Below, in pieces: positions 1 through 64,000 of a stretch of 64,000 nucleotides of DNA; within the stretch, counting starts at the first letter, position 1; every line of letters begins with the position of its first letter. The translations under genes were made by a program, and so were the position numbers. This stretch comes from Rosellinia necatrix (taxonomy: Eukaryota > Ascomycota > Sordariomycetes > Xylariales > Xylariaceae). The DNA lies in NCBI GenBank assembly GCA_021209875.1, contig JAGYVD010000004.1, positions 4,687,001 to 4,751,000 of the forward strand, given 5' to 3'. Under the pieces are notes generated by a model. It had not been told where the DNA came from and made no database searches. It was given only the letters and a program-made list of their open reading frames with translations.

Positions 1-404
1 TCGCTTGACAGTTTGCCCCCCGCGCGAGTCGATTGGGTTAATGTGCAGGCGACGTCGTAGAGTTCAATTCAAGTGCCTTAGCGGGAACTCAGATGTCTAC
101 CTAGGTAGATTCACGACTTGAGTTACCAGGTAACAAACATTCGTTATCGCTTGTAGCAATACAAGAAAAACTACACATAGCAAACAAATATTGATGGGCA
201 TGTTTTGAGGCAACTTTCAATGGCACAATAGCATGTTTTACTTTCGATGCCGACGTACGTTAGATAATTGCCCTTTACACAAAAGAACGCTTCATGTATT
301 GTGCAACTACCAGTAGCTCGATACAAATTATATACAATGTTTTTCTAGGTTATTCGTACATACATACTACAAGGTGCCTCAGCTTATTTAGCCAAGGTTA
401 CCGT
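1..404. other. Intergenic, no gene seen
   Basis: No convincing coding sequence, RNA gene or repeat is visible. It lies downstream of the minus-strand gene that ends at 405 and probably holds its 3' untranslated region. Confidence 0.5.
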
Positions 405-1886
405 CTATCGGTTGTGCTTTCGGCGTAGATCTAGATATTGCCCAAGCACCGAATCAGTGCTTTGGTTTCTCGAATGTTTTTCCGGCCGGGAGCCTCTTCC
501 CGGCCGCGAATCTCTTCCCCCGTGGTCGACTTTCCAGAACGTATCCTCAGCTTCATCTGTAGAGCTGGGACTTTGGGCCGTGGTGTGGAATTGAAACTCG
601 CGACTGAGTCTCTCCTCTGCAATGACATCTAAACCGGCCCCATCACGACCGGACGAGGTCGTGATGGTGCTTGAACGCGACTGCGATCCGGATCGGTGAT
701 GCATCCGCTGTTTCGCTTGGTTCTCCCTCTCTTCCTGTGCCTCGCCTTCCATGAGCTCACGCAGAATCCCACGGCCTTCCTCGCGGTCTGCTTCGCTTGC
801 GATGTCTAGCCCCCAGGCTTTGAGGAACATTGCCTCTCCTCGGTATTGTCGGTGAAGCCAAAACCTCTCTTTCGAGGTGAGTTTCTGCTCCGCCCCCCGT
901 CGATGCCCGTCGGCCTGTTCCTCGACCTCCCTTGGTGGGCTCCTCTCCGTACCTCTGTCACTCGAGCTCGACCGTCCCCTGCTATGTGACTGCTCACGGG
1001 TCCTGCCGTGGCTAGCCAACTTCGTCCCCGAGATGGGTGGTAGAGGCGCATTGGGCGGGGCGCTCGTAAGTGGTGGCAATGTCTGAAGATCCTGGATAAC
1101 CTTTAAAGGTTTTGGGGAACGCCTCGTACTTTGGGGTTCTTGGGCTCGGAAGTCATATGACGACAAGTCATGAGTGCCTGGGCTTTCTATCCTTTCCGGA
1201 GCGGTGTGCTGCGACGATGAGTCTCCCCATTCTACTGGTCTCAGAGCTTCGGCGTTCGATTGCGTTCGCCGAAGATGGACTTCTTTTACTCTTAATGGAG
1301 CAACTTCTCCGGTAGTTCGGTTGGTCGGTCGAGGAGGCGCATAGCGTGAGGCCTGAGATAAGGAAGTCGACCTCTGGGGAAATTGCATGGCCCGGTGTGA
1401 GTTCGCCTCTTGGTGGTCCGGCGGAGATGATGTCTGGGGCCTGAGCGGCGAGACGGCCGCAGGGGGGCTATTCGGGATCACATTACTCGACGAACTGGGT
1501 GACAATGGAGAGGGTAGTTCCAGGTCTCCCTCGGCAGTATCTGCGATCGAGTTCACATAGGGATAGACCGTTTGCAACGCTAGATTCCGTGGCTCGTTCT
1601 TACTCTTATCCGCCTCTCCCCCCTCTGTCTGGAGCGCAGGAAACCATTGAGTTATGGGCCGATCACTATCAAAATTGGTGCTGCCGTGTATTTCGCTCGG
1701 ACTATCTTCCGGGCTTGCAATGGCGATGCCTATCCCAGGCGGGTTCGGTGGCGGGGGGTTGAAAGCCCATTGGGTTAGAGGGCGCTCGGTTGGCCGCGAT
1801 CGATCTGGCGCGGGAAGCTCCAGCACCTCAAAAGCCGTGCCCACACGTGCGCCCCCGAGATGGATGATCTCTGGCTCGGCAACGCG
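405..1886 (-). CDS. Disordered Ser/Pro/Arg-rich protein of unknown function, 5' end unresolved
   Basis: A long open frame (about 490 codons) ends at 405. I do not recognise a named family. The protein is mostly low-complexity (Ser, Pro, Arg, Glu) and likely disordered. Two copies of an R-P-[L/I]-T-Q-W motif lie near the amino end. The one dense segment, about 150 residues from the C-terminus, contains K-E-R-F-W-L-H-R-Q-Y-R-G-E-A followed by A-W-G-L-D-I and an acidic helix. No ATG lies upstream in frame: a TGA is reached first, so the true start must be in an upstream exon. A possible acceptor (CTAAG) sits at 1887 and a GTAAGT donor at 2177, which would join phase 0 to codons reading V-E-Y-E-Q-I-E-L-E. 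Earlier exons cannot be placed. The first internal ATG is about 150 codons in. The gene is real on length alone; function is unknown. Confidence 0.6.
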   Translation of the reverse strand, partial: RVAEPEIIHLGGARVGTAFEVLELPAPDRSRPTERPLTQWAFNPPPPNPPGIGIAIASPEDSPSEIHGSTNFDSDRPITQWFPALQTEGGEADKSKNEPRNLALQTVYPYVNSIADTAEGDLELPSPLSPSSSSNVIPNSPPAAVSPLRPQTSSPPDHQEANSHRAMQFPQRSTSLSQASRYAPPRPTNRTTGEVAPLRVKEVHLRRTQSNAEALRPVEWGDSSSQHTAPERIESPGTHDLSSYDFRAQEPQSTRRSPKPLKVIQDLQTLPPLTSAPPNAPLPPISGTKLASHGRTREQSHSRGRSSSSDRGTERSPPREVEEQADGHRRGAEQKLTSKERFWLHRQYRGEAMFLKAWGLDIASEADREEGRGILRELMEGEAQEERENQAKQRMHHRSGSQSRSSTITTSSGRDGAGLDVIAEERLSREFQFHTTAQSPSSTDEAEDTFWKVDHGGRDSRPGRGSRPEKHSRNQSTDSVLGQYLDLRRKHNR

Positions 1887-1990
1887 CTTAGGGTTACTAT
1901 TGGAACTGGTTCAATCAGCCACGATCGGATGTAGGTGCACACATAATTTTTTACTAGTAGGGTAGGTAGCCTGGAGTGGTAGGAGAATTG

Positions 1991-2090
1991 GTATTGCGTA
2001 GTATTGTGCAGTATTGTGCAGTATTGTGCAGTATTGTGCAGTATCGTGTATGTAGGATCGTGTAAGATCGTGTAGGATCGTGTAGGATGT
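1991..2090. repeat. 10-bp tandem repeat in a putative intron
   Basis: Direct reading shows six 10-bp units of the form GTATTGTGCA (four identical, two variant) at 1991-2050. These grade into units like GGATCGTGTA up to about 2090. The array falls inside the proposed 1887-2177 intron of the flanking minus-strand gene. Confidence 0.85.
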
Positions 2091-2178
2091 TGTGGTATTA
2101 CGCAGTGTTTGTTGTTGTGTCGTGGTTGGTGTCTTGTCGTATTGAATCTGGAGAGCGAGAAAAGCGTCGATACTTACT

Positions 2179-4821
2179 TCAAGCTCGATTTGCTCGTATT
2201 CCACTTGACCCAATTCAAGGCCCTCTGACTATGGTCCCTTTTGATCGACATGCTGGCGGTATGTCGAGGTTGATTGCCATCCGAGGTTTCCTCCAGCCGT
2301 CGAAGTGCTGCACCACGGCGTTGTTGGTGCGAGACCACGAGAACGACGATGCCGGCGCAGCGTGGCAAGAAAAGGAAGACATTCAGGAGGCTGACGGGCG
2401 CCCTCTCTCCTCTTCAAGGACATGGGACATTTCTACTGGCAGCTTGGACGGGTCTGCTAAGGGAACCCACTTGACGTGATCTGGGCAGTCGCCTTAGTCA
2501 AATATACTAGATTGTACCTAATGTCCGAGTCAGAGATTCCCGATAACTATACTAAGTATGTAACCAGCGCCAATGCACTACCTAAATACGGGGTTCCGCA
2601 GCAGTTACACTACGCCCGTACTAGTGTAGGTATCTAAGTATGTACGCATGTACGCATGTACGCATGTATGTATTTGTGAAGTCGGGTATTGTACAAAGTA
2701 CCTACACTACAACGCTGGGGTGGATTGCTCCTGCGCTGTGGAGGCCCCTGTCAGGCCCGGCTAGGGCCGCCATAAACCCCAAACAGACCATCGCCCTATT
2801 CACGATAGTTTGTCTTGTCGAGGTGGAAAATGACGCCAGAACCCCCTGCCTACGTCTCCCGAGTGCCCGGGTCTCTTCTTCTCATTCGTCTGTCGGCCAC
2901 TTTCCTTTCCACGTGCTGGCAGTTAGATAATGTGCGGGCGCACACGATCACACTAGCTAAGAAGAAGGGAAAGAAAAAAAGGAAAAAGAAAAGAAAAGAA
3001 AACAGGAGGGAACAACTAACCTAGAACAATGAAAACGAAATCTCGAAAGTTCGTGTGATCCGCGAGATACGAATCTTGAACAGGCTAGTCTAGAGATAGG
3101 ACTGCCAGTACGTCATCCAAATCCAGTCAAAGATCTCCACAATGACAGTTCTGTAGTGTATGTCTAGTAGTAGCAGTCTGCACTAACCGGGTACAGTTGA
3201 TATTTTGTATTAGGATGAGCTATTAGGATGAGCACTATAGGCTACCTAAATCTACGCGATGCCTTTCAACGTTGTGTAGAGAACAACACTTCTGATAATT
3301 TAATCACCGACCGACCGGAGGCTAGCCGCCAATAGTAGACGCCCATTGTATACTACGTAGTCATACCACCGGAAAATAAAATAATAAACGAAGAAAAATC
3401 CCGCCTACCCCGCTGCCGTTAATTAGATTTCAATGCACCACAAGTTGCTTCGTCGCCTATGTGATTGGCGGTCATGCTCACTTGACATTAGTATCTGAGG
3501 TAAGTGCGTACACCTAGGTTATCCCATGTTCCCGAGCGTGGATTTGGGGGAAGCCTCCATAATGTCTCGGTAATGGCCAGTCAAGGCGACACAACTGGTG
3601 TCATTCAGGTACTTGTGCATAGGCACTCCTTTTTTCTTCACCCGACCGATAAACTTCGACACAACTTCGCCAGTCAGTTGTCTCAGAAGCAAGAACTCCT
3701 TAACTTAGCGTACTAGTCCAAGACAGGGACGAAAGCAAGAGCAGGGGACCTATCCAATTTGCCCCTCCTATCGACAATTGAGGTGCTAGACTGACAGCTC
3801 CTTAATTTCGGTTTCGGGATCACTAAACAATTCAAAGGAGTATACATACATATATGGACATAAATACATCCTTCAATCTATGATTAGCTTCTAGTAGTAT
3901 GGTCATATCGCGAATTAATATTCCGTATTACTACTACTTACACGACCCTAGTGTACGATGTTACTCCATGTTACTTACATATGTGCCTAATATCTCTATG
4001 TATGGTCTGGTCTACCCGCTCCCAAAGCCATCGCCAAGATAACAGAAAAAGTTTGGTAGCCGGTGTATAGTTATGGCGTCACCCTTTAAAACCAAGATCC
4101 ATCTACCCTTGCATAGTTTATTTATATAGTAGCCCAAATAGGGAGACGAACTTCTAAGCGAAATCCCCTTCTTCTAACTTGGCGCCAACTCAGGAGCCGG
4201 CCATCCGTACGAACATGCTGGCGTACCTATCAAATTCGCCTCCTCACAAGGACACCGGATATTACGCGCCAGATACTCTGGAGTGGCCTGACCTTCGTTA
4301 ACCGAAGGTTGTGACTGCGAAGTCATGCCACCAATGGATATCCCTACCTGGGTGATCAAAACGCCAACAGGGCGCCATCGTGTCTCTGCCGGCCCAAAGC
4401 AACGAGTAGCTTCTCGAGTATGGCCGTGGTTCGATCTGCAGAGGCAGTATTCAGTTGTGATCATCATGAATGTGGCACGGAGCAATGGTATTCACCCTCC
4501 CCTATGTATATGGATTATGTACTACTATGTATCTGGATATATGTCCGAGACATGTTAACCGCCAATTCCCACAATTAGCTGGGAAAAGACAGCATGCGAG
4601 GTTGGAGGTATGTATGTATAATACAGCCGAAACCCCTCGGCTGCGTGATTGAATCGCAATCATTCTCCCGATGCTTTGCCGGGCGCCTTTTTTTTTTCTT
4701 TTCTTTTTTTCCACTATAGAATACGGGCCGGGATCGGGTAATGCAATAACGAAAAGAGCAAAGGGAAGAAAAAAAAAAAAAAAGCAAAAAGGATGTGCCA
4801 TTTGCGCCTGACGCTTCGCTC
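2179..4821. other. Intergenic, about 2.6 kb
   Basis: The first 300 bases may contain upstream exons of the preceding gene: minus-strand codons around 2230-2400 read W-S-R-T-N-N-A-V-V-Q-H-F-D-G-W-R, which looks coding but cannot be joined cleanly. An 8-bp repeat (TGTACGCA, three copies) lies at 2641-2664. An A/G-rich stretch lies at 2960-3010 and mixed poly-T and poly-A runs at 4689-4785. I see no other gene. Confidence 0.5.
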
Positions 4822-5981
4822 TTAGATGTACTTGCTAACCTGCGCCTCGCTCCACTCCCAGAACTCCTTGGCCGTGCCGTCACCGCCCTCGGCCACGCTC
4901 CGGCCGGCCCTCTCCATGCCGGCGTGCACCTCCCACAGCCGGCCCCAGGGCGCGACGTACGAGCCGGACCTCTCGAGCGTGATCTCGGGCGAGAAGGCGG
5001 CGTACAGGCAGGTGTAGGCGCCGTAGAGGGACGGGTAGAGCAGCGTGGCGCGCATGACGGACCTGACGACGCCCGGCTGCTCGCGCCAGAGCTCCGAGTC
5101 GAGCGCGCCGGGGTTCAGCGGCACGGAGACGACGCCGTCGGCGCGGTGCCGCGTCGCGAACTCGGCCCCGTGCAGGTAGTTGCCGAGCTTCGACGAGAAG
5201 TACTTACCCACGGCCGTCATGTTGTTGTCGTTCCCCGCGCCCCCCGCGCCCCCCACGGCCTCCACGAAGCCGCGCGGGCTGTACGACTCGGCCGCCGACG
5301 ACGACACCCAGACCACGCGCACGCTGCCCGCCGGCGCGGACGCCGCCGCCGCCACGAGCGCCGGCGTCAGCAGCCTCGTCAGCGCGAACGTCCCCAGGCA
5401 GTTCACGCCGACCTCGAGCCCGTACCCCTGCGCCGTCCGCGACCCGGCCGCCGGGAACGCCACCCCGGCGCTGTTGAAGAGCAGGTCCAGCCGCGCCTCG
5501 CGCGCCCCGAACGCCGCCGCCGTCGCCGGGACCGTCGTCAGGTCCGCGAGGTCGAGGTGCAGGTACACCAGCGCCCCGCGCGACCCCGGCGCCGCGGCGC
5601 GGATGCCGTCCATCGCCGCCCGCGCCTTCGCCTCCGACCGCGCCAGCATGTACACCTTCGCGTTCTTCGCGTACAGGATCTGCGCTATCTCCTTCCCGAG
5701 GCCGACGTTCGATCCGGTGACGATCGTGACCTATAATGTAATTTTTGTTAGCGGCTTGTTTTTTTTTTTTTTGGTCTTGTGTGTGTATGTGTGTGTGTGT
5801 GTGTGTGTCCAAACTGGCATTGAACAACGAGTGTCCCTTATATATATATATATATATATATATCGTGTTCGAAAGGGAAGGGCGTATTTACTTTGCCTGT
5901 TAGGTCGGGGACATCTTTTTCAACTAGGCGGGGTTTCGATGGACGAAGGAACTGATATGTGACACTGAATAACCCTGCCAT
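4822..5981 (-). CDS. Short-chain dehydrogenase/reductase (SDR)
   Basis: Two exons, 5981-5892 and 5730-4822, give 332 residues. The 161-bp intron (5891-5731) starts GTAAAT, ends TATAG and joins in phase 0 (L-T-G-K then V-T-I-V-T-G). The start is the ATG at 5981. The Rossmann motif T-G-S-N-V-G-L-G lies near residue 36, followed by the N-S-A-G-V motif. The catalytic Ser region is V-S-S-S-A-A-E and the Y-x-x-x-K motif is Y-F-S-S-K. N-P-G-A-L-D-S-E-L near the substrate loop is common in fungal SDRs of the retinol-dehydrogenase-like type. It should act as an NAD(P)-dependent oxidoreductase on a small carbonyl or alcohol; the substrate is unknown. Exon 2 is strongly GC-rich compared with the NRPS next door. 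It lies 1.27 kb past the NRPS end on the same strand, so a tailoring role is possible but unproven. Confidence 0.9.
5731..5891 (-). repeat. Microsatellite-filled SDR intron
   Basis: The 161-bp intron holds a poly-T run (about 5759-5772), a GT repeat (about 5778-5808) and a TA repeat (about 5839-5863). Donor GTAAAT and acceptor TATAG are intact, and the exons join in phase. Confidence 0.8.
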
Positions 5982-7250
5982 GCTAATTATGGTGGTATGA
6001 TGCTACAAGAAGATTCTGAGGGATTGTGGCTATGATAAGCTTTGTCTTTTGAAGTCGTGCTACTTTGGGAAGCTGGACATTTATGTCTATTATATAATAT
6101 TTCCCATGATGCAGATTACCGTCTTATATAGGATATCACAATCCCGGTCATAATGAGGGCACGGATCCCCGTGTGGCGCAACGGTCAACCACCCTCATCT
6201 GGTCTAGAGGATTGCCCATCCGCTCCTCGTTCTGGACATGGTGTTGAAGTCGACGGTATCTTGGCAACGTTTTTTCACCGATCTCCTACACCGAAATCGC
6301 CACACGTGTGTGCGAACAATATGTGCGTGGTTAAGGGTCGGGATATCTTATCGACTAATGTGTGAGTGACGTGGAATCCCTGCTAATCTGTATAGAGCTT
6401 AGACAGCGGAGTGGTTTATCAGAGCCGTTGGCATTGCGTCGTGCACACATCACGAGAAGCACAAGTGAGGTGTCATCACCGAAGAAATGACGAAGCGAAA
6501 AATTTCGGTGCTTGAAGTATGATTGATGACTGTGAGCCGCTGCATGGTGAGATCTGCGGCCTTCGCAACAATATAAATACATAAAGACCAGGGCTCAAAT
6601 AAATACATCCGGGCTAGTGACATTAACAGAATCATACCAATCTGTCGCCTTTCTCTGTTAGTAGGGGTGTCGTGGTGGGGTCCCCTCGAATTGTGTCAGG
6701 GGGGTTGTTATCGGGCTGTATGCACCAAGGGAGGGAGGGATAGGCCTCAACAAAGTACAGTCTTCGCAGTTTCAAACAGGTTGGTTTCATTATTGGCTAA
6801 TATTATTCTCTAGTACGGGTGATAACTGCCTAAACAAACCCGCCTTGACATGATTATCTCAGGTGCTATATGCTATAGTTCTTTTCTACCCAACTAAAAT
6901 CTCACTAACTCATTATTTTAGTGCGAATCAAACCCGAACGTCTAAAAATAAAGACTAACTAAGTAGACAGTCGCGTTGTTAGTTGGGCCGTGTTTTAGAA
7001 CAGACGCGTTTGCTAGTAGTTTGGGCATAAAATTATCATTCGTGAGACTTATGAATCGCTAATTAATACGCGTAGTTACATACTTTATATACATCAGTCT
7101 ATTCTTAGGAATTCCATTGCCCTCTATCATTTCCTGTGGGCGATGGCCGAGAAATCATTAAGTCCAAAGTCCAAGCTCATTCATCCCTGAACGAAATTGA
7201 GTGACCCTCGCTTATCCACGGGCCTGTGGGAATCGAGATGGTTTTTGTAA
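5982..7250. other. Intergenic between SDR and NRPS
   Basis: About 1.27 kb. It should hold the SDR promoter (SDR reads leftward from 5981) and the NRPS 3' untranslated region. No gene is recognised. A short tRNA-like A box near 6173 has no matching acceptor stem. Confidence 0.5.
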
Positions 7251-10200
7251 TCAGACGTCTGGCATATCCCCTAGAAACGATTTCAAGGGTTGCGAAACGT
7301 CGTTTGAGAACTGCTCTATGAGATTGGAGAAGTGGTCTGTTAGATCGTTGACACCTTTTAGATGCATTCTGCGACTAGAGATGGCGAGATGGACGAGGAG
7401 TTGGTCACCACGGGGAAACGTGACGGCATGGAAATGAGTATGAAGACTGAGGTCTATGTGATCCCACTGCGATTCGGCGGCGTCGTTGATGGAACCGCTG
7501 AGATCGAGGTTGCGGTCTTGGTGAGTGAAGACGCTACCGAAGTCTGTATCGGGGGACCAGGAAGTGGCATTCTTTCGGATACTCTTGAAATCCACGTTAG
7601 CGTAAGGCATACTTTTGGTGTATTGGTTCTGGACGTGGTTTAGTAGATTCATCACGGTCCACTCCGCTTGCGCGCATACTCGGAAGGGAGAAATAGTGAT
7701 ACAGGGACCCGAGATGCTCTCTGCGTTCTCAAGAGGGTTGTCCCTCCCGTTGATAATATGGCCAAACACAACATCCCATCGCTTCGAAGCTCGTGCAAGG
7801 ACGATGGACCATGCTGCTTTAGTCAGGGACCCCATAGTTATCCCGTCAGGGCAGGCAGGCAATGAAATCTTTCTCAGACATTTGTGCAAGACTTCGGTCG
7901 GAGTATCCGACGAAGGGACGAGACCCAACATGCCGTCACTCGTCATCTCTGCCCCATCTAGGTATTCTCTCCAAAATTTGTGTACATCACCGGAATCCTG
8001 GCTTCGTCGATATTGCAGAAAGTGCGCAAAGGAGGAAGCATTGGGCTCCAGGCGAGCGCCCTCATATGCAGCGGCTAGGTCCTTGGAAATAATGGGAAAC
8101 GAGCCTCCATCGTACTGGGCATGGGTCATCCGGACCACAATCACATGGTCTGTTTCGGACCGTGAGATTAGCGTCGGCTGGAAGTGTAGAGTGCCAAATG
8201 GGACGGGCGAGGAGTAATCTTGTGAACACAGTCTTTCCGAGTATTCCAAAAGGCTTTCGTCGCATTGCAGGTGCTTCATTTCAAACGACACGTCGCGCAA
8301 CACCACCTGGATAATCTCACCGCCGTACGGAATAAACACGGTGCGTAGAAGGGGGTGCTTGCGTATAAGGGCGCGGCAAGCCGTCTCTAGGCGGGCCGGG
8401 TCAACGTTGGTCTTTACGACAAGGCGGCTATATGTCACGTTCTTGCCCTCCAGCAGTGTGCTCTGGAGTTCGGTAGTCGGGAGTATGTCCTCAACGTCGT
8501 GGGAAGTATAGGCCGACACGCGGTCCGCGGCATGTTGGTCGAAAAATGTGGCGATATTGGTGATGCCCAGCATTGATCCCGGCTTGTACTCGGCCGCGGG
8601 CGCAGACGCCAAGGCCGTCATAGCGCGAGCTTGGTCAGATAGGACCGGATGCTGAAAGATCCGTGACACAGGCAAGTGTAGTCCTCTCTGGCGGGCAGCG
8701 CCCGAGAGCCGGATAGCGGCAATGGAGTCTCCTATTTTTAGGAAACTGTCGTCTGCGCCGACATCGCTCGCGGGCATGTTGAGGGCCTGAGCCCAGAGGG
8801 ACTGCAGAGTCCATTCGGCGTCGGTGGCCGGCTCCCGTTTCGTGGTCTGAGCACAGGAAAACGCCTCCATGTCGCGGAGGGAAAGCCGTGCAGCCTGTTC
8901 TCTCAAAAGGCGTCGGTCCGCCTTGCCACTGGTGGTGTGGGGGATTTCGTGTAGCTGTATGAAGGCGGCTGGCACCATGAAGCCGGGGAGGGCGGCGGCA
9001 AGTTGGCGGGTGGCTATGGCGGTCTGGGCCAGGAAGGCCTGGCTCGGCGTGTTGAATGGCTTGTCTGCGGTGTCACTGTCTTGGTCGTCGCTGCCGCCCT
9101 GGCAATCGCTGTCTTGGCCGGCGGCGTCTGCAACGAATGCCACGAGCGCCGGCGCGCCTTCCTCGGGCCTCACAACTTCGGCAATCACGTCGGTGGCGCT
9201 GGGGAATGCGCGACGCACATGGTACTCGACCTCGCCCAACTCGATTCGCTGCCCCCGCAATTTGATCTGGGTGTCGGCGCGACCGAGGAAGCGGAGAGTG
9301 CCGTCGGCGTTGTACTGGACCAGATCCCCGCTATAGTACACCCTGGGTTCGGCACACCCTTCCCGGAACGGTCGCATCCACGCCGGGTTTGTTGCATACG
9401 CCGCGGCCGTCTTTTCCGGGTCGCCGAGATAGCCCCGCGTGACCACGGCGCCCTCGATCACGAGCTCGCCGGGAGTCCCTATCGGCGCTAGCCGCGACCG
9501 ATCCGACGGCAGCGTCACCCACCCAACACCCCCGGTGACGTGGCCCAGGTTGCCCTGCTTCCAGCCGCTTGTGGATAGCGGGCCGACCGCGCAGATGGTG
9601 GCCTCGGCAGGGCCATATCCCGTAACCAAGGTGACCCTGGAGGCCCAGGTATCGACATTCTCCCGCGTGACCGCCTCGCCGCCGAGCAGGATAGTGCGTA
9701 CGGTTGGGATGGTGTCGGGCTCCAGGAGGGAGAGATAAGATGGTGTGAAAATAGCCCAATTCACGCTGTGGTGGTTGATGGCAGCCGCCAAGTTATTCAT
9801 GCGGTCGAATTCATTGGGTATACAAAGGCAGCCGCCGTTCACGAGGACTCCAAATATCTCGTATATGCTCGCATCGAAAGCGTAGGAAGCGAAATGGAGT
9901 CCGCGGATGTCCTGGCTGAGATATGCCTCGGCGCTATATCCGCGAATGCTGGCGACAAGATTGTTGTGTTGCATGAGAATTCCCTTCGGTTTTCCAGTGC
10001 TCCCTGACGTGAAAATGACAAATGCTACTGCACTGGAGCTGACCTGTGGCACAGGGAGATCTTCTCCTCGGGGTAGTTCATCTTGGATGGGCACTGAGAC
10101 CAGCGTGGTGCCTTCAAATGTCATGGACTTTTGGTGGGTTGGGGAACTTAGAGCAAACTTGGCCCCTGTGCGGGTTAGGATCTCTTGGATTCTCCCCCTT

Positions 10201-13200
10201 GGGTGTGTTGGGTCAATGTTCACACAGGCAGCGCCAAGTCGATGCAGGGCCACCATTGTGACAACAACCCATTTCGACCTGTCAAATAATAGGGGGACGA
10301 GCGAGCCTGTCTTAATGCCGAGGGACAGCAGCTGCTGCGATAGGATGGCTGAGGCAGAATCGAGGTCTTTGAATGTCATTTCGCCGTCCCATGCGGAGAT
10401 CGCAGAGGCGTTGGGGCGGACCCCAGCATGCTGTAATACCAACTCGTGAACGCAGGAGTCGTAGGATGGTGGGACAACCGAGTTCCACGTTGCCAGCTGC
10501 TCTCTATCTTCAGGGCTTATGAGATCAAGATCCCCTACTTGCATAGATTGCGACTCGGGAAGACACTGGTCCAGTTCGATCTGGCGCAGCACGTGTCCGA
10601 ACTGATGGATCATCCTCCTTACCTCCAACGGCTCTACGACGTTCTCGTCGTAGCTGACGGATACCACGATATCGTTTTCACCGTTTTTCGGAAGATGGCA
10701 CACAACTACCAAAGCGTAGCTGGCGAAGTTCCCGTAATCCCCCTGCTCGGTTCGGATATCGGTGACGAGGTGATTACCACTAGCGCCGCCCCCTCGGGAT
10801 TGGATTCCTAGATGCGATTGAAAACTGCAAGCTGTTGTCGCTTCCTCACCGAGTCGACGGATATTCTGGATGCCAAAGTGATGAAAAGGGATTGCGGTTA
10901 TTGTCTTCTCCTGAATAGATTCCAAAGCATCTCGGATCGTATGATTTCGATGAATCTGGGTACGCACAGGGAAAGTTGCCATAGTCGGACCCGTGAGTTT
11001 TTCCACATTCTCGATAGGTGAGTTTCTCCCGTTTACTGTCAATCCGTAAACGACATCTTCAGAGTCGGTATAACAAGATACTATAATGGCCCAGGCCAGA
11101 CGGATTGCGGTTGAAGTAGTATAATCACCCGACTGGCGTCCGGCGCCCGAGATGGTGCATGTCATGGATGAGCTCGGATTTGGATTATAATCGGTTGATG
11201 GAAGTGCTGGGAAAATGGGAGCACTAAGACCATCAAACTCGGATTTCCAGAAGTCACTAGTAGTTTCGGTAGGGCGGATGTGTTCGATAAAGCAATTAAA
11301 CGGTTGCGGAGGCAATGCGTCTCCATTGTAAGACGACCAAACCTGGCCCCATAGGTTTGACAGTGAAGCTCCATCGTATAGTGCGTGGTGGAGGGTAAGT
11401 CGGAATCCAGGATTCATTTGGGTTTCGGTTGTCGGCCTAATCAGCGCAAAGTGTACCAGGTGATCTCCCAAGCCCATCCTCATTCCCCGAATACGCGCTT
11501 TATAGGATTTTTCGTCATCGAAGGTCTGCCAGGGAACACAATCGCGGGTTACAGCTTGAAGGAATCCAGTATTTGTTTGGATGACACGGGTTCGTAGAAT
11601 GGGGTTGGCAACCATCGTGGTATCCCAGGCAGCAACGAATCTATCCGTATTAATACCATCGGCCAGCTCATACTCGAAGGTCGCGATATATTGGCCCGGG
11701 TGTTTCGCGGCTAGGGCAATAAGCCCGTCTTGTAGCGGTGTGGTAGGATAGAGATCACTAATTTCTTCCTTTAGTAGATTACATTGCGCCATTGCCAGTT
11801 TGATAAGGGATTCGGTATGGGCGATGTCGCCTAGTAGAGTAAAAGGGGCGATTGCGGATGGGATGGGCATTATCTTGCCGTCTACTTGCTGAATTGATGA
11901 ATGTTCAAATTGCGTATCAGTTACGTCCACACCCGAGAGGTGATTAGAGGACATGGGTTTCCGTATGATAGCCGAAAGCTGGGAAATTGTTTTGCAGCGG
12001 AAGATGTCGGCCACCATCACCCTGACTCCCGCTGCACTACATTCTGCAACCACTTGCATAACTGATATTGAATCGGCACCCATTCTAAACAAGTTGCTAT
12101 GCAATCCTATAGATGCAGGGGTTTTATCTAGAACACGTGCCCAGATTTGTTGGAGTAGAATCTCATCAGTTGTGGTTGGCATCTGGCCAGGACTGGTAGA
12201 AACGTCATATTGTTCTAGTTGTTCAGGAGACAAAAGCGCCGCCGTTGTCTGTAGTGTCTTTCGGTCGAGTTTCCCATTGTTGGTTAGTGGCAGGTAACGG
12301 AGGGGGAGATAGACGACCGGGATCATATAGGCGGGGAGGAATTTGCTCATCCGGGCTTCTGCGAGCTGAGCTTGCATAGAAAATTCCTTGTTTGGTTGTC
12401 GAAATAGTGTCTCCGTTGGATATTTGGGTTTTGCTGCTTCTTCTTCTTCTTCCCGTAACTGACTCTCATCTTGGTAGACGAAGGCCACCAACATCGGCTG
12501 GCGGCTGTGTCCTTCTGGCGTCACGACCTCTACGACGGCATCGCGGAGGCGAGAGAACGATAGGCGAAGCTGCGACTCAACCTCGCCTAGTTCGATTCTG
12601 TTGCCCCGTATCTTTACTTGTAGATCTTTCCTTCCAACAAATAGGATGGCTCCGTTGTCCGTATAACGCACTAGATCACCCGTCTTGTAAAGGGGCTCGG
12701 TGCTCTTCCCTCGCAGCTCAGTTAGCCAAAGAGGAGGCTCAACAAAGGTCGCCCTTGTTTTCTCTGGGTTGTTCAAGTAGCCTAGGCCGACAATCGGACC
12801 TTCGATCACTAGTTCGCCGATAGCACCTATAGGGAGGAGTTGATTAATATTATCTGGACTCGTAATCCACCCCCTGCAACCTCTGCATTGTCCTAAAATC
12901 CGGTTATCAGTAATTTTCTCTGTGACCAACTCCGTAGCGGCAAAGACAGCGCATTCGGACGGTCCGTATGCTAAAACGAGGTTGACACGAGTGCGCCATG
13001 CATTGAGCTCCTTTTCCGTGATGCTCTCGCCGCCCATGACAACTGTACGCAGCGTCTCGAAGTTCGACGGATTAAGTGCCCTGGCCATTGATGCGGTGAG
13101 TATCACCCAATTTGACGAAAAATCTGCCACGGCTTTTGCAATATCTTGTCTTTGAGTGTCTGATGGGATACAAATGCAGGCCCCAATGATCAATGAAGCT

Positions 13201-16200
13201 AAATTGTCGTAGACAGCTATATCAAAAGCGTGGGATGCGAATTGGAGGACCCGGGAATCATTTTCCAACAGAACCACTTCTCTTTGCGATATCGCGGTAG
13301 TGGAAAACGCACGATGCGAAACCATAGCCCCTTTAGGCTTTCCAGTAGACCCTGAGGTAAAAATTGTGTACGCTATATCCATGGTGTTTCTGGTGTGGTA
13401 GTTTGGCGATCTGTTTCGTTTCTCCCAGGTTGTGACCTGCTCATCGATAACTAAAACCTCTGCCGAGAGCCGCGATGCGAGTTCGTAGTTCCGTCTTGAC
13501 GATAGCACAATAGACGCTTCGGCGTCTACGCAAATTTCCTCAAGTCTATCTGTAGGATGTGACGTGTCGAGTAAGACGAACGCACCACCAGCCTTGAGCA
13601 CTCCAAGCATGGCGGGAACTGTCCAGCATGACTTTTCGAAGAAGAGAGGGACCATTTTACCTGAACCAACATTACGGTTGTTGAGTTCCGTCGCCACGAC
13701 ATCAGAAAGTTCGCGGACCTGTTGGTACGTCAGGTTCCCGTCCCATGCCTCAACAGCAATTTTGGAAGGCTGGGAAAGACATCGGTTTTCGATTAGTTTG
13801 TCAATAAACGTGTCCATTGGTAGTGGCTCTTTCTCATTATATTTCTCAACTCTGTCTCTGCTCAAAGGCCCTAACATGTCGACATCTTTGACAAGTTGGT
13901 CAGGCCGTGATATAATGCTGAGTAGAGTTTGCTGGAATGTGTCTGCCATGTTGTTAATTTGTTCGTCGGAGATGAACGCCAAGGAGTATTCAAATGTGAC
14001 GTCAATTTCATTCTCTGTTGCTCCAATATTGAGTGCGATGTCGTACTATTGGAAAAACAAGTTAAGTTAGACTAAATGAATATATCGCGTATCAAGGGGG
14101 ATACTATTTACCTCTGTATTGATTGTGCCTTTCAGATTTTCGAAAACGATTGCAGATCCAGTGCCTGCACGTCGCGGTTCTGCCTGCACAGACATAATAG
14201 TGTTGAAAAGCGATGACCCAGATCCGCCAGTGGCTTTCATCTTGTCTGCGATAGAAATATGTTGGTACATTAGGCTTTGAACATAGTCGGCTTGGTTTTT
14301 ATGAAGCAAGCCTAAGATAGATTCATCTGCACGAAGTTGTATGCAGCATATGTTCATATTGAGGATCGCACCCACAGCATCATCAATGCCCGTGATAGGA
14401 GCGTCCCTTGCTGATGTCATATACCCGAAACATGCGGAGTGTGAATTAAGATATACTCGTAATACCAGGGCCCAAGTAAATTGGAGGATGTTTGCGAGTG
14501 TCAATTCGTGTTGGGAACCGAAGTCGTGCAGAGCCTGGCTATACGGTAGAGCAAAGTTGAAAGCCCCAGCGCCATCATCAGTCGAGTGAATCTTTGATGG
14601 AGGGAGGACACACGATTCGGCATGTTTGAGATACTCTTGCCAGTAGGCCACAGTCGAATCCTTAGAATGAGCATGGGAGTATTCCACGTAGTCGCGATAT
14701 GCCCGCTGAGGTGTTAGGTCCAGGCTATTCTCGTATGCTAGACCTAGGTCGCGCAAGATTAGCGGCGCGGAGTACCCGTCAATGATGGCGTGGTTTATTT
14801 CCAGCAAGCATTCAACATTGCCAGTTACGGATGAACATATTGCTAGACGATGCTGTGGACTCAAGGGAGACATGTTAAATCGATAACTTTCAAGTTCCTT
14901 TACGGGATCGGTGCTGGTAGGAAGGATGACCGACATGTCGATAACTGGCCATTTCAGCACTACCTGGTCATGCTGCCCGTTCCGGCTAGGGCTCGCATAG
15001 AGGACGGCGCGAAGAAGAGGGTGTCTCTGCAATACTTTGTGCCAGGCTTGCTGAAGTCTATCAGGATAAACCTGACAACCGTCAGATGACCTTACAGACC
15101 ATGAAAATCTATCCATATATTTGCCAGGGGCCTTCGCCTGAGCAAGAAGTATACTATCTTGGATGGTGGAGCATTTGAAAGCATCTTCGATCTCCAATGA
15201 GGCGGCCGCAAGTGGCGAGGCGATACGTTCGCTGAATCTTTCTAATTCGGAGTAAGAGTAGTTCAACATCGGGAAATCGGAAATGGTAAATGTCTGATTT
15301 TGGAGCCTGAAGGCAGTAGGCGCGGCTTCGAGACAATACCTTACCCGGCCAACCCAGTCCGAGATCGGCGTCTGTTGATGCCGCATGTGTCGATTATAGA
15401 TGAAATTGAACGACAGCCGAGAGTCACGAACCTCGGCAAATACATCGATCAATGAGAACCGCGACATCCCTGGAGCAATTTGGCCCAATTCCCCGGGCGC
15501 TAGAGGAAACGGCTGCAGGAGAGATTTTGTGCTTTCTGTAAAGCCTGGGTTATAATTAAATAGGATCTCTAGCGGTCCGTCCGCTTGAAACCGAGCGTTA
15601 CCCTCAGAGTGGTGGTAGCGAGAGGTGAAGTAGGCCCACCCATTGTTTCTAACCCGTCGGCGCGCGTCCTTTGTTCTTTTCACAATATCAAGGAGATTAT
15701 CATCTGGATGAACAGAGACAGCTGCTGGCCACAGCGTTGTGAACCATCCGACGGTTCTTGACGGATCTATATTGGGGTCCCACGGCTCTCGACCATGACC
15801 CTCGTTGAAGACCGTGGGGACAGATCGGTCCGGGAATACCTGTGCAAACGCCTGTAGAAGTACCGCGTGTAGAATCTCTACTGGTTGGGTTCTAAATACG
15901 TCGTTTGCGCTTCCAAGGAGGGCCTGGGTGTCCCTCTCAGTAAGTACGAATGCATCTTCGACTACATCTGCCCATTGATTAGTGTTACTGGTTTCAAATT
16001 GCCAGTAGTCTTTCGGTGTGCGTGGTATATGGTCGACCGATGTCTTATCTGGGTGAAGGTTCTCTGCCGCATATTTACTCTGCAGTTGAGCCCAAATCGA
16101 AAAGGGCACGGATGGTGGCACGGGTGTTTTCCCCCCCAGCAATAGCTCTATGTCCGATAATATGATCTGCCAGGAAATGATGTCGACTACGAGATGATGG

Positions 16201-19200
16201 GCAGTGAAGGCGAGGTACTTGTCTTGATTCACGTGGAGGAGATGACAAATAAAAAGTGGCCCTTGTTGAATGTTTAGATCCCCCTGATCCGACAGGAAGA
16301 GAGCGGCTGCGTCATCCCGGGTTTCACTTCGGCTTTCCCGATAAAGGTAGCTTTGGTTGGTCTCATTCGTGATCCTTTGCTTCCAAGTGCCGCTCAATGT
16401 TTGAGCGAATCTAGCACGAAACATCGAATGATTCTCAACAATCCAGCGAATGGCCCTTTGGATAACATCAGACGGTAGCGACTCGGAAAGACGGAACGAT
16501 ACGCTCTGGTTGAAATGACTGTAGTGGGAGCCAGCCGTGTCAAAGAACATTTTCTGGATTGGCGAGAGCTCAAACAAGACATTTAGCTGTTCTTTCGCTT
16601 GTACGGGGGAAGAATGCCTGTATTCTGTCCGGAGACTCATCCCCGCGATCGTCTTTTCTTGGAAGAGGGCGATAACGGAAGTCTTCAGTCCCTCGGCGGC
16701 ACACTGAGCCACAACTCGCATCGCTTGGATCGAATCTCCTCCAAGTTTCACCCAACTATCATCCACACCAATCGAATTTGCCTCCAGGTTCAATACGCGC
16801 GCCCAGATCTGTTGGAGTGCCCGCTCAATGTCTGTTGATGGTCCACGCTTCGCAACCCCGGTTTCTGCCGAATACTCTTGGATTTGGATTGGGGATAGTG
16901 AAATGCATGCCTCTCGTAACTGGCGGCGATCCAGTTTTCCACTTCTTGATAAGGGAACGCGACGAAGGGGAAGAAATACCTCTGGGACCATATACGACGG
17001 AACAGAGCTGGAAACCTTCGCTTTGGTTTTCTGAGACATCTCACGGAAGGACTGTGTCGGACCGTAGAAGAGATCTTCTGTACTGTCTGCAGCCTGTTCA
17101 CCAACGAGGATGAATGAAGTCAAGAATGGCATCCTTCCGCCATCGGTAGGGGTGATGATGTCGGCAACCACTTCAGTAATGACAGGGAAATGTTTTTTTA
17201 CATGATATTCAACCTCGCCAAGTTCTATGCGCTGCCCACGGAGTTTGACTTGAAGCCCTTTTCTGCCGATAAAACGTAGAGTACCATCGTGATTGTATTG
17301 GACGAGATCTCCAGTCTTGTAAAGACGGCTTTCTGTGCTCTTCGACCTGAAGGCCGTCAGCCAATGAGGTGTTTCGACGTACGCCTCTGAGATTAGTTCC
17401 GGCTCGTTGAGGTACCCTCTTGTCACCACGGCGCCTTCGATTAAAAGTTCGCCGATCACGCCAATGGCGGCCAGTTTCGTGTAATTTGACTTGTCAACAA
17501 TCCACCCATGACCGCCTACCATATGTCCAATTGTACCAAGTCTCCATGCTTTAGTGACCGGGGTAGTGCAGCAGATAGTCGCTTCGGCCGGGCCATATCC
17601 GTTAATCAACCTTACTTTGTCTGCCCACCGATTAGCAATATCGTATGTGAGCGCTTCGCCGCCTAGAATAACCGTCTTCAAGCTAGGTACGTCTGCGGGC
17701 TCAAGTAAGGCAATAGTCGAAGGGGTGAATATGGCCAGATTGATGTGTTGATCGCGAATTACAGAAGCCAGATTGTTCATGCGATCATGCTCAGATACAA
17801 CACATAAGCAACCTCCAAAGGCCAGCCTAGAAAAGAGAGTAGTTAATATATAGCGACGGTCAGGGTGTCGAGGATTGTGTTAGAAGGGGTTAATCTTGGA
17901 AAAATACGCACGTATTAAATATTTCGTAGATACTAGCATCAAACGCGTATGACGAAAAATGAAGGGACCGGGACTCAATATTAAAGTTCATCCTGGGGCC
18001 AGCATGTGTAACACTGGTACTCAAATTGGCGTGTTCCATGACAATCCCTTTTGGTGTACCCGTACTCCCAGACGTGAAAAGGATAAATGCCGCTTGACTA
18101 ACTGCAACCCTAGGAAGTTCTATAGGGAGTGACGGAAGGCTCCGGATGAATTCTGAGGATATGGAAACTTCTCCGTCGAAAAATCCCCGGGTGAGGTCCT
18201 TGTGAGTTCCAGAAACCAGCACAAGTTCCGGGGCGGCTCTCGAAATGATGCTCTCTATACGATCTCGCGGATGGCCGGGATCGATCATCACACACGCACA
18301 ACCTGAACGAAGTATGGCCATGAAGACAACAATTGACCAGGATGACTTCTCAAGGCACACTGCAACTTTTGATTCAGATTGAACACCGAGGGCAAGCAGG
18401 TGCTGCGCCAATCGCTTGGAGAAACCATCCAACTCACGGTAGGTTATGCTACCATCCCAACCGCTGACCGCCTCTGCTTCGGGCTGCTTGAGTGAGTGCT
18501 GTAGTACTAGCTCATGCAATGTCTCTTGAGCTGCACACGGAAGTTGAGCATTCCATACAGCCAGTTGGTTTATATCTTCCTTGCTGATAATTTCGATTTC
18601 CCGAATACGGCTGCTGCGTTTCACAAGAATCTGACGTAAAGCTCCATGGAATTGCTCAACCATCCTCTGTACTTCTTGTTTTGAGAGAACGTTAGGATCG
18701 TAGTTGACGGTCACATCTAGATTGTTTGACCCTTCTCTCATGTGGCATAGTAAAACAAAGGCGTAGCTGGCAAAGTCTTTATAATCCTTGAAGTTCGCTT
18801 CTTTAGCTGTAGCGAGTCCCTCCAGATCCGCCCCGGACATGATACCTGGAGGTTGAATGACCAGCTGCGTTTGGAATTCACAAGCTCTAGCAGTATCCCT
18901 ATTTATTCTGCGTATGCATTGCAATCCGGACTGTAGAAACGGTATCATTGCGACGGTTTGCTGCTGCAGAGCCGAGAGCGAAGCTTCCACTGTATGATCT
19001 AGATTTAGAGATACTCGCACAGGGACCGTCGCTATGGTTGGGCCGGTAACAGAGGCAATTCCCTCGACTGCCGCAGATCTACCATCGGATGTAAGCCCGA
19101 ACACGACGTCGTTTGAATCGGTATAATGCGATAGCATTACCGCCAAAGCAAACTGTATCATTGTCGAAAGAGTGTGTTCTCCCTTGGACGTAGGCAAGTC

Positions 19201-22200
19201 GGTGATGGAATGATAGAGGGATTGGCTAGGATCCGGACTATAGTCAACCTGGGGCAAGAGTGGAAATTGTACTGCGTTGAGGTTACTCATTTGTGATGTC
19301 CAAAATTCTTCCCCGCCCGTTATTTGTACCATCTGATGAATAAAGCGGTTGAATGGTTGAGCTAATAGAGCTTGTCCTTTATATGCTTGTAGGAATTGCT
19401 GCCATATCAGCACAAGAGATTGGCCGTCATATAAGGAATGGTGGATGGTCAGCAGGAACCGATAGCTTTCACTTCCCTTAGCCAGCGGCGCCAGTGATAA
19501 ATGCACTAGCGGTGATCCTAAAGTCATTTCTTTGGCATTGGAATGGCACTGTTGCTCCTCAATAGTTTGATAGACTTCCAGCCCTGGTGCACTCCTCACA
19601 ACAACCTGGAAGAGACCGTCATCACCGCTCGACTGGATTATTCTCGTGCGGAGGATCGAGTTCGCATTCAGAACCTGATTCCATGCATCTTGATAACGTA
19701 TCGGATCCGTCGTATGGGGTATTTCATATTCAAATCTAGCGATGTACATCCCGGGTGTTTTTGTAGAAAGGGCTAGCAAACCCTCCTGTATAGGGGTACA
19801 GGGGTATATATCTTCGATGGAGTTGGGGCTTATCTGACATAAATTTGCCGCGTCTATTTCAATCTGGTGCCGTTTGGCGTCATTTTTGGGCAGAAGAGAG
19901 AGTCGCTCAACTTGGTGTTGAACACTATCGTGGTATTTTTGGGCCTTTTGTGCGAGCGAGGAGATTGTTGGATTCCTTAGAACATCGGCCGTGCTGATTA
20001 GCAATCCCCTGTCCTTCGCTAACGTGACCAGGCGCATTGCAAGGATAGAATCGCCACCCAATTTCATAAAATTATCGGCTATGCTCAAGTTAGTTGCCGG
20101 AATGCTTAATACTTGAGCGAACAGCTCATGTAAAACCTGCTCCTCGTCAGAGACGGGCATCGCCATTATTGTTTCAGCCTGCTTCGTGTATTCATCGGAA
20201 GGCAGCTCTGCTGCAAGTGTGCGAAGAAGTTTGCGATCAAGTTTGCCCGACTTGGAATACGGAAATTGATCGACAGGTATAAACACGGTGGGAACCATAT
20301 AAGGTGGGAGTATAAGCTCAAGTTGGCTGGCTGCTTCAGATGCTAGAGCCTGGAACCGCCCATCAGATATTTTGAACACTTGACGCTTGGGCAGCACAAA
20401 TGCTGTAAGAGCTGACCCTGTGCCTCCTTTTTTTACAATTACTTCGGCGACAGCTTCCTCAGCTCCAGGGAATGCTTTCCCCAAGTAATATTCGACTTCG
20501 CCGAGCTCAATGCGCTGGCCGCGAAGTTTGATCTGAGTGCCCATTCGACCGACATAGCGCAGAGCCCCATGTTCGGTATACTGGACAAGATCCCCCGTCC
20601 GGTACAGGCGACACGTTCCGCTCGGGCGGAATTTGGAGAGCCACGAGGGGCGCTTGTCAGCTGGAATAAAGGATTCGGCACTTCGCTCGGGGTCGTTAAG
20701 ATAACCATGGCCTACTATCGGAGATTCAACAATCAGCTCGCCAACTGTCCCTATTGGTAGTAGACGATTCTGATTGAGAGGGTCGACGACCCAGCATACC
20801 GCGCTGGTAGGGAACCCAACATTATTGGGATCCCTATGGTTACGGACATTGCGATGAGCTGTAGTGAGGATTGCACATTCGGCAGGGCCATAAAGGTTTA
20901 GGATATGAACGTGGGGAGACCACTGTGAAATGACTTCACTGGCTATTGGCTCACCTACCAACGCCAAATATCTTAAGCTAGGAACCTTTGTCGGATCTAG
21001 GATGCGCGCCAGCGATGGTGTCACGGCGGCCCAATTTGCGTCAAGATCATTGATTACCTTGGCTATATTCCCGTCCTTAATATCTGCGTTTCTCGGAACG
21101 CAAACGCATCCACCAGCAAGCAAAGTTAGTAAATTGTCAGCTATACTGACGTCAAACGCGTAGGCTGCGAACTGCAGAACCCGTGATGACGGCTCCAGAT
21201 AGAGGGAAACCCGATTGGCCTGGGCGCTCGTACACCATGAGACGTGAGAATGTGTTGCGCCTTTAGGTGTTCCGGTCGACCCCGAAGTAAATACCGCGTA
21301 CATGGAATTCTCAGGGGACACCAATGGGTTTGGTACTGATGATAGTGTTGTGGGCGATTCCCAAGGCTTCCAGTCAGAACCAATGATGACCGAGCGGGTT
21401 GCGAATTCAGAGGCCAAAAGCCTGTTGCTCTCTGATGCGATTACAAACGGCGCCTTTGAGTCATTATAGATGGAGCGGAGCCGCTGGGCTGGGTGAGAAG
21501 GATCCAGGAGTATGAATGCACCACCGGCTTTAATTACTCCTAGGATTGATACCGTCGTCCAGCGGGACTTTTCAAAGCAGAGGGGTATGAATACTTCAGG
21601 GCCTACACCCTGCTCCATAAGGTAAGCGGCAAGGCTGGAAGACATTTTCTCGATCTCGGCAAATGTGAAGCTCCCATCCCATGCACAAACCGCGGGTGCA
21701 TTTGGGCGCAGCTCCGATTGCTCCCGAATAAGATCATGGGCACAGGCCGTGACTGGGCTAGGTAAGGCTCCATTCCATGCTGACAATTCGGCCCAGTCTT
21801 CTGTACTGACGACATCCATGTCACGGATAATTTGAGCACTCTGCGAATGGTTCAGCTGACCAAAAAGATGCCTCCACAGGTGAAGCATCCGATCAAACTG
21901 GGCTTCATCAATAAGCTTCGGATCCCAAGTAGCGTCAATCTCAATCGACCCTCCAGCCATCTGCCGACATATTAAGTTGATAGCATATGTACTGAATGCA
22001 TCAAGGGCTGATAGGTCTCGAGAGTTGCGGAAGAGCATTGGAGTGGTACCAGCCTCAGGTTGTATTACCAGGATGCTCTGAAACGCACAAGCTGAGGTGG
22101 CTTCGGCGGTCAAGCGGCTGATATACTGCAACCCGGCTTGTTCAAATGGTATCATGGCCACAGAATCCTCCTGTACTTGTCGTAAGGCGTCGCCTATAGT

Positions 22201-25164
22201 GCCGTCGAGTTGCAGTTTAAGACGGTAGGGGATTGTCGATATTGTAGGCCCTGTCATTTCATCGATGCCCAAGACCGAAGAAGCCCCTCGTCCAGCGACG
22301 GTGAGGCCAAATACAGTATCCGGGCTCTCCGTATATAACGATATTAGAATGCTCCAGGCCAATTTGAGTCTGTTGGGGACGCTGAATTCATGCTTCTCTG
22401 GGGAACCAACTTGAATAGTGAAAGTCTTCCTAGCAGCTGGATTAGGTGCATGGGTTGTAGGGGGCATTGAGGGGAATGCGGCAGCATGCAAATCCACGAA
22501 GTACTCTTTCCAAAAGTTCTCGGCACCCGTCTTCGACTCTGATATATAGCTGATAAAGTTGTTGAATGGCCGATAAGGCATATTACTAGCCCCGTCGTAT
22601 GCTGCTTGAACTTGCTGGAGGAGCAACGGCATCGCCCAACCATCACTCAGAGCATGATGTATGGCAAATGTAAACACATAACAACTATCTTGATGGCCCG
22701 AACGACGAAGGGAAAAACATGTCAGGTCTTTACCAATTCCCCAGTCATTCCATATATTTGTCTCTGTGGCTGTCGACTCAATGTCCGTTTCTAGCTTCAA
22801 AGGTAGAGTCTTGCGGACGACGACCTGGTACATAGCGCCAGTCGCTGACTGGATAAAACGTGTTCGAAGGATGGGGTTCATGTCCACCGTCATATCCCAG
22901 GCCCGCTGGAATTTGTGGATGTCCAAATCGACAGGGAGCTTGTACTCGAAAGAGACGGCGTACGCGCCAGGCCTCGTCGCGGTAAGAGATATCAGACCCT
23001 CTTGTAGCGGAGTAGATGGGTAGATGTCCTCAATGTCATGCCTGTCTTGGAGCTGACAAATCTGCACAGCCCAGTCGATGAGTGACTCTCGATCCTCTGT
23101 CTGGGCGATTAAAGAAAATGGCAAGATCGGGGTTACAGCCTCCAAGAATGCTGAGCTCAAAAAGGCCGCCATTTCTTCGAGACTCCTACGCCGAAAAACA
23201 TCACGCACAGGAAGTGTGAGCTGCTGCCGTCGAGCTGCGGCTGACAGTTTCATGGCATGGATTGAAGTTCCACCAAGCTCGACAAAGTTGTCATCCAGCC
23301 CAATATCGTTATCGGGGATCAGCAAGACACCTGCCCAGAGCTTTTGAACAGCCTTTTCCATAAGAGTAGACGGCGCACGTTTGGCCCTCGCCGTCTGGGT
23401 TGTGCCGTATGACTGAAGTTGGCGCTGGGTAAGTGCGGTAGCCAAAGACCGCAGTTTACGCCTATCGCTCTTACCACTTGGCATCAGGGGCATATAACTA
23501 ATAGGCAGAAATACGCTTGGCACCATCCATTCTGGCATGATCTTCCGCAGCTGCTGCTGGGCTGTTTGAGTCTGTGTAATCAAATCCCAAGCTGACTTGA
23601 GGAGCTGGGGCTCTTGAGTACCAACACTTTCTGAAACCAACTGGGTGTTGGGTAAGATAAACGCAATCAGGGTCTCCAAGTCATCGACATTAACAACATC
23701 AACGACGAGATGGCGGGCATCAGGGAGAAGCTTACGCAAGTTGTACTCAACTTCAGCCACTTCAAGCCTCTGACCGCGGAACTTTTTTTGGTTATCTTTC
23801 CGTCCAACATAACGGATCGAGCCATCCATGGGATCAAGAGAGCAGAGATCGCCGGTTTTATATAACTTAACACCCTCGGTGATAGTATCGGATGGATACT
23901 TGTACCAGCAGGGTGGATCAATGAAAGCCTCCGCTGTTTTCGTAATATCGTTGATATATCCCCTCCCAATCGCGGGCCCGTCAAGGACTAGCTCACCAAC
24001 ATTGCCAGCTACCTCTAGCCGGTTGTGATCATCTGGATTAACTATCCAGCAAGCTACACCCGTGCCAAAGCCTAGGTTTGATGCATCGATGTGATCGGTG
24101 TCGTTAATACACAATCTCCTGACGAGATTGATAACCGACGCTTCGCTGACACCATATGCAACGAATAGGTCCAGGTGCGGCGCCCACTTCCGCACGTCAT
24201 CCTCGTCGATCGCCTCGCCTCCAAGACCTAGTGTTTGAAGCATAGGGAGATCGGCTGGATCGATGACTCGGGCCAGGGATGGAGTTAGGATGGCAAAATT
24301 TGGAGAAAGTCGATGGGCTTCACCCCTGAGGTCGCTGATTCGCCCTTCGTCAGAAGGAATGCAAACACACGCGCCAACAATCAATGTTGTCAACATTTCA
24401 GTGAGACATAAATCGAACGCATATGAGGCAAATTGCAGCACTCGCGACTTGGCACTCATATTGATCGCCTCCGCATGCGCTATTGCACTGCTGCAGAACG
24501 CGCGATGTTCGATCGCAACAGCTTTAGGCCGCCCAGTTGAGCCAGAGGTGAAAATAGCATACGCAACGTGGCTGGGGTTGACCTCTGCCGTTTTCGGAGC
24601 TGGCTGGCGCGCGTCATAGGCGTCGATAATGAAGACCTCCGAAGCCAGTTGGCTCGCAATCGAGGCGGTCTGGTTTGACGCGACAACTCTTGTTGCATCA
24701 ATAACGTTGCACATGTCCCTCAGTCGAGCTATAGGGTGAGATGGATCCAGAAGAACAAAAGCACCGCCAGCCTTCAAAATCCCGAGAATCGCGACAGGCA
24801 CCCATTTTGATTTTTCGGCACAGACCGGCACATACACCTCCGGTCCGACACCATGGTGTGCTAATTGTGCAGCAAAAGAGTTTGAGAGTCTTTCGAGCTC
24901 CGCGTAAGTGTATTGCCCGTCCCAGGCGTAGATTGCTACCGCCTCAGGCTGAGAATGGGCGCGATCCTGGATAATTTCATGTATACAGTTGTTGTTGCGA
25001 ATCGAAGGTTGCAGAGGCGCGCACGGCATTTGTTGAAGCGTTTTAGTGTTGCTATTGACGGCTTTATCTCCTGCTTTCATCGGCAATATATCAAGGGTGA
25101 TCTTGATACCTGGCCGATCTCCACCGCCGTCAATGCCTATATTTTGGTCGTGAAGTATCGTCAT
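7251..25164 (-). CDS. Five-module nonribosomal peptide synthetase
   Basis: Three exons, 25164-17912, 17826-14112 and 14045-7251, give about 5920 residues. Introns of 85 and 66 bp join in phase and restore continuous A3 and C3 domains. Order, with landmark residues: A1 (about 60-575), T1 (Ser 634), C1 (HHALSDG, 836), A2 (about 1150-1650), T2 (Ser 1706), C2 (HHSLYDG, 1908), A3 (about 2210-2720), T3 (GGDS, Ser 2783), E3 (HHLVVDIISW, 2961), C3 (NHAIIDG, about 3429), A4, T4 (GADS, Ser 4315), C4 (HHALYDG, 4542), A5, T5 (GDS, Ser 5430), C5 (THAQYDGGS, about 5630). There is no starter C domain, no N-methylation domain, no thioesterase and no reductase. In fungal synthetases a terminal C-like domain usually cyclises the chain, so a cyclic pentapeptide with a D-residue at position 3 is inferred. 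Predicted binding-pocket residues: A1 DLTLGGAVI, A2 DVAVAVLIL, A3 DAYFIGGIC, A4 DIYLVGAVF, A5 DAYFLGGIC. I cannot assign amino acids from these. Confidence 0.95.
14046..14111 (-). other. NRPS intron 2 (66 bp)
   Basis: Donor GTAAAT and acceptor CAATAG. It joins T-I-N-T-E to Y-D-I-A-L-N-I in phase 0, restoring the C-terminal part of condensation domain C3. Confidence 0.9.
17827..17911 (-). other. NRPS intron 1 (85 bp)
   Basis: Donor GTGCGT and acceptor TCTAG, interrupting adenylation domain A3 just after the F-D-A-S-I-Y-E-I-F motif. Splicing gives F-N-T-L-A-F-G-G-C-L-C, which matches the other A domains of the protein. Confidence 0.9.
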
Positions 25165-27805
25165 ATTCAGATCCTTCTGCAGTATCTAGAAAATAATATA
25201 TTGGACTAAAATAGGGTATGGCAAATAGAACCCTTACTGATAAGGTTGGAAAGTGCGCAATACCCATTAACATATTATGAAGGGCATGCCGTCTTATGTG
25301 ATATTAAAAAGTTGTTGGTCAAATACCAAACTAACTCTCGCCGGTTGACCCCTTCTCTTCGTATACACAACTGAAGCCACCCGCTTGCCACGCACAACCA
25401 AAAAAATAACAAGACCAAAGTTCAAGACCACTGCCCTCGGAAGTGTACATAACCGAGGAAACCGAAGACTAACCAACCATGGGTAAACCCCAATAATCGG
25501 GTTGATATGCAGTTACGTAACAAAGGATGCCATCCAATGTCCCATCTGGATTGCAAGCAATAGTGCCGATGACATCACAAGCGCCAGAATATATTAATTG
25601 TGTCCTCGCATTAGCGCAATATACAGGGTCCTGAGCATGCCACACCAAGATCAGCCCTTCGTACATGCTACTATGTATAAACACGTGTCAGGATAACCCC
25701 ACACTAGTGTATAATATAATATCATGAATCGATGGCCAGCGGGTAACTCTTGCCCAAATGAGGGTAGCGCTTTCTGTCCGTTTCCTTCTTTCTCGGGACC
25801 TGTTATGAATACTCCGATTCGCCGCCACACGATACACACAGGACCCCTGTCAAGGTTAGAAACCAAGTATGTACTTTGGTTTAGTTTAGTGCATCCGGCA
25901 TAGCAAAGAGTGGTATAGTTGCGCAACCAGTGTGATAGGTCTTCCTCAGCACTCATTTACATTAGTCTTGTGTGGGCATGTCAAGCTAGAGGAATGGTAA
26001 GATGACTCGGTTGCTCGAATAACGTGGTGTATATTCGAGTTTCGTCATTGCCCTTATACCTTTCCACCCCCGGCTATCATTTTCGTTTCTCAGGATCCTA
26101 TACTGCCTGCAGTTTCAAATGACTTAGTGCCCTCTCGCAAATATAGCATTTTGTAAATCTGCCGTACCAACCTACCCGTTCACTCGATGAAGTTCCGGCC
26201 TAACAAGGGTAAAAGCTAGCCTACTGAATATCTAAAACTACTTCACCACTCAAGACGTCCGACATGGTCATTCAACAATCAGGGGTGCTAAATCTGAGGG
26301 AGTTTATTATCTATGGCATTGAAAATACTCCTAAGGCAATGTCTTCGCGTTTACTTTGTGGTCATTAGACATGAAATGGCATTCAACTCACATTTCCATA
26401 CTTACTCCATTTTACCCGAGGGGCGATCTCTCTTGACAAAACAAGCGCTATTTATGAAATTTCGAGAACTATAGCATGTCGTCAGTGGCGGGTTGTGACG
26501 TTCGCTGTTGGCGGAGCCTAAGCCTTTTTTTTTTTTTTTTGGGTTCTCTCATATGTCAAAATTAAAAGCAACCCGAAATAAGTTCACGCTCCACCAGAAA
26601 TACATGCTGCTATTTACACTGCGCGGTGTGCCCTGTTGGTGATGTAGATCACGACTCTTTACCCCTCACCTTCCAGGCCCCCTTCCACCCCGTTTTCTTG
26701 GCTACCTTTTTCCTTCCCTGACACCCTTCTGGCCCATGTAACTATTTGATGGATTATCTGCAGGGGAAAAAAGCAAACATGCGTGCCAAGCCAATCCTTA
26801 CAGGGGTTCTGTAAGGAACTTTCCTGAGCGACACAGGATATTTGACGTCTCCCGGGGATACATAGAGATAAGGTTAATTATTCGCCCAGCTTTTTGTAAG
26901 TACATTTGGGACTAGTTTTTTAAGGCACAGTAACTAATTAGCCGAAACCGGCTAGACCAACTTGCTTGATGCCTGGATACTATTCCAGTTGCAGACGCCT
27001 CGACAGTTCATCATGGGTTCATGGATTCACGATTAGCCACTCGGAAAGCTTGGTAGTCAATAGCGGCAGTCGCTACCAACTAAGTTAAAGTTACATCCCG
27101 GAAGGAAACACGATTCGGTTGCCATTTTACTCTCCACGTAGTTACAAGCGATTTATATGCGCCAGGGTTTAGCACTTACGCTAGCATTGTACCCAAACCC
27201 TTGGTTCTGATCCCATTGGAGTTCTCGTATATGCTTTTTTTTTTTTTTTTTTAACAAGCCAAGGTTCCTAACATTCACCTAGTATAGTCGTATCAAGTGT
27301 GTTCTTGTCCTCTACTCATCACTTCGTACACAGTGTTGAAAACGAGGGCTGCACACCGCTCATGTAACCCTTCCAAGCCCATCCTAGACTCTGTGTTGGT
27401 ACAGAGAGACCTTGCTAAAATCATTCTGATCACGTTTATACCGGTGTAAAGTAGTTCTAAGATTGTTGACTGACAGCGGAAGTAACCCCCGTGTATCTTC
27501 TGCGAAACACCCACAACTTTCACCTTTGTTGCTTTGTTGGAGCAAGTATCGAAAATATTTGTCTTGAACGCCTTTGGCGTCCGGATAGGGCGAAATTCTA
27601 TTTCCTGAAATGATATTTTGCTCTTTTATAGGCTTCGAGGATAACAGGAACCCATTGCCTCTTCTACTATTTAAGTCTATTCATCACCTATCGATTACTA
27701 TAACAAGCAAACAGGACCCGACTAAATAAACCTTGGGGAGTGTCTTCTTGATACCGGGCAATAATACTTTATTCGGCACACGCGTCGAATTCCACGCATC
27801 ATTTC
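25165..27805. promoter_or_regulatory. Divergent intergenic region between NRPS and methyltransferase
   Basis: A 2.64-kb stretch separates the two divergent start codons, so it must carry both promoters. Poly-T tracts lie near 26525-26540 and 27235-27252. A TATTTAAG element at about 27667 lies some 140 bp before the methyltransferase start. No gene is recognised. Regulator binding sites cannot be named from sequence alone. Confidence 0.5.
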
Positions 27806-29037
27806 ATGATCATCATGCCTCTTGTTCAGTTAGACCCTGAGGACCAGCCTCAAATCTTCGACATTCGTCAGGGTGACGACAACTTCAATCTGGAGGAGGA
27901 AATTATAAACGGCCTAACATCCCAACCCCCCTCGATCCCATCGCTCCTCCTCTGGGATGACAGAGGGCAGAAATTGTTCGATCGGTTCTCGCAACGACCA
28001 TCGTATTATCCTTTTCACAGCGAAATGAAAGTACTGACCCAACATGGGCCAGCAATTGGGAACAGCATACGAGAAGATGGCATATTGCTTGAACTAGGCA
28101 GCGGGTCAGTCTCTGAGTTTTCTCGTTATTCAGCCGCTTCATTGATATGCACATTCATATTACCCCATAATCATGAATTCTATGAGAGTTACGCACCGAA
28201 CGTATTCTATGTTGGTCTGCCTTTCAAACTCACACACTAAACATACACAGTGCCATCCACAAAACCAAGTCGATCCTATCCGGTTTCCGCAAGCAACAAA
28301 AGCCAGTCCAGTATTTCGCTTTAGACGTATCATACGAAGGTCTATTCACAAGCCTGGTTGAACTACGGAGGTCATTCGAAGGCTGTCATTACATCACCAT
28401 CACTGGGCTCTTAGGCACGTATGATGATTGTTTAACTTGGTTGAGTGGACTGAAAGGCATCAGATTGTACCGGTCAGTGACAATTCTGTGGCTGGGAAAT
28501 AGCATCTGCAATATGAACAGCCAAGAGGAAGCCGGCGCGTTTCTAGGCCGTTTCAACGCAGCTTGTAGGTATTCTGGGCTAGGTTGTCGGTTTATTCTCT
28601 CAACCGACATATGCCAGAATGACGACAAGGTGCGCGATGCATACAATATCCAGGGGCCTGAACTACAAGACTTCTTGTTCAACGCTCTGGAATCAGCCAA
28701 CGTAGCTTTAGACTATAAGGCTTTTTCTGCAGCCGACTGGACGCTGTCTAGCTGGCTGGACAACTATAAGCGCACTCTGCATATCTACTTGACGGCTAGC
28801 CGCGACGTGCTCGTCCAATTGCCGTCTTCATCCAATGGCGATGGCGCGGTCACTATTCGTAAAGGGGAAAAGATGCACGTCATTGCGAGCGGGAAATGGA
28901 GTGAAGAGGTAATGGAAAGCATCTGTGAGCAAGCCGGGTTTCGAGTACAGCAACGGTGGAAAGATAACGCCAGCGACTACTGTAAGCACCCACCTGAACC
29001 CTCCCAACTTAGAATCTACTGGCTAATTAAGACATAA
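27806..29037 (+). CDS. EgtD/EasF-type SAM-dependent N-methyltransferase
   Basis: Two exons, 27806-28104 and 28251-29037, give 361 residues. The 146-bp intron (GTCAGT donor, ACTAAAC branch site, ACACAG acceptor) joins G-S to G-A-I-H-K-T-K, restoring the SAM-binding loop L-E-L-G-S-G at residues 95-100. S-Y-Y-P-F-H-S-E (about 67-74) matches the Y-Y-x-x-x-x-E signature of the histidine-specific methyltransferase superfamily. That family includes EgtD and Egt1 (ergothioneine) and EasF/FgaMT (N-methylation of dimethylallyltryptophan). W-L-G-N-S-I-C-N is also family-typical. The enzyme should methylate the alpha-amino group of an amino acid or related small molecule; which one is unknown. It is divergent from an NRPS that has no methylation domain, so supplying an N-methylated building block or capping the product is plausible. 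The start could also be the ATG at 27815. Confidence 0.85.
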
Positions 29038-29974
29038 ATAAAGGTGTGTTCTTGCTGGATCAGGATGCTTTACGGCAGAGGATCTAATGAACTTCGATGA
29101 TAAAACTAACACATCTCCTTATTATTCAAATTATATTCAATTTTACGAAATCAAAGAGAAGCAGTGGCCGTGGCCGTGAACCAATTACTAGTGTCAAAGT
29201 TTCAATGCAAGTGACATGGTGAATGCCTGGTGACTATGCTGAGCATCTAGGATCGTGCACGGAGCAATAGTTGTAGAAACAAAAATAACGGTAATTCGAC
29301 CTAACCCTACCGGTACTCCCTCGGCGCCCACGCATTAATCTCAAGCGTAATAATGTTAGCTAGTTAGGTAGAAAACGAGGCCATTCATAAGGTTTTAGAA
29401 TTTCAGCGCTACCACAACATCATAGATCGCATATTAGCGTCAGCCATATATCAATTTTTTTTTTCTCTCTCTTATAAGCTCAGGCTTTTTCGAGGGAACC
29501 TGCAGTTCCAAGACGAAGTCGCATACAATACACGCTCCATGAACCTCAGATAGGCGGGTTATAGGTCGTTTAAAATTCAGTCGAGGCCGCTGAAATCTGT
29601 TGGTGGATGTATCTTGCATTTTTGTCTCTAGTTTAAGTTAGTTTGCAGGCCTCTCCCACGGCTGACATTTGCTTGGTAACGCACCAATAACCAATTAGAG
29701 CCTACCTTGTGGTATAGCTTAGCCACCTAATTTTACCTCATTCGCTGGAAGACATCGCATATTAGCTTATCAAGGTAAGTTAAGGGCCCCCTAGAAGCGC
29801 AAAGAGAAATAACAAAACCAAAAAAGTTCTGCGACCACTCCCACAAATTTGGCTGGGGAGATTTATCGTTTCTACCTGCAACACGTTGAGGGAATCTGCG
29901 CGCGGCATTCATCATATCACACTTCTACCCGTTCCAGAATCAGAGCAATTTATCTGCTGCTGTGCAGTCTACCT
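29038..29974. other. Intergenic between methyltransferase and MFS gene
   Basis: An AATAAA overlaps the methyltransferase stop (29037-29042) and may serve as its poly-A signal. The rest should hold the MFS promoter. No further gene is seen. Confidence 0.5.
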
Positions 29975-31996
29975 ATGTGTCTCCCTAACAAAGCAACCGC
30001 TGCGGCTGCGGCCTCTGTCAGCACTGCTGCAGAGACCCTGTCACTTACCCACCCCCAGGAGCCCACGACTCTTGAGAAGACAGCTAATCGAGATGCCGAA
30101 CGCTCCTCCACCAATGTCCCCCAGGATGCTTGGAACACTCAGGGTGAAGAGAAGGCATCAAGTACAGAGGTGGCAGAGGAAAACCCGTCCGATGTGACTG
30201 CAGCTGCGACCGAAGAAGACGAGCAACAATATCCCTCTCCCTGGAAGTTGATGTTGTTGACAATCGCTCTCTGCTTCGCGTTATTGCTCGTCTCCTTGGT
30301 GAGCCCCAGGGACCCCGTGACTATACTTATTCGCAAACTCGCTAACAAGGTCCGTAGGATAGCACCATCCTCGCTACAGTGATTCCAAGCATCACTGCTG
30401 AGTTCCACTCACTCAATGATGTGGCGTGGTACGCTAGCTCATATCTCTTCGCCGTCAGCGCCTTGCAGCTATTGTATGGTAAACTGTACACAATGTATTC
30501 GGTCAAATGGGTCTTCTTAGTGGGCGTCCTGCTTTTCGAGCTCGGCTCTGTTATTGCGGGCGTCTCCCCTTCCTCCGCCGTTCTTATCGCTGGGCGAACA
30601 GTTTCCGGTGCTGGGGCCGCTGGAATATTCGCCGGCGCAATAATTCTCATCGCGATGTCGGTTCCCCTACGGCGTCGACCCCTTTACACCGCCGTGCTGT
30701 CCAGTATGCATGGTATTGCTAGCGTGATTGGCCCTCTGTAAGTTATTGGCAGCTTTTGTCGTCGCGCGAATCCATACCAACCATTCTAGTATCGGAGGCC
30801 TTTTTGCAGATCATCTAACATGGCGGTGGTGCTTCTATGTGAGTAGCTTCCTGAGCTCATTACTCGTTTGGGCACCTTGAGATAATTAACTCGAGGAATT
30901 GCAGATCAATCTCCCCTTCGGAGCAGTTACAATTGTTCTGTTGATCCTATTCTTTCCGGATTACCCACCAATGCAAGCTGGGCTATCTTTCCGGGAAAAG
31001 GTTAATCAATTTGATCTACCAGGCACGTTCTCCTTGATACCGTCGATTATCTCCCTTCTACTTGCATTACAATGGGGTGGTGTGAAATATCCTTGGGCAG
31101 ATGGTCGCATCATAGCGCTATTTGTGGTCTTCGTTGTCTTAGGGGTTCTTTTCAGCTTTGTTCAGGTTCGACAGAAGGATTCTGCCACTATCCCCTTGCG
31201 CCTCCTAAGGAACAAAAACATTACTGCAGCCGTATGGTACGGGGTGTGGCTGAACGCTGCAGTTTTCATTTTTACGTATTACCTACCTATCTGGTTTCAA
31301 GCTATTCAGGGCGTTTCGGCTACGCAATCTGGGATTCGGAACCTGCCGAGCATCCTTGGCCTCGTCGTCTTTTCTATACTTGGCGGCGGCCTCGCGACCG
31401 CGTTCGGCCAGTACGTTCCTTTGATGCTTATTTCCGCTGCCGTCACGGCGATTGGGTCAGGCCTTCTCAGCACACTTGAAGTTGGATCAGGCATCGGCCA
31501 TTGGCTCGGTTTCCAGATTTTGATGGCCGGGGGAGCGGGACTCGGCATACAGAATGTTATGCTTGTTGCACAAGTGGCCGTCCCTAAGATAGACATGGCC
31601 ATGGCCACGTCTATCCTTACCTTCTCGCAGACGCTCGCTTCATCCATTTTCTTGGCCGTCGCTCAGACTATCTTCCAGAACCAGTTAACCGGTAATTTGG
31701 CCGCGGAGGCACCTGAAGTAAACCCCGATTCAGTCATAAGCACAGGCGCTACTGGGTTCCGGAAAAGCGTCGCCCCTAAGCAACTCCCCGCGGTCCTACG
31801 AGCCTACAATGAAGCACTGATACAGACTTTCTTCGTAGCGGTTGCTGCTAGCGCGTTATCTATTTTAGGGCCTATGTTTATGGACTGGATATCATTGAAA
31901 ACGGCAGACAAGAGAGGTGGCAATAACCTTGCACAGGCACCTAATAATGAACAGCAGGCTGGCGAAGATGCGGAAACGACAGCGCTACGACGCTGA
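29975..31996 (+). CDS. MFS transporter, DHA2-like multidrug/metabolite exporter
   Basis: Four exons, 29975-30298, 30358-30737, 30790-30838 and 30905-31996, give 614 residues. Introns of 59, 52 and 66 bp are all GT-AG and in phase. The first intron restores the conserved L-D-S-T-I-L-A-T-V-I-P at TM1, and the short third exon supplies I-G-G-L-F-A-D-H-L-T-W-R-W-C-F-Y before I-N-L-P-F-G. These are signatures of 14-TM fungal DHA2 drug:H+ antiporters, as found for toxin and metabolite efflux in secondary-metabolite clusters. The first 80-90 residues are a hydrophilic Ala/Glu/Thr-rich cytoplasmic tail. The first in-frame ATG (29975) is used. It lies 0.94 kb downstream of the methyltransferase on the same strand and most likely exports the NRPS product. 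Confidence 0.92.
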
Positions 31997-33799
31997 AGCG
32001 TAATTTGGCCAGTAAATGTATCCGCCAATAACGATAACCTCCCAATCAACCATTTATAACTTGGTTTGGTTCATAGATTCACCAGTTTTACCCTCCTAAT
32101 TATTCTCGTTCTAACAACATCTCAATAAAATTTGGCTCATAACCGCTCGTTACTCGCCTATATTGTGTTCTACCTGAGCCTATTCCACCTGGGATGGGTC
32201 GTCTTCCGGAGTTATCCTCGCGCTAGCGCTGCCCGCATGCACATAAAGGCATTTTATTTGCACTGTGAGCCAATGCCAATGATGGTGTGTAATTTCCACG
32301 TGGACCTTCGTACATACTTGGGTAGCTTTCAAGCGCTTTCAGATAACTATAGTTGTGTGGCGTAACGCTGTCGCGTCGCACCATCCTGACGAATTCTGGT
32401 TCTGTCTTCTCCGAAACCCCTGTATTGTAATTAGTTAGCGGGCACATGGGAGAATAAAGGCTGCTATTGGACGTGTACTTTTGTCGCACGCCGACGATCG
32501 GACATCCACGTCCAATAACGTAGGAGCCTTAGGTATCGACCCGAGGATCATCAAAGTGTTCCCTACTACGGACATATGGTACGTTCACTGTTTTGACTGG
32601 TCATTCAGGTCATTGACCCTCCACATCGTGTTGCCTTACGTTTGGTACTTGCGCCGAATAGGAGGGGGGAAACCTGCTTGGCAATTCGGCTGCGGAACCC
32701 GCCAGCACATTCAAACAAGCTCAACAATGTCTTGCATTAGCGCTATTTAGAAAGGATAAGGGTCCAAGAAAATATTTGCCGTGGACCCGACTGACGACGA
32801 TGCAGCCTCGTGCTAAGCCAGCTGGGACAGCGAAGGGTGAAAAGACATTGTTGTATTGGAAACAGAGAGACGGATCCCCAGTGGCGTGGTCAGCTAAACA
32901 CAGTACTCGACTTATGCATTCCTTCCCCTGCAATACACCTACACATTACGCCTGCCACATAGCTAACCCATCCCAGGAATGGATCTGGTGGGACACCAAT
33001 TTTACCGCCAATTCAACCATCAACCTAACTAACAAACCTAACCAACCAACCTAACTAATTAGCCTAACTAACTAGCCTAACTCACCAATTAAACCAACCC
33101 CCTAAACACTGTTTCGGATAGTACTTTAGTTAGTGACCTACACTGTGTAAACTTCTAAAGACACCAAATTGGTGAGCTTTTTGACCTTGTAGCTCCTGAT
33201 ATTAAGCGGTCGATAAAGTTGCGCATTGCATTGTAGCATAGCGTCATACGGGCCGCATCGCGCCACGCGCTGTCACCGAATTTCGATGGCACCGAGTACC
33301 GACATACTAAGTACAGATATGGTGTGCCCAGTATAAGCTGACAATGAGAGTCGGATGTAACTATTGAACCAGCCAGTTACAGAGATCTAACTAGACCAGG
33401 GGCAGATGCAGGGGAAATCTCGCCACTAATTTAGGTTTCCCGCTATACCTGCTTAGGGCGCGCATGTCATAAAACAGGGGCCTCAGGGCTTAGCTCTGCG
33501 CTGCCCTCCAAGCTGCAGATATGTACAATGCATACATTCTATGGCACGCTACCACGTTATTTGCCAATGACGCAGATTAGGCAGGGATCCAACTACCCTC
33601 CGTCGTCTACACCATTACTTAATATCCAGAGGTACCACAGAGGTACCCTTTCGGATCTTATGGCTGAAGAAGGCAAAACAAATCCGTCCCATGAAGAAGC
33701 ATGATACGGAACAGATACGGGAGGTACCCGTACGTCCGGGCCACATTGCTGCATCGCATCATCGGACCGTGAGATCTTCTCAAAAGCCGAACCCCGAAT

Positions 33800-33821
33800 A
33801 CACACACACACACACACACAA
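33800..33821. repeat. AC dinucleotide microsatellite
   Basis: About eleven uninterrupted CA/AC units, read directly. Confidence 0.9.
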
Positions 33822-33929
33822 CAGATGCACAGGAAATGCCGCCGGTCCCCCATACCAGGCATGGGTTAGGCGGAACCAGGTCCCAAGTGGAGCGCCCCCG
33901 TCCCAGAGATGTTAGGTGGATCTTAAATT

Positions 33930-34105
33930 CGCCCTTGAATAGAACTAGCTGATCTGGTGCTGAATGAGGTTAACCTGTCACTCTGCTAGCTGATCTGATG
34001 CTGAATGTGGTTAATCTGTCATTAAGCTCTTGAATAGGTCGAGCTGATCTAATGCCGAATGTGGTTAATCTGTCGTTACGCTCTTGAATAGGTCGAGCTG
34101 ATCAC
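33930..34105. repeat. Imperfect ~54-bp tandem array
   Basis: Three diverged units beginning GCTGATCT and containing GAATGTGGTTAATCTGTC, followed by a partial fourth. The last two units share CTCTTGAATAGGTCGA before the next repeat. Units differ by several substitutions, many of C/T or G/A type. Confidence 0.75.
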
Positions 34106-37100
34106 TATGCATCGCATGAGCAGCCTTATACGGGGGGAGCCTTGCAAGCGTCCACTTCCTCTTTCTTCAGGCAATCAATTCAATGGTTCGCCCTCGAATT
34201 CCACATTACTGCACATTCCAGCACAGCCCAACAATTCTTTTGAGGCTAACCACAAGCCAGAAATGGGGGGTGTGTGTGTAATCTATACTACATACAGGGA
34301 TATGTATTTGTCCTCGTCCGCTAACAGCGCTCCTCTTTATCGAGAAGCTATCCGAGGTCCACAAGCACATACTCATGCATATGCGGGAGGGCCAAGGACC
34401 CCGCTTACGGCCCATCCTACGGAGTGTAGCCAGCCACATGCGTATGCCGAAGCAGGGTCCGGCCGGGATGCTACCATGTCAGTCAATTGGGAATAGCAAC
34501 GAGGTTCCTCGTCCAAGAGCCAGCGCAACGCCTAATGCATCAGCAACGATCTCGCTACTCTTGGAGACTACGCTTGTGATGGCGTCTGTAGAGACAAATA
34601 GGAATACGATCTTCCGAGATATCCCGTTTGCATCTCGCTCAGCTAGCCACTGCCATCGATCTTTCCCATTACCATTTTGATTTGAGGAATACAAAAAGAA
34701 ACGGGGAAACAAAAAGGTTGAGAAAACCTAAGCCGGCATGGGGTTTCCCTCGGGTTTCCCATGTACCACTCATACGCCTCCCTTGCAAGCTGGCCGCCTC
34801 CTTGCTGTCTGCAATGGCATCCACCCTCATAGCCTCGGCGGCTGTAGTCGACATCACTGCCCCAGGACTGCCGCTCTCTTCGTAGCATAATTCTCTCTCT
34901 CACCCCCCAACCCTCCCTCCCCCTCCCTCTTTTACTCCCCATTTTCTCTGCTCTTCAATTTTCTCGTAGCCGAACCTCCCTACTTCAATGTTAATCAACC
35001 GCTCAGCCGGTCATTTCTACCCCGTATGTAACCGTGTCGACCTTGACCAGATTGGTAACATGAGAAGGATCCAAGAGATTGAAAACGTGATAGCTTCTAG
35101 TGATTATATTAGTTCACGTACGAAGGTAGACTCAAACGGCCTAGACCAGGAGAATCAGGCATAAATATATACACAGCGTATATAGCAAAGCTTATTGTCC
35201 TTCATTATGTTCTCATTACTCAGTAAAAGCCTAAGTTATTAACATAAGATCATTGAAGATATTCTGCTGTCAGCTCCTAGTGAGGGAGGGGGAAGATATG
35301 GGAAAAGGAGGTGGGATATAAATTAACAGCGAGAAAGAAAGCAATGCCAACAACATGAAACACACACAATAAGAGCCAGCTAGGAGAACTGGAGTAGGGG
35401 AGGGACTTAGAAAAAACACTCTTCAAGTTCAAATTATATTACCCCTATTAGTATAATCCCGCTCCGATGTAGATGGTCGAAAATGTCACAGTTCACACTG
35501 CTGGTAGTTCCAGAAATGACTTATGTTATTGCACAAGGAGGGAAAACTCCTCGCTTGGTCAGTCGCCAGCTGCTCGCTTCTTTTATATACAGTATTCTGG
35601 CCCGTGCCCTAGTGGGGTCCTTAGGTTAGAACTAGTTCCGTGACAGAAAACATCTTCCTTCATAAACCTAGACACATACATTTACACACCCACAATTACA
35701 CTTACACCCAGACCAGGTCCCTTTATCTCTCTTTATAGATGCGGAGGCTGAGAAAGACATATAACGCCATTTTCTCACGAAATGCCCAACCTACTGACTG
35801 ATAGACTTTCATCTCGTGTAGAACCCCCCTTTCTCCCCCTATTACAGTCGGAACGCACATATGACGAACGATCCATTGTTAATACTATCATCTGTGATTT
35901 AACCGTCGGGGTTTTATTCGAGATATGCTATGAAGAGAGTTGGTAATGATATCCTGTCCTATATACTAGGATCTGAGTTATCATATGTAAGTGTGAACAC
36001 GATGATAATTATATAAGTTCTCATCTAGAGCTACATAAAAAGTCTCTCGGCGCACGGCAAGTCTTTTCACCCTAAGAGCGTGCGGGGCTCATCCAAGTTA
36101 GCGTTTAATAATAAAGCGAGCAGCTTGGGGTTATGCCTCTTGATCGTGGTGCCTAACGTGACTGCACCTGGCTTGTATTCGAACGCATTTTTGGATCCCT
36201 CCGAGTAGACTAAGTGTCCCATGGCATTCATAGAGTACTAGCAGACTTAAAAGAATAAGCGCTGTCGTTGGTATAGCCTTCGAACTTTTGAATCACGAGG
36301 ACTCAACAAGACTCTATGGGGGTATGTATGGTAAAGTAATTATAGCTATTTAACTGTGTTCTGCATGGTATCGCCCCTTATTATCACTTTTGTACTAAGA
36401 TATTTTGAATACTCTGACATATTCACGGTTAATCAATGGGTGTATAGCGTAAACACTAGTCGGTGAGTGACAATGGTTAACACCGTGAGGAAAAGCTGCG
36501 ATGCAGTGATTCAAACCTCCCAAGGGAAATCAGATGTGGCGAGCCATCCTACTATGTACCTATGCTAGCTAGTTACATAGTTGCTACTAACACCCTCTTC
36601 AGGCTTTCCAGACCCGCCGTATTATAACTCCGTTTCCACCCCCCCAGTAACTCAGACACCGTAAGGGGCGAGAAACTCCTTATAGTTACTCCATTTATCC
36701 CTCATACCAGGAAAGATAGATATACAGAGCTTATCTCTAGTGTATTTATTGCTAGCTCGTCAATAATTACCGTAAAGGAAGAATAGGGGCTTACTAAATC
36801 TCGTAGATTACTATTACGAGCCAAGTTCTTTGCCTATATCAGTTTGATAGAGTAGATAGCTGAGAGTCGGTGAATGTGTAATAAGCTGATAATAGTGTAA
36901 ATGGATTCACAAGTGAATGTTCACGTATTGATGATTAGTTATCACGATACGACTACAGCAATAGATAAATGGGTATAAACAGTCAAGTGCTCAACTTGAC
37001 GACGCACTACTTTCGGTACTATAGCGACGGTGGTGTCATAGTATAACGTTGCGTCGCGGTTCCATGAAACTAAGATAGAACCCTTGACGCATCTAACCTG

Positions 37101-37495
37101 GTGGGCTACAAGGGAGGAACACAAGGCTACAATTATGCCCTCCCCTGAAAGTCAGGTGATGTAAGCGAACGGTGAACCCTGAAATTCGTTACATCAAGAA
37201 TCTAGATTATTACGCTAGTGAATGCGAGGCTGAGATGTTAACAGGCGGGTAGAGTCATCCATATCGAGGAGAGTCGGCAGGTACAGTTCAACCACAAAGG
37301 CGCTAATATTGTTGTTCGACATTCAAACGAATTCCAGCTCTTTTATTAATATATTATTGTTCGTTCTTCCAAGTATCTAATATCCCATAATCTAAGTGTA
37401 CATATACTTTGAGATACCCACGGCGTGACAGAGACAAGCTAGAGACGTCCAGTCCGACACTTTTCAGGATACCTTGTACGCATTGATCGACGTTC

Positions 37496-39175
37496 CTACA
37501 CAAAAGGAACATAGTACTTCATCGCGTTCTTCGGGTCGAATTGGCGTTTGAGCGCCTTCAACTTCTGCAGTCTCCAATCCTCCCAGCCGTAGACGGCCTC
37601 GAGAGGCTCATCTCCATTTGCATAGTTGACGTATGCGCGGAGATGTTCCGGATCGTCGCTTCCCTCGAGCAAGAAGCCTCGCAACGTCTTCCCGAACTCC
37701 TCCGCAATGGGGTCGATGGTGGCGTTTGGCTTGTATTGCACATAGGAAGTGACCAAGATCTCGTCGTCTCGGTGCGGGAAGGCAGTGGACGCTGCATCGA
37801 CCGCCTTCACGGCTTGGGTGGAGTAGCCCTCAAGCAGGAAGAACGACCCGGCAATTTCGGGGACATTGCGGAATGTCTCGTCAATGTGATCGTATACCTT
37901 CCGCACAGCGGCTACGTTGTACGATTTCAACCCGATCGGGTAGCGAAGAGAGGTTAGCCCATAGGCACAGCCGGCGCCGTCCTTGTCCTGGAACGTGACG
38001 GTTGCGAGATCATGTAGATCGCCCTCGCCAGCTTGAACCATTAAGGGACCAAGATCATGAAGCGGCTTAGCATATTCGCGTGCTGTCTCGGTAGGCCCAT
38101 CGTAGACGATGGCGAACCAGAGAATTGGCTATGTGGTTCTTTAGCAGGGAAGTATTTTGGGGTACTGATGTCACGGAGGACTTACGTGGTCAGGGTCAAT
38201 CTCAGCGACTTTCACGATGTATCCCCAATGCGTTGCCTCTGCTGGCTGATCCTTGAGCATACTATTCGCCAGCTCATAGAGGGCCTCGAGTTTATCCTGA
38301 GAGTAGATAAAAACCTCGTATGACCACTGGTTTTCCTTGGTATCGTAGACACGATATTCCCATTCCGTCACCAAGCCAAAGTTGTGCCCTGCACCTCTAA
38401 TGGCCCAGAAGAGGTCAGGGTGCGACTTGTCGGATACGGTGATAAGGTCACCATTGGGGAGCACAAGCCGAGCAGAAATGACTTGATCCGCGGCCAGCCC
38501 AAGTTGGCCTTGATACCACCCATGTCCTCCCCCCATTATCACTGCGGATAGGCCGACACATTCACAGATACCAGTTACTGTGGTTTCGTCAGCGACCAAT
38601 GAGATGCCTTCTCACGTCAGGTTTTCAAGCTTACCCGCCCTCTTCCCCACGGCCGCAAGCTCGTCGATAACGTGCTTGCCAGTGGCACCGCCGCCTATGG
38701 TGGCACTTTTGCCATCCTTGCTAAGCTTCACCTTGTTTAGTTTGCGGAAGTCAACTTGGATCGCGCTCTGGGCGTCCGCGAGAGACTCCGTTGCACCATG
38801 GCCACCCGATCTGGCGACGAACGGGATGTTGAACTTGTCGGCGATGCGGACCTAATATCGTTTAGTAGGCGGGTCTGTCGGGGGCTCGCGCCCAATTGGT
38901 GCATAACTCACGATCTGCTGGATATCTTTCTCGGTTGTGGCCTCGACAACGACAGAGATATCGGGTGCGAGAAATTCCCTCCATCGGCTTGTCAGGTTGG
39001 CGAATTGGCAATTGTCCTTGGTGACAATGGCCGCTCCCGACGATAGCAGGGGTCGTAGCTCAGCGAGGGCAGAGATCTTGTCCGTCATGTTTGCTTGTAG
39101 GTCTGCGGCAAGTACGGGGACGGGAGATAGGAAGTTGAGGAGGGAAAAAGCGCTAACAACGCCATTGAACAACAT
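37496..39175 (-). CDS. Secreted berberine-bridge-enzyme-like FAD oxidase
   Basis: Four exons, 39175-38912, 38851-38635, 38577-38186 and 38128-37496, give 501 residues. Introns of 60, 57 and 57 bp are GT-AG and in phase. The start is the first ATG, which gives a clear signal peptide (M-L-F-N-G-V-V-S-A-F then a hydrophobic run ending V-L-A-A-D). The FAD-binding PCMH domain shows A-R-S-G-G-H-G, whose His is the usual covalent flavin site. G-I-C-E-C-V-G-L then M-G-G-G-H-G-W carries Cys residues where the second covalent link sits in bicovalent family members. The end reads F-D-P-K-N-A-M-K-Y-Y-V-P-F, the BBE C-terminal substrate domain. Such enzymes oxidise alcohols, amines or peptidyl side chains with O2 and act in the secretory pathway or outside. 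It lies 1.85 kb from a UstYa-like gene on the same strand, which suggests a role in the RiPP-like unit; it could also be unrelated. Confidence 0.9.
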
Positions 39176-41027
39176 GATTGCGAGGAAGAATCCAGCGCCG
39201 CTGGAGCTAAAGGGCGCACTTTGATTCGGCAAGAGCACAAGTATGATGGATGCTACGGAAGATGCAGCAGTAGTGTTGCAGTCACATCAGACACCCAGCA
39301 TGACTCAAACAAATCAAGCATTCGAGTCCTACGTCGGGCGGGAGGGCCATGGTAGATAACAGTCGCATTTGGAGGCGGCACAGCACAACATCTAGGCATC
39401 GGCCCAACTGGCCAACAGCCCTGAAAGGGGCTGCTGAGCAATCTGAGCGATGCGAAACAGCTGTTTCCCGTCGCTTCGAGCGTAGAGAAGCTATCGAAGC
39501 CGCGCAGAACCAGTTGGAGGATTTGAAAACATCCCTGCACCCACATGGTAGGAGGCGGGACAGGAGGGGGGAGACCGGAGGGGGACTGATCCTCCGGGGA
39601 TGGGAAAAAGCGCGCTTGGCACTCCACTTGAGGGGGATGGCACGTTAGACGTTCAATGCAAGGCCGTTCATGACCACCATTTCCCTCCGCATCCGCCGAC
39701 GACCTGATGTCCATGGCCACATTTCCAACCCTGGCCGCCTGAGGCTCATTTCCTACCCATCCCTCGCGGACTATCTCCTTGCCCCTCCCACCTCGTGTTT
39801 CGCTCAGCGATCTCTCGCTCGCTCACGTTTTCCGTCCCTGTTCGATAGATCGATCGGGAACGAGCGGGGGAGGAGCATGGGAAAGCAGCATATCCTAGCG
39901 TCCTCTTACGCGTGCTGGACCGCGGGTCAATGAACAGATCCCCCCCCCCAGCACGCATTGCGCGGGGGGGTTAGGGGTCTCAGCGCGCGTCAGCAGGACT
40001 TTGGGCAGGAGATGTAGAGTGCCAGTCAGTGTAGTGTATAAGCTGTGGTTCCGGACTACTGCACCGCACAGAGACAAGTCAAAGATCCTGACTATCATGG
40101 CGACTCGTGGGTGCAGGACAGAAAGAAAAAAAGAAAGGGGAGTGGTGTGAGGGGTCTTTGCGCAAGCATGTCTAACCACTTACATGCATAGTAAATAGTT
40201 ACATCGCTATAAAACGTGCATATGTAGGATCTACCACTCGCATTATTGTATACAAGATTCAAGGGCAGGACCAAATGCATAGCTAACATCATGTGACTCA
40301 GCTATCATCATCATCATGACTGACGCGCGTAGTTCTGCGCGTAAGTCTGCGCGCCGGTTGAAAGCTTTATCCCAAATGAGTTAGGGTCTACGTTAGTCTA
40401 AGTGTGTTAGTGTGCTGTATGTACGCACACATATGCGTACTTAGGTAATGGTCCTGTGCGTATATCCCTCAGGGGGAACTGCCTCTGAGTCCGTTTTGGC
40501 ATTTCAATCTCCGATATGGCCCATAATACTACCTACGATACACTAGCAGCATCTCACTACACTACTGTAAGAACTCGAATGCCTGTACCTAGACAAGGAT
40601 GGCGTAAATTTGGCGGGGAAATAATTAGCAAGTCAGTATACTATCTATTTAGTCGTTGGCAATGTACGACCTCCTCTTGATAAAGACACGGATATCTACT
40701 ATTATAGCTCAGTAATTACCCTAGTTGCCCTCGATGCATGCTCAGTAAGTAATCGGGACATTTAGACACCACGAGGGATCCCTTGAAAGCAGGATGCCAT
40801 GCGAAACGGGCATAGGTATAGGGTATAAGGTATAAGGTATGAGGGAGGCCTTATCACCTATTAGTGCTTGCTCGGCAAAGTCGACGCCGAAATAGTACCG
40901 GGAGTGCGCAACCAATTTGAAGATGAGTACATACTTAGTAATCGTAGTCGATGGTCTCCGGGTCGATAAGTCATCTCGTATGACTTATTCGCGACAGCTC
41001 TCCCTCCAAGTCTAATGACATGTTATG
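39176..41027. other. Intergenic upstream of the BBE-like gene
   Basis: About 1.85 kb containing the BBE-like promoter. A GC-richer part (39250-39960) has open frames on both strands without family features, so I do not call them. A C9-type run lies at about 39940-39949 and G-runs at 39963-39970. Confidence 0.45.
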
Positions 41028-41921
41028 CTATGCATTGCCGACATGCGCCTGGCCATGGCTCAGTCCGTGTGCTAGAAACCCGGTAGCATTGAATACCCTC
41101 CATTTCTCAACGTAAGCCTTCACTGCCTCGAAATCCCGACATTGTCTGGGGAAGCCGCTGCCTAGGAACCCATTTGGGTCATCTTCTCCCGGCTCCACTG
41201 TGCTGTCTGCCGCGCATGTGATGCTCTGCTCGAGATAGTCAAAGCAATGGGAGGCGTGGATGGTGCGGTTCTTGCCAAAATCAAACTCCTGGAGCTCTGC
41301 CGTTTGCGCGTAGTATGCGCGCCTTACAACGTACAAGCAATGTAGTTGATGGAAGACCGTTGGAATAGAAATCTTGGGAGCGAGGTCGTGGTCTCTGAAG
41401 TAACCTAGCCCGTCTTAATAGTAGTTCGTTAGCAGTGTCCCCGCCAGTTGGCATAATCCAAGACCGGATCATCCCGTCTAGTGTGTAGGAGACTCACTTG
41501 GTACGAGCGCGTCCCAGATTGGCTCTGATTCTTCTCCTGCGCCATCACCTTGTGGTGGCTCCTTTGAGAAGGGGGAGGAGAATACAAATTGCCCTTCAAT
41601 CTGCGGAACTGGGATGCGTGGTGCTGTCGCCCCGTTGACTCTGCCCTCTTGGTGGGAGGTACGCGCTGAGTTGAAGAGAATCCCCGCTACAAAACCACCC
41701 GCCGCCGTCAGTATGAAGCACGCTACTATCGCCAAGTATGTGAGCTTCTTAGAGGAAAGCAACCACCTTGGGGCGTCTGGCCGCACGGGGCTCTGATCTT
41801 CCTCATCTTTCGCCAGCCGCTGATATGTGGTTTTAGTCTGAATATATTCCATCATAGCGGGGGATATGTGTATCGCCTTTCCTGGGCTCGTTTGAACCGA
41901 GAAGGAGGGTTCCCAATTCAT
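41028..41921 (-). CDS. UstYa-like (DUF3328) oxidase 1
   Basis: Two exons, 41921-41498 and 41413-41028, give 269 residues. The donor is GTGAGT. I chose the TTAAG acceptor at 41414 because it yields L-V-P-N-G-L-G-Y-F, the family's conserved P-x-G-x-G segment; a later TAG acceptor at about 41406 would lose it. One membrane helix lies at about residues 59-83 after a cytoplasmic N-terminus. The two hallmark motifs are H-Q-L-H-C (163-167) and H-A-S-H-C (194-198), with Y-L-E-Q-S-I-T-C-A-A-D following, as in UstYa/UstYb. UstYa proteins are proposed metal-dependent oxidases that form macrocyclic links, hydroxylate or halogenate peptides in dikaritin, cyclochlorotine and victorin-type pathways. It is 1.06 kb from the precursor gene, transcribed away from it, so they share a divergent promoter region. 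Confidence 0.92.
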
Positions 41922-42980
41922 AGTTCATATCAAGCAAAGTACGACTCTATCAAGCTGGCCATTGACCGCTTTTGTCAAGCCAATAGTAGTAGGAGGTATC
42001 CCGCCCACTAACAGAATGCGGCTTACACACATATACATGGACTAGCCTGTGGTCACTCACGATCATCCTCGTATGGTCTGGATAGACCCAATGCCATCTA
42101 CCGTACCAAGTAATCTAATGTGCCGATATGCGGTATGTGGGGTATGGGTGAAGGCGCAATAGAGTAGCATTGCCAACGCTAGGCAGGAGGGTGTTTGGGA
42201 CAAGTCATTCACCACTTCAACGCCGCTCGCATGCATCATGATATGATATCCACCGGAACATAATTAGGTAGGCCCGTTGCGCATCAACATGTAAGGCAGA
42301 CGTCTGGCCCCGCGTCGCTCGGGGTTACGCGCTTAGACAGCTGATGCTTTGGACAGAAACCTGGGCGATCAGGCAGCAGGGTCACCAGACAGGGACGAGG
42401 ATCTCCGGACTCAAGAGGAGTGGCCCCTCTACAGAACTCCACATCAGCGTTCAAATCCCGGCCAGCACCACCGTATCCAGAAACGTACACAGGTATCTTC
42501 AAGTCGAACCTTCTGCTGCCTGTGTAGTGTATGTCTGTAGGATCGCGAGTCCCTGTCGCCCCTCGGCCTCTTGGCCCCGTCCAAGTCTCAATTCTCGACT
42601 AAAGAGCCCACACACAAGGGACTATGTAACCTAATCACCATTTAACAAGTTCCATGCTTCGGTACCCAGTCTATGCGCAAGGACCATGCATGGTGATACC
42701 GGAATAATGTTCAACATAACCACAAGCTATCTCCAAGACGTTGTATTGGCCTTGTTCTCGCATGCGGCTAGTGATGCAGGACAGCATCGCCCACACCGAC
42801 GTCGCAGTTGACAAGTCGACGGTGTCCATCATGTCGAGGAGTTAGACCGCCCGTGAATATTTGATGATAAGGAGGCCAGTCATCCTAAGTTAGAGCAGAA
42901 AGATCGGTACAGCCATCTCCCAAAGCAGCCTCGAACAAGCACAACAAGCATCTTATCATACTACCAACTAAAACGCAATC
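41922..42980. promoter_or_regulatory. Divergent promoter region, UstYa-like 1 / RiPP precursor
   Basis: A 1.06-kb gap between divergent starts. Just before the precursor ATG lies a pyrimidine/adenine-rich leader (about 42920-42980), common in well-expressed fungal genes. No binding site is identified. Confidence 0.5.
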
Positions 42981-43523
42981 ATGAAGTCTGCCATCATCTT
43001 CGCTATCTTTGGCCTCTCCGCCCTGACAAGCGCCCTACCTACCGGTAAAGTCAACGCCTTTGCTGGAATTGTGGGACTCATACTAATAGTCGTCTTAGGG
43101 TCGCCTGAGATTGATGTTGCGGATGCCTTCAAGCGCTCCGAGTCCGACATCGATGTCGCAGACGCTTTCCGGCGCTCTGAATCTGACATCGATGTTGCCG
43201 ATGCTTTCAAGCGTGCTGAATCCGATATCGATGTCGCGGACGCCTTCAAGCGTGCCGAATCTGACATTGACGTTGCAGACGCTTTCAAGCGTGCTGAGTC
43301 CGACATCGACGTTGCAGATGCTTTCAAGCGCTCTGAATCCGATATTGATGTCGCTGATGCTTTCAAGCGCTCTGAGTCTGATATTGATGTCGCAGACGCC
43401 TTCAAGCGTGCCGAGTCCGACATTGATGTTGCGGACGCATTCAAGCGTGCCGAATCCGACATCGATGTTGCGGATGCTTTTAAGAGAGGGGAGTCGGAGG
43501 TTGACGTTGCCGATGCATTTTAA
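42981..43523 (+). CDS. Kex2-processed repeat precursor peptide (dikaritin-like RiPP candidate)
   Basis: Two exons, 42981-43044 and 43099-43523, give 162 residues. A signal peptide is visible (M-K-S-A-I-I-F-A-I-F then small residues, cut likely after T-S-A). The rest is 11 cassettes of exactly 13 residues (39 bp). Each ends D-V-A-D-A-F; the first ten are followed by K-R (nine) or R-R (one, copy 2), and the last ends at the stop codon. The linker is [S/A]-E-S-D-I in copies 2-10, S-P-E-I in copy 1 and G-E-S-E-V in copy 11. D-V-A-D-A-F is therefore the invariant part and the likely core, with Kex2 cutting after KR and a carboxypeptidase removing the basic pair. Signal peptide, repeated core, dibasic spacing and two flanking UstYa genes are the defining layout of dikaritin-type fungal RiPPs. 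There is no Tyr or Trp in the array. The alternative, a secreted repeat (repellent or pheromone-like) peptide, is less likely given the neighbours. Confidence 0.88.
   Translation: MKSAIIFAIFGLSALTSALPTGKVNAFAGIVGLILIVVLGSPEIDVADAFKRSESDIDVADAFRRSESDIDVADAFKRAESDIDVADAFKRAESDIDVADAFKRAESDIDVADAFKRSESDIDVADAFKRSESDIDVADAFKRAESDIDVADAFKRAESDIDVADAFKRGESEVDVADAF
43045..43098 (+). other. 54-bp in-frame intron in the precursor gene
   Basis: Donor GTAAAG, ACTAATA branch site, TTAG acceptor. Removal joins L-P-T-G to S-P-E-I-D-V. The intron has no stop and a length divisible by three, so an unspliced message stays open and would insert 18 mostly hydrophobic residues. Confidence 0.75.
43101..43520 (+). 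repeat. 11 x 39-bp tandem coding repeat
   Basis: The first core codon of copy 1 is at 43113 and that of copy 11 at 43503, exactly ten periods of 39 bp with no indel. Copies differ mainly at third codon positions. Confidence 0.97.
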
Positions 43524-43988
43524 GGTTAATGACGGAATGATTTGAAGTTAAATGATGATATGAATTGGTTTTTATGTTTTTCCAAAGTAACGCCTCTCGT
43601 TTGATGTACCTATGGGGGAACACGAAACCACTAGGGTAGCCCATCACTTTGTCGCAACTTTACTTAGTCAAAATGATTTCATTGAAAACAAAATAAGCTC
43701 TATACACTGCATTGTGATACGTGCTTACGTTTCATCTCAACTTACCCCCTTATAATTAATTACACTGAAGCAATGAAGTGTTTCGAGACACCGCTTGAGC
43801 AGAAGCTGAGTCATGGCTATATAAATAAGAATAACACCACATATCAGCAAAATTCATATTTTTTTTTTTTTTAAAAAAAAAAAAACTAGAACGTGTTTGA
43901 TTCATCACTATCTCAACTAATTCCCTACTGTAGCCTCAACACCACCATTCAGTCTCGGAGAGAGTCATGAGATCCCTGAGTGTCTCGT
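43524..43988. other. Convergent intergenic region
   Basis: Holds the 3' ends of the precursor (plus) and UstYa-like 2 (minus). A T14 run directly abuts an A13 run at 43859-43885, a self-complementary element between the converging genes. Confidence 0.7.
43859..43885. repeat. Poly-T/poly-A inverted repeat
   Basis: Fourteen T followed immediately by thirteen A. It could form a weak hairpin in either transcript or act as a 3'-end element for both converging genes; that is inference. Confidence 0.8.
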
Positions 43989-44837
43989 TTAGAGATGGTC
44001 TTGCATGGATTCTTCTGGAAGTCCCTCTAAAAGCTCTTCGGTCGGGACATAGTCATCCGTCACAACATATCCACTATCGGGGGGACAATGCTTAAACCTA
44101 TCCAACTTAGACGGACCCTCTGCGTCAGGATTGTCGGGGCGCTTGTAACAGGCAGTGTGCCGCTTCGCAAACGCCTCTAGTTGTTCCCAACTACGGCATT
44201 GGCGGTGCTGGTGCAGCCCACTGACGACTTCGACCCGTCGGTCGGTGGCTCGTGGGGTGTCATCCGCATCACAGATGATCTGTCTGCGTAGTGCATCGAG
44301 ACAATGACTGATATGATGCCAAGAACGTGTTTGCTCGACGCCCCTGCGGTACTCGCTCATAGAGATGTAGACGATTTTCAAACAGTGTAGATTGTGGAAG
44401 CCGTGCAGGATATAGATCCCTCTGGACTGGTCCCAGGGGAATCGCTGTGCTCTTCGGAGATCGTGTTGATCAACCCAATCATCGGAAAGAGCAACAACCG
44501 CTGAGTCGACGTTGATATTGTACCATAGCTCGTCTTGAAGAGTGTCGTTGTCCGTGGAGTATGGGGTTACTATGACGTACGGCTCAGAGCGGACACGCTC
44601 GAGGTGGGCATACTTGGTTGGCGGCTCAGATCGGGGGGAGGGTCGAAAATAGAGCGTTGTGAGGAGGACATTGAATACAATAGATACTGAGAGTAGGACT
44701 AATAAGATCCTGCGGACATGACTTTCGCTAGCGGATCGAGAGAATTGTTGAAGAAGAGACTTTTCACTCCGCTTGCCTCCCTCATCATCCTCTTCGAGCA
44801 ACCCGCGGTGCTCAATGCTATCGACGGAGCCGGTCAT
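43989..44837 (-). CDS. UstYa-like (DUF3328) oxidase 2
   Basis: Single exon, 282 residues, ATG at 44837. A cytoplasmic acidic/basic N-terminus is followed by one membrane helix (about residues 44-64). The hallmark motifs are H-N-L-H-C (148-152) and H-I-S-H-C (175-179), then I-C-D-A-D-D-T-P, the usual family continuation. G-I-Y-I-L-H-G-F just ahead of the first motif corresponds to the conserved segment in which UstYa proteins often have a short beta strand. It is more diverged from the consensus than UstYa-like 1: the usual P-x-G-x-G stretch is replaced by D-Q-H-D-L-R-R-A-Q-R-F-P-W. It converges on the precursor, with stops 0.47 kb apart. Two different UstYa homologues around one precursor is typical, since members often act in pairs or in sequence. 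Confidence 0.92.
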   Translation of the reverse strand: MTGSVDSIEHRGLLEEDDEGGKRSEKSLLQQFSRSASESHVRRILLVLLSVSIVFNVLLTTLYFRPSPRSEPPTKYAHLERVRSEPYVIVTPYSTDNDTLQDELWYNINVDSAVVALSDDWVDQHDLRRAQRFPWDQSRGIYILHGFHNLHCLKIVYISMSEYRRGVEQTRSWHHISHCLDALRRQIICDADDTPRATDRRVEVVSGLHQHRQCRSWEQLEAFAKRHTACYKRPDNPDAEGPSKLDRFKHCPPDSGYVVTDDYVPTEELLEGLPEESMQDHL

Positions 44838-45921
44838 GATGGATTTTGGTCGAGAAGTTACAATACAAGTTTCAACGACAAAACGGGGATAGAGCCCGTA
44901 ATGGTTGTAGGAGTTTTGAGCACTGGTATCTCGTCATAGCAAAAGGCGGGCTTTGATATCGTGGGGGGTGCGGAGCCGCCCCTCACCCCCCCGGAAAATA
45001 ACCCTGACTGCCAACACCATCAAAATCTGCCCATCACATACAGCTAGATGCGTCTTCAGAGGCAAGAAGTCTTGAGCATGACAAGTGGAGCGGCCCAAAT
45101 ACACCAGGGACCAAGAATCAAGTCAAGGTAGTCAGTGTTTAACATATTAGGTAACCCTTGTTACTAAGAGTAACATTTTATGTCTCCGTCACATCCTCAT
45201 GGTTGACCCTAAAGAGAGACGCCGTTAGAGTTAACCTGTTTCTTAGTACACTAGTGAGTTTCTAGTTAGTAACGCCTTGAGGTTACATTCAAAAGTGGTT
45301 ACACCCGTCTAGCTAAGGAACTCCTGGGTATAGTATAATATGGTAGCAAGTATTGTTTTTAGTAGTAGCAATGGCAAAACCCGGAATTTACGTGACTTGC
45401 ATGTCACCAAGCCCCCAACCGAGTCTGCCGGCATAATATGATGCGCAAGCCCTGACATGTAAGTACCATACTTAGACGGGGTAGATAATATTTCCAGCTA
45501 ACCCCAAATCATCAAGAACACCGCACGTATCAGTCATGGGTAGCGCGCTGACAATCCCGGCCTGGAGTTGCATCTGAAGGAGGCGGGGGTTCCGACGGAT
45601 CGCACATCGGTGTCATTCGCTACGCTCCCAGCTCCCCTCGCTCATACGGAAACGCAGTTTGCGACATTGGGTCTAGATCACCCTCTATATGGCGCCCGAT
45701 TGATTGAAATCTGCAGTGACGTTCGCCCTCTTGTCGGCATTAGTGGTTCTATCCACTCATCGTTCAACACTTTATTCGCGCTCTTCCTATCTTGTACTGC
45801 TCGCATTCAGCAACTTCCTGGCGCAGCTGCGAGACCGCTGTCTCTGGTGGCTCGGCCCAAACCTGCATAATCACTGTCAATTCTCCACGGATGAATCTGA
45901 AGTGAAGGGACAACAGACAAG
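44838..45921. promoter_or_regulatory. Divergent intergenic region, UstYa-like 2 / membrane protein
   Basis: About 1.08 kb with promoters for both neighbours. Open frames at 45568-45970 have no family features and overlap what is probably a 5' untranslated region. Confidence 0.5.
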
Positions 45922-47245
45922 ATGCCGGTGGTCGCACACGCTAATGACCGCAATGGCATCATTGTCATGACAGTCTTGTTCACAATACTCATCACTTCTG
46001 CAGTTGGGCTCCGTTTCTATGCAAGACATATGACTAGAGCTGGCTACAGCTGGGATGATTGGACTGCATTGGCCGCTTTGGTAAGACTTTCGATACTAGT
46101 CTATCTCCCGAGCGCGGGATAATTCGTAGCGCTGTTGCTAATGCATGTATCTCTAGCTGTTTACCTTGGGTCTTAATGGGATTTTCTTAGGCGCGACCAT
46201 CGAGGGCGCTATCACAGGGCATTCACCCGTCGAAGATGGCTGGCCCGTACCGATTCCGTTGGAGATAGTGGCGCAGAAGTACAAGTACGCATTTCAGATA
46301 ACGGAAAAGCTCTGCTTCGGCTTAATCAAAATATCACTCTTGCTGCTCTGGAAGCGGCTATTCGGGTCTTCCAAGCGCTTCAGAACTCTATGCTGGGTTA
46401 TGATCACGCTCACAGTTCTATGGACGCTCGCATTTGCTCTTACTACGGTATTCCAATGTGGCCTCCGATGGGAATTGAATTGGTCACACATCGGTGTTTT
46501 CCTTACACAATGCATAGAGAGCCTTGATGTCCTTACTGTATTCGCCACTACCGACATCCTTTCCGATTTAATCATCATTGCCATGCCGGTGCCTTTGATC
46601 TGGCGGCTTCACTTGCCTACGAGAAAGAAGATAGCTCTCAATAGCGTCTTCCTTATCGGTTTTTTGTATGTTCATCCGCTATTCTCTATCATTTCGTGCC
46701 TTTTTTTGCGACGGCCTAAGCATCCAACTCGTGCCGATGTTTATGCTAACATGCCCCTTAGCACTATCGGAGCCGGTATAGCACGAACATATATGTACCT
46801 CGTTACTTCATACGATAAAGAGAGCAACCCCGATTTCATTGCAGACTTTACGCTCTGCATTCTATGGTCGGAGATTGAGGCTAATGTGGCCATGTTGGTA
46901 TCTTGCCTGCCGGTTTTGAGCCCGGTAATCGGGAAATTTAGCAACTGGCTCAACTCCTCTCTACGCTCTACCCCCCTAGGAAAGTGGCTTCCCTTGCCTA
47001 CTCCGACGCAGAAACACAGCCATGCGACGAGCGAGGATTTAGAGTTATCAGTCTCGTCAAAACTTAGAAAAAAGCAGCTATCGCGCTTGTCGTCCGACAA
47101 GCAGATGCTGTGGCAAGAGGGACAGGGCATCGTCACTACGGCGGGTTATTCTAATACAGGAGAGATGCCAAACAGCGATCGCAGGATTCTTGCGCGTACT
47201 GACATTTCGACGACGTACGAAGCACGAGACTCAGATTCACTATGA
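45922..47245 (+). CDS. PTH11/rhodopsin-like fungal integral membrane protein
   Basis: Three exons, 45922-46080, 46157-46665 and 46762-47245, give 383 residues. Intron 1 (76 bp) and intron 2 (96 bp, GTATGT donor, GCTAAC branch site, CTTAG acceptor) are in phase; intron 2 has no stop and a multiple-of-three length. The N-terminus shows R-F-Y-A-R-H-M then Y-S-W-D-D-W-T, the conserved R-x-x-x-R / D-D-W features of the fungal rhodopsin-domain (SAT20-type) membrane family. Several hydrophobic helices follow, then A-R-T-Y-M-Y-L and W-S-E-I-E-A-N-V-A-M, also conserved. The last 100 residues are a hydrophilic Ser/Thr/Lys-rich tail. These proteins are GPCR-like and common near secondary-metabolite genes; ligand and role are unknown. 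It may be cluster-associated or only adjacent. Confidence 0.88.
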
Positions 47246-50200
47246 GATTTACGCATGAAGGAGACGATGTAAAGGTACTTTGAGGGGCAGGTCACGAACA
47301 TATGGCAAAATATGTTTATTATGTTGTATATTACCAAGCTTGTTTCATTGTCATAGCTCTTTTGTCAATACCATTTGCTCTCGCTGTTGTCATCTTTTAG
47401 TCAACGTTTGATTGGAACATCTAATCTGTGTGTTAGTCTGTGTATTAGTCTAGGATAAGGCAGGTAAGGGCTGTTCTGCTAGCACGAGCAAATGCCGCGC
47501 GTAGCCCCCAGACCAGACCAACCCGAGCAACTAGCCTTCCAGCGCCCTGGTTATACTACTGGTAGTGTAGCGCCAGTGTAGTACGGTGGCTGCGGTAGTT
47601 GGTCACTTAGTGGCGTTTTTAGGATGAAGCCGGATCGACCGATAATTTTCCTAAACGATATTAGTAGTAGTTCCAGTAACTAATGGGCCGTAACTTGGAA
47701 CTACGCAAACACACAACATAGTGACGGGTATTGCCCAGCCCGATTAATGGAACCTCATTGAAACGATACTCTATTCACCACGCTACGTAAACAACACCGA
47801 ATCCAAGACTGAATTTAGCAAGGAGTAGTAAATACGGAGGATTCTTAAAACTTGCTTCTTTTGTCAACATGTCAGTCACAGGTACTGTACATCTTTGGGT
47901 CAAGGGCACTAGTACTTGGGCTGTGGCGCAGTCTCGTCGCGGGATATGATAATTACACTACAGTGTACAGCATACAGCACGGCAATGTGAAGCGGAATGG
48001 TTGCTTCCAAGGCTGCCGCACAATCGGACAATCGGTACTGCACTGAGTATAGCGGATTTTGATCCTCCCGTGGTTCTGCAGTTCTGCGCGCAGTCGACCA
48101 CTGGCCTCTAGCAGACGATCCTTGCCGGCTTTGTATCACACTAAGCGACAAACTTGGCGACGTCGCATTGCGTTGTATTACTTGATCAGATGATCATGCA
48201 ACCCTCCCATTGCACTTGTTCTCTTCGTCGTGTTTTCCACGTTGAACTCGCAGCGAGAGGAAGCCCGTATTATCTATCCCAGCAAGGAGGCTCGATCGTG
48301 ATTACCCGAGACAGGACTAAACGGCACGGCAATTCGTTGACGCAATGAGCAAGGAACAAGGTCTCGCCTGCGCGTTTACTGACTAGGATTTCACCTCGCT
48401 TATTCAATCTTGAGTAAACGCTTGCTGTCTTGGTATGGAGGATATGATTAGATGATTTGCGTCAGATAGTAAGCACGCAGCAGCATCTTACGGATTAGGA
48501 AAAGATTCGGACAAAATACAGCGACATGGCTGACATTTGATCTAGATGGAAAGAATAAAGGCCGTTGCAGGGCCTGATACCACCTTGGGCTACAATGTTA
48601 CCTTAGCATGCTACCTCCCTAAGTCCCTATGTACGTTTTGTGTGCCGATTCACAAGCCGGTACTACACTACACTGCGGTGCTGAACCTGGGCAACAGTTA
48701 TATATACCAAGGATGTCGAAACAGGGCCTGTTTTATTCCCCTTAGTGCCATGGATTCAGCAAGACTATAAAGAGCCCTAGCATCTATCTAGGGTTTTCTG
48801 CACGTGCCCTAGCCTGCACGGAATATCACTCCCTTGTATGTTCGGACAGCCTAGTGTGTGGTACCTAGTTTCAATATACATACACTACTAACCGCAGTCA
48901 TACTCAGTAGTCATTGGCCGTTGCGGAATTATCCAGTATGCAACTAGCTTTGCTAGGGAAACGTTCTGCTTCCTTCCTATTTTGAAAGTGCCAAGGATAT
49001 TATATATAGTATTCTAATCCCTTCCGTATTATACCCATGCCCTCAGCACACGTTACCTTGGCAGACACCATGGTAACTAGTGTACTTGTAGTTACCATCC
49101 TAACCTAGGCTATCAGACGAAATTGGTATGCAGCTCACCGATACTATCGTCCATGATTCGACCGAACCGGGCTCTCCACTATCGTCCAGAAACAAGAATA
49201 TCGGCAGCATGACGGTCGCCGTTTCGGGTCAATCTTCTTGTGCTGTCGGGAGAATGCCCCGAAAGGGGCGACTCCGTTCAAAAGGGGATGGGATGCTACA
49301 AAATGAGGAAGTGAGCCACCCTGCTGGTTTGACCCCTCCGGCCAGGTCCACAGACGAACAGAAATTGAGTTCATCATCTAATTATAACTAACCTCCACCC
49401 GGCCACGCCCCCCACCACCTGTACATGCAATATCACGGCCTGTATATGACCTCGCCTTTGGACCCTATCGCCTCGGTGCAGCGTCGAATGACCGAGGTGG
49501 CTTAAAACGGGGCTCCTGTGGCCTGGCGGAGAGGGTTTTGAGGCAGAGACCCTAGGACATGTTATCGGGTCTATTATGCATAACTCTATCTTAGGGGGCT
49601 CGCAGGTATCCTGGCGCAGCGTGCTCCCAGTCACCCTGCTTGCTGTGATTCTCCTCGGGGTATCAATCCGTTGATGGGTTTCAATGGCATTTCGGACAGC
49701 GATGGTTTGCCCCTTCATGAATTTCCGCCTATCCTACCACATGGGAGGGTGTTTCTCCTCTCTTCATTATGATCCGCTATAAGCACTGCGCTAGGGAGTT
49801 CTCATATCCTAATCTCTCACTTCTGACTGTGAATATTCAGAGATCAATGCCTAGCATTACCTCTATTTTCCCTATTGTCTTATAACCAGTGTGAGTAACA
49901 CCTGTCTGTTTTAAGCAATCATATTATGTGACGCGATGTTCCTATCATCGTCGGTGATATTGACACTATCCCATCCCGCAGGAACGCTCAACTCATCTAC
50001 CTTCTACCATTATTTGGCCGAATCGATGTTGAATTACAGCGGCAATGCCTAGGCGATCCAATGTAGAAAATGGTCCCCTGTCGCTTCTGCTAGACGTTCA
50101 TATGCACCCCGACCTTTAAGTTGCCATTGCTTTACATGTTGCGAGTTGATTGGAGGGTGGCTGCCTATCAACTCCAGGACGTCAGCTCTATTCTTCCCGC

Positions 50201-52743
50201 CTTGCCATTGGCCGAGTCCGCGGTTCCCCGAGTTAGCTCGGCCAGCAGAGACATCACCGATGCCATGTAACCGGAAATCACAATGATCAACCCGACGTAG
50301 GATTCGAAAGCCTCACTCGCTCTCCGGGGACGTTTTACGTCGTATCGCCGGACATAGACGCGGGAAAGCAATTAAGTTCTCGGGGACCCAGAGAGGGGTT
50401 TCGAAGTAACATCGCCACTTCCGATGGTGGGGGAGTGGCCTCGAATACCGGGACTGACGAAAACGGAGACCTACGCCTATAGGCTGTGTCTGATCGAGAC
50501 TTCAACTTCCCGACGATCAGGTTTTGTTTACCTTGCCCCATTTTCATGCATTCTATTTCCATTAACGAAAAACGTGATGATCAGCTTGCTACGGTAGCAT
50601 ATGCTAATTCAAACTTCCCCTAAACATGCGTTTCGCCGAAGTTCCCAGTCGCCTAACGACCCCAAATCTATCAGGTTGGTCATGTAGGTTCCGCTGGACT
50701 GGTTTCTATCAACTCTCATATGTATTGGGAGAGCCAGAGACCAGAGAAGGGTGCTAGCGCATTATAAGGTGGGCGAAGAGCACTAGCAGAATACCGCGGA
50801 AGAAGCAGGATTCCCGAATGCGACAGAAGGAACGGTGAGTTCGAAGCCTTACTAGGGTAAATTTTTGAACAACGTAACGCCGGACTCAGAGGCTGAAACG
50901 CGGGAAATTAATTGCGACTATTCGAACCTCGTCACGGTCACCGCCAAATTCTGTAGTTGTCGAGTTTCATAGCCGGCAGCTGCGCCTCCTATTCCTTTAT
51001 CAAACAGTCCCCTATTGATTTTTCAAATCAATGTAACCTAAAGGTATATAGTATATCTATATGTTGATAAACACTAAGATCCAGGGAGTAGCAAGCTACA
51101 ATAAGTTTCTACCTATAGCATATAGCATGTCCTGTTAAGTCAGCCCAGCGTTTATCTTCAGAGGTTCGTTTCCTTGGTCTAGGCCGGATCGAATACTCTA
51201 GCCCCGTCTTGACCGCCGAATAGATCATTGCTTTTTTGGAGAAATGCTAGCTAGCTATGGACAGGTACGCTTTATTCGATTAGGCATTTAACTTATAGTG
51301 GTTCCGTAGCGTTGGAGTCAATTCGTTCGCTTACTATGAAATATAAAGGTACCATATATCTTACACAGCACGTTTCATTCTCGGCGAAGCTGACGCAAAA
51401 TACATCCTCGTGATGCAGGTCGCCATTCCGCTCATCCGGTGGCTTGGAACAGTTATCGATATGAGTGCTAGAAGCCTCTATCTGATAACCAGCATCGTTG
51501 CGCAGTCATGTGCTCGAAGCAGACAACTAGTATATATATATATATCGCATACATGACTGAAGGACAACTTCGCGTTTCAGTAACCGAAGGGAAGCTCAGA
51601 GACCGACTATCAACATAAACGCGCGCGCGATTCGAGGATGGAACAAAAGGAAGGGGATATCTCGGCCGATTATCAGACCTGTCTGCATGTGTGCACTGCC
51701 TTCCAAATATGCCTCTTGGACGGACTTATAGCTCTTCGGCAGTCGAGGTCGAGGATTCAAACTGGGGGATCCCAGCGGATATAACCTAGCCGGCCTCAAG
51801 GGACGAACGAAGTCACAGTGCGGCCAGCATGTCAGACTGCTTGTGGAGTTTGGAGCAGTGGTTGCTGCCGCGCTCAAGGTGAGAAGTCCTATCTAACTAA
51901 ACTTTAGTCATGTTTGAATCCGTGCAGGCCTTTACACGACAAGTCGGATGCCTTTGTGTCTGTGCGGTATTGATGCCGGCTACCTGGGCTCCGGCAATCC
52001 GAGTGAATGTTTATTGCCTGCTAGAAGCAATAGCGAGTCACGATACCGAAGAGAGGTTTGATGATCGCACGCCGGGGGACAAGCAATATTGCCAGGTTCA
52101 TGAAGGGTAGTGTATCGGCTACTACGTTTTAGTCTACAATCTATCTACCCCCCTTTCCTTTCCCAGACTCAGTTACGCGGCCAATCCTTTGATGCCATCG
52201 TTTTTCAACTAGTGCACTTGGACCATGTTCGGTGGCGTTGTCAGAGCGCAAATTAGGCTACGCTATATTATAGGTAAATAAATAGTTAATGATCATATTT
52301 CTTCAGCAAATATCGCACAGCAAAAACCATGTTTCAATAGCAGAGGGTGTTATAGCTAAAGAGCAACGTTTTATTTTACGCGGCTCCGAACCCGTCGAGT
52401 CTGTTCACCACAAGCTCGCAGTCGCGGAGAGAGACAGAAGGCGAGGAGGGGTGGGAGGCTAAGCGGAAACCCGTTGGAACGCCGAGATCGGCTAGTGAAA
52501 AGGACCCTGGTTGCCCGGGCAGACCCGGCCGAGGCCGACACACCGACACGCGACATCGAGACCCGTTTTCGTCCCGGCGTCATGCCCATCACCGCGCGCG
52601 CGTTCTCAGGTAGAAAAAAAAAGGGACACACGCTATGAAGACCAATCGGAGCGTAAATCGCGCCCAGGAATAACAGAATTATTATTATTACGACGACGAC
52701 GGCGACGACGACGACGGAGGACGCCTGCCACGGCGATGAGGAC
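47246..52743. other. 5.5-kb gene-free region
   Basis: No reading frame here shows a recognisable family, plausible splicing or coding length. A TA microsatellite lies at about 51530-51546. Composition is mixed to AT-rich until about 52370, where GC rises ahead of the SET-domain gene. It marks the right edge of the RiPP-like unit. Confidence 0.5.
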
Positions 52744-55331
52744 ATGCCGCCGTCGGAGGAGCAGATCGCGGCGCTCCGTCGGCACGTGGCAGACGCCATC
52801 GCTGACGAGTTGGCGCGGGCCGACATTGACTGGAGCTGCCTGGACACGCTCACCCAACCCAGCGTGCGGATCGAGGCCGAGTTCCATGACCGGGCGGTAG
52901 AGAGCGATTCCTCCTCCGCCGCTAAGTGCCGACTGGCGCCAGTAGGCCTAACTATTCGGGTAGGTTCTCCTTTCTACCTAGACACAGAAGGCAATAGTTA
53001 TTATTATTATCATCATGTGAATGCAAAGAGAGAGGGAAAATAGAGAAAGCAAGAAAGAAAGAGAGAGAGGGGCGGGGGAGAGGGGAGGGAAGAATTAAAG
53101 AAAGAGAAATAAAGAGGGAGAGCGTGCTGACACGAAAAACCCCGGGAACGCAGCAAGTCATCGATCTGACAAGCGTCATGTCACCCGAGGCCCCCACCAC
53201 CCCATCCCTCGCAGAGGGTGATGCGAAGGCGGGGGCAGTGGCGGCCACGGTGGCGCCGCCGCCGCCGCCGCCGGAGTCGGAACCGGACCAGCAGAAGACG
53301 GACCCGAGCTCGGGCACCATCGCGCCACTATCGCGCACGTACACGCCGCTCGCGACGCGCAGCTCGCCCCGGCGGCGCCGGGCGTCGCCGTCGAGCCATA
53401 ACAGACAATCACAACCTCAACCACAACAAGAACAACAACAACAACAACAACAACTTCGACAACGGGGCGCGACTACGGTGAGCGAGAAAAGCGACGACGC
53501 CTCAGACGGTGGTGCTAGTGGAGGAGGAGGAGGAGGAGGAGGAGGAGAGCGCAGCAGCGCCCGGATGGCGATCAGCGGGCTGCGGCCGAGCCGGCGGGGC
53601 GGGGCGCCCGTGGTGGAGGAGGACACGCAGCGGCAGATGGAGGTGGTCAGGGGCAACTTCCCGAAGCGGCGCAAGGCCGAGGCCGTGGGCTACGCGATGC
53701 GGCCGTCGACGCTCGACAAGCTCATCGTCGGCATCTGGGAGCAGCTGCACAGCGGCGCGACCATGGACCCCGTCGAGATCCTGAACCAGTTCGTCGCGCA
53801 ACCGCAACCGCAACCGCAACCGCCGCTGCCGCCTCCTCTCATCCGGGACGGCCCTTCTCCTTCTCCTTCTTCTTCTTCTTCTTCGCCTGACGACGGTGCC
53901 GGCGCCGCGGCGCTAAGCCTGTCGAGTCTGGCTGGGCTCGGCGGCGGCGGCGGCGGTGGTGATGTCTTGCCGTCGTTGTCGTCGCCGTGGTCCGGCCGTC
54001 AGTTCAGCGACACGACGGTCTTCTGCCGCCGCGTGACGCAGGCGAGTCGCACGTGCCGGTCCGTGGAGGTGATCGTGCAGGCGCGGTGGGTGGAACACTT
54101 CGACGCGTACGTAGAGCACCTGAAGGTATCAGCAGCAGCAACAGCGGCGGCGGCGACGACGACAGCGGCCCCCTCCTCCTCCTCCTTCTTCTCCTCGTCA
54201 GGCAAAAACAACAACCAGCAGACGGCCGGGGTGGTGGCGGGGGCGAGCGGGGCGCGGTACCGCAAGGCGGCGCTCGCGGAGGCGGCGGCGGGGTTCGGGT
54301 GGGCGGAGAAGGAGCTGCGCAACAAGATGGCCATCTGGCGGGGGTACCGGGAGATCAAGGACGCGGGCGGGTGGGCGGCGCTCGTGTTCGCGGGCATGGG
54401 CGTGTACCGGTTCTGCAAGTACCGCATCGGCTTCGACGCCGACAGCATGCAGCGCCTGCGCGCCCTGCGCCCGGCCATCGAGGTCGCCGCCGACACCATG
54501 AGCCCCAACTGGCGGCGCCTGCTCGCCCTCGTCGGCGCCTCGCCCGAGCGGCTCTACGCCGGCCACCCGCACGACTGGGTCGTCTGCCTCGACGGCTCCC
54601 CGCCCGTGGCCCTGCGCACGACGTACCTGCACCTCGACCCGCGCTTCGAGTTCCGGCACATCGAGGAGTCCGTCATCGACCAGGCCGCGTGGGGGGGCGA
54701 CGACCCGCGCTGGGTGCCCCCCTCTTCCTCCTCCTCCTCCTCCTCCTCCGGCGGCGCCCTGGCGCGGGTCTCCTCGTCCTCGCCGTCCTCGTCGGGCGGC
54801 AGTGGTCGCCGCGGCGGTGGCGGCGCGTACATGTACGTGTGCCAGACGTGCGCCGGCGAGCAGTCGGACGACGCCCGGGTGAACGCGTGCTACTGCTTCC
54901 CGTCGTTGTTCGGGTGCGCGACGCCGGCGCCGCCCCCGCCGGTGCAGATCTTCCGGACCGCCGACGGGCGCAACAACGGGCTGCGGGCGCTGTGCGCCTT
55001 CGAGCGCGGCGCCGCCGTCGGCGAGTTCGTCGGCGTCGTCACCCGCGGCCTGCAGGACGTCGACGTCATGGAGAACACCACCGGCTCGGCCCGGTACCAG
55101 ATCTGGCAGGGCACCCAGGGCAACTTCACCCGCTTCGTCAACCACAGCTGCAACGCCAACTCGCAGTACCAGCGCTTCACCTGGCTCGACACCCAGCGCA
55201 TCGTCCTCGTGAGCAAAGGGGTCGACGCCGGCGCCGAGATCACCGTCGACTACTCGGATAAGTACTGGAAGGGCCTGGATAAGAAGTGCCTCTGTGGGGA
55301 GAAGAGTTGTCGATATAGGAAAAATAGGTGA
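52744..55331 (+). CDS. SET-domain protein (putative lysine methyltransferase)
   Basis: Two exons, 52744-52959 and 53154-55331, give 797 residues. The 194-bp intron (GTAGGT donor, CTGAC branch site, CGCAG acceptor) joins L-T-I-R to Q-V-I-D-L-T in phase 0; exon 2 alone has no ATG at its start. The catalytic SET elements are in the last 150 residues: N-N-G-L-R-A-L, F-T-R-F-V-N-H-S-C-N-A-N, and I-T-V-D-Y-S-D-K-Y-W. A Cys-rich post-SET motif follows (C-L-C-G-E-K-S-C-R). A Cys cluster ahead of it (C-Q-T-C, C-Y-C-F) may be a pre-SET-like zinc site. The rest is low-complexity: Gln-, Gly-, Ser- and Pro-rich stretches with codon runs, plus a conserved middle region around W-R-G-Y-R-E-I-K-D-A-G-G-W. It should transfer methyl groups from SAM to lysine, probably in chromatin; the histone site cannot be read from sequence. 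It may be unrelated to the cluster. Confidence 0.88.
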
Positions 55332-55755
55332 CTGCCCAACCAAGGTATACACGCCAGAAGAAAATTGCATTGGAAAGGAGTTAGAAGGACAACTCGTTCT
55401 AAAAACTACTTGCGAGTTAGGATGATAGCAATACGAAAGAAGCCTATTAATCTGCTGAGCAATATGATTAATCCTATCAGGTATTGAAGGTGAATGGAAT
55501 GCATTAACGTTTTAGCGGGCATCAGGCAAATCGGTTCACACCCATAATGAGTCTAAGAAGTTCGTCTCTTTAGCTTATATCATTGACGAACTGTGTAGAG
55601 AAAACGCTGTATGACCACGTGGGAAGGAAGGGTCAATGAGATGAATAGGCAGGCTCGATGATTTTAAATGAAATACCAAATACAAGATACTCTAGTACCA
55701 GCGCGGAATACCTTGAGGTGGGTGGATTTGATCCCTACGGCGATCGCTTCTCGGC
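55332..55755. other. Convergent intergenic region
   Basis: Contains the 3' ends of the SET gene and of the minus-strand gene that follows. No other feature is seen. Confidence 0.5.
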
Positions 55756-57078
55756 TCAGCCACGCAACTCCCCTTCCTCGGAACCACTCTCGATATTGCC
55801 ATTAGATTTTATCACCTTGAACGGGAGTTCGTACTTGTGAACAAATTCCGCCTGTTTCTTCTCACTCGTATAGTGCCATAGCACGCCGTGATGGGTTCGC
55901 AAGCTGTACGAGGTTCGAAACATCCATCTACTGACCTGCGCCGGCACCAAACCGCATGTTTCCTCGTACGCGAACTCGAATATATGGCCGGATGGACGAC
56001 GATCATCCGCATACGGCAAGGTAGCAAGCATCTCGAGGGCGGCAGTTGAACCTTGCTTCGCTGCATCAAGAGCAAGTTTGTACAGGGCTGGCTGTTGGGT
56101 GCATGTTAGTAGGACAGGTAGAGTAAGACGGCCACTGGGACTTACGAATCTCTCCGACCAGGTTCTTATACCGCTGAAGTATTCGGGGCACAGTTTCCGA
56201 AATTCGGCATGATATAGGAATGGGGTCCCTCCTTTTGAATATGTCGTAGTGCGGTGGCATCGCCAGTTCTCACCCATCCCAAACAACCCCTGTTCCTTAA
56301 ACGTTCCAAAGCGAGGATCATATTTGATGTATGAATCGTTGAAATCTTTATTGTATGTGAAGCTCAGCATTTTTGGCTTCTCTCCGGGATCTGGTTGCAA
56401 GAAAGGAGAAGAGCAGAAGGCTTCATACTCGCGCCAAAGCTCGTCAGAGATACTAGCTGCGACTCGCTCGGCTCGGAGCTCTCGCGCAACTTCGTTGACC
56501 TTAGTTTCGAAAACCCGTCGACGTTTCTGTACGTCTTCCAGTAGGTCGTCTATGGCCTTTCTTTTTCGCTTCAACTCTTCGGCTTCTGGATCGAGTGACT
56601 CTGCATTCTTGACAAGTGTGTAAACCCCCTTGACGTCCTCGCCATGTTGAATGTCTAAAAAGCGCGTTGCTGCGCGACTGGCCTGCCTCTGGCCCTCAGT
56701 TGAACCGGAGGTGGTAGCTACTATCTCTATAGTGTGGTCGTAGTCGAGGCCTTTTGATATTGGTGTCTTGCCGTTGGCCATATCCACCCTGTTGGTTCCA
56801 TGTAGGCGATTGTTAGTATCTACGCTGCTGCGTTTGGGTACTTTAGGCGTCTTAAGCGTCCTGGACGTTTGAGATGCTTGAGGTAGCTGAGGCCTTTTGG
56901 ACGTTGGGGAGGACGCAGGCATCTTGATCGGTTTATAATTTAGAATGTGAGCCTGAGGAATAGCATTGCCGCCCGTGCCTTGACTGCTGCGGGGAGTCTC
57001 GCCATTCATCCACTTGTTGCTTTTGGGTGTGCTTTGGCTGCCAGCCCATGAGTTAGCGCGTGGAGACGTTGGTGCCAT
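55756..57078 (-). CDS. Basic, coiled-coil protein of unknown function
   Basis: Two exons, 57078-56146 and 56091-55756, give 422 residues. The 54-bp intron (56145-56092) has a GTAAGT donor, a CTAAC branch site and a CAACAG acceptor; it is in frame and stop-free, and splicing gives W-S-E-R-F-P-A-L-Y-K-L-A-L-D-A-A. The start is the first ATG (M-A-P-T-S-P). Residues 1-150 are disordered and rich in Ser/Pro/Lys. A helix with K-R-K-R-K and K-R-R-R (about 175-230) suggests a coiled coil and a nuclear signal. The C-terminal half is globular, with W-R-C-H-R-T-T-T-Y-S-K-G-G-T-P and Y-K-L-A-L-D-A-A-K-Q-G-S-T-A-A-L-E-M-L. I do not recognise the family; a conserved fungal nuclear protein is the best guess. 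Confidence 0.8.
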   Translation of the reverse strand: MAPTSPRANSWAGSQSTPKSNKWMNGETPRSSQGTGGNAIPQAHILNYKPIKMPASSPTSKRPQLPQASQTSRTLKTPKVPKRSSVDTNNRLHGTNRVDMANGKTPISKGLDYDHTIEIVATTSGSTEGQRQASRAATRFLDIQHGEDVKGVYTLVKNAESLDPEAEELKRKRKAIDDLLEDVQKRRRVFETKVNEVARELRAERVAASISDELWREYEAFCSSPFLQPDPGEKPKMLSFTYNKDFNDSYIKYDPRFGTFKEQGLFGMGENWRCHRTTTYSKGGTPFLYHAEFRKLCPEYFSGIRTWSERFVSPSGRLTLPVLLTCTQQPALYKLALDAAKQGSTAALEMLATLPYADDRRPSGHIFEFAYEETCGLVPAQVSRWMFRTSYSLRTHHGVLWHYTSEKKQAEFVHKYELPFKVIKSNGNIESGSEEGELRG

Positions 57079-58141
57079 GATGCTGATTAGACGGTCTGAT
57101 TTATACAGGAGGGCTGGTACGGTGGCTGCGTTGGATGAGATATTTGGGATCGCACGAATAAGACACTGTTCGCATGCGAATACAAAGTGCTCCTCACATA
57201 GAAAAGGGTGTCTGGTTGTAGAGCGCAAAGAGAGTTAAATTGCATTTGACAAGAGATGAACAGATGGAGGTTGCCTTGGGTACCTACTTAGGCAGGGCAA
57301 GCTGGGAGGAAGGAAGTGGAAGCGATGCATATATTACCGTTGGTTAACGTTATAAACTTCAGCACTTTCCCTTGTCTACATACCTTGGTAGGTATGTTTG
57401 ATGGTAAGTTGCATAATAAAAGAGCTTAGATAGGGCCTGAGCAGCTATCACAGCTCTTTATACAGGACGCTTACGGAGGAGGCTGCCTAGGCAAAGTAGG
57501 TACGGTGGCGAACGTGGTATCCTCGAGATGAGTTAGGTGGTTAATTATCTGCTTACTTAGATAGGTAAGTAGGTACCTACCTAGGTAGGGCTTGTTATTT
57601 CAGCTTCAACGGTTTATAACTCTACCTAGAAGTAGCTAAGTAGGTGCCTACCCAATTGCTTGGGAGGTAGGCACGTACCTGAATACCGACAAAACGAACC
57701 GAACGAGTACCTGCTATGCACCTACTTGCCCTTTCAAGTTCACACTATATTTAAGAGACCGAAGCACTCAAATGGGAGGAACGATGTAGTATTCGGTAAG
57801 TACCTGATGTCGGGTATCTGTCGTTGCCTTTATGGTACCTATATGAAAGTGAAACCTGCCTCTCTTACCTGATATAGGTAGGTATAGGTAGGTATAGGTA
57901 GGTATCTCGTTGGCTAGGTACTTATCTTAGGTGGGAGGGCAGATTGGCCCCGAGTGACCAGGCCTTAGAACCTTACCCACCTACCTACCTACCTACCTAC
58001 CAACCTACCAAAACGAGAATATCGTCAAGTGTATTACAAACTGTTAGGGAAGGGGGGTATTTGGGTATGTATGTACTGGTGTCTCATGCTGCCAGTCTTC
58101 GTCGTCAATCTCGTATATCCCATCACAAGCCTGCCAGCCAG
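57079..58141. other. Intergenic with GGTA/TACC repeats
   Basis: Promoter of the minus-strand gene plus repeat-rich DNA. From about 57480 to 58010 the sequence is dominated by GTAGGTA / TACCTAC words on both strands. These include a TAGGTAGGTA-type 10-bp array (about 57873-57905) and an ACCT array (about 57976-58000). No gene is supported. Confidence 0.6.
57873..58010. repeat. GGTA and ACCT simple repeats in inverted orientation
   Basis: TATAGGTAGG-type units are followed about 75 bp later by (ACCT)n, so the two arrays are nearly complementary and could pair in single strands. Confidence 0.75.
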
Positions 58142-59141
58142 CTACAGAAGCACGGCGAAATGCCAGGTTGCATCGGCCGAGTGCGGCTTCTCGTCCACGT
58201 TCGTCTTCAACCAGCAACGATACGGAAGGGCCTCGGCGCCCTCGATCAACCCCCATCCACAGCCCGTACATCCTTTCGTGCCGGCACAATTATCGATGCA
58301 ATCTTCTGCAGTGTTTGTAAAGACGCTCCGTAAGTCCACTGCCCCATCTTCCTTGCCATAGTCGACGCCACAGAGCTGTAGGAATCTCTTGGTTGAGCCC
58401 GGCACTTCGTATATGGTTCCGTTTACCCTCGGACACTCCGTCGACCGTGACGGGCTTGACGACTGCGTAGATGATGCCGGTGTCCGCGTTGAGGTTGGGA
58501 TTGGCGATGATGTTCCCGTCTGCATCGCATCCGTGGCTAATGTTTGGGTTAATGACATTGCCGTGCTCGCGGTGTCAGAACTGTACAAGAGTGAGCGAAT
58601 GCACATCAAAATTAGGAACAGTATGGGGAACGAATACATACGCGAGGCCAGCAGCACTTGCGCTCTTCGAGTCGTCGGTTGCCCGTTTAGCCCCGACCCC
58701 TACCCCAATCCCGACTCCTATCGCCACGATCACGAGGACTACAATTATGGCCAGGCCGGTCCAGAACCACGGCCTCTGAAGCCCCAAGATCCTCCCCTCA
58801 CTCTTGGGTTGCTCTTCATTAGATGAGTAGGGAGCCTCCCCCGATGCCGGCCGTGGCTCGTCGAGAGAGGCGTGGGCAGATGCCGGCGGGGTTGCGTCCC
58901 CGAGCCATGACGACGGGTTGGCGTTCTTCTCGGCGAAATAGGCTCGCGATGCATCCCTATACTCGTTGTAGTCGCGCTGAGCAAAGAACTCGAACCCGCG
59001 AAACTCGACGGGCTGTGACGGCCCAGCTCGTGCGGCGGCGGCCCCCCCTGCTGCTGCTGTTGTTGCTGCTGCTGGCGATTGTTGTGGTTCCCTCATCGGC
59101 TCGAGCGCCTTGGGGGTGGGCTCCCACTCCGTTGTCACCAT
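58142..59141 (-). CDS. Single-pass membrane protein with Cys-rich, PAN/apple-like ectodomain
   Basis: Two exons, 59141-58642 and 58580-58142, give 312 residues. The 61-bp intron (GTATGT donor, GTACAG acceptor) joins G-L-A to S-D-T-A-S. The N-terminal half is hydrophilic (A/P/E-rich, with F-F-A-Q-R-D-Y-N-E-Y-R). One strong helix follows at about residues 125-148 (W-F-W-T-G-L-A-I-I-V then G-V-G repeats). After it comes a Ser/Thr-rich stalk and then about 100 residues with eight spaced Cys (L-C-G-V-D-Y-G-K-E-D, C-I-D-N-C-A, G-C-T-G-C-G-W, Y-R-C-W-L-K). That pattern resembles fungal PAN/apple or WSC-like ligand-binding modules. It probably sits in the plasma membrane with the Cys-rich part outside, as a carbohydrate- or protein-binding surface protein. 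No link to the clusters is evident. Confidence 0.82.
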
Positions 59142-59846
59142 AGCTAGCTATCTCTGGTCTGAGGGGTAATCTCATTGCTGGATGAACATTGCACTTTCTT
59201 TTCCGCGACGCTGGGCTTGGCAGAAAAGAACGGACGGCGGCGAAGGGCACGCCAGTGATGGACTGAGCTTGTGTCTATTACGATGTAGAATGGAAATGAT
59301 TTTGGGGCATTCGAAGAACCTCCCTGCCCTCAGCTTTAGGAAAAGTCACCGACGGATCTGGTTGCTGTAACCTCCCTAGCTACAACGCTCGCCGGACTAG
59401 TGTATGTAGGGGACCCTGGTCGTTGCATCGCAGCAATCTCATGAGACCAGCATTGGGGCACGGTCCGGGCGGTGCCATGCCACTCACTACTGTAGCGGCG
59501 CGGTAGGCTCTTCGCTTAGTATCTCCGGCACGTGGCATCGAATCCTCTTGATCCAACCCTATTCAGCGCGTCAGGCCGATCGGCCCATTCATATGAATTG
59601 GAGTGTAGCCGTTGCACAGATCCTCTTCGCTCGTCGACCGACAGGAACCAGTAATCCTATAGGAGCGACGGCGAGGTAAAAAACTTGACCTGCCATCTTA
59701 CTACGCCCATCCACACCGTACCCATTCAACTCTGAGCCAACCACCAATTGAAACGACCTCGCTCCCAAAAGGATCTGAGGGGAACAACGTCGTTGACATG
59801 GACAACTGCATAACAACCAAGCTAAAATTGGTGGTTACTACCTTAC

Positions 59847-59880
<34 letters not shown>

Positions 59881-60549
59881 TGAAGGCTTGCTCGGACTCC
59901 CAATATCATGCGATGGCATATCGGGTCACATCACATCGCAGCCAGCTATATAGCGTCTCCCATTGGGTGCAAATACAATTCAATGCAGGACAGATGTTCC
60001 TTGGAAACAACAACATAAACGTGACAAAAACATATATAGCCACCAAACCCAAGCGGGCCCTCGACTCGTACTGATCTAAACGGTCAAAGTCGGTTAAAAG
60101 GGGAAAGTAGCCGGCCATCATTTCCACCCCCTTTCTCACGCCGGCGACGATAAAAAGGGAGATGAACCATGCGCGCGTTTAATAACGACGACAATATGGC
60201 CACTTGCCTCCACCCCCCCGGCCCCCATTTTACCCAATTGCTATAGGTTCCCGGAGAATAGCCAAGGACCGGCGATTCGCTCGATTGCGGAGGCGTGCAA
60301 GTGCCGGTTTACCCCCTTCGACATTCATCTGGCTATTCTCCCCGGGTACGACACTATCGCCGACTCCAAAGCTGTGTGCGGTGCTGGAACAAGTGATATT
60401 AAAGGCGACCAGCCTCGACAGAACGAGCATATGGATCTGCCAACCGAAAGAAAATTCGATGCTCTCGCGTCGTCAGTAAAAGCGCAGAATTCCTAATCGA
60501 CGAAACAAATCCCGACAAAGGAAAAAAAAAAAAAACCCCCCCAACCAAG
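59142..60549. other. Divergent intergenic region
   Basis: About 1.4 kb between divergent genes. It contains an A29 run at about 59850-59878 and an A13-C6 stretch at about 60522-60541 just ahead of the next start codon. No gene is recognised. Confidence 0.5.
59850..59878. repeat. Poly-A tract (29 nt)
   Basis: Uninterrupted A run read directly. It may mark an old retroposed 3' end, but no retroelement is seen beside it. Confidence 0.9.
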
Positions 60550-61505
60550 ATGCAGGGTCTACTCGCACTCACCACCACCACGCTCGCCGCGGCCCTGCTT
60601 TCGGCCACCGGGGCGTCGGCACAGTGCGCGCGCGAGGCGCTGGTGGCGGCGACCGAGAAGCTGCTGGCGGCGCAGACGGCGGGCCAGCCGGAGGTGCTGC
60701 TGGGCGGGCTCCCCGGGGGGTCGGCGGCGGGGTACCTGGAGCAGTTCCGGGCGGCGGACGCGCGGCGGGGGATCCTGGCGACGCCGCTGCGGCTGGACTT
60801 CAACCGCAGCCTGCACGACGCGGCGCAGTGCGCGACGTACACGGAGATGGTGGCGGCGCGGTCGGCGCACCCGTACGTGATCGGCACGCAGATGCGCTTC
60901 ACGCCCGGGGGGGGCGATGCGGGGGGCGGGGATCGAGCTGGCGAATATCAGCTCGCTCGTCACGGACCAGGGCGACTGGCTCTTCAACGCCACCGGCACG
61001 CTCTACTGGGCCGCGCGCGAGAGCTGGGCCGTCATCCCCGAGGACCAGCGCGACTCCCGCGAGACCATCAAGGCCGCCGCCGACGCCTACGCCGACATCT
61101 TCAACGACAAGTCCGTCAAGGTGCCCTGGGGCTCGCCCTGCGCCCGCCTCGAGGGCGGCGCGTACACGGGCAACGGCTCGCCGAGCGACCGCTGCGACGT
61201 CGGCATTCCCAACGGTACGTGATCAGCCAGCCACCTTCACCTCATTTTCCCCTTTTCATTTCTCTTTTTTTTTTTTTCGCAAGGCGTTTCAGCCAGGAAC
61301 AAAAGACACGGGTGACAAGTTTGGGACCTCTTACTGACGGAATTGTATAGGCGTGGCCCTGGTGAACCGTCGCTACGTGATCGACGAGACCATCGGGGCG
61401 GTAGACGTGTTCATCGACTTCGCCACGGTCCCCGACAGCCACGAGTTCCGGATCGAGAAGGGCAAGATCCGCTTCGTGCATACGATTACCGTCATGGGCG
61501 GATGA
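60550..61505 (+). pseudogene. Secreted small protein with a one-base frame break at a G8 run
   Basis: The ATG at 60550 opens a secretion signal (M-Q-G-L-L-A-L-T then a hydrophobic run ending G-A-S-A-Q). Coding continues as C-A-R-E-A-L-V through G-T-Q-M-R-F-T-P-G, then shifts frame. From about 60917 the continuation M-R-G-A-G-I-E-L-A-N-I-S-S-L-V is open in another frame. One base fewer in the G8 run (about 60906-60913) would reconcile them. A normal intron follows (61215-61350, GTACGT to TATAG), and exon 2 ends at 61505 with H-T-I-T-V-M-G-G. The layout resembles a family of fungal secreted proteins of unknown function (DUF8021-like; name from memory, not checked). The break may be a sequencing error in the homopolymer rather than true decay, so the gene could be intact. 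It is very GC-rich. Confidence 0.7.
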
Positions 61506-61914
61506 GCTCGGTGCTTTCGGTTTCTGAGCGTGTGTGTGTGTGTGTGTGTGCAACTGCGCTCTCAAAAAGGCGAAAGGGGGTGCGCACACATCGAGTTTCC
61601 CAAGTTGCTGGCGGCAACATAATGGCAGAGCCAGATGACGCTATGAAATATTCAAAGTTATATATATATATAAACCGTAAAAAAAAAAAAAAAGGATTCC
61701 TCCAGCTCCCACCATAGTCCAGTCCAAAATACGTCCCATCATGTAATAGAGCCCAACCCGATTAGAGGTACAGACATATGACTAAGCAGAGCATAAAAAA
61801 AAGGTATCCCATCCGTTCCCCAAGGATGAAACCCCCCCTATCATACAGCGCCAAACCTAACACGTACACGTAATTCCCGTAATTCCCGACCGTTCCGCCG
61901 ACCTATTCACGCAC
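61506..61914. other. Convergent intergenic region
   Basis: About 0.4 kb with a GT microsatellite (about 61530-61549), a short TA repeat and an A14 run (about 61680-61693). No gene is seen. Confidence 0.55.
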
Positions 61915-63693
61915 TCACACGCGGCGGTAAAACCGCACCCCGACGGTCGCCAGTGTCGCGAAGACAAGGGCGCCGGCGAAAAGCGGCAACCGCAGCGTCG
62001 CCGCCGCCACCACCACCACCGGCGACCGCTTGCTGCTGTTGTTATTGTTATTGTTATTGTTATTGTCGTTGCCGTTGTCGTTGCCGTCGCCGTCGCCGAG
62101 CCGCGGATGGTGCAGGTACGGCACGGCGCGCGCGGGCAGGCCGCGCTCGGGCAGCCAGGCGAGGACGGGGGCGCGGGCGAGCAGGGGGCCGAGGACGCGC
62201 TCGGTGGCGCGGCGCGCCAGCGGCAGCCAGGGGACGGCGAAGCGGGCGACGAGCCAGTGGTGGGGGCCGAGCCAGGCGCAGAGGCGGGCGCGGCGCGCGG
62301 ACATGGACGTCAGCGCGGGGCTGTCCCCCCCGCGGCGCGCCTGGTAGGCGGCGAAGAGGGCCTCGAGGTCCGCCGTCGTCGGGGGTAGCGTTGGGGAGGA
62401 GGTGGCCGTGGCCGTGGCCGTGGTCGTGGTCGTGGCTGTGGCGGTGAGCGCGCGCAGCCCGTTGACGAGCTCCGCGAGGTCCGACACCCCGGCGTTGTAG
62501 CCCAGCCCGGCGTGCGGCTCGAGCTTGCGCACGGCGTCGCCGACGAGCACGATGCGCCGCCACCACCACGTGTCCAGCAGCCCTTCCTCGAGGCTGATGA
62601 GCCCGAGCGGGCCGGCGCCGTCGCGGGCGTCGGCGAGCGCGCGGATCTGGCTCACCGTGTACCCCGGCGCCGCGTACAGGTGGCCCCAGCGCGCGAGGAC
62701 GGCGTCGGCGTCGGCGGCGGTCCAGCGGCGGCGCCGGGGCGTCGGGCCGCCCTCGAGCGCCTCGTAGACGGCGAACCACGCGCGGCCGGTGGCCGTCAGG
62801 ACCTGGGTCGAGACGCCGTCCGCGGCGCCCTCGTAGTTGGACCCGGGCGGCAGGCCGGGCAGGGGCGTGCTCACGTTGCCGAGGAGCGCGCGGTACGTGG
62901 TCAGGAAGGGGCTGGGCTGGTCCTCGTCCCCCGAGCCGCCCGCGGCGAGCGACTGCATCGCCTGCCGCGTCCGGCTGTGCACGCCGTCCGCCCCCAGCAC
63001 CATCGCGCCGCGCTCCACGCCGCCGTCCGCGCAGTGCACCGCCACCCCGTCCGCCGTCACCTCGACCCGCGCCACGCGCCGGCCCGTGCGGACGCGCGCC
63101 CGCGCCGCCGCCGGTAGGCTCTCGTAGAGCACCCGGATGAAGTCCGGACGATGCGTCACGCGGATGCCGTGTCCGTGGCTTTGTAAGTCCCGTTTGTTAG
63201 TTACTTTATGGTTTTACACTCCGGGGTATGAGAATATAAGACCGATATAAATAAATAAAAAAATAAAAAAACCCAGACAAAAAAAAAAAGAAGAGAATAC
63301 CAACTTCGTCTCAATCAGCTTAGTGAGGCGGCTCTCCTCCCGCCACACGGACGCGTCGAGCGCGGACATGAAGACGCTGCGGTCGTGGCGGCCGAGGACG
63401 GGGCCGACGGCGTCGAGGAGGCCGAGCTGGTCGAGGACGCGGAAGGTGGGCGGCAGCAGCGACAGCAGCGAGCCGATCTCGGGCAGCAGGTCGGCGTGCT
63501 GCTCGAGCACGACGAAGTCGAGCCCGGCCTTGGCGAGCATGTGCGCCGCCGTCAGGCCCAGGAGCCCGCCGCCGACGACGATGATCCGGAAAGGGGGCGG
63601 GGACGGGGACGGGGAGGTGTCCGTCGCCCCCTCTTTCTCCTCCCCCTCCGAGGAGGAGGAGAAGGAGGCTTCCGTCTCGATCGCTGCCGCCAT
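61915..63693 (-). CDS. Membrane-anchored FAD-dependent monooxygenase
   Basis: The first exon starts at ATG 63693 and runs to about 63301; the last exon runs from about 63178 to 61915. The N-terminal FAD motif is I-I-V-V-G-G-G-L-L-G-L-T-A-A. The G-A-D-G-V-H-S-R-T-R motif and the second FAD motif L-V-G-D-A-V-R-K-L-E-P-H-A-G-L-G-Y-N follow. Together they define the class A flavoprotein monooxygenases, close to the PaxM/zeaxanthin-epoxidase-like fungal group. The C-terminus is a single membrane helix after an Asn-rich linker (poly-N). It should hydroxylate or epoxidise a small molecule at a membrane. Oddity: the best GT-AG pair (63300 and 63179) leaves the exons one base out of frame, so the intron or a base nearby is not resolved. 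A weaker donor upstream (about 63353) would keep frame but drop roughly 17 residues. The substrate is unknown. Confidence 0.8.
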
Positions 63694-64000
63694 AGATGGT
63701 GTCTGTAGGAAACCCCGGCTTATGCTAACGACTGTGCGTTACGCGGGAACCATGTGGGTGCGGGTGAGTTAGGTAGGCAGGCGGGATGGGACGGGTGATG
63801 AGATATACGTGAAATAGAGAGTGTGAGTTTGTAGGACGAAAAAAAAAAAAAAAAAAAAAAACGAAAATTATTCTTGAACAAGGGATAAGATTGTTTGGTT
63901 CCAATAGATATTCCGCAAGAGCGCCACCAAATTTTGATCCCGTTATACTACGTACACTAGTTACAGCCTACAGGAGATCAATCATCTATCAATCACCAGA
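63694..64000. other. Upstream region of the FAD monooxygenase
   Basis: Probable promoter and 5' leader. An A23 run lies at about 63839-63861. No other gene is seen before the window ends. Confidence 0.5.

What the first reader, a model, noticed from the sequence alone, without database searches (positions are those of the whole stretch)
42981..43523. Undescribed repeat RiPP precursor with eleven identical D-V-A-D-A-F cores
Seen: signal peptide, then 11 cassettes of 13 residues with exact 39-bp period, separated by KR/RR, the last core ending at the stop codon. Known: dikaritin-type precursors (ustiloxin, asperipin, epichloecyclin, victorin families) share this layout with UstYa partners. Inferred: this locus encodes a peptide whose core I do not match to any product I know, with eleven copies per translation.
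Basis: partly seen in the sequence, partly recalled or inferred. Interest (0 to 1): 0.9.

Follow-up and report, generated by a model that had tools for sequence, protein, structure and literature searches.

The report
Conserved fungal repeat peptide with UstYa
A fungal gene encodes a secreted protein that would be cut into eleven copies of the same small peptide, next to two enzymes of a family that chemically modifies such peptides; nearly the same peptide recurs in related fungi, so it probably makes a real but still unknown natural product.

Summary
Window 42981-43523 (+) encodes a signal-like start and eleven exact DVADAF copies at a 13-residue period, separated by KR (nine) or RR (one), the last ending at the stop codon. 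The eleven core DNA sequences all differ, but only at third codon positions.

Two UstYa (DUF3328) genes flank it, each with two HxxHC motifs. Fourteen relatives of the precursor carry nearly the same core. In four, precursor and a homolog of the downstream UstYa have neighbouring locus tags; in a fifth they share a contig length. The genome is probably Rosellinia necatrix.

Best reading: a dikaritin-type RiPP precursor, cut by Kex2 and oxidised by UstYa. The core has no Tyr; a C-terminal Phe (56 of 57) and Val/Ile five places from the end (57 of 57) are its most constant features, so I infer a victorin-like Phe-to-Val/Ile link. No product has been seen.

A new, unusually conserved member of a known kind. 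No held main text prints the core; supplements were not readable.

The parts
42981..43044 (+). Precursor exon 1: signal-like start (about residues 1-18 to 20) and ALPTG
   Evidence: hydropathy; similar starts in relatives
43045..43098 (+). Probable 54-bp intron, frame kept
   Evidence: GTAAAG...TACTAATAG...TTAG; spliced junction resembles Hypomontagnella relative P0131; no transcript seen
43099..43523 (+). Precursor exon 2: eleven cassettes with core DVADAF, 13-residue period, 9 KR and 1 RR separators, stop codon directly after the last core
43989..44837 (-). UstYa-B, single exon, 282 aa, motifs HNLHC (148-152) and HISHC (175-179)
   Evidence: PF11807, E 2.2e-21 for the open frame; motifs; model; homologs
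41028..41921 (-). UstYa-A, two exons with probable intron 41414-41497, motifs HQLHC and HASHC
   Evidence: PF11807, E 5.3e-21 for the spliced protein; intron the best of four frame-keeping options by UstYa-like junction; motifs
45901..47245 (+). Neighbouring fungal rhodopsin-domain protein, in at least two exons; membership in the cluster untested
   Evidence: PF20684, E 3.2e-35 for the large open frame; upstream piece below its cut-off
37496..39286 (-). Neighbouring FAD-linked (berberine bridge type) oxidase in pieces; membership in the cluster untested
   Evidence: PF08031 and PF01565 just over cut-off in two of three open frames

Best explanation
A dikaritin-type RiPP precursor gene. Inferred path: the signal peptide sends the protein into the secretory pathway; Kex2 cuts after each KR/RR and a carboxypeptidase removes the basic residues, leaving cassettes that end in ...IDVADAF; the variable acidic spacer is trimmed; the lumen-facing copper enzymes UstYa-A and UstYa-B oxidise the core. 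The core has no Tyr, so the likely link runs from the C-terminal Phe to a beta-branched side chain (Val/Ile five places from the end, or the Ile just before the core), as in victorin. Shown: gene anatomy, constraint on the core, flanking UstYa genes, pairing with UstYa in relatives. Inferred: cleavage, trimming, modification, and the site of the link (about 0.4 for the link itself).
For: Eleven identical cores kept while their DNA diverged at third positions only. Two flanking UstYa genes, each with both HxxHC motifs, where about 0.0016 UstYa genes would lie within 2 kb of a random point (20 genes in 49.1 Mb; UstYa genes cluster, so the second is not independent). Pairing of precursor and UstYa-B homolog: neighbouring tags in 4 of 14 relatives and equal contig length in 1 more. 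Core positions over 57 cassettes: D 54, V 53 + I 4, A 51, D 55, A 50, F 56. 10 of 14 relatives end exactly in ADAF. UstYa-B model: one long N-terminal helix and two helices that carry the HxxHC motifs, as described for the copper enzyme CctR (PMC12435403, abstract and part 1 of 3). Two other UstYa loci of this genome also carry a Kex2-type repeat precursor.
Against: No product, transcript or cleavage data. No Tyr, which 65.6% of repeats beside DUF3328 genes contain (PMC7329392). No tyrosinase or S41 peptidase match in the window. For 9 of 14 relatives no UstYa-B from the same genome is among the 120 of 146 rows listed. Pairing of UstYa-A, the FAD oxidase and the rhodopsin-domain gene in relatives was not tested. 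Four of 14 relatives do not end in ADAF as deposited. No solved structure resembles the UstYa-B model (0 of 27 fold matches at E 0.001 or better).
Confidence: 0.8

Rival explanations
1. A Kex2-processed repeat protein that releases unmodified linear peptides, for instance a secreted signal; the UstYa genes are neighbours without a role in it.
For: Most such precursors (78%) have no DUF3328 gene near them, and linear ones exist (PMC7329392, abstract and section 7). The core lacks Tyr.
Against: UstYa on both sides and repeated pairing in other genomes. Annotated pheromone precursors almost never have UstYa neighbours (PMC7329392 abstract), and Pfam finds no pheromone family here.
Confidence: 0.12
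2. The UstYa genes tailor the product of the NRPS at 7-25 kb and the repeat gene is unrelated.
For: UstYa-type enzymes also act in NRPS and polyketide pathways (PMC12048977, passages; PMC12435403). An NRPS is in the window, with a methyltransferase and an MFS-type protein between.
Against: UstYa-B homologs stay next to this precursor in other genomes; UstYa-B lies 0.5 kb from it and about 19 kb from the NRPS. UstYa-A alone could still belong to the NRPS; its relatives were not searched.
Confidence: 0.06
3. A chance or low-complexity repeat without a coding role.
For: It is a tandem repeat, and other frames over it are open too.
Against: Core columns vary only at third positions of this frame; relatives carry the same peptide, most with a similar signal-like start.
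Confidence: 0.01

Closest known systems
Victorin (dikaritin group)
   Same: Multi-core Kex2-type precursor; ring closed from a C-terminal Phe to an internal aliphatic residue (PMC9233826, passages). Here too the core ends in Phe and has constant Val/Ile.
   Different: Here no product is known, so the link is inferred. Victorin is chlorinated and a host-selective plant toxin; no halogenase or activity was tested here.
Ustiloxin, phomopsin and asperipin-2a (dikaritins)
   Same: Signal peptide, repeated cores with Kex2 sites, UstYa genes near by (PMC10512285 and PMC7329392, passages and sections).
   Different: Their rings use Tyr; this core has none. Ustiloxin and phomopsin need a tyrosinase; none matches in the window.
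Epichloecyclins
   Same: Repeat precursor, probable Kex2 processing.
   Different: Nonapeptides linked between Ile and Tyr; this core is shorter and Tyr-free.
[quoted passage not shown]
   Same: Fits the description; 22% of 7878 have a DUF3328 gene near by, most often the next gene (PMC7329392).
   Different: Most types are confined to one genus; this one is seen in nine named genera, Rosellinia included by inference.

Membership tests
Dikaritin | Precursor with signal peptide and repeated cores separated by Kex2 sites | tested here: met
   signal by hydropathy only
Dikaritin | UstYa homolog(s) with two HxxHC motifs beside the precursor (class-defining by the definition quoted in PMC12048977) | tested here: met
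   definition
Dikaritin | UstYa-dependent modified peptide | not testable with these tools
   needs mutants and mass spectrometry
Dikaritin, older five-gene definition quoted in PMC12048977 | Tyrosinase in the cluster | tested here: not met
   no PF00264 match in the window; known dikaritin clusters can lack some of the five
Dikaritin, older five-gene definition quoted in PMC12048977 | Methyltransferase, and transporter or peptidase | tested here: inconclusive
   A Methyltransf_33 protein and an MFS-type protein just under its cut-off lie 11-15 kb off, nearer the NRPS; no S41 peptidase
Ustiloxin/phomopsin subgroup | Tyr in the core as the ring partner | tested here: not met
   No Tyr in DVADAF or its spacers
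Victorin-type linkage | Core ends in Phe | tested here: met
   Phe last in 56 of 57 counted cassettes
Victorin-type linkage | Phe-to-aliphatic side-chain link in the product | not testable with these tools
   No product known
Alpha-type pheromone precursor | Pheromone family match | tested here: not met
   No pheromone model in Pfam at E 0.01; the three Pfam matches there are repeat-driven

The most novel reading that the evidence does not exclude
A nearly invariant RiPP spread through Xylariomycetidae whose ring is closed from a C-terminal Phe to a beta-branched Val/Ile by copper UstYa enzymes without a tyrosinase, kept as a shared signal or defence rather than as a fast-changing toxin, and expanded to eleven copies in this fungus.
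Probability: 0.3. Interest if true: 0.65.

Novelty: new member of a known kind. Interest (0 to 1): 0.5.

Why it matters
A 2022 review counted only five reported dikaritins against at least 838 predicted precursor types (PMC10512285, passages). Most repeat types are confined to one genus (PMC7329392). This one keeps almost the same six residues over nine named genera, while the paired UstYa-B homologs have drifted to 62-75% identity with this one, which argues for a kept function. A Tyr-free core makes it a clean test of whether UstYa enzymes close rings from Phe beyond victorin, and the predicted masses are simple to look for.

Tried and rejected
Chance repeat: rejected by the codon pattern and by relatives. 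Pheromone: no pheromone family, and UstYa neighbours. Pfam matches of the precursor itself (Hao_C, ROKNT, Lysostaphin_N): set aside as repeat-driven; the first two pass their cut-offs but have no stretch that passes alone, the third is far below its cut-off. Solved structures: for the R. necatrix homolog P0005 one match by sequence, E 0.2, an unrelated protein; for the model of the window's UstYa-B 0 of 27 fold matches at E 0.001 or better. Tyrosinase and S41 peptidase: 22 and 1 matches in the genome, none in the window. In R. necatrix papers, 'RiPP' and 'ribosomally' do not occur in the main text of PMC10796067, nor 'RiPP', 'DUF3328', 'ustiloxin' or 'Kex2' in that of PMC6933693.

Full report
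WHAT IS THERE. The finding is real. The gene starts at 42981 and stops at 43523 on the + strand. A probable 54-bp intron (43045-43098) with usual ends and a TACTAATAG branch-like site keeps the frame, which is why the unspliced reading is also open; the spliced protein has 162 residues. The spliced junction ALPTG-SPEIDVADAF resembles ALPTG-SAEIDVADAF in the Hypomontagnella relative. The protein is a hydrophobic, signal-like start and eleven cassettes with exactly 13 residues between cores. The core DVADAF is the same in all eleven, the spacer is not; nine separators are KR, one is RR, and the last core ends at the stop codon.

CONSTRAINT. The eleven core DNA sequences are all different, and the variable core columns are 0, 0 and 6 of 6 at codon positions 1, 2 and 3. 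Over the nine inner 13-codon units 217 of 245 pairwise codon differences are synonymous, against 236 of 1053 possible single changes. Pairs are not independent, so this describes and does not test, but the direction is plain: the copies diverged while the peptide was kept.

ORGANISM. The window lies in a 49.1-Mb fungal genome, G000:C8:4687001-4751000. Its UstYa-B is 98% identical to a Rosellinia necatrix protein. Total size and longest contig (7.16 Mb) match the published R. necatrix R18 assembly, 49.1 and 7.1 Mb (PMC10796067, section 6 read), although that has 11 contigs and this one 12. I take it as probably R. necatrix (Xylariales), by inference.

NEIGHBOURS. UstYa-A (41028-41921, -) and UstYa-B (43989-44837, -) lie 1,059 bp upstream and 465 bp downstream. 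Both match PF11807 and both have two HxxHC motifs; the two share 34% identity over 100 columns. The genome gave 28 UstYa exon matches, a lower bound by the tool's own note, which I merged into 20 genes at 14 loci; about 0.0016 UstYa genes are then expected within 2 kb of a random point. UstYa genes cluster, so the second neighbour is not independent. A repeat-precursor scan of 10 kb at each of the 14 loci found clear Kex2-type repeats at three: this one, L031 and L039; two more gave only Arg-rich frames and nine gave nothing. No tyrosinase or S41 peptidase match lies in the window. Other neighbours are an FAD oxidase (37.5-39.3 kb), a rhodopsin-domain protein (45.9-47.2 kb) and, farther off, an MFS-type protein just under its cut-off, a methyltransferase and an NRPS. 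I did not scan every small frame of the window, so small unlisted genes are possible.

RELATIVES. Two protein searches, each of which scored about 8000 candidates only, gave 14 distinct relatives: 4 at E 0.001 or better, then 14 rows at E 10 or better with a profile that was itself built from those 4 and the window. The weakest, P0134 (E 8.2), is accepted only for its motif. Named hosts are Monosporascus, Xylaria (two species), Parahypoxylon, Nemania, Anthostomella, Apiospora (two records), Xylariaceae sp. FL0594, Hypomontagnella and Daldinia; three have no name. With Rosellinia that makes nine named genera. Of those looked up, Monosporascus, Anthostomella, Hypomontagnella and Rosellinia are Xylariales and Apiospora is Amphisphaeriales, all Xylariomycetidae. 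The 15 proteins split into 62 segments, 11 in the window and 51 in relatives; 5 of the relatives' segments do not end in Phe or Tyr and were dropped, one each in P0002, P0004, P0125, P0133 and P0134. Over the other 57 the core positions read D 54, V 53 + I 4, A 51, D 55, A 50, F 56, and the residue before the core is I 49 + V 6. The window has 11 cassettes; the relatives have 1 to 5 counted ones. Ten of 14 relatives end exactly in ADAF; P0002, P0125, P0133 and P0134, as deposited, do not. A few cassettes depart more, such as MDVGEGF in P0003 and GVNDGY in P0004, and P0133 has no exact DVADAF.

PAIRING. A search with UstYa-B gave 146 proteins at E 1e-10 or better, 120 of them listed. Four genomes show neighbouring tags of precursor and UstYa-B homolog: Parahypoxylon AAE478_007621/007620, Anthostomella pinea Uu.00g010970/010980 (taken as neighbours because the numbers appear to run in tens), Hypomontagnella monticulosa 285636/285637, Daldinia sp. 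FL1419 333861/333860; the contig lengths agree as well. In Xylariaceae sp. FL0594 both are on a contig of length 483,780 but with distant tags. For the other 9 of 14 no UstYa-B from the same genome is among the listed rows; the database is clustered and 26 rows were not shown. These five homologs are 62-75% identical to the window's UstYa-B over 79-100% of it. A tree of 57 sequences (the window and 56 of the 120 listed) spreads the five over several parts, with 17 of 54 inner branches well supported and 19 weak; the FL0594 protein groups with Conoideocrella and Stachybotrys, so transfer or paralogy is possible. Homologs also occur in Aspergillus, Penicillium and lichens; no precursor was found for them, and they were not searched for separately.

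MECHANISM. The UstYa-B model (mean pLDDT 76.9, pTM 0.64) has a disordered start, one long helix (37-64) and two helices (145-164, 173-189) that carry HNLHC and HISHC. This matches the description of CctR, a membrane-bound binuclear copper hydroxylase of the family (PMC12435403, abstract and first of three parts read). Ustiloxins and phomopsins link Tyr to Ile, but victorin links a C-terminal Phe to an internal Leu (PMC9233826, passages). Here the most constant features are the C-terminal Phe (56 of 57) and a beta-branched residue five places from the end (57 of 57). I therefore infer a Phe-to-Val/Ile link, with about 0.4 confidence; hydroxylation or desaturation by the UstYa pair is the alternative. 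Whether the mature peptide is the hexamer or includes the Ile before it is open. Repeat number raised ustiloxin output and transcript level (PMC10512285, passages), which may be why this fungus has eleven copies; that is a guess.

NOVELTY. The kind is known: 22% of 7878 repeat precursors have a DUF3328 gene near by (PMC7329392, abstract and sections 6 and 7 read). Lack of Tyr is not rare: 65.6% of repeats beside DUF3328 genes contain it, so about a third do not. What stands out is a nearly fixed core over nine genera, where most types sit in one. Two searches of held main texts for the core and its pieces found nothing. Prior notice is possible: a survey reported an ustiloxin-like RiPP cluster in all its Hypomontagnella species (PMC8403587, passages), which may or may not be this one, and one type of the 2020 survey spans Monosporascus and Hypoxylon among 19 genera, though that type contains Tyr. 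PMC6339444 was seen only as a listing.

A LEAD. The R. necatrix infection transcriptome reports enrichment of mycotoxin biosynthesis, GO:0043386 (PMC6933693, passages). From memory, that term is assigned to UstYa-family proteins, so UstYa genes may be part of that signal; not checked.

Noticed in passing
L031 (G000:C1:4179900-4189899), frame from about base 6475 +: A second repeat precursor beside a UstYa gene in the same genome: seven cassettes around PWPLYVAKDAKR. This one contains Tyr and Trp.
   Followed up: partly
L039 (G000:C2:398900-408899), minus strand: A third repeat precursor beside a UstYa gene, with cassettes around DAITFRYPIF and KR/RR sites.
   Followed up: partly
window 7251-25185, minus strand: A large multi-module NRPS in long open frames, with a Methyltransf_33 protein (27.7-29.0 kb) and an MFS-type protein (30.9-32.0 kb) beyond it; product not examined.
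   Followed up: no
P0069, record named Golovinomyces magnicellulatus: A UstYa-B homolog on a 1,012-base contig under a powdery mildew name, 54-59% identical to a mostly Xylariales family; perhaps contamination of that assembly.
   Followed up: no
G000:C7:5604441-5607219: Several UstYa matches close together; two of four rows have stop codons inside, either introns read through or decayed copies. No repeat precursor was found in the 10 kb around them.
   Followed up: no
window 42981-43523: Eleven cassettes here against 1 to 5 counted in relatives, and the best tandem-repeat period is three units, 117 bp, which suggests growth by blocks of three.
   Followed up: no
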